From a virus, in the IMG/VR virus record IMGVR_UViG_3300021962_000479, positions 1 to 28,966 of that record: a stretch of DNA of 28,966 nt. The stretch is one strand, 5' to 3'. The notes beneath the pieces were generated by a model that did not search any database, had not been told where the DNA came from, and worked only from the letters and a program-made list of their open reading frames with translations. Below are positions 1 to 28,966 of the stretch, in pieces. Both the position numbers and the translations under genes were made by a program. Position 1 is the first letter of the stretch. Every line of letters begins with the position of its first letter.

Positions 1-1
1 T

Positions 2-211
2 AAACTTAGACAAGGTAGTGCTCAAGAAGGCTATCCAAAATTTTTAAGAAGTTTTAAGTTAGGCAAGATTCCTTCAAAAAAGAATGAGATTAAAAAAGAA
101 GCAAGAGATATTGTTCTTTCTAATCTTATGAGAGAATTTAGAAGACAAGGCTTTGGTGAAAGAGGCGGTGCAGCAGGTATTAAGTCTGATATTCGCGGAG
201 TTAGATTCTAA
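2..211 (+). CDS. C-terminal part of a head-tail connector-region protein (5' end missing)
   Basis: An open frame enters from the left edge and stops with TAA at 209-211, giving about 69 visible residues that are basic and Lys/Arg-rich (for example FRRQGFGERGG). No start is visible. I do not recognise the fold. Its position just before a probable tail terminator and the major tail protein is where phages usually encode a neck or head-tail connector protein of the HK97 gp10 type, so that is the inferred role. Its stop overlaps the next start as TAATG. Confidence 0.5.
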   Translation, partial: KLRQGSAQEGYPKFLRSFKLGKIPSKKNEIKKEARDIVLSNLMREFRRQGFGERGGAAGIKSDIRGVRF

Positions 212-627
212 TGAGTGTAGCCGTATATTCTGTCAACTCATTCTTGAAAGCCGATTCACAACTTGCCAATATTGCTGGCAAGACTATGAACTTCTTTCCT
301 GTTATCGGATACGGTACTGAGTCTCCCCCATTTGTTGTTTATTTCTTTAATCCAACAATCCCGGATGTAGAGGCTTTCTGGAACAGAATAGATAATGTCA
401 GATATTCAATTTACGACAGCGACGTAGACAGACTCTTCAGGATTTCTGAAAGAATCATCTACCTGCTGGGTAGAGGTGATTCCGTTCAAGATACGGGTGG
501 AATCACTAGCAACACACATACCTTCAAATCATCCATTTTTATAGGTTCAAGCCTTCTTGAACCAATAGAGAAAGAAGGCTGGTATCAGATGGACCTAGAT
601 TTTAGGATCTATTCAGTCAAACCGTAG
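211..627 (+). CDS. Probable tail terminator / tail completion protein
   Basis: A 138-residue protein whose ATG shares one base with the previous stop (TAATG). Size, mixed alpha/beta character and position (after a connector-like gene and one small gene before the major tail protein) match the tail terminator slot of long-tailed phages. These proteins cap the finished tail tube and join it to the head. The N-terminal part (SVNSFLKADSQLANIAGK) reads as an amphipathic helix, and the C-terminal segment (WYQMDLDFRIYS) as a beta strand, as in such proteins. I see no diagnostic motif, so the call rests mainly on synteny. It could be another neck protein. Confidence 0.5.
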   Translation: MSVAVYSVNSFLKADSQLANIAGKTMNFFPVIGYGTESPPFVVYFFNPTIPDVEAFWNRIDNVRYSIYDSDVDRLFRISERIIYLLGRGDSVQDTGGITSNTHTFKSSIFIGSSLLEPIEKEGWYQMDLDFRIYSVKP

Positions 628-649
628 TCTTGTGGTAATATAAGAAGGT

Positions 650-844
650 ATGAAGTATAATGTAATTACATACATCGGAAAAACCCCTGGTTTTACGGTG
701 AAATTAAATTCTCGGATTTACGAATTTGAATGGCAAAAAGGCGTAGGAATAGGCCGCAGGTCTGATGAAGTAAATCCAGAACATGCACAAAAGATCGCTA
801 AATGGCGTGACAAAAGAGGGAAAAGAATTTTCACTCTTGATTAG
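650..844 (+). CDS. Small protein of unknown function upstream of the major tail protein
   Basis: A 64-residue basic protein. The first half (GFTVKLNSRIYEFEWQKG) looks like a small beta domain; the second (EHAQKIAKWRDKRGKRIF) looks helical. It sits in the slot between tail terminator and major tail protein where many phages carry a short conserved protein; I cannot assign a function. The start is awkward: AGAAGG at 643-648 lies only one base from ATG 650, and an in-frame stop at 641 rules out an upstream start, so either spacing is poor or initiation is coupled. The stop TAG (842-844) is embedded in the next gene's AGGAGG. Confidence 0.65.
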   Translation: MKYNVITYIGKTPGFTVKLNSRIYEFEWQKGVGIGRRSDEVNPEHAQKIAKWRDKRGKRIFTLD

Positions 845-854
845 GAGGTAAAAA

Positions 855-1445
855 ATGCCAGGTGCAAATACAGTTACCGTCGCTAATATCGTCGTTGGTG
901 AGGCCGAAGTTAAGGTCGGTCCATCGAATACTACGATGACAAATAGCGATTTCAACAACCTGACAAGTGTCGGTGGTACACAGAACGGTGTTGAAATCTC
1001 TTGGGAGCCTGACATGGTTGACATTGAAGTTGACCAATATGGTGATGCTGCCAAGGTTATTCAGTCAAAGGTTAAGGTCATGCTTAAGACCACTCTTGCT
1101 GAGGCTACATTGAACAATCTTGCTCTTGCTTGGAGCTATGATGTTACAACGGGTGGTGCTGACGTTAAAGCAAATAATGACGGTGCCAACACAAAGACAT
1201 TCATGTTCGGTGTCCAAAGCGTTTATCCATACGAGAAGGCTGTCCAGATCGTTGGTAATGCTCCAGGAACAACCGCTGGTACTGTTAAGACCCGTAAGTT
1301 CAATACAAAGCGTGCGGTGTCTTTCGAGTCATCAACAATCTCAATGAAGCGTGCAGAGGCAACAACCTTTGCTGTTTCGTTCAGAATCCTTCCAGTCAGC
1401 TCTGACGTTGACTACGAATACGGCAAAATTATCGACGAAATCTGA
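855..1445 (+). CDS. Major tail protein (tail tube subunit)
   Basis: A 196-residue protein, the usual size of siphophage tube subunits, which polymerise as rings around the tape measure protein. Features that fit: a Gly/Thr/Val-rich beta-strand composition, an N-terminal stretch (VVGEAEVKVG) followed by a VEISWEPDMVDIEVDQ segment of the kind seen in tube proteins where the chain describes a reference bias value, and a C-terminal FAVSFRILP strand. Directly downstream come a strong terminator hairpin and the frameshifted chaperone pair, the canonical order. AGGAGG at 843-848, six bases before ATG, is one of the best ribosome-binding sites in the window, as expected for an abundant protein. Confidence 0.85.
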   Translation: MPGANTVTVANIVVGEAEVKVGPSNTTMTNSDFNNLTSVGGTQNGVEISWEPDMVDIEVDQYGDAAKVIQSKVKVMLKTTLAEATLNNLALAWSYDVTTGGADVKANNDGANTKTFMFGVQSVYPYEKAVQIVGNAPGTTAGTVKTRKFNTKRAVSFESSTISMKRAEATTFAVSFRILPVSSDVDYEYGKIIDEI

Positions 1446-1473
1446 TAATTTAATACCGTCTGTACTGGAGAAG

Positions 1474-1516
1474 ACCCCTTGTATGATATACTCATACGAG
1501 GGGTTTTCCCCTTTTT
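1474..1516 (+). terminator. Rho-independent terminator after the major tail gene
   Basis: The arms 1474-1486 (ACCCCTTGTATGA) and 1492-1504 (TCATACGAGGGGT) form a 13-bp stem with one G-U pair and the loop TATAC. It is followed by TTT, CCCC and then TTTTT. It lies in the 91-base gap between the major tail protein and the chaperone gene. Such a hairpin would lower expression of the chaperone and tape measure relative to the tube subunit, the stoichiometry long-tailed phages need. The interrupted T tract suggests partial termination. Confidence 0.85.
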
Positions 1517-1536
1517 GACATTATTGGAAGGAATAA

Positions 1537-1848
1537 ATGAATACAAAAAATGCAGACTTGTATAGAGGCGTAGATATCGTTTTTGCTGATGGTCAGACAA
1601 GAACGGTGAGACCACTTACAATTCGTCGTCTTCGTGAATTTATGGATATTGCTAACAACATGAAAGTTCCCGAGGATGGCAATCTTACAAATGAAGACAT
1701 TGACCAGATGGTGAGAGCCGCGTCAATTGCTCTTAGTAAAGCAGACCCAGAATTGGCTGCCGATTTGGAAGCGCTTGAGGATGTTCTTGATCTTCGCTGT
1801 TTCCAAGAAGTCATGGCAGCAGCAATGGGTAACGACCCAAACCTGTAG
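1537..1848 (+). CDS. Tail assembly chaperone, short form (lambda gpG-like)
   Basis: A 103-residue acidic, helix-rich protein with GGAAGGA six to seven bases upstream. Position between major tail protein and tape measure, size, and a slippery heptamer four codons before its stop mark it as the short product of the two-protein tail chaperone system (lambda gpG/gpGT). This system coats the tape measure protein and recruits tube subunits. The N-terminal part (TRTVRPLTIRRLREFMDI) resembles the entry region of many phage chaperones that recall cell-wall-phage gpG families. Most ribosomes should stop at TAG 1846-1848; a minority should shift to make the long form. Confidence 0.85.
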   Translation: MNTKNADLYRGVDIVFADGQTRTVRPLTIRRLREFMDIANNMKVPEDGNLTNEDIDQMVRAASIALSKADPELAADLEALEDVLDLRCFQEVMAAAMGNDPNL

Positions 1849-2168
1849 AGGGGGGTTCTGGGGAGCCATTAACTTGGTCGGACATCCCCCTTCTCAAATA
1901 TGAAGCAGAAGTCTTCGTTCAATGCGGGGCTTGGAAAAATCTATATGAATTAGAAGATCAACTCATCCTGCATGAGTTGTTCTTGCTTTTCAGAGCCTGC
2001 ACTAATGAATTTACTAAGAGTATTAAGGCATCTGCAATTGGCTTTGGTGCTGAAGTTGATTTTGATGATGACTGGTATGACCCAGCACCACCAGAGCCAG
2101 TTAAGACAGTAGAGAAAGACGATCTTAGATTCATTCCTATTGGTTTGGGTTACGAAAGCGGTCAATAA
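1537..2168 (+). CDS. Tail assembly chaperone, -1 frameshifted long form (gpGT-like)
   Basis: The -1 frame is open from 1833 to TAA 2166-2168 but has no convincing start of its own. Slippage on C CCA AAC (1836-1842) joins 102 residues of the short chaperone to about 108 residues read from 1842, giving about 210 residues. The junction reads ...GNDPN then PVEGGSGEPLTWSD. The extension contains IPLLKYEAEVFVQCG and an acidic patch (VDFDDDWYDPAPPEP), similar to T domains that contact the tape measure protein. A TTG at 1977 in this frame is not needed as a start. The tape measure gene follows directly. Confidence 0.85.
1836..1891 (+). other. -1 programmed ribosomal frameshift site with downstream stem
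   Basis: The heptamer C CCA AAC at 1836-1842 fits the X XXY YYZ rule in the zero frame (GAC CCA AAC CTG TAG). Six bases after it, AGGGGG (1849-1854) can pair with CCCCCT (1886-1891), a six-base GC-rich stem with a 31-base loop that could hold further structure or a pseudoknot. Heptamer, spacing, stem and an overlapping open -1 frame occur together at exactly the expected place. Confidence 0.88.
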
Positions 2169-2203
2169 TTATTGCTTTTTTTCTCATAAAATGCAATAAT
2201 TAT
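2165..2203 (+). promoter_or_regulatory. Perfect 11-bp hairpin before the tape measure gene
   Basis: ATAATTATTGC (2165-2175) and GCAATAATTAT (2193-2203) are perfect reverse complements separated by 17 bases that begin with seven T. The left arm contains the chaperone stop codon, and the right arm ends two bases before the tape measure ribosome-binding site (AAGG, 2205-2208). It may tune tape measure translation or mark an RNA processing site. It lacks a T tract after the stem, so it is a poor terminator candidate. Confidence 0.6.
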
Positions 2204-2217
2204 CAAGGTACAACGGT

Positions 2218-5200
2218 ATGGCAGCAGAAGACATTGTAATTGGTGTAAACGTACATGGAGAAGATAAACTCTATCGTTTAAGTAATGCTGTCAACCAATT
2301 AAATGCTGCACTTCTTAAGACAAAAAATCCTACACAAGCATTAAATGCTGCGAGTAGAGGTCTTTCTGCTGCTATAGGTTCAACTGGTCGTTCAATGAAC
2401 GATCATGCTAAGACAGTTACGCAAATGATGCGTAATCAGGCTGCCCTGAGCGCTGAATCAAAGAAGGTCGCTAGAGATATAGCAGATCTTAAGAAAAATA
2501 TTGCTCAATTAAGCGCTGAGGAAAAACGTGCTATTCCTCAAATGCAACAGTATGCTAAATCTCTGAATAGTATAAAAGCAAGAGCACTTGTTTCTGACTT
2601 AAAAGCAATTGCACAAGAGCAAAAACGACTTGGTAAGGATGCACAGTTCGTCGGTAGAAGCCTTATCATTGGTCTTACAACACCACTTGTTGGTATTGGA
2701 CGAATGGGTTTGCAATCACTTGTTGCAATTGATAAAGAATTTGTTCGTTTAAATAAGGTTCTTGAATCTGTTGCTCCTAATGCTGAAAAAGCAATGCAAA
2801 AACTTGGTGATGCTGCAACACCAGAGCGTGTTAATGCAATGGTTGATAGTTTTAATGAACTTGATAAGTCATTAGATTCTGTTAGCCAAAAATTTGGTGT
2901 TGCTAAGTCATTAGTTGTTGGTCTTTCTGCTGACTTCGCAGAACTTGGTGTTACTAATACAAAAAATATTGCAAAGTTAACAGAACTTACTGCTGCAACT
3001 GAAAAACTTGGTTCGATGGATATAAGTGCTGCACAAGATTTAGTGCAAAGCCTTTACTTCCAAGCAGTAAGATCATTTACATTATCTGGTCGTGAATTTA
3101 AGAATGCAATGGAGCGTGAACAGGCAGCTATTAATGCTGCTACCGCTCAGTTGAATATGTTCAACTTAGTTGAAAACACAACTGCTCTGACATTAAGAGA
3201 TCTCGGTGATGCATTCCCAGAAGTTGCTGCAGCAGCAACATCATTCGGTCTGTCAATGACAGAAGCAGCAGCATTGCTTGCTCCAATGAAAGCAGCTGGT
3301 TTCGAAATTGGTGCATCTGCTAACTCTATTAAGGTGTCTCTCCAGAGAGTTACAGCGCCTACAAAACAAAATGCTGACATGTTTAAACAACTCAGCAAAG
3401 AATATAATACTAACTTTGAATTAATTAAAGGCACTGGTCTTGATGCTATTCAGAACTTAATAAATGGTTTTAATGAATTAAGATCATCTGCTGCTGGTCA
3501 AGAAGGTGCTCTTGAATTCATGGCGAAAGTTTTCGGCGTTCGTCAAGGACCAAGAATGGAAGTTGCAATCCAACAGATGGCAGCTTTTGATAAAATATTA
3601 AAAGATGCCAATGCTAGCTCTGGATTAGCAGAAAAACAAATTCAAAAAATTGCTAATACAACTATTTCTTCAATGAATAAAGCAAATGGATCAACAATTC
3701 CACTCATTGATAGTTTTAAGAGCATTGGCATTTTAGCAAGAATCGCTACTGCTCAAGCTGGTCAAACTGTTGAAGATTTTGGAGTCGTTACTCAAAGAGA
3801 TATAGCAGCTGCTTTCGCTGCAAGAGAAGCGATTGGTAAACAAATTCTTGAAGCGAACAGAGAAGGTCGAGATTTAATTGCTGAAATAGGAACTGAAGCA
3901 GGTCGTGCAATGATCGTACAACTTGCTGGTGCAACTACAGCACAAGAAATTACAACAAGAGAATTAAATGCAGCCTTAGACAGTCTTGATACTCAAATTA
4001 ATATTATTAAAAATAATTTTAAACTTCTTGCTGCCGAACTCTTAGAAGGCATGAAGCCTGCCATTGAAAAAGTATCGGATTTAACAACAAAAATTATAAA
4101 CGCATTCAAGGCACTTGATCCAGAAACAAAGAAAATGATTTCTAATTTTGTTTTGTTTGGTGGAGCAACTGTCGCTGCGATTGGTCCACTCGTCTTTATC
4201 TTCGGTCAGGCAAGACTGGCTATGGGTGTTCTTGGCAAAGTCGCTCTTGGTTTGCTACCAAGTCTAAAAAATCTTACTGTTGCTCAAGTTGCTCAAGCAA
4301 GTGCAATGATGAGACTCAAGGCTCCTCTCACAATCATTAATGGTGTTGTCACAAATACAAATGGAAAATTTGCAACATTTATCGCCACACTTGCTAGTGG
4401 CGGTGGACCTCTCGGGACTTTTGCTAATAAAGTTGGAATGCTTACTGGTGTCTTAAAGAAGAGTGATACTGCTGGAATATCTTTGCAAAGAGCAGTAACT
4501 GCTGCTCAAACACAAGCAAATGCTACAAATCTTGGTACGAGTGCATTAACTGGTGCTATTGGTCCACAAGGCGCTACTGCTGCTGGTAGAGGCGCTCCTG
4601 CAAGACAAGTTGCTGCTATTGCTGCTAAAGCTGGGACTCCATTAAGAGTTGCTGGTAGATTTGCTAGTCCAGAACAAGTTGTCGCTGATGCATTAGCAAC
4701 AAGAGCACAAATGGTTCCTGGTCGTAATGTTATAAGAGGGCCGGGAGGAAGATTTAGAGCATTAACTGGATCTCAAAGAGCAAATATTAACTTATTATCT
4801 CAAGCCAATGTCGTTGCTGGTAGACAAAAGGCTCTAGAAGGATTGCAATCTGCTCCAAGTTTATTATTTGGAAGAGCAAAAGGCTTGGGTATATCTGATG
4901 CTGGTGATTTTACTCTTAAGGGTCGTGAAATATCTCAAGCAAGAGGACAGGCACTTGTTCGCGGTGGAGTCCGTGGAATGGCAGCCAGAGTCGCAGAGGC
5001 TCCTAGAGCAATTGGCTCTCGCATTGCATCTGGAGCAACAAATTTAGGCACATCTGTAAAAGGTCTTTCTGCAAAACCTGTTACTGCATTTAAGAATGCA
5101 ATAGACAATGCAAAGAATGCAACTAATGCATTAAGTACAAACTTAGGTAAGTTAGGAGCATCTCAGCCTGGAATATTTAGGAAAGCAATTACTTCTGTTA

Positions 5201-7878
5201 AAGGTTTTGCAACATCTTTTGGCCTTGTTACAAAAGCAATGCATTTAATGAAACTTGCTTGGATTGCAACAGGTATTGGTGCTGCCATACTTGCTGTTTC
5301 TGCAATTGTTTTTATTGTTGTAAAAAACTTTGATGAATTTAAAACAAAAGCAAAACCAGGAATTGATGCATTAAAGGGAGCATTTGATGCGTTAAAGAGT
5401 GGTGTCATGGCAATATTCCAACCATTTGTAAATTTGATTTCAATGATTGGGAGCGGTGGCAAACAAGGTGAGACTGGTGTAGGCGGAATCGCTTCAGCAT
5501 TCAATGTTCTTGCTGAAGTTGTCAAATTTGTTGCTAAAATTATTGAATTTGTATTCAAAGTAATAGGTAAAGTAATCACATACTTCCTTGGCAACTTTGC
5601 CTCAATATTCAGAGGCGTTACTAATATTGTCAAGGGTGTTTCTAGAATGCTTAAAGGTGATTTACTTGGTGGCTTTAAGCAAGCATTTGGTGGAATTATA
5701 AAAGCAGTATATGGGTTGCTCGGACCATTTAGAGCAGTATTTGACATTATCTTCTCAATTCTCACTAAATTTATGAAAGTAGCATCATTTGCATTTGGTT
5801 GGATTCCTGGTCTTGGTGGTGGAATTAAAAAAGCAGCCAAAGGAATGGAACAATTCCAGAAGTTTCTCAAAGATTCTACAAAGATTCCTAAAGCAGCACA
5901 GTCTGCTGGCAAACAAGGTATGGATAATGTCAAGAAAGAAACCTCTGATGCAGGAGAGGTTATGCAAGAAACCATATCTAATGCAGTCGGCAGTGGTATG
6001 GAAGAGGGCGCTGAGCAGGGTGGAAAGTCTTTAAAGAAGACAATCAAAGATGTAAAGAAAGAAATAAAAGAGGCAGCTCTTGATGCATTTGGCGAACAGA
6101 TGAAAGAGGCAGTCGGAAAAATTGTTGAAAACTTTGAAAAGCAAAAACAAGCAGCAATTGACGCAATAGATGTTCAAATTGAAACACTTGATAAACTTAA
6201 GGCTGCTGATGAGTCTCTTACGAAGACAAAAGAATTTGAAGCCAATAAGCGTGCAATTATTGAAGAAAGAGAACTTAATAGACAAAATTATGTTCGTAAT
6301 CGGGCTTTGGCAATTTATGAAGGTCGTATTGACGATGCAAGAATGCTCGGTCTTGAAGAAAGAAAATCAATTCAAGATAGTACTCGTCAGAAAGAGCAAC
6401 TTGAGGAATCAAGAAGAAGAGACCTTGCTCAAGAAAATTTTGAATTCTTAAGAAAATCAATTGAAGACACTAAGAAAGAAGCAGCAAAACTTTTTGATGA
6501 TGTAATTGATAAATTCCAAGAATCTGCTAAGAAAATTACTAAGTTCCCTCCAACCTCTATTGAGCAATGGAACAGCCAAATAAGAGATCTAACAAAGGCT
6601 GCCAATGATGGTGCTGTTGAAATTGAAACTGGATTTGGCACACTCTTTACTAATCTTGAAACAAAAATTAATACAGAAATGCCAAATAAGGCCGTTACTC
6701 CATTTACTAATAAATTGGATGAAATTGTCACGGAAGCCAAAAACAAGTATGGATTAGTAGATGAAAATACTGGAATTATTGGTGCAACACTTCAATTAAT
6801 TTCTGGCATTGGAGCAAAATTTGGTGGTGATACATCAATCAGTGAAAAATTCAATACAGGAGTACTGGGTGCTATAGATAGCACGATGTCTTCTTGGGCT
6901 AAAACAATGGTTGACATAACCGTTCCAAATCTTATGTCAAGCATTGGGACAGCCTTCTCAGAATTTACTGATGGTGAAGGACAATGGGCTAAGGCTGTTG
7001 AGGCAGGCTTGGCAGCCGTTACTTATGCATTTAATAGATCAATTGAAGAAATGAGAACAAAAGGTATTAAACTTACCGATGAACTCAAGACTTTAAGAAA
7101 GACATTTAACGAATTGGTTGGGAAAGAAGAAGGTGGCGCTGGAGGCGGTGGCGGTGGCACTGGAGGCGGTGGATTAGGTGATAGAACACCAGAGCAAGTT
7201 GCCGACTCTAGAAGACAGGCAAACCAAGGAAGTGCTAAATATATTGCTCTTAAAGATACAATAAAGGGTGTAATTGCTGGAACAACCAAGATAGGGGCAA
7301 GGGGTATTCGCGTCTCTTGGTTTGATGGTTCAAAACTTCACAATGCATCATATAATCAAACTCAATTAATGGTAGAGGCATTGGAAGAGGGTGTCCGTAC
7401 TAAGGGTTTGAACAAGTCAATTATTGCAGCAGAACTTGGTTTGAAAGCTGGTGGAAGTACTGCTAAAGGATTGAACAATTACTATTTCCCAATTAAAAAA
7501 TATTTTGGTGGAATGGTTCCAAAAATGGCTGTTGGCGGGTATGTTAATGGAGCAATGTCTCAATCAATCCCAGCATTGCTTCATGGCGGTGAATTTGTTA
7601 TAAGTGCTGCTGCTGTCAATAAGATGGGCATTGGTGCCCTTGAATCAATTAATAATATGAGATTCAAAAATCCAGCAATGTCGCAGCCAAAAGTTGTTAC
7701 AGAGAACTACTCAACACAGAATGTAAATATTTATGTTGATAACTTTATTGGTCAAGAGCAGTGGTTTGAATCAATGATGAAAGAATATAATGTTAAAGTT
7801 GTCCCAAGAAACCAAAAGGCTGCTGGTCTGGAGAATAGAGTTGTAAGAACTTATAATGGTATCAATAGAGGTATGTAA
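2218..7878 (+). CDS. Tape measure protein
   Basis: At 1886 residues this is the largest gene, in the canonical slot after the chaperone pair. The protein sets tail length and is ejected into the host during infection. The N-terminal region is helical and Ala/Lys/Gln-rich. Hydrophobic segments lie near residues 640-680, 1011-1040 and in a long cluster at about 1095-1210. A highly charged coiled-coil-like stretch runs at about 1268-1420. A polyglycine linker sits at about 1638-1655. The C-terminal part has the motif HGGEFV (about 1789), common near the end of tape measure proteins. I see no lysozyme or peptidase motif. By the usual 0.15 nm per residue the tail would be roughly 280 nm. The stop overlaps the next start (TAATG). 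Confidence 0.93.
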   Translation: MAAEDIVIGVNVHGEDKLYRLSNAVNQLNAALLKTKNPTQALNAASRGLSAAIGSTGRSMNDHAKTVTQMMRNQAALSAESKKVARDIADLKKNIAQLSAEEKRAIPQMQQYAKSLNSIKARALVSDLKAIAQEQKRLGKDAQFVGRSLIIGLTTPLVGIGRMGLQSLVAIDKEFVRLNKVLESVAPNAEKAMQKLGDAATPERVNAMVDSFNELDKSLDSVSQKFGVAKSLVVGLSADFAELGVTNTKNIAKLTELTAATEKLGSMDISAAQDLVQSLYFQAVRSFTLSGREFKNAMEREQAAINAATAQLNMFNLVENTTALTLRDLGDAFPEVAAAATSFGLSMTEAAALLAPMKAAGFEIGASANSIKVSLQRVTAPTKQNADMFKQLSKEYNTNFELIKGTGLDAIQNLINGFNELRSSAAGQEGALEFMAKVFGVRQGPRMEVAIQQMAAFDKILKDANASSGLAEKQIQKIANTTISSMNKANGSTIPLIDSFKSIGILARIATAQAGQTVEDFGVVTQRDIAAAFAAREAIGKQILEANREGRDLIAEIGTEAGRAMIVQLAGATTAQEITTRELNAALDSLDTQINIIKNNFKLLAAELLEGMKPAIEKVSDLTTKIINAFKALDPETKKMISNFVLFGGATVAAIGPLVFIFGQARLAMGVLGKVALGLLPSLKNLTVAQVAQASAMMRLKAPLTIINGVVTNTNGKFATFIATLASGGGPLGTFANKVGMLTGVLKKSDTAGISLQRAVTAAQTQANATNLGTSALTGAIGPQGATAAGRGAPARQVAAIAAKAGTPLRVAGRFASPEQVVADALATRAQMVPGRNVIRGPGGRFRALTGSQRANINLLSQANVVAGRQKALEGLQSAPSLLFGRAKGLGISDAGDFTLKGREISQARGQALVRGGVRGMAARVAEAPRAIGSRIASGATNLGTSVKGLSAKPVTAFKNAIDNAKNATNALSTNLGKLGASQPGIFRKAITSVKGFATSFGLVTKAMHLMKLAWIATGIGAAILAVSAIVFIVVKNFDEFKTKAKPGIDALKGAFDALKSGVMAIFQPFVNLISMIGSGGKQGETGVGGIASAFNVLAEVVKFVAKIIEFVFKVIGKVITYFLGNFASIFRGVTNIVKGVSRMLKGDLLGGFKQAFGGIIKAVYGLLGPFRAVFDIIFSILTKFMKVASFAFGWIPGLGGGIKKAAKGMEQFQKFLKDSTKIPKAAQSAGKQGMDNVKKETSDAGEVMQETISNAVGSGMEEGAEQGGKSLKKTIKDVKKEIKEAALDAFGEQMKEAVGKIVENFEKQKQAAIDAIDVQIETLDKLKAADESLTKTKEFEANKRAIIEERELNRQNYVRNRALAIYEGRIDDARMLGLEERKSIQDSTRQKEQLEESRRRDLAQENFEFLRKSIEDTKKEAAKLFDDVIDKFQESAKKITKFPPTSIEQWNSQIRDLTKAANDGAVEIETGFGTLFTNLETKINTEMPNKAVTPFTNKLDEIVTEAKNKYGLVDENTGIIGATLQLISGIGAKFGGDTSISEKFNTGVLGAIDSTMSSWAKTMVDITVPNLMSSIGTAFSEFTDGEGQWAKAVEAGLAAVTYAFNRSIEEMRTKGIKLTDELKTLRKTFNELVGKEEGGAGGGGGGTGGGGLGDRTPEQVADSRRQANQGSAKYIALKDTIKGVIAGTTKIGARGIRVSWFDGSKLHNASYNQTQLMVEALEEGVRTKGLNKSIIAAELGLKAGGSTAKGLNNYYFPIKKYFGGMVPKMAVGGYVNGAMSQSIPALLHGGEFVISAAAVNKMGIGALESINNMRFKNPAMSQPKVVTENYSTQNVNIYVDNFIGQEQWFESMMKEYNVKVVPRNQKAAGLENRVVRTYNGINRGM

Positions 7879-8282
7879 TGCCAGATACATATATTATAAG
7901 TTTATTCTCAATTAATGGAACTGAAATTACAGAGCATAATAGAAGATATAGTGGTGGACAAACTATTAATGCATCAGATGTAGAATTAGATGCTGGTATT
8001 AATAAAAGATATATAAAGAAGAACAAAGAAAACTTCTCTATATCATTTTCTTACTTACCTAATTCTGCAAATAAAACCGTCGATGGCAGAGTCGCCAGAG
8101 ATTTTCTTAAAACAGTTGCAGAAACTCCGGGTAAAAAGACGATACTTATAAAACTCTCTCCCGTTGATCCAGTCAAGACTCTTTTATCATATGTATCTTC
8201 TTATAATGAAACTCTTATTAAAAGAGAAGTTGATCAAGAATGTGCTTACTATGATGTAACTATTTCTTTTGAGGAAGCATAA
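7878..8282 (+). CDS. Minor tail protein, single-domain (distal-tail-like position)
   Basis: A 134-residue protein right after the tape measure gene, where distal tail or baseplate-ring proteins are encoded. Its fold recurs as the C-terminal domain (about residues 598-738) of the next gene product. Shared features in order are a short strand then a Gly and a His/Arg-Arg motif (HNRRYSGG versus NHGRRSST), a KRYIKK/SRYYKK motif, a strand followed by P-N-A/S, T-V-D-x-R-x-A-R-D, and a final acidic strand ending in EEA. This implies ring or collar packing near the tail tip. No enzymatic motif is seen. AGAGG precedes a TAATG junction with the tape measure stop. A Dit-like role is inferred from position. 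Confidence 0.6.
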   Translation: MPDTYIISLFSINGTEITEHNRRYSGGQTINASDVELDAGINKRYIKKNKENFSISFSYLPNSANKTVDGRVARDFLKTVAETPGKKTILIKLSPVDPVKTLLSYVSSYNETLIKREVDQECAYYDVTISFEEA

Positions 8283-10498
8283 TGTCAAATCAATTTAGAT
8301 TTAATATAAGCGAACCTTTTAAGAGTGGTATTGACTTTTTTGGTCTCCCTACAAATATAGTAGAAGCACAGGCATCATTATCAGCAGAATCTAATGTAAC
8401 AGTATCTGCTATAGAGATTGCATTCGCATCATCTGCAAATTCAGTAGAAAGTAATGTTACTGCATCTGCTATTGAAATATTGTATGCAACAACTTCTATT
8501 GCAATTGACGGTGCAACAGTTGTTGTTTCTTTGGAAGAAGCATTAGCAAGATCCAATATAGCAATAACTTCCAATGCTCAAATTTCTGCTTATGAAATAC
8601 AATATGCTTCATCTCAAGTAAATATTGATAGTTCTCTGACTGTTACTGCTCTTGAGATTAATTTTGCCAACTCAAGCATATCTATAGATTCTAATGTTTC
8701 AACCTCAACGTCTAAAGACGCATATGCAACATCAAACCCAAGCGGAAATTCAAATACATCAGTTTCTGCTATGGAAATATTGTACGCCCTGTCTTCAGTA
8801 GCGATAGATGGTGCTGTTGTAACAGTTTCTCTTGAAGAGGCTCTGGCTAGATCAAATATTTCTATTGATTCTAATGTCCAAGCAACTGCTTATGAAATCT
8901 TGCATGCTTCATCAACAGTGGCAATAACTTCAAATGTTGATACAACAGCACTAGAGATTTTGTTTGCCAATATTAGTATTGAAAGTGATACTAAGTTTAG
9001 CGTTAGAGGCACGGAGATATTGTTTGCAAATATCAACATTTCTCCTTCTGCTTCTGTATCAACTTCTGCTATTGAAATACTCTATGCTACAACATCTATT
9101 GCAATTGATGGTGCAACAATAGTTGTTTCACTGGAAGAGCAACTCGCAAGATCAAATGTATCTATTAATACATCTGTTCAAGTTTCTGCTTATGAAATTC
9201 AATATGCTTCTTCTTCTATATTAATTGACGGTGCGACAGTAACAGTTGCTCAAGAAACACTGTTTGCTTCTATAAGTATATCGATTGAATCAAGTGTTTC
9301 ATCTAATTCAATGAAAGATGCATATGCTAATACATCTATTAGTGGAGATGTTTCTGCTTCCATCTTCGCTAGAGAAATTGTATTCTCTTCTTCTTCTATT
9401 GCAATTGATGGAGCAACTGTTACTGTTGCATTTGAAATATTGTTTAATTCAACATCAATATCGATAACATCAGATGTGCAATCTAGTGCTTACAAAATTG
9501 CATATGCAAGTGCAAATCTTGATTGTGATGGAGCAACGGTTACTCTTGCTCAAGAAATTCAATATGCTCAAATTAGCATATCACCTTCATGTAATACAAC
9601 AACATCAGCAAGCAAGATTGCTTATGGTTCAATAGATGAAGGTGTTGGCGCACTTGGTGGTGACATAGAAGTAACCGCAATAAAGATTGCTTATTCTAAT
9701 GCTTCTTTGTCGTGTGATGGTGCAACTGTAACTGTTGCTTTGGAAGAGGTGTATGCAAAGTGCGGTATAGCAATTTCATCCGATGTTTCTACAACAGCTT
9801 ATGAAATTCAATATTTAAGTTCATCAATTAATATCAGTTCGTCTGCCATTACTGTTGCTGGCGAAGTCCAATACGGGTCTGCGACTGCTGAATCAACGTC
9901 ATCGGTCACAACTTCTGGTACAAGAATGCAACTTGCATCTGTTGTTATCATAAGCATTTCTACGAATGTTGTTGTTGGAAAAGAAATTCTTTACGCAAAA
10001 ATCTCTACTTCTGGTCTTAAAGCATCAGTTCTTACTACGGCCCTTAAATTCGCAGTCTCAGACATCGTTGATGATTCATTCTTTAAGACTTTGTACTTGC
10101 TTGATGGGAAGCCACTTACAAATCATGGAAGAAGATCCTCAACAGATGTTAATCAAGTATTTGTTGAAAATAGAAACTGGAATGCTCAAAAATCAAGATA
10201 TTACAAAAAAGTATCTACTGCTGGGAGAAGGTCTTTTAATTTAAGTTGGTCAAATGTTCCTAATGCCCGATACGATACAGTAGATTATAGATATGCCAGA
10301 GATTACATCAAGAAGTTGGCTGAAGATCCAGATGTACATACTTTGACAATTTTAAATGATAATTCAAATGGTACAACGCCATATACAGAAACAACCTATA
10401 ATGTATATATAAGAGATTATTCTGAGACTCTGGTTAGAAGAGACATATCTAATGATATATACTTATGGGAATGTAATTTATCATTGGAAGAGGCATAA
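8282..10498 (+). CDS. Repeat-built tail fibre-like protein with a C-terminal minor-tail domain
   Basis: A 738-residue protein in three parts. Residues 1-29 form a short leader. Residues about 30-591 are about 28 consecutive units of almost exactly 20 residues with a consensus like SIAIDGATVTVAxEIxYA. Residues about 598-738 are a domain homologous to the whole preceding gene product. The repeat alternates small/polar and Ile/Val residues, as beta-strand arrays do; one unit per rung of a beta-solenoid or a chain of small beta modules is plausible. Cysteines are few and no catalytic motif is visible. The C-terminal domain probably anchors the protein to the tail and the repeat projects or packs as a fibre. 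TAATG junctions join it to both neighbours; the final EEA codons supply the next ribosome-binding site. Confidence 0.75.
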   Translation: MSNQFRFNISEPFKSGIDFFGLPTNIVEAQASLSAESNVTVSAIEIAFASSANSVESNVTASAIEILYATTSIAIDGATVVVSLEEALARSNIAITSNAQISAYEIQYASSQVNIDSSLTVTALEINFANSSISIDSNVSTSTSKDAYATSNPSGNSNTSVSAMEILYALSSVAIDGAVVTVSLEEALARSNISIDSNVQATAYEILHASSTVAITSNVDTTALEILFANISIESDTKFSVRGTEILFANINISPSASVSTSAIEILYATTSIAIDGATIVVSLEEQLARSNVSINTSVQVSAYEIQYASSSILIDGATVTVAQETLFASISISIESSVSSNSMKDAYANTSISGDVSASIFAREIVFSSSSIAIDGATVTVAFEILFNSTSISITSDVQSSAYKIAYASANLDCDGATVTLAQEIQYAQISISPSCNTTTSASKIAYGSIDEGVGALGGDIEVTAIKIAYSNASLSCDGATVTVALEEVYAKCGIAISSDVSTTAYEIQYLSSSINISSSAITVAGEVQYGSATAESTSSVTTSGTRMQLASVVIISISTNVVVGKEILYAKISTSGLKASVLTTALKFAVSDIVDDSFFKTLYLLDGKPLTNHGRRSSTDVNQVFVENRNWNAQKSRYYKKVSTAGRRSFNLSWSNVPNARYDTVDYRYARDYIKKLAEDPDVHTLTILNDNSNGTTPYTETTYNVYIRDYSETLVRRDISNDIYLWECNLSLEEA
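8369..10055 (+). repeat. Tandem coding repeat: 60-bp unit nested in a 300-bp super-unit
   Basis: The 20-residue (60-bp) units keep strict register from residue 30 to about 450, with one insertion of about three residues near 452-460. Every fifth unit matches best: units with DGATV and SLEE/ALEE recur at residues about 71, 171, 271, 371 and 474, each followed by a unit ending in AYEIxYA or AYKIAYA. Super-units start near 8432, 8732, 9032, 9332 and 9632. The string TCTGCT occurs at 8465, 8765 and 9065, exactly 300 bp apart, and DNA around 8465 and 9065 is visibly near-identical, pointing to amplification of a multi-unit block. Confidence 0.88.
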
Positions 10499-13400
10499 TG
10501 CAGACTACTGGTTTATATGGAAAAACATTATCAAATACATTTAATTCTGCTACTACTGCCTATGCACAAAAAGTAAAGCCTAGAGTTATTATTGATCTAC
10601 TTGATAGTAGGCATTTAGATAATCTTACGGTTACCACAAATAGTGCTCATGGTAATACTTCAAAAGGCTCATACGGATACTATTTCTCTCCTAATCAATT
10701 GGTTAATGGAGTTGAAAGACAGTCATTTACTTGGGCTGTGACGGGCGCGAAAGATAATCGCGGTCAGGTTATAAAAGCAGATGGAAACTGGCACTGCATG
10801 CCATCTTCAATTGATAGAGGCTATGAGTTTGGATGGTCTTCTGCATCAATAAGCAATGCTAATACTCATGCAACATATTCATCTGAGTACGGATTTGCTA
10901 CAGATCCATATGTAGAAATTCAATTCACACAGAGAAAAGTAAATAAGATAAGAATAATCACATCTGAATTTAGCGGTCAAATTGGTCATTATACAGTTGT
11001 TGCTTATAACCAAACGTATTCAGCTGTTCTAAATGAGGTTGGCTACATCCAGCCAGGAACTTATTATCAAGATCACTGGATTTCACCAGCGGTAGTATCA
11101 CAAGATATTTATAGAATTCGTGTGACTATTCATACAACTAAAAATAAGCAAGACTATGCGAGAATCCAAGAAATTTGCCCCATCTATGAATATGATATAA
11201 CAAATTATGTTATTGATTCAAGTCTTGATAGAGTTAGGGATATTCATGAATCAAGTTTGCCAATTGCTGGAAGCGGTTCTTCGACTTTATCAATAAATTT
11301 TGATAATACAGAGAAAGATTTTAATTTATTTAATTCAAATTCAACATTTGGTAAATATATGAAAAAAGATTTAAAAATTCATGTATATTACGGCTGGAGA
11401 ATAAAAAAGACCGAAGATATATTATCTAACACAATATTAAAGGCAAATATAAATTCAAGCGCAGGAACTATAACTGTAGATGATACTAATATATTCCCAG
11501 ACGGTGGAGCAAATAATTATTACACTATATTTATTGATAAAGATACTCAGTCAGAAGAAATTGTATTAATTAGTCAAAAAACAGATGACAAAAATCTTCA
11601 AGTATCACAAAGAGGTTATGGAGGCACTACAGCAAAAAGTCATACAACAGGAGCAACTGTTACTTTTGATCCATATGAATATGTATTCTTTGGGACATTT
11701 TATGTAGACGAATGGTCTGCTACCTCATCTTCAATGACAGCCAGCGTATCTGCTGCTGACTGGACTAAATTTATGAATGAGAAAACCATTGAGAATGGTT
11801 TCTTCATGCAAAATGTTACTGTTGGAAAAGCAGTTGAAAATTTGTTGATGGAAACAAACTTTCCAAAAGCTGATTATAAATATCTTAAGAAATTTGAGGA
11901 TGGTGCTAAATTAAATAACGCAATTCTTCACATGGCTTTCAATGAACCAACTGTTGATAGAAGTGGAAATAATATCGTCCCGTCTACTGGACTTAGAGCA
12001 AGATTTTGGGCAATGCCTGAAAATAATTATGCTGGGGTAAAAGATATCTTAGCAGATGCAATAGATAAGCAATTATCACCGTTAGATCTTGCGCAGGGTT
12101 TAAAACCTTTTGTGTCACCTACATATAATGCTCTTACAAAAGATATATCAACAGCTGGATATTCAGTTGATATATCTAATTATTCTTTCACAGTAGGTAG
12201 TGATACTTATACTGAATACTTTAATGGTGTATTTGATGGATACTATATTCCAAAAGATGGCGGAACACAAGAAATAGTTATATATATTAAATTTGGCGGT
12301 GTAAGGGTTTATTTAGATGATACATTGATAATAGATGAATGGTTAATGCACCCTACTTCTGGCGGTTCTTTAACAAGAATCGGTTCTTCTGATTATTTAG
12401 GCTATGATTTAAATCTTGATGCTGGTGTCCCATATAAAATAAGAATTGAATTCTTTCATTCCTACGGTTCTTCTGGCAATGATCTCTTTAGTATTGAATT
12501 AGCAAAATCAGTAAATGGTGCAGCAGATGAAACAATACTGGATACAGAGTGTACAACAATTGTTGCGTTTGATTCGATAGGATCAAGAAATGCTGGATTT
12601 GCATCTGGAGTTAAAAATAGAAATCACCATAGAAATAATGGTATATATATAAATACCCCAGTGCTGGGATCGCCTACTGGTTTAGTATCAGATCCTAATA
12701 ATAAAAGCGTTTCTTTGCAGAATAATTCTTATATAAGAATACCTAATGATATCTCTTGGAGACTGGCTAATACATCTTCTGCTAACTATACAAATGAATT
12801 TACTATAGAAGCATATGTCAAATTTAATAATGGAGTATTTGCTTCTGATGGTGAATATATAAGTTGTTTATCTTTGACAAGTGGTTTTGCATTATATGCA
12901 AATTCTTCTGGTCATGGATTTAAATTAAATGTTTCATCATATACTGCTAATATTTTTACAAATACAGCACTTTCAACAACTGAATTCACACATATTGTTG
13001 CTACAAACAAAGATGGAAATATTAAATACTATGTGAATGGCGAACTTAAAGCATCAGACAATGCAGGTTCTGGTAAAACGAACTGGTTATCCGATATTAC
13101 AATTGGAGGGAAAGGGGCAAGTTTCGTTAATGGATCTGGAGAGAGTCCACCTGCAACATTCACTCCATTTATTATTGATGAATTTGCTATATACAATAGG
13201 GAACTTACAGAAGAACAAATTAAAACTAGATATACTGAAACACAGATGCAACCAATAACAGTTTTCCCATTTCTTTATGGAAATAACGAAACTGTTAAAA
13301 ATATTGCTGACACAATTACGTTGGCTGACTTTGGTAGACTTTTTATAGACGAACAAAACTATGCTAAATATGAGCACTTCTATAGATTCTTTGAAACTTC

Positions 13401-14376
13401 AATTGATCAACATGCAAATGTTCAAGCATCAATAAGTGGTGACAGTAATATTATATCTGCCGATTACGCAGTCCAATTGCAAACAAATAAGGTTACTGTA
13501 AAAGTTGCTGGCTTAGCCTCAGTTGTAAATGGAACGCAATCTCTGTGGAGAGCAAATGATCCTACAATTCTTACAGTTGTAGAACTTATACAAAATATGT
13601 CAAACTCTCAGACATCAATGTATGTTGCTTCGACGGATGAACCGCCTTTCCCAAAGACTGGTTATCTTAAGATTGATAATGAAATAATTAAATATAACGA
13701 TAAGAATTCAAACCAGTTTCTGTCCTTGGAAAGAGGTCAATTTGCAACAACTCCTGCTACCCATACTGCTAACACTAAAGTAAGAGAAGTAAGATACTTC
13801 GATGTGCAGTTTGATAAAGCTCCTGCTTATAACATAAAGTCTCCATTTATTACTGGAATTTTGTTTGAAGATCCAGCACAAATTGAAATACATAAGGCTG
13901 AATTTGGAGCATATGGTGGTGAACTTATAATTGCTGCTTCAAACAATATTGCTTCTGGTGAATATGTATTTGCGGAAGGAACAAACCCTCTGACAAATAA
14001 GGTTGCATTCACTTCTATTGCTGGAATACCTGTCGTAACAACGGAGCAGAATGATCAGGTAAAAGAGCAAAAAGCGGCACTAGATGTGAATATAAGAAGA
14101 TACGGATTGAAGGATCTGGTCATTGAAAATCCATACATTGTTGATGCTGTTCATGCTCAGAAAATAGCAGATTTTATTATTTCTAAAATGGCAGAACCCG
14201 TGCCTATTTTGAATGTTCAAACAATGGCTCTACCTAAAATTCAACTGGGGGATAGAATAAGAATATCTTCATTGTCTTCTTTTGATATAATAAATGCAGA
14301 CTATTGGGTTGTGTCTCACTCTCTTGGATTCGGTGACACATTGACACACACCCTTACTTTAAGGAAGGTTGTTTAA
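10498..14376 (+). CDS. Large tail hub / tip protein with PA14-like and LamG-like modules
   Basis: A 1292-residue multidomain protein. Residues about 1-230 are a beta-rich module. Residues about 230-460 and about 1100-1292 look like the split hub of tail-tip proteins, the end (IQLGDRIRISSLSS, then YWVVSHSLGF) being typical of Tal/gp27-type hub domains. Inserted between are a PA14-like module (about 497-680, with ARFW, EYFNGVFDGYYIP and VRVYLDDTLIIDEW) and a LamG/concanavalin-like module (about 720-912, with FTIEAYVKF, YVNGEL and IIDEFAIYNREL). Both module families commonly bind carbohydrate. Two copies of a short motif ending in RG-x(6-8)-H (about 341-390 and 1055-1095) flank the insert. It likely sits at the tail tip and contacts host glycans. 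TAATG junctions on both sides. Confidence 0.75.
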   Translation: MQTTGLYGKTLSNTFNSATTAYAQKVKPRVIIDLLDSRHLDNLTVTTNSAHGNTSKGSYGYYFSPNQLVNGVERQSFTWAVTGAKDNRGQVIKADGNWHCMPSSIDRGYEFGWSSASISNANTHATYSSEYGFATDPYVEIQFTQRKVNKIRIITSEFSGQIGHYTVVAYNQTYSAVLNEVGYIQPGTYYQDHWISPAVVSQDIYRIRVTIHTTKNKQDYARIQEICPIYEYDITNYVIDSSLDRVRDIHESSLPIAGSGSSTLSINFDNTEKDFNLFNSNSTFGKYMKKDLKIHVYYGWRIKKTEDILSNTILKANINSSAGTITVDDTNIFPDGGANNYYTIFIDKDTQSEEIVLISQKTDDKNLQVSQRGYGGTTAKSHTTGATVTFDPYEYVFFGTFYVDEWSATSSSMTASVSAADWTKFMNEKTIENGFFMQNVTVGKAVENLLMETNFPKADYKYLKKFEDGAKLNNAILHMAFNEPTVDRSGNNIVPSTGLRARFWAMPENNYAGVKDILADAIDKQLSPLDLAQGLKPFVSPTYNALTKDISTAGYSVDISNYSFTVGSDTYTEYFNGVFDGYYIPKDGGTQEIVIYIKFGGVRVYLDDTLIIDEWLMHPTSGGSLTRIGSSDYLGYDLNLDAGVPYKIRIEFFHSYGSSGNDLFSIELAKSVNGAADETILDTECTTIVAFDSIGSRNAGFASGVKNRNHHRNNGIYINTPVLGSPTGLVSDPNNKSVSLQNNSYIRIPNDISWRLANTSSANYTNEFTIEAYVKFNNGVFASDGEYISCLSLTSGFALYANSSGHGFKLNVSSYTANIFTNTALSTTEFTHIVATNKDGNIKYYVNGELKASDNAGSGKTNWLSDITIGGKGASFVNGSGESPPATFTPFIIDEFAIYNRELTEEQIKTRYTETQMQPITVFPFLYGNNETVKNIADTITLADFGRLFIDEQNYAKYEHFYRFFETSIDQHANVQASISGDSNIISADYAVQLQTNKVTVKVAGLASVVNGTQSLWRANDPTILTVVELIQNMSNSQTSMYVASTDEPPFPKTGYLKIDNEIIKYNDKNSNQFLSLERGQFATTPATHTANTKVREVRYFDVQFDKAPAYNIKSPFITGILFEDPAQIEIHKAEFGAYGGELIIAASNNIASGEYVFAEGTNPLTNKVAFTSIAGIPVVTTEQNDQVKEQKAALDVNIRRYGLKDLVIENPYIVDAVHAQKIADFIISKMAEPVPILNVQTMALPKIQLGDRIRISSLSSFDIINADYWVVSHSLGFGDTLTHTLTLRKVV

Positions 14377-16169
14377 TGGCTAGAAGTAGATCTTCAATAA
14401 CAACTGGTACAACAGAAAATAATATTTATTTCTATCCAGCAGGAGGTCACTCTCACGATGGCCAAAATTCATCATTAATTGATGCAACAAAGTATTCTGT
14501 ATATGATTTTAATTTTGGGTATATAAGTGATAATCCTGTCAGAAGACAGTTTCAAATAAATAGTTTTGAATCTCTTAAACAAGTAATTAGAGATACAGTT
14601 ACAGATTCTGTTTTAGCACCAGCTGGTATTGTTCTCCAGCCTAATACTTTAAATGGAGCAACAATAATTGCTAGAACTATAGAAGCAACACAAATTGTTG
14701 CCAATAGCATAACAGCAAATGAACTTGTATCCAATATTATTCTTGTCAATAATACAATAAGAAGTTCTAACTATTCCGCTGGTTCTAATGGGTGGATTAT
14801 TACTAATACAGGAACTGCTGAATTTAATAATGTTACAGTAAGAGGCACAATAATATCTTCTAACGGTACAATTGGTGGATTCACTCTTTCATCTAATACA
14901 TTAAATGCTGGATCTGGCTCTGACCAGATAACAATTTCTACTGGTACCTATAATGCTAATTCAAACCCAGATGAAATAGTTATAGGTATTGGTGGACCAT
15001 TGTCAAATGGCTATTCTTTACCTTTTGCTGTTAATTCAAGCGGTGTCTTATCTGTCGTCGCAGCAACAGTCGGACCTCTTCAATTAGATGCAACTGGTTT
15101 TACAAGTGAATATGCTAATGCTACTAATTATTTTAAATTACAAAACTTTGGTGATCTTTTAATAAGATCTAATCCATCAGTTGGTGTTCATACTAACCTA
15201 TATCACCAAACACAAGTTGTTGGCGAATATGTTCTTATTCAAAGAACAAATAGTTCTTGGACTCCTTCTAATAGTGAAGTTTTTATTGGTTATTATGATA
15301 ATACTAATAATCCACAAATATATTTAGCCAATAGTACTGGAACAATTAATTTCCAAGCATATGCTAACGGTACTGTAAATGGAACAAGTATAAATTTTGG
15401 TTCATCTACACGGCAGATGATAAATCTTTGGTCAACATCTTATGGTATAGGTATTCAAAATTCAACACAATACTTTAGATCTGGAGCAAGATTTTCTTGG
15501 TATACAGGTGGTTCTCATAGTGACACTGAAAATGATCCAGGTTCTGGTGGCACCAGATTGTTAACTCTTACAAGTGGTTCCTTAAGACTCTACAGTGGAC
15601 AATTTGAATATTTTGATGGTTCCTATGTTAGAAGTAGATTAAATTTTAATTCGTTACTGTTTTTTTCGGTAACTGGAGCTCAAAAATCAGAATATGCTGT
15701 TGGTGGTTTTTATGTCGATTCTGGTTATGTTGTTGGTAACTTCTCTGTTGGAGGTACAAAAAGTTTTAGAATACAACATCCTTTATATGAAAACAAAATG
15801 CTTGTCCATGCTTCACTGGAAGGTCCAACAGCAGATGTTTTCTATAAAGGACAATCAAAATTAATAAATGGTGAAATAGAAATAATACTTCCAGAATATT
15901 TTGAAAGTCTTACAGACGAAAATCAAAGAATTGTTATGATTACGCCAATAGTAAATGACGCATCTCAGACGTTCATAGCGTTAGGTGTTAGTAAAATACA
16001 GAATGGAAAATTTAAAGTTTACAGTCAAGAAAATTCAATTAATCAAAATCAAGAATTTTATTGGATAGTTCAGGCTACAAGAAAAGATGTAGAAATGGAA
16101 GTCGAACCGTATAAAAATACTTATGATTTAAGAGCTTCTAATGTTGAAAATACTAACAATGGAGTATAA
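14376..16169 (+). CDS. Tail fibre / tip protein
   Basis: A 597-residue protein with AAGGAAGG upstream and a TAATG junction. The N-terminal part carries GGHSHDGQNSSLID, a motif seen in phage tail proteins, then isoleucine-rich repeats (ATIIARTIEATQIVANSITANEL) and VTVRGTIISSNGTIGGFTL, typical of the trimeric shaft of central tail fibres. The middle (about 200-450) is Asn/Ser/Gly-rich and beta-strand-like. The C-terminal part (SFRIQHPLYENKMLVHASLEGP, split here into SFRIQHPL and LVHASLEGP) matches a terminal module common in marine and cyanophage fibres and often found next to intramolecular chaperone domains. No S74 peptidase motif is visible. Likely function is host recognition. Confidence 0.75.
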   Translation: MARSRSSITTGTTENNIYFYPAGGHSHDGQNSSLIDATKYSVYDFNFGYISDNPVRRQFQINSFESLKQVIRDTVTDSVLAPAGIVLQPNTLNGATIIARTIEATQIVANSITANELVSNIILVNNTIRSSNYSAGSNGWIITNTGTAEFNNVTVRGTIISSNGTIGGFTLSSNTLNAGSGSDQITISTGTYNANSNPDEIVIGIGGPLSNGYSLPFAVNSSGVLSVVAATVGPLQLDATGFTSEYANATNYFKLQNFGDLLIRSNPSVGVHTNLYHQTQVVGEYVLIQRTNSSWTPSNSEVFIGYYDNTNNPQIYLANSTGTINFQAYANGTVNGTSINFGSSTRQMINLWSTSYGIGIQNSTQYFRSGARFSWYTGGSHSDTENDPGSGGTRLLTLTSGSLRLYSGQFEYFDGSYVRSRLNFNSLLFFSVTGAQKSEYAVGGFYVDSGYVVGNFSVGGTKSFRIQHPLYENKMLVHASLEGPTADVFYKGQSKLINGEIEIILPEYFESLTDENQRIVMITPIVNDASQTFIALGVSKIQNGKFKVYSQENSINQNQEFYWIVQATRKDVEMEVEPYKNTYDLRASNVENTNNGV

Positions 16170-16178
16170 TAGATAGAT

Positions 16179-16841
16179 ATGGCTTATGAAAACTACACCC
16201 CAGTAAGTTGGACAGATGGGACACCTATTACTGGTGACCGTCTCCAGCAAATGACTACAAATATTGAGCAAGTTAAAGATGCTACTGATGACAACCCAAA
16301 GGGTCTCATCAAGATAAAAACAATTACATCCAACTCAGCAGATTATAGTGATTTTTCAGAGAGAGAAGTTATCTCTTTAAAAGATGAATCTGGAACTGGT
16401 GGTGCTGATAATAGAGTAAGTGTTGATGTAAATAGATATTATAGAATTACTTTGAATTTCTCTGGTATTGCAATTAAAGAACCTGGAAATGAGGATTCAA
16501 CATTTAATCTTAAAATTTGCTCTGGTACATTTGGTGGTGCTAATTCAACATTAGCAACATATAAAATTACCATTCCGCCATATACATATTTAAATTCAGC
16601 AAGCAATGCTACTCCAGTTATTGCTGATCATACTATCAAACAGTCGGCTTTTTATACAAGAGTTGGATCTGGCATGTATTCTGTTGTTGAAGTAACATCG
16701 ACAGCGATTTCTAATGGTGAGTATTTTGTCTCTATTGGGAGAACTCAAGGTGCTTCAAACAATAGCCCTACAGCTTACTTTATTCAAGCTGCTGATGCTA
16801 AGTGCCAATTATATATTGAGGATATAGGCGGGGCTGTATAG
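16179..16841 (+). CDS. Minor tail / receptor-binding protein candidate
   Basis: A 220-residue protein. The first 40 residues (WTDGTPITGDRLQQMTTNIE) match the pattern W-x-DG-x-PIT-x(2)-x-L-x(2)-M-x(2)-I found at the start of many tail-tip or upper-baseplate proteins in phages of Gram-positive hosts, where it forms a short attachment helix. The rest (about 45-220) is beta-rich with Thr/Ser/Asn and would suit a receptor-binding head. No catalytic motif is seen. The closest ribosome-binding sequence is GGAG (16161-16164), 14 bases upstream and so weak; translation may be coupled to the previous gene. It is the last structural gene seen. Confidence 0.6.
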   Translation: MAYENYTPVSWTDGTPITGDRLQQMTTNIEQVKDATDDNPKGLIKIKTITSNSADYSDFSEREVISLKDESGTGGADNRVSVDVNRYYRITLNFSGIAIKEPGNEDSTFNLKICSGTFGGANSTLATYKITIPPYTYLNSASNATPVIADHTIKQSAFYTRVGSGMYSVVEVTSTAISNGEYFVSIGRTQGASNNSPTAYFIQAADAKCQLYIEDIGGAV

Positions 16842-16844
16842 TCC

Positions 16845-17276
16845 GTGAAACGCGCAACGCTTGCTTCAAAGCGTGAGGACGTAAAATGGTCTGATGCACC
16901 ACTAACTGGTGCTGATAACCCCAATTATAACGGGGGTAAATATATTGATGATAAAGGATATGTAAGAGTTCTTCGGCCAGAGCATCCAAAGAATATTCGT
17001 GGCTATGCATATGAGCATAGACTTGTTATGGAAGCTTATATTGGCAGATACTTAGAACAATGGGAAACAGTCCATCATATTAATGAGATTAAAACAGACA
17101 ATCGGATTGAGAATCTATTTCTATGTACTTTTGCAGAACATAGCGCTTTGCATAAAGAAGGTTATCGACCTAACGAAAAAACAAGAAATAAGATGAGAGA
17201 TACTGTTAAGAAAACAAAACCTCATACTGTTAAGAGAAATGCGTCTAAAAGGATTAACATTGAAAAAAGATTCTGA
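16845..17276 (+). CDS. HNH endonuclease (probably a free-standing homing endonuclease)
   Basis: A 143-residue protein with the HNH_3-type pattern: EHRLVME (His58), VHHIN (His77-His78), DNRIENL (Asn90) and EHSALHK (His99). The C-terminal 35 residues are very basic (KTRNKMRDTVKKTKPHTVKR), as in DNA-binding tails. The family makes DNA breaks or nicks, and free-standing members spread by homing. The start is GTG at 16845, three bases after the previous stop; no good ribosome-binding site is visible, and in-frame alternatives are absent nearby. It separates tail genes from the phosphoesterase and holin, a position that looks like an insertion. Confidence 0.85.
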   Translation: MKRATLASKREDVKWSDAPLTGADNPNYNGGKYIDDKGYVRVLRPEHPKNIRGYAYEHRLVMEAYIGRYLEQWETVHHINEIKTDNRIENLFLCTFAEHSALHKEGYRPNEKTRNKMRDTVKKTKPHTVKRNASKRINIEKRF

Positions 17277-17291
17277 AGAACCAGATTTCGA

Positions 17292-17328
17292 GACTCCTTG
17301 TGATAATATTGATGCCAACCAAGGAGTC
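17292..17328 (+). promoter_or_regulatory. Hairpin enclosing the phosphoesterase ribosome-binding site
   Basis: GACTCCTTG (17292-17300) is the perfect reverse complement of CAAGGAGTC (17320-17328), with a 19-base loop. The right arm contains the full ribosome-binding site AAGGAG (17321-17326) of the gene starting at 17332. In mRNA the site would be buried. The HNH stop codon ends at 17276, so a terminating ribosome would reach only to about the left arm. Confidence 0.7.
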
Positions 17329-17331
17329 CTA

Positions 17332-18504
17332 ATGAAAATATGCGAGGCAGAAGGCTGTAATCAGTCTTTTGAGCCAAATACGGCAAATCAGAAATACGCA
17401 GACCCGAGTTGTAGAAAGAGTATCGATTCTCTGGGTTTGTGCAAGTATAGAAAAGAAAATGGAATGATAGAACTACCAGAAGACCCTCTGACAAATCAGA
17501 AGATCATGTCAGAATCAGAACTTAAAGTAAGTTATACAAAACTCATTCAGGAATATGAAAAACTGAAGTCAAAAGAAGATCATCTTGCAGATGCTGTTTA
17601 CAGGGCTGTTAAAGATACTATTAATACTTCAAATTTAAAACATACACCAGTTGTCAAACCTACTTCTGATAAAAGAAAAGGCGGAGAAGAGGTTGCTGTG
17701 GCTGTCCTCGCTGACTGGCAGTTAGCAAAGATTACGCCAGATTATAATTCACTTGTTTGTGAGGAAAGAATTGATCGCTACGCAGACAAAGTAATTCAAC
17801 TAACAAATATCCAACGTCAGGATCATCCTGTCAAACATGTGCATATTTGGTGTCTTGGAGACATTGTTGAAGGTGAACTTATATTCCCTGGTCAATCTTT
17901 CTTGATTGATGGTGGTCTTTATCGTCAGATTACTGTTGATGGACCAAGAATTATGAAGAACTTTATCACCAAGATGCTTGAGAATTTTGAAACAGTAACA
18001 TTCGTTGGAGTTATTGGTAATCATGGTGCAATTGGTGGAAGAGGAAGAAGAGATCATGATCCTGAAACTAATGCTGACAGAATGCTTTACAGGATCATGC
18101 AGCTTGTGTTTGAAAAAGAAAAGAGAATCAAGTTTATCATTCCAGATGGTCGCGGTGAAAGAAATTGGTATGGGATTGATACAATTGGAAACTACAAGTC
18201 ACTCCTGATTCACGGAGACCAATTTGGCAGTCTTTCAACATTCTATTCTTTCCAGAAGAAAGTTTATGGCTGGAAAGTTGGGGCTATTCAGGAACATTTT
18301 GATGATGTTTATTGTGGTCACTTCCACACACCTACTAAGATGACATTCAATACTGTTCAGTTTAGAATTTCAGGTAGCCCAGAATCTACAAACACTTATG
18401 CAATGGAGAGCCTTGCTGCTGTAGGCAGGCCTTCACAGCCTTTGATGTTTGTTCATCCCGAAAAAGGGATTGTCACAGCAGAATATAACTGCTGGCTTGA
18501 CTAG
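17332..18504 (+). CDS. Calcineurin-like metallophosphoesterase with an N-terminal Cys motif
   Basis: A 390-residue protein using ATG 17332, chosen because AAGGAG lies five bases upstream; the frame is open further back to 17239 but that would overlap the HNH gene and has no ribosome-binding site. Metallophosphoesterase motifs appear in order: VLADWQ (the D-x-H motif with Gln in place of His), LGDIVEG, GNHG, HGDQ and GHFH. These bind two metals in family members acting on phosphoesters such as nucleic acids or cyclic nucleotides. The N-terminal part has CEAEGC and later DPSCRK, resembling a four-Cys zinc finger that has lost one Cys (KYADPSC where KYC would be usual). Residues about 60-100 look coiled-coil. 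Substrate unknown; a role in DNA processing or host takeover is possible. Confidence 0.85.
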   Translation: MKICEAEGCNQSFEPNTANQKYADPSCRKSIDSLGLCKYRKENGMIELPEDPLTNQKIMSESELKVSYTKLIQEYEKLKSKEDHLADAVYRAVKDTINTSNLKHTPVVKPTSDKRKGGEEVAVAVLADWQLAKITPDYNSLVCEERIDRYADKVIQLTNIQRQDHPVKHVHIWCLGDIVEGELIFPGQSFLIDGGLYRQITVDGPRIMKNFITKMLENFETVTFVGVIGNHGAIGGRGRRDHDPETNADRMLYRIMQLVFEKEKRIKFIIPDGRGERNWYGIDTIGNYKSLLIHGDQFGSLSTFYSFQKKVYGWKVGAIQEHFDDVYCGHFHTPTKMTFNTVQFRISGSPESTNTYAMESLAAVGRPSQPLMFVHPEKGIVTAEYNCWLD

Positions 18505-18512
18505 GAGGAATA

Positions 18513-18710
18513 ATGGATAAGTTAATTAAAGATATTATTGAAAGAGCAATTTGGACAGCCGTTCAGACATTTGCTGCTGTTTATACCGTTGGAGGTATTG
18601 ATGAAGTGAAGTCTGCTGGTACTGCTGCTGTTGCTGCCGGAATTAGCGTTATCAAGGGTTTTGCTGCTACAAAAATTGGCGACCCAAAGAGCGCTTCAAC
18701 ATTGAAGTAA
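18513..18710 (+). CDS. Holin, r1t-like
   Basis: A 65-residue protein with two hydrophobic segments (about 12-30 and 34-53) and the ending KIGDPKSASTL, which matches the conserved tail (KxGDPxxASL) of r1t-type holins frequent in actinobacteriophages. Holins form lesions in the inner membrane to time lysis. AGGAGG (18503-18508), overlapping the phosphoesterase stop codon, stands four bases before ATG. No endolysin is encoded next to it or elsewhere in the window. Confidence 0.82.
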   Translation: MDKLIKDIIERAIWTAVQTFAAVYTVGGIDEVKSAGTAAVAAGISVIKGFAATKIGDPKSASTLK

Positions 18711-18730
18711 TCTAGTAGAAAGAATTACAG

Positions 18731-18937
18731 GTGAACTTTCGCTTTAAATGCAAAAGATGCGGAGGCTTAAAGTTTATTGGTGAGGAGTACTACGCATTTG
18801 GCATATATTACGTTGACGTAACGTGTGTCAAATGCGCAGACTCTAAAGATATTGCAGTATCTGAACTTAATAAACTTATAGATAAACTCAGTAAGAAAAA
18901 GGTAAAAAATGCTGAGCAAGAACATCGTTCTAAATAA
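18731..18937 (+). CDS. Small zinc-ribbon protein
   Basis: A 68-residue protein starting with GTG. It has KCKRCGG (residues 7-10 CxxC) and CVKCAD (second CxxC), separated by about 21 residues with aromatic strands (EEYYAFGIYYVDV), a typical zinc-ribbon layout. A Lys-rich helical tail follows. Small ribbons of this kind act in nucleic-acid or protein binding; no specific function can be given. The upstream AGAAAG is a weak ribosome-binding site. It overlaps the next gene by 29 bases. Confidence 0.65.
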   Translation: MNFRFKCKRCGGLKFIGEEYYAFGIYYVDVTCVKCADSKDIAVSELNKLIDKLSKKKVKNAEQEHRSK

Positions 18938-19346
18938 GTTTTATAAATATGCAGGTACGATTGTCAAGGTAAAAAAGTTTAGCAAAAGTCGTAATAAAAT
19001 TGTTGTTGAGCGCCTAGACAACGGCGAGCAAGTCTTGCTACCATATCAGCAGAATGAATTGCTTCTGTGTCGGATCTATACTGTTGGTGAAGTTGCCAAA
19101 ATTGTAGAGAGAAGACCAGATACTTTGCGTAAGTATGAAAAAAAAGGTCTTATAGCATCACCAAGTAAATTTGGTGATGTCTATAATGGATACAAAAACT
19201 GGAGATACTATGAGGAAAACGATGTGTATGAAATGGTTGAATTTTTCAACACTAGGGTTCCTGGTAGACCAGTTAAAGAAGAGAATGTCTCTTCTAAAAT
19301 AAAAACCTTATCACAAAAAGTCAAACTAACATTTGAAGGAAAATGA
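18909..19346 (+). CDS. MerR-type HTH regulator with an N-terminal beta domain
   Basis: A 145-residue protein. Residues about 56-112 have a MerR-like winged-helix pattern: YTVGEVAKIVERRPDTLRKY, KKGLI, then NWRYYEENDVYEMV, in which the helix-turn-helix, wing and second helix can be followed. Residues 1-50 (KYAGTIVKVKKF, NKIVVERLDNGEQVLLP) look like a small SH3-like beta barrel, which is unusual before a MerR head. There is no long dimerisation helix or ligand-binding Cys set. It is likely a phage transcription regulator or DNA-binding protein of the excisionase/MerR class. AAAAAGG stands six bases before ATG. A strong inverted repeat lies within its own wing codons. Confidence 0.7.
   Translation: MLSKNIVLNKFYKYAGTIVKVKKFSKSRNKIVVERLDNGEQVLLPYQQNELLLCRIYTVGEVAKIVERRPDTLRKYEKKGLIASPSKFGDVYNGYKNWRYYEENDVYEMVEFFNTRVPGRPVKEENVSSKIKTLSQKVKLTFEGK
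19150..19186 (+). repeat. 15-bp imperfect inverted repeat inside the MerR-type gene
   Basis: TTATAG CATCACCAA (19150-19164) pairs with TTGGTGATG T CTATAA (19171-19186) with the loop GTAAAT and a single unpaired T at 19180. It lies in coding sequence for the wing of the HTH domain. Possible readings are an operator for the encoded protein or an RNA hairpin. Chance is not excluded. Confidence 0.6.
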
Positions 19347-19558
19347 TGACAACTAAGAATAGTAACGAAGTAGAAATCTGGGCATCAGTTGGTATTACCA
19401 AAAATCTTGGTAATTACGAATCACTGAGACTTGATGCTGGTGCAAGAACAAAGGCTTCCTCTTTGGAAGATGAAGAAGCTTGGAAAAAACTCTGGGAATC
19501 GATTGATTCGCAGATTGAAGCCAAACTTCAGGAACTTGACGGTGAAATTCAAAAGTAA
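19343..19558 (+). CDS. Small protein of unknown function
   Basis: A 71-residue acidic protein overlapping the previous stop (ATGA). AAGGA lies two bases before ATG 19343; the in-frame ATG at 19346 gives a better spacing and may be the actual start. Motifs that look conserved are EIWASVGITKNLGNYESL and LDAGAR, followed by an acidic helix (LEDEEAWKKLWESIDSQIEAKLQ, seen as an amphipathic helix). I do not recognise the family. The neighbours on both sides have regulatory folds, so a role in gene control or replication entry is possible but only by context. Confidence 0.6.
   Translation: MMTTKNSNEVEIWASVGITKNLGNYESLRLDAGARTKASSLEDEEAWKKLWESIDSQIEAKLQELDGEIQK
19392..19417 (+). repeat. Second look-alike inverted repeat with a single-T bulge
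   Basis: GTATTACCAA (19392-19401) pairs with TTGGTAAT T AC (19407-19417), loop AAATC, one T unpaired. The architecture (CCAA, 5-6-base loop, TTGG, then a single bulged T on the 3' arm) matches the hairpin at 19150-19186, about 240 bases upstream. Confidence 0.5.
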
Positions 19559-19841
19559 CTGGAAAGATTTCGCGCTCTGCTCGTCTAGTCATCCTACAAA
19601 TTATTGGTTCTCTTCTAAGAAAGAAGATATTGATATTGCAAAGTCTATTTGTGCAAAATGCACAGTAAGACTTGAATGCTTTTTTACAGCATGGGATAAT
19701 GACAGCCATTATGGTGTGTACGGCGGTGTCAGCGAATACGAATATCTTCTGTTAACATGGAAGGAGGCAAAAAGTGAGTCAGAAGATAACAGGGACAGAA
19801 CTGATAAATGTCTTCAAAAAATGTTGCGACACATCGCATAA
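19542..19841 (+). CDS. WhiB-like Fe-S transcription factor
   Basis: A 99-residue protein from GTG 19542, chosen because AGGA stands eight bases upstream; an ATG at 19431 in the same frame would lie inside the previous gene. The four WhiB cysteines are present: Cys13, then C-x2-C-x5-C at Cys37, Cys40, Cys46 (ICAKCTVRLEC), followed by GVYGG (58-62), the form of the GVWGG turn. The family binds a [4Fe-4S] cluster and the housekeeping sigma factor, and is an actinobacterial hallmark. Phage copies such as WhiB of TM4 interfere with host WhiB regulation and septation. The tail beyond residue 75 is charged and overlaps the next gene by 68 bases. Confidence 0.85.
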   Translation: MKFKSNWKDFALCSSSHPTNYWFSSKKEDIDIAKSICAKCTVRLECFFTAWDNDSHYGVYGGVSEYEYLLLTWKEAKSESEDNRDRTDKCLQKMLRHIA

Positions 19842-20085
19842 ATTATTTATACCAGACTCACCTCGTCAAGAATCTGTTGCAGATGCTCTTGTAGAACACT
19901 ACAATGCAGATATCATTACACAAGCAGTAAAGAGATATGTTGCCAGCAAACCTGGCCCTTTTCTTGTATTTGATTTTGCTGTTGATTCAAGGACATACGT
20001 TGAGATAGTGAAAAAAGAGCAAGCATCAGTTAATAAATTTAAAGATATCGTACAGGAAACAAAGAAGAGATTGGCTGAGGAATGA
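19774..20085 (+). CDS. Candidate helicase loader / replisome organiser
   Basis: A 103-residue protein with GTG start and a full AAGGAGG (19761-19767) six bases upstream, which fixes the start inside the WhiB gene. It is helical: PRQESVADALVEHYN, DIITQAVKRYVA, KPGPFLVFDFAVD, then a Lys-rich end. Its size and its place directly before, and overlapping (ATGA), the DnaB-type helicase recall loader proteins such as SPP1 G39P, which deliver the helicase to origin complexes. No nucleotide-binding motif is present. The function is inferred from context only. Confidence 0.5.
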   Translation: MSQKITGTELINVFKKCCDTSHKLFIPDSPRQESVADALVEHYNADIITQAVKRYVASKPGPFLVFDFAVDSRTYVEIVKKEQASVNKFKDIVQETKKRLAEE

Positions 20086-21299
20086 ACTACGAAGTAAGGC
20101 TTTTGAACTCTATTATTGATAGCGGTTCATATGTAGAAGCCGTTAACGGTGGTGCTGAAAATGTATTCATAGAACACCGTGATATATGGAACTTCATTGT
20201 GTCTCACTATGATTCACACTCAAAAGTTCCATCCAAGGAAACTGTAAAGCAACACCATCCAGAATTTGAGTTTCTTTCTACACCAGAGCCTATTGGCTAT
20301 TATCTAGATGAGGCAAAGAAAGAATCACTTTCTTATCAAACAAGAGTTATCGTATCAAAAGCCAATTCTCTACTTAATGAAATTGGTCCAAAAGATGCTC
20401 TTAACTTCTTGATGGAAAATACATCAAGGCTTTATAAGTATTCAAGCAACTTAAAAGATACAGATCTTGTCGGTGAATGGAAAGACCGTTTTGTAGATCT
20501 TCAAGAAAGATCTCTACGAGATAAAAATGAATTGCAAGGAATTCCTAGCGGTATCAAGGTAATTGATAAATCATTTGGCGGTTGGCAACCGGGAGACTTT
20601 GTTGTTCTACTTGGCTGGACTGGCGTTGGTAAATCATTCATTGCCAGACTCTTTGCAGTTAACGCTTGGAAGGCTGGCTACAGACCTTTGATTATCTCTC
20701 TTGAGATGAATAAGTTACAGGAAGGACAGCGCCTTGATACCCTGCTTAATAACGGCGAGGGGCATTTTACAAATACAGACTTGGTAAGAGCCAACCCCGC
20801 TGTTGTAAAAAGTTATGAGTCATGGGCTGAAAGAACTTTTGCAGGTAAACATTCAATTCATCTTGTTACATCTGAGGGTCTTGAAACTGCTGACCAAAAC
20901 ATGGTTCAGGCAAAGATTGACCAATATCATCCAGACCTAGTGATTCTTGATTATCATGGCTTATTTGATGATGCAAGCGGTGCTAGAAATGAAACAGAAA
21001 AAGCAAAGAACCTTTCGAAAGCTTTTAAGCGTATGGCTGTTAAAAATGGTGTTCCCATCATTGACGTAGCAGCAGTAACGATGAGTGAAGGTCATTCTGA
21101 AAGACCGCCCGAACTTGAAGAGGTTGCTTGGAGTAAGCAGTTGGCTTACGATGCCGACTTAGTGCTTGCTATTCACCGTGAATATAACTCTGATTTATTT
21201 CAGGTTGTATCTAGAAAAGTTAGAAGATCTACACAATTCGGTTTCTACTTAAGGTGGAATCTTGAGACAGGAAAGTGGTCAGAAGAATGGGACATCTAA
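20082..21299 (+). CDS. dnaB: DnaB-type replicative helicase
   Basis: A 405-residue protein with a DnaB/RecA-type core: GGWQPGDFVVLLGWTGVGKS with Walker A at residues 178-185, ISLEM (about 205-209), Walker B VILDY at 287-291, and a C-terminal KVRRS/GFYLRWN segment. The N-terminal domain (1-145) is shorter and more divergent than in cellular DnaB but helical. The hexamer unwinds DNA ahead of the fork and normally recruits primase. It sits in a run loader, helicase, small protein, primase. The ATG overlaps the previous stop (ATGA). Confidence 0.88.
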   Translation: MNYEVRLLNSIIDSGSYVEAVNGGAENVFIEHRDIWNFIVSHYDSHSKVPSKETVKQHHPEFEFLSTPEPIGYYLDEAKKESLSYQTRVIVSKANSLLNEIGPKDALNFLMENTSRLYKYSSNLKDTDLVGEWKDRFVDLQERSLRDKNELQGIPSGIKVIDKSFGGWQPGDFVVLLGWTGVGKSFIARLFAVNAWKAGYRPLIISLEMNKLQEGQRLDTLLNNGEGHFTNTDLVRANPAVVKSYESWAERTFAGKHSIHLVTSEGLETADQNMVQAKIDQYHPDLVILDYHGLFDDASGARNETEKAKNLSKAFKRMAVKNGVPIIDVAAVTMSEGHSERPPELEEVAWSKQLAYDADLVLAIHREYNSDLFQVVSRKVRRSTQFGFYLRWNLETGKWSEEWDI

Positions 21300-21472
21300 A
21301 AAGAAAATCAATTTCTGGGGAAGCAAAGGATATCGAAACTATTGTACGATTGAGACCTTGGATTGAAGATGAATCAAGGAAAATGTACGGAAGTTTTACC
21401 AAGACAGATTTGATTACAGATTATGATGCTAAAGCAGATATATTCAAGTTCAAACTTATATTTCATCAGTAA
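21287..21472 (+). CDS. Small protein of unknown function between helicase and primase
   Basis: About 61 residues from ATG 21287, which overlaps the helicase stop; AGGAAAG (21269-21275) is 11 bases upstream. A GTG at 21275 in the same frame would add four residues but has no ribosome-binding site. The sequence is basic then mixed (KDIETIVRLRPWIEDESRKMYG), likely helical. The frame is uninterrupted and its stop lies one base before the primase ATG, so it looks like a real operon member. No family recognised. Confidence 0.55.
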   Translation: MGHLKRKSISGEAKDIETIVRLRPWIEDESRKMYGSFTKTDLITDYDAKADIFKFKLIFHQ

Positions 21473-21473
21473 T

Positions 21474-22367
21474 ATGGAAGAAGAAATTCGTGAACTTTTT
21501 AATAGTCACGGTATAGAAATTTGCTCTGAAGCAGGCGATGAGTTAAATATCTATTGTCCTTTCCATAAAAATATCCACAGTCCAGCATTTTATGTAAACA
21601 AGAAAACTGGTTTGTGGCAATGCTTTAATCCATCTTGCGGAGAAAAGGGAAACTTTAGGAGGCTGTACCGACAGATTGCTGGCAAGCCTTACCATAAAGA
21701 TTCTAAACTAGATCCTGTTGCTCTATCTAAAGAAATTGATGCAGGTTTTCGTAAAAATGAGATTAAAGATGAACTTGATATTGATTCAATCTTTATTGAT
21801 TATTCAGATCATGAACAGTTTGGGAAAATGTCAACATTTACGTCTAGGGGCTTAAGTGTTGAGACAATGAAGTATTTTGAATTGGGTTTCTCTAAAGTTA
21901 AAAATAGAATTGTCATTCCAGTTAGAAATCATCATTATAAAGTAGTTGGTTTCATTGGTAGAGCAATTACAGCAGACCAAGAACCTAGATATTTATATAA
22001 TAAAGGCTTCAAGCGTGCCAATGTCTTATTTAACATTCAGAATGCAAAAGCATACCCATCATGTATAATTGTAGAAGGCAGTGTTGATGCAATGATGGTT
22101 CACCAAGCTGGTTTCCCAAATGTAGTGGCAACTCTTGGTGCTCAAGTATCAGAGTATCAAATTAAATTAATCAAAAAATATTTTGATGAGGTCATCATCT
22201 TTTCAGACAACGATGAGGCTGGAATGGCGATGGCTACTGCTATAATGAACTCTTGCCTAGGTAAAAAGATATCTGTGGCAAAAATCCCTGACGGTAAAAA
22301 AGACCCAGGGGAGATGAGTAAAGAAGAAATAACAAATTCAATTAACAACAAAACACAAACAATATAG
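21474..22367 (+). CDS. dnaG: DnaG-type primase
   Basis: A 297-residue protein. It begins at ATG 21474, one base after the previous stop; a longer reading from 21423 is open but overlaps coding sequence. A zinc-binding head has Cys28, His31, Cys50 and Cys55 (YCPFH then CFNPSC, with C-x4-C where cellular primases have C-x2-C). A TOPRIM domain has IVEGSVD (Glu201) and FSDNDEAG (Asp245, Asp247). It makes RNA primers for the lagging strand. It lacks the C-terminal helicase-binding domain of bacterial DnaG, giving about half the cellular length, as is common in phages. There is no clear ribosome-binding site, so coupling is likely. Confidence 0.88.
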   Translation: MEEEIRELFNSHGIEICSEAGDELNIYCPFHKNIHSPAFYVNKKTGLWQCFNPSCGEKGNFRRLYRQIAGKPYHKDSKLDPVALSKEIDAGFRKNEIKDELDIDSIFIDYSDHEQFGKMSTFTSRGLSVETMKYFELGFSKVKNRIVIPVRNHHYKVVGFIGRAITADQEPRYLYNKGFKRANVLFNIQNAKAYPSCIIVEGSVDAMMVHQAGFPNVVATLGAQVSEYQIKLIKKYFDEVIIFSDNDEAGMAMATAIMNSCLGKKISVAKIPDGKKDPGEMSKEEITNSINNKTQTI

Positions 22368-22375
22368 GAGATAAC

Positions 22376-23026
22376 ATGGCATTTCAATCAATTAAAACAT
22401 TAAAAGACTTAGAAAAGAACGTAGTTCAGGCACCAAAAAGCGGTGGTAATGCGGTTAAGAAGTATTTCAGCCTTTCTGCTGGAGATTCCTACCGTATTCG
22501 TTTCCGTCAGGAGTTGACTGAAGATTCAAAGTTCTACGACGAGAAACTGGGCACTGGAATTACTGTCCCAGTTATTACATCACCGATTAACTGGAAGTGG
22601 CGAGTTGCGTCAACTGCTGGACTTGAGAAGTTCAATTACCGTTGTTGGGCAACAGAGCAGTCTGTTACGGATAAGGGCTGGAGACCAAAGCCTCACTTGT
22701 TGATCAACATTGCTGTTGAGACAGAGCCGGGAACTTGGGAAGCCCGTGTCCTTGACACTACATTTAATCAGCGTCATATCGGTCTTTTGTTGATTGAATA
22801 CGCAAAGGAATTTGGAACAATTACAGATCGTTATTACAAGTATTCTCGTACTGGTACTGGTGCATCTGACACAAACTACAGCCTTATCCCTCTTGAAAAG
22901 GCTGAAATGCCCAAGACCATTGAAGAGCTTCCTCTTCATGATCTTGAGAGCATGTATTTGACTCTTCCTTATGAGAAGCAGCAAATTTTCTTGACTACTG
23001 GCGAACTTGCAAAAGACCAGTGGTGA
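22376..23026 (+). CDS. Candidate ssDNA-binding protein
   Basis: A 216-residue protein with AGGAG (22366-22370) overlapping the primase stop, five bases before ATG. The N-terminal half (KKYFSLSAGDSYRIRFRQEL) then CWATEQ and GWRPKPHLLINIAVE suggest an OB-like beta core with aromatic and basic residues suited to DNA contact, and the slot between primase and polymerase often holds the phage's SSB. There is no acidic C-terminal tail of the bacterial SSB kind, and I see no classic zinc site. A strong hairpin follows. The strong ribosome-binding site agrees with a protein needed in large amounts. Another replication accessory is possible. Confidence 0.55.
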   Translation: MAFQSIKTLKDLEKNVVQAPKSGGNAVKKYFSLSAGDSYRIRFRQELTEDSKFYDEKLGTGITVPVITSPINWKWRVASTAGLEKFNYRCWATEQSVTDKGWRPKPHLLINIAVETEPGTWEARVLDTTFNQRHIGLLLIEYAKEFGTITDRYYKYSRTGTGASDTNYSLIPLEKAEMPKTIEELPLHDLESMYLTLPYEKQQIFLTTGELAKDQW

Positions 23027-23036
23027 TTCTGTAAGC

Positions 23037-23064
23037 AAGGCGGGGGTGTAAAAACCCCCGCCTT
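23037..23064 (+). terminator. GC-rich 11-bp hairpin after the candidate SSB gene
   Basis: AAGGCGGGGGT (23037-23047) pairs perfectly with ACCCCCGCCTT (23054-23064), loop GTAAAA. It stands out as a GC block in AT-rich surroundings, in the 54-base gap between two genes. No T tract follows (the next bases are CTACTG), so it may act as a partial terminator, an mRNA 3'-stabiliser or a processing site. Confidence 0.65.
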
Positions 23065-23080
23065 CTACTGAAAGGTTCTA

Positions 23081-23605
23081 ATGACAAAACATAGACCGCT
23101 TGTTTTTAAACTAGATGGCGTTGTCAGAGACTTTGTTAAAAATTTAAATATCCAACTTGAGAAGCGCGATCTTATTAATTATGATTACGCTGACTGGTAC
23201 ATGTATAACAAGTACGACAAGAATTGTGATGAGATAGCAAATAATCCAATTTTTTGGAAAAATCTCCATCCATTTGATGACGCTTGGTATCAAATAAATT
23301 ACTACTTCAATCAGTCGGTACCAGTTTTTATTCTATCCGATGGATACAATATTGAAAAAGATGAACAATGGCTAGATTCTTGGAGAATTCAATACGATAA
23401 AGTCATATCTACTAGATATGATTACATTGATGAATTAAAACAAATAAATCCGAGCCTAATTATTCATGACATTCCAGATAAGATAAATCTCTACCGCTCA
23501 GAAGGTCTTAATGGAATATTGCGGAGAGCATGGTACAATCGCGATAAAAGAGACAGTATCCCCAATATCGGAAATTTCTTTGACATAAAGGTTATTAATG
23601 ACTGA
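23081..23605 (+). CDS. HAD / 5'-nucleotidase-like protein with a lost nucleophile
   Basis: A 174-residue protein with AAAGG five bases before ATG. It has the outline of phage 5'(3')-deoxyribonucleotidase-like HAD proteins: motif I LVFKLDGVVRDF (residues 7-18), motif II VFILSDGY (82-89) and motif IV-like LIIHDIPDK (126-134). In active enzymes motif I is D-x-D; here the first Asp, the nucleophile, is Lys10 while Asp12 remains. The protein could be a catalytically dead relative with a binding or structural role. It overlaps the polymerase gene by eight bases. Confidence 0.55.
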   Translation: MTKHRPLVFKLDGVVRDFVKNLNIQLEKRDLINYDYADWYMYNKYDKNCDEIANNPIFWKNLHPFDDAWYQINYYFNQSVPVFILSDGYNIEKDEQWLDSWRIQYDKVISTRYDYIDELKQINPSLIIHDIPDKINLYRSEGLNGILRRAWYNRDKRDSIPNIGNFFDIKVIND

Positions 23606-26600
23606 TTTTGTTCACTTACATTGCCATTCGGAATATTCACTTCTGGATGGAATGTCAACTCCAGAAGATATTGCCAAGGTTTCAAGCACTAATGGTCAAT
23701 ACGCTGCTGCTATTACAGATCATGGCACAATGGGCGGTGTTCTTAAGTTTCAAGATGCTTGTTCTAAGCACGGTGTTAAGCCATTGTTTGGTGTTGAAGC
23801 ATATTTTGTACCATCAGTAGGCAAAGATGATTCTGGTAAGCACGAAAGATTTCATCTTATTCTGTTGGCTAAAACAGATGAGGGTCTTAAGAAATTATTC
23901 AAGGCTTCAAAAATAGGTTGGACTGACAATTTTTATTACAAACCAAGAATTGATTTTAATCTTTTAGAGGAGATGGTTGATAATGATATTATTGCATTAT
24001 CTGGCTGTATGGGGAGCGCCATATCTAAAGCAATTGACGCTGGAGACATGGCTAGAGCAGAGCAGTTATCAGAGCGCTTCATAAAGATATTTAAAGACGA
24101 CTTTTACTATGAAGTGCAGGCTTGGAATCATAAGCATATTAATGATGGCCTGATTAAGCTTGCAAATGCTTTTGACAAAAAGATTGTTGCAACTGCTGAT
24201 TGCCATTTTCCTACATATGAAGATCGTGGCTGTGAAGAAGTTCTTCTTATGGTTTCTCAGTATTCAAGCCTTAATGCTGCTGAATTAAGATATGCAAGAG
24301 AAAAGTCTCCTATCATTAATCAAACTGATGACATCATTCTTAAGATGAATGAGATGTATCCACATCGTCATCTTCGTTTTGATGAAATTAACCCATATGT
24401 AGCAGACGCTAATACTATTGCATCATGGTTCAAAGATGCTGGGTATGACAGATTAGACATATTAGAAAATACTGTTGAAGTAGCAGATAAATGCACAGCA
24501 AAACTCCCTAAGAAGAGAAACCTACTGCCTAAGTATTCTAAAGTTCTTGATTCAAATGATTATTTAAGAGAGTTGGCTGAGTTTTCAATTAAGCAAAAGG
24601 GTCTTGACCAAAAGTATCAAGATCGTCTTGATGAAGAACTTGCGATTATTAAACAACTTGGTTTTGCTGACTATTTCCTAATCGTATGGGATCTTATTAA
24701 ATGGGCAGACGATAACAACATCGGTAGAGGAACTGGGCGAGGTTCTGTTGGTGGTAGCGTATTGGCATACCTGCTAGATATTTCAAAAGTAGACCCTCTG
24801 GAATACAATCTTCTCTTTGCCAGATTTATTAACCCAGATAGAAATGACTACCCAGATATTGACCTTGACTTTGAAGATAAAAGAAGAATTGAAGTTAGGA
24901 ATTATCTTCGTGAAAGATGGGGTAATGAAAATGTAGCAGCAATTTCAACGTATGGAGAATTTAAGCCAAAGTCCGTTATTAAAGACGTATCTCGGGTTTA
25001 TCAAGTGCCATATGAAGAAATTAATAACATCACCCCATATTTTGAAACACTGCAAGAATTGTCAGAAACACCCAAGGGGAAAACGTTCTGCACCAAATAC
25101 CCAGACATTCCTAAGATTGCAAAGAAACTTGAAGGTCGAATTAGGAATGCCGGAATTCATGCTGCTGGTATGGTTGTGTCATCTGTTCCTTTATATGAGG
25201 TCTGCCCAGTAGAGACAAGAAAAGATACAAATAATGACCAACGTGCGGTTGTTACTGCTTTTGACATGGAAGATGCTGAAGCAGTTGGTCTTATTAAAAT
25301 TGACGTTCTTGGCTTGAAGACTGTTTCTGTAATCAAAGATTGCATAGCCAAGATTAAACAGACTAAGGGTATTGATGTAACAGAACAGTCATTGCAGTTA
25401 AACGATCCTGAAGTTTTTAGAAACTTCAATGATGGTAATACTGTCGGTGTGTTCCAAGCAGATGCTGCTGCTTATAGAAACCTAATTGACAGAATGGGAA
25501 TTGATAACTTTAATGACCTAGTTGTTAGCAACGCCCTTGTTCGTCCTGGTGCTTTGCTTTCTCAAGGTCAAAGGTATATTGATTGCAAAAAAGGTGTTGC
25601 AAAGCCAAAATATCCTCATGACATTGTTAAAGATGTTTTACATGAGACTTATGGTACAGTCATCTTTCAGGAACAACTCATGCAAATGGCTGTTCTTTTG
25701 GCTGACTTTACATGGTCAGAAGCAGATAAGCTTCGTAAGATCATTGGTAAGAAGAGAGATGCTGCTGGCTTTGATGAGTTTAAAGAGAAGTTCGTAAACA
25801 ATAGGTACATCTCAAGAGATGTTGCTGAGAAAATCTGGGGTGAATTTGAGTTAGCAGCATTGTATATGTTTAACAAATCACATGCTGTCGCATATTCAAT
25901 GCTTTCATATCAGACTATGTGGCTAAAGATTAACTATCCCCTTGAGTTTGCTTGGTCACTTCTTTTCAATGAGTCCGCTACCGATAAGATTACAGCCTAT
26001 TTAATGGAGGCTCAGCGTCTTGGAATTTCTATCCTGCCACCAGATGTGAATCGATCAGAAGAACTCTTTACAACGGAAATTACGGGCGAATCAGAGGCAA
26101 TTAGATTTGGTCTGACGAACGTGGCAGGCTGTGGTTCTATGGCTATTGCTGAAATTATAGGCAAGAGACCTTTCAATTCATTTGATGAATTTAATAATAA
26201 GTGTAGAAAATCTGCTGTAAGAGTTAATGTTCGTGAGAACTTAGAGAAGATTGGCGCTTTTAAGAGCCTTGGTCACGTTTCAACATACGACCATGAAAGA
26301 TACTATCTACCAATTTTAGGTTTCTCAATTAAGAATTCTCTTGATAAGAATGAAATGGATCATTTTGTTGGTGACATTGGAGAGTTCCACGAAATCAATT
26401 CACCGTTGACATTGGTAAAAGCAATTGTCAGATCTACAAAAAAGACACCAAGTCATCTAAGAATAGAATTCGAAGATCATTCTGGCTCAACTACAGTTTT
26501 TGCAGATAGAAATACAGAATTGGCTACAAGAGATTATGTGTATGCCTTGATTGGGGATAAAACCCTCCACGCATTTTGTGACGGTTATGAATATGCTGGG

Positions 26601-26996
26601 TCGGAACTTTATGACTTCATCATGCTTATGAATCAAGGTAAGAATCATAAATATTCATGGCTATATGAGCATGAACTTGGCCTAGTTGGAGATCCTAAGA
26701 CAATGATGTATATCTTGTCTATGAGAACATTTATCACTTCATCTGGAAAAGAAATGGCGAATATATATTGCTGGGATGGTAATTCAATATTCAAAGTCGT
26801 CATCTTTACAGCAGCATGGAAGAAGGTAAAGAGTTTAATAAAGGAGAAGGAGTGGTATGCAGTACGTCTGGAAAAAATTAAAGATAAAAATGCACTTGTC
26901 CGTCTTGACTCGTATAAACTAGAGAACGACACGGCAATAATCAGAATTGAAGATTACATAACAAGAAAAGGATTGAAAGAATATGTTAATAATTGA
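23598..26996 (+). CDS. dnaE: DNA polymerase III alpha subunit with PHP domain
   Basis: An 1132-residue C-family polymerase near the cellular DnaE length. The N-terminal PHP domain keeps what looks like a full metal set: His8, His10, Asp17, His42, Glu67, His86, Cys137, Asp201 and His203. The catalytic palm has GRGTGRGSVGGS and PDIDLDFED (419-427) plus KIDVLGLK (Asp569). The helix-hairpin-helix-like and OB-like parts lie toward the C-terminus. It would copy the phage genome with the helicase and primase encoded just upstream. No separate proofreading exonuclease, clamp or clamp loader is visible in this window. AAAGG six bases before ATG; the start overlaps the previous stop. Confidence 0.93.
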   Translation: MTDFVHLHCHSEYSLLDGMSTPEDIAKVSSTNGQYAAAITDHGTMGGVLKFQDACSKHGVKPLFGVEAYFVPSVGKDDSGKHERFHLILLAKTDEGLKKLFKASKIGWTDNFYYKPRIDFNLLEEMVDNDIIALSGCMGSAISKAIDAGDMARAEQLSERFIKIFKDDFYYEVQAWNHKHINDGLIKLANAFDKKIVATADCHFPTYEDRGCEEVLLMVSQYSSLNAAELRYAREKSPIINQTDDIILKMNEMYPHRHLRFDEINPYVADANTIASWFKDAGYDRLDILENTVEVADKCTAKLPKKRNLLPKYSKVLDSNDYLRELAEFSIKQKGLDQKYQDRLDEELAIIKQLGFADYFLIVWDLIKWADDNNIGRGTGRGSVGGSVLAYLLDISKVDPLEYNLLFARFINPDRNDYPDIDLDFEDKRRIEVRNYLRERWGNENVAAISTYGEFKPKSVIKDVSRVYQVPYEEINNITPYFETLQELSETPKGKTFCTKYPDIPKIAKKLEGRIRNAGIHAAGMVVSSVPLYEVCPVETRKDTNNDQRAVVTAFDMEDAEAVGLIKIDVLGLKTVSVIKDCIAKIKQTKGIDVTEQSLQLNDPEVFRNFNDGNTVGVFQADAAAYRNLIDRMGIDNFNDLVVSNALVRPGALLSQGQRYIDCKKGVAKPKYPHDIVKDVLHETYGTVIFQEQLMQMAVLLADFTWSEADKLRKIIGKKRDAAGFDEFKEKFVNNRYISRDVAEKIWGEFELAALYMFNKSHAVAYSMLSYQTMWLKINYPLEFAWSLLFNESATDKITAYLMEAQRLGISILPPDVNRSEELFTTEITGESEAIRFGLTNVAGCGSMAIAEIIGKRPFNSFDEFNNKCRKSAVRVNVRENLEKIGAFKSLGHVSTYDHERYYLPILGFSIKNSLDKNEMDHFVGDIGEFHEINSPLTLVKAIVRSTKKTPSHLRIEFEDHSGSTTVFADRNTELATRDYVYALIGDKTLHAFCDGYEYAGSELYDFIMLMNQGKNHKYSWLYEHELGLVGDPKTMMYILSMRTFITSSGKEMANIYCWDGNSIFKVVIFTAAWKKVKSLIKEKEWYAVRLEKIKDKNALVRLDSYKLENDTAIIRIEDYITRKGLKEYVNN

Positions 26997-27897
26997 TAAA
27001 AGAAAAGGTGAATTGATGCCAGTTCACCAGACAATTCCTACGCCAAGCATTGGACTCAATAGAGCTCTTGGCGGTGGACTGAACACTGGGGCTACTCATT
27101 TATTCTGGGGCACACCGTCTGTTGGTAAAACAACCATGTGTTTTAGAATTATTGCTGAGGCGCAACGAATGGGATATCGGCCTGTAATCGTTGATTCCGA
27201 GTTTTCTTACAGTGACACATATGCTGAAAAATGCGGTGTTAATACTGCTGATGTTGTTGTCGTACAGTCAACAGTCGTTGAAGACATTATGAAAGCCATC
27301 ATGGGGTATCTGATTCACCCAGATGAAAAGCATATCTTCTTGTTTGACTCTCTTTCTAATATTATTAAGGAAGAGTTTTATGATAAGCCAGAGGGTGGAA
27401 AAGCAATGGGTTTGCAAGCCAGATCTCAAGGCTATCTGTTACAAAAACTTGTAAACCATCTTCATAAAGAAAAGAATATAATGCTTTTTGTTGCTCATCA
27501 AACAGTTGATTTGAGTGGTATGTACGCTGTTACTAAGGCAAAGATGGGCAATACTGTTCATCATAATATGCATAATATTGTTAAGTTGTTTTTGTCAATG
27601 TCTTCAAAAGAGATGGAACGCGATGACACCCATACAATCACATCTCAAAGAGCAGTTTGGACTATTGAAAAGACAAAGCAAATTCCAACAATTGGCGCTT
27701 CTGGGTATTATTATGTTCTTCCACAAGAGGGTCGTATTGATACAGACCGTGAATTGATTGATATTGCTGTTGAAATGGATATTATTAAGCGTAGAGGTGC
27801 ATGGTATTCATATGGCGAAAGTAAATGGAACGGGATTACGGCGATTGATCTTTCTGATGATGAAAGAAAAGAAATATCGGAGTTAATTCTTGGCTGA
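26983..27897 (+). CDS. RecA-like recombinase (UvsX/RecA class)
   Basis: Up to 304 residues. Walker A GTPSVGKT (residues 43-50), Walker B IFLFD (118-122), LFVAHQT, and a C-terminal RRGAWYSYGESKWNG that closely recalls the GAWYSY segment of RecA. The family coats ssDNA and drives strand exchange, useful for recombination-dependent replication and repair. The track start at 26983 overlaps the polymerase end; a second in-frame ATG at 27016 has AAAGGTGA five or more bases upstream and starts MPVHQTIPTPSIG, so the real protein may be 293 residues. It has less C-terminal sequence than bacterial RecA. Confidence 0.85.
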   Translation: MLIIDKRKGELMPVHQTIPTPSIGLNRALGGGLNTGATHLFWGTPSVGKTTMCFRIIAEAQRMGYRPVIVDSEFSYSDTYAEKCGVNTADVVVVQSTVVEDIMKAIMGYLIHPDEKHIFLFDSLSNIIKEEFYDKPEGGKAMGLQARSQGYLLQKLVNHLHKEKNIMLFVAHQTVDLSGMYAVTKAKMGNTVHHNMHNIVKLFLSMSSKEMERDDTHTITSQRAVWTIEKTKQIPTIGASGYYYVLPQEGRIDTDRELIDIAVEMDIIKRRGAWYSYGESKWNGITAIDLSDDERKEISELILG

Positions 27898-27898
27898 T

Positions 27899-28966
27899 AT
27901 GATTTTTTCTGTTCATACCGACCAGCATATTAAAAATGCTGGCGGTGTGTTCGGTTATTCATATGGCTATGACCGTATAAAAAAACATTTTAATGAATTT
28001 GTATATCGGAAAAAGACACTAGAAGTTGTTGAAAATTCACCATTTGCAAAAGTTCAAATGTTTTATATGGAACCAGAATGGTATGACTTGAGAAGTATGA
28101 AGAATCTCAGGTCTCCAGATTTTCAAAAGCATCATGATCATCAATACAAAATAATAGGTACACATTTGGAAGCAGATGTTGTTTGGAGTCATTGGATTGA
28201 TACCATGAATTCTGTTGATGAAATATGGGTTGGAAATGATTTTGCAAAAAATGCGGTATTAAATTCTGGTATTACAACACCAACATATGTTTTTGAGCAC
28301 GGTATCGATTCAATGTGGAAACCTAGAAAAAGGGGTCAAAATAAGAAGATAAAGTTCTTGCACGTTGACTCTGGAAGCCCCAGAAAGAGGGCTGATCTGG
28401 TTGAGAGGGCTTTTCTAACCTTATTTGCGAATAATCCCCATGTGGAATTGACTTTAAAATACCATTCCCATGAAGCACCTACTTCTTATAGTGTAATGAA
28501 ATTATTTGTAGAAGAACACGAGAATATAAAAAAGATATATAAGACAGTTTCTCAGGAAGAAATGGTCCAACTTTTTTATGATCACGATGTATTGGTATAT
28601 CCATCAGAAGGAGAGGGTTTTGGATTTATACCATTACAAGCTCTGTGCACTGGCATGCCAGTTATAAGCACTGGAAGATGGTGTTCGTATGAGAAATATT
28701 TGGGACAAAACATAATAGATTCAAAAATGGGTAGAACAACATACACTGGATATTTTGAAGGCAACGTTGTTCTTGCTGACTTTGATTCTCTAGTTGATCA
28801 TATGAGAAATGTCTATGAAAATATAGATTCTCAATGTGACTATTTCTTTAATCAGTCAACAGAAGTATATGAAGAATACAACTGGACTAATAGAGTCAAA
28901 TATTTTATGAATTCTTTTGTAAAAAGAGTAGGCTCTGCATTACTCCGACCTCTTGAAGAAGATCAT
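27899..28966 (+). CDS. GT4-like glycosyltransferase (3' end outside the window)
   Basis: An open frame from ATG 27899, one base after the recombinase stop, runs to the right edge: 356 residues with no stop. The N-terminal part (MIFSVHTDQHIKNAGGVFGYSYG) has the glycine-rich loop of GT-B glycosyltransferases. The C-terminal domain starts around residue 150 (KFLHVDSGSPRKRADLV) and includes YPSEGEGFGF followed by PLQALCTGMPVIS (about 234-256), the donor-binding EGFG-x4-E motif with Gln in place of the last Glu. It transfers a nucleotide-activated sugar, to phage DNA, a virion protein or host envelope; the acceptor cannot be told from sequence. Confidence 0.8.
   Translation, partial: MIFSVHTDQHIKNAGGVFGYSYGYDRIKKHFNEFVYRKKTLEVVENSPFAKVQMFYMEPEWYDLRSMKNLRSPDFQKHHDHQYKIIGTHLEADVVWSHWIDTMNSVDEIWVGNDFAKNAVLNSGITTPTYVFEHGIDSMWKPRKRGQNKKIKFLHVDSGSPRKRADLVERAFLTLFANNPHVELTLKYHSHEAPTSYSVMKLFVEEHENIKKIYKTVSQEEMVQLFYDHDVLVYPSEGEGFGFIPLQALCTGMPVISTGRWCSYEKYLGQNIIDSKMGRTTYTGYFEGNVVLADFDSLVDHMRNVYENIDSQCDYFFNQSTEVYEEYNWTNRVKYFMNSFVKRVGSALLRPLEEDH

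Follow-up and report, generated by a model that had tools for sequence, protein, structure and literature searches.

A tail protein with an array of 20-residue repeats and a predicted tail-tube-fold domain in putatively aquatic actinophages

In a stretch of viral DNA of 28,966 nucleotides (IMG/VR record IMGVR_UViG_3300021962_000479, positions 1 to 28,966; hereafter the window), an intact open reading frame on the plus strand (8282..10498), also found in relatives, encodes a 738-aa protein made of three parts: a 30-residue N-terminal cap, an array of 20-residue units, and a C-terminal domain of about 144 residues. The reading that we favour, with moderate confidence, is that this is a tail-tip ring protein of an aquatic actinophage, in which the C-terminal domain has a tail-tube fold and the array is a repetitive beta arm for contact with the host surface or an adhesin. 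It is drawn from the paralogy with the preceding gene, the single-copy minor tail homologue of the Stanwilliamsviridae and the matches to tail-tube proteins; from the fixed gene position, the spread in length from 0 to 28 units and the constraint at unit positions 13-18; and from the conservation of the cap and the ring domain, which far exceeds that of the array, together with the adhesion-type domains encoded downstream. Against it stand the pLDDT of the array (about 30-70), the absence from it of a recognised carbohydrate-binding module (CBM), the existence of a clade without the array, and the reversed order of the termini.

The gene lies in the tail module, between the genes of the tape measure and a ring protein on one side and that of a large hub on the other. 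Upstream are the 1886-aa tail tape measure protein (2218..7878; PF10145, E 1.7e-11; PHROG tape measure, E 2.5e-28) and a 134-aa single-domain, ring-type minor tail protein (7878..8282). Downstream are a 1292-aa minor tail or hub protein with PA14 and LamG domains (10498..14376; PF13385, E 1.6e-16; PF07691, E 3.1e-9; phrog_10359 minor tail, E 7e-26) and a 597-aa tail tip or fibre protein (14376..16169; PF09327 Phage_Tail_Tip, E 6e-6), all four on the plus strand. In the hub, PA14 and LamG occupy the middle and only the C-terminal 200 residues or so match Streptomyces phages. The tape measure gene contains a short Gly-rich tandem repeat, GGTGGCACTGGAGGCGGTGGC (window 7132-7172). Window positions 20082-28966 hold a replication block with a DnaB-type helicase, a DnaG-type primase, a phage DNA polymerase III alpha subunit and RecA, as well as a glycosyltransferase gene that runs off the window end.

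A WhiB-like gene (19560..19742, plus strand; PF02467, E 9.5e-16) is present in the window, and such a gene was found in all ten of the longer relatives searched. WhiB is described as exclusive to Actinobacteriota and as an indicator of actinophages (PMC10202952); thus, we regard the group as actinophages. The nearest homologies to isolates are with phages of Streptomyces, Gordonia and Rhodococcus. The GC content of 37% would suit aquatic actinobacteria, and from this low value and the absence of the group among soil isolates we infer an aquatic origin.

The C-terminal domain (residues 595-738; 10064..10495, plus strand) explains the protein. The sequence-only reading began at the array and passed over this domain, and with it the paralogy that links the domain to the 134-aa protein encoded by the preceding gene (E 1e-18, 31% identity). 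In AlphaFold2 models of a 356-aa relative and of the window protein, the domain mostly had a pLDDT of 60-92 (ten-residue blocks), and the model matched a homogeneous group of tail-tube and tube-like chains with VIA Z scores of 8-9.9 over 115-125 aligned residues (80alpha 6v8i, Z 9.5-9.9; SPP1 6yeg, Z 9.1; RcGTA 6tba, Z 9.0-9.3; lambda 7t2e, Z 8.5-8.7). The tail-tube or Hcp-like beta-barrel fold was therefore found on a predicted structure, and the C-terminal domain is predicted to have the tail-tube fold. SPP1 gp17.1, lambda gpV, the RcGTA tube, Hcp and baseplate initiators share this predicted fold; they showed no sequence similarity to the domain in a PDB search and lack the 20-residue repeat arm. 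Foldseek against the PDB gave no match below E 1e-3, and PDB sequence searches returned just weak, unrelated matches (Kit receptor, phosphorylase). The Pfam matches to DAC and AGH (E 0.006-0.03, below the cut-off) were set aside as chance.

Among isolated phages, tblastn with the whole protein found no match, whereas the C-terminal domain alone did match; the array thus masks the kinship. The homologue is a Stanwilliamsviridae protein annotated as minor tail protein (Mildred21 gp213, Sham gp37, and a 131-aa protein of Yaboi), which is 26-32% identical to the C-terminal domain and to the 134-aa neighbour, with tblastn E values down to 2e-5 for the domain and 9e-7 for the neighbour. In BFVD, the 131-aa Streptomyces phage Yaboi protein was the second-best match of the C-terminal domain (E 1.9e-10). 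In these Streptomyces phages the homologue occupies the same site after the tape measure gene, but as one copy without a repeat arm, in the order tape measure, single ring-type protein of 134 aa, hub.

At the other end, the N-terminal cap (residues 1-30, MSNQFRFNISEPFKSGIDFFGLPTNIVEAQ; 8282..8371, plus strand) is conserved and carries the family motif YSFSEPLxSGIDFY, which is missing from the class without an array represented by locus L027. Two close relatives of the window protein were found, at 79% (L001) and 66% identity. The cap has no amino-acid change between the window and L001, while pS is 0.29.

The sequence-only reading had counted about 28 repeats of 20 residues, and segmentation with a family-derived profile agreed: 28 units span residues 31-593, with one slip of +3 residues near residue 451. 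The exact register that it had reported over 400 residues holds for units 1-21 (residues 31-450; 8372..9631), as seen by autocorrelation and segmentation. A net 3-residue register shift at units 21/22 (9632..9640, place approximate; segmentation offset 23 residues) is common to the window protein, L001 and L002, and is followed by the seven more divergent units 22-28 (residues 454-593; 9641..10060; segmentation and lag analysis). All of these features are on the plus strand, as are the DGATV units below. In the BLOSUM autocorrelation of residues 31-600, all of the twelve highest peaks lay at multiples of 20, while shuffled sequences gave -0.37 +/- 0.08. The peak at 100 residues (1.32) was the highest, followed by those at 40 (1.10), 200 (0.95), 60 (0.90) and 20 (0.88); a peak at 100 above that at 20 was the sign of a five-unit super-repeat named beforehand.

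Identity between units five apart was 0.435, compared with 0.307 when unit order was permuted (z 5.5, p 5e-5; 20,000 permutations), and between units ten apart it was 0.408 (p 1.5e-4); no other lag was significant in this test of the window array. The lag-5 signal was still significant without the DGATV phase (p 3e-4). The proposed 100-residue super-repeat is thus present but is not uniform: lag-5 identity drops from 0.8 to 0.2 over the length of the protein. Strong periodicity is limited to roughly units 2-15, with clear block copies at units 2-5, 7-10 and 12-15, and fades toward the C terminus. A DGATV unit does recur at every fifth position as claimed, at unit 3 (residues 71-90; 8492..8551) and, in phase, from residues 171, 271, 371 and 474 (8792-8851, 9092-9151, 9392-9451 and 9701-9760), but there are extra, out-of-phase copies from residues 311 and 411 (9212-9271 and 9512-9571). 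The recurrence of DNA landmarks at 300 bp is reflected in a raw DNA autocorrelation peak there (0.478; mean 0.27). The lag-5 signal and three near-copies of units 2-5 also support the proposal that five-unit block duplication lengthened the arm in the window lineage.

These 60-bp and 300-bp repeats in the DNA might suggest a fast-changing, strain-variable contingency locus produced by recent DNA slippage. Such a locus should show near-identical DNA repeats and copy-number variation at the strain level, and we found neither. Where lag-5 positions share an amino acid, the same codon is used in 0.475-0.50 of cases compared with about 0.46 expected from codon usage; since synonymous codons are nearly randomised between copies, the block duplications are old, and the copies are old protein-level repeats. 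Tandem Repeats Finder detected no array at the window gene, and L001 retains all 28 units at 79% identity. Read-level variation in copy number, suggested earlier as something to look for, is unlikely because, in 76 phage pairs whose hubs share at least 90% identity, the repeat proteins never differed in length by more than one residue. We therefore reject recent slippage, and consider a contingency locus extremely improbable.

The family comprises 87 distinct proteins from IMG/VR viral contigs, collected in scans with the hub and the C-terminal domain; a hub scan of genome contigs found no relative, and hence neither a prophage nor a misbinned host contig. In nearly all readable relatives the gene sits between a gene for a protein of 131-139 aa and the hub gene (about 1300 aa). 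In L040 (5050-7999), a 684-aa repeat protein has an extra Gly/Ser-rich N-terminal stretch of about 150 residues, and the gene before it encodes a Gly-rich protein of 279 aa in place of the 131-139 aa ring protein. Array-like units were absent from the other open reading frames of the loci, the one high score being the window gene, truncated in L004. Family proteins are 166 (no array), 253-280, 329-336, 351-360, 441-455, 534-599, 684 or 738 aa long, the window protein and its L001 relative being the longest, so that unit number varies among related phages, as had been anticipated, from 0 to 28. The 166-aa clade (L027, L028, L041 and L055) shows that the array is dispensable in at least one lineage; the L027 protein (640-1140), which like the other three has neither array nor N-terminal motif, may be ancestral or may have lost them. 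On a FastTree phylogeny of the hubs, in which 20 of the 74 inner branches have weak support, at least 16 changes of length class are needed, the 351-360 aa class occurs in both main halves of the tree, and length differences begin below 90% hub identity. Arm length is thus constant within species and ranges from 0 to 28 units between species.

The total length is tightly conserved in much of the family (54 of 87 proteins are 351-360 aa) although the sequence is not, and the conservation of both ends would suit a docking site for each. One possible explanation is an internal structural collar, in which the units stiffen the tail tip by packing, like a sleeve or scaffold, on the ring, the tube end or the hub, with lengths that track the neighbouring baseplate parts; accessory shells anchored on Dit are known from mycobacteriophage baseplates (PMC13252515). 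However, hubs of similar size (1292-1294 aa) adjoin both the 738-aa and the 166-aa proteins, and a fitted sleeve would poorly tolerate such an expansion and such a loss. Furthermore, the array evolves much faster than the ring domain and the cap. A collar is accordingly conceivable but unlikely. There was no hint of a link between array and tape measure length among the complete tape measures (1876-1950 aa beside proteins of 166-441 aa; 1886 aa beside the 738-aa protein); most relatives' tape measure genes are cut by locus ends.

The sequence-only reading proposed a regular rod. In AlphaFold2 monomers the array has beta-strand character, with about two strands per 20-residue unit, which is the part of the proposal that stands; the regular rod itself was not recovered, the pLDDT of the array being low in both models (about 40-70 for the window protein, about 28-56 for the 356-aa relative). 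The array models matched beta-helix tailspikes and fibres (VIA Z 9-12.8, 4-10% identity), a resemblance that may be generic, and SufB/SufD; as the coordinates are of low confidence, we take these likenesses as a hint only. The tailspikes of P22 and Acinetobacter phages and the fibre of Agrobacterium phage 7-7-1, which form repetitive beta-helix stacks, are among those that the models resemble, but the window protein is without an enzymatic domain.

The low pLDDT in both models and the Ser/Thr/Ala-rich composition of the array would also suit a flexible, low-complexity linker with beta propensity but without a fixed fold, which spaces the cap from the ring. Exact register over 21 units and purifying selection are not expected of a linker: between the window and L001, dN/dS was 0.175 in the array (a rough value, with an array dS of 1.1), 0.034 in the ring domain and 0 in the cap. 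In addition, change within the units is strongly uneven. Unit positions 15-16 (Glu/Lys-Ile) were changed in none of the 28 units, and only 16 of 168 sites at positions 13-18 were changed, compared with 131 of 392 elsewhere (heterogeneity p 7e-6). A linker is therefore, in our view, very unlikely. Disorder had been named beforehand as the outcome that would speak against a rod; the low-pLDDT model is compatible with it, whereas the selection on the array and its unchanged positions argue against it. As judged from the sequence comparison, the uneven constraint is consistent with units that fold as beta structures, the second strand of each being fixed and the rest free to vary. The array is a genuine repeat within a family of tail proteins, old and under selection.

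Five-unit blocks are not confined to the window lineage. A lag-5 period is also seen within the 554-aa L023 protein (p 0.001), where units 3, 8 and 13 are DG units, and in the 441-aa L032 protein lag 5 is nominally significant (p 0.024), with p 0.08 in its close relative L083 (both uncorrected for several lags). The DG units are 70-90% identical within the window protein and 50-70% within L023 but 37% between them, and this greater likeness within than between suggests that the block duplications in the two proteins may have been independent. It could be imagined that the array has a new beta-fibre fold whose structure genuinely repeats every 100 residues, and that separate lineages (the window; L023; less surely L032/L083) grew by five-unit blocks with the DG unit in phase (units 3, 8, 13 and so on) since the fibre surface repeats every five units and only such steps stay in phase; we regard this as quite doubtful.

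Tail-tip ring proteins with an added module are known. The evolved distal tail proteins (evoDit) of siphophages, such as Gp28 of Deep-Purple and Gp16 of phage J-1, are ring proteins with an added, less conserved module that aids adsorption; in most cases this module is a CBM inserted centrally, an N-terminal position being rare, and Dit has a C-terminal part of its own (PMC9128512). In mycobacteriophages, the baseplate has a 6:6:3 tube-Dit-hub core with accessory modules anchored on Dit (PMC13252515). In the window protein, by contrast, the addition is an N-terminal array of 20-residue units; the likeness to evoDit is by analogy. Searches of Pfam and sequence families recognised no carbohydrate-binding domain in the array, and with respect to a peripheral CBM or a galectin/OB fold, no CBM-type domain was found by sequence, the repeat array being the only addition. 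Neither the window protein nor 33 relatives matched a Dit family in Pfam or PHROG, and because the added part also differs, we reject assignment to Dit or evoDit. The family as a whole is without a Pfam or PHROG assignment, and in the literature library searched, no tail protein of a phage was described as having a repeat of 20 residues. The general type, a ring protein that carries a host-contact module at its periphery, is already known, and the N-terminal 20-residue array is a new form of it.

According to the ring-and-arm reading that we favour, the C-terminal domain most likely makes up a ring, or becomes part of one, where the tape-measure end of the tube gives way to the PA14/LamG hub. 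The domain would have arisen by duplication of the single ring protein that is still encoded alongside, and the duplicate would then have gained the N-terminal arm. One copy per ring subunit would place a set of arms around the tail tip. Each arm of 28 beta-rich units, ending in the conserved cap, would project outward, and would most likely position the cap, show its own fast-evolving faces to the host surface or to accessory adhesins, or both, with the number of units setting the size of the arm. Tail-fibre arms are usually anchored by their N terminus and touch the host with the C terminus; the order in the proposed arm would be the reverse.

These results suggest that the arm is a tunable device for reach or contact in finding the host cell. 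They point to a route by which the duplicate of a tail-tip ring protein may have acquired a long arm, constant in length within species but reset between them, in a setting of abundant, little-cultured aquatic actinophages. Arms of 0, about 4, 9, 12, 18 and 28 units in one gene position would provide a natural series for testing the role of arm length in adsorption.
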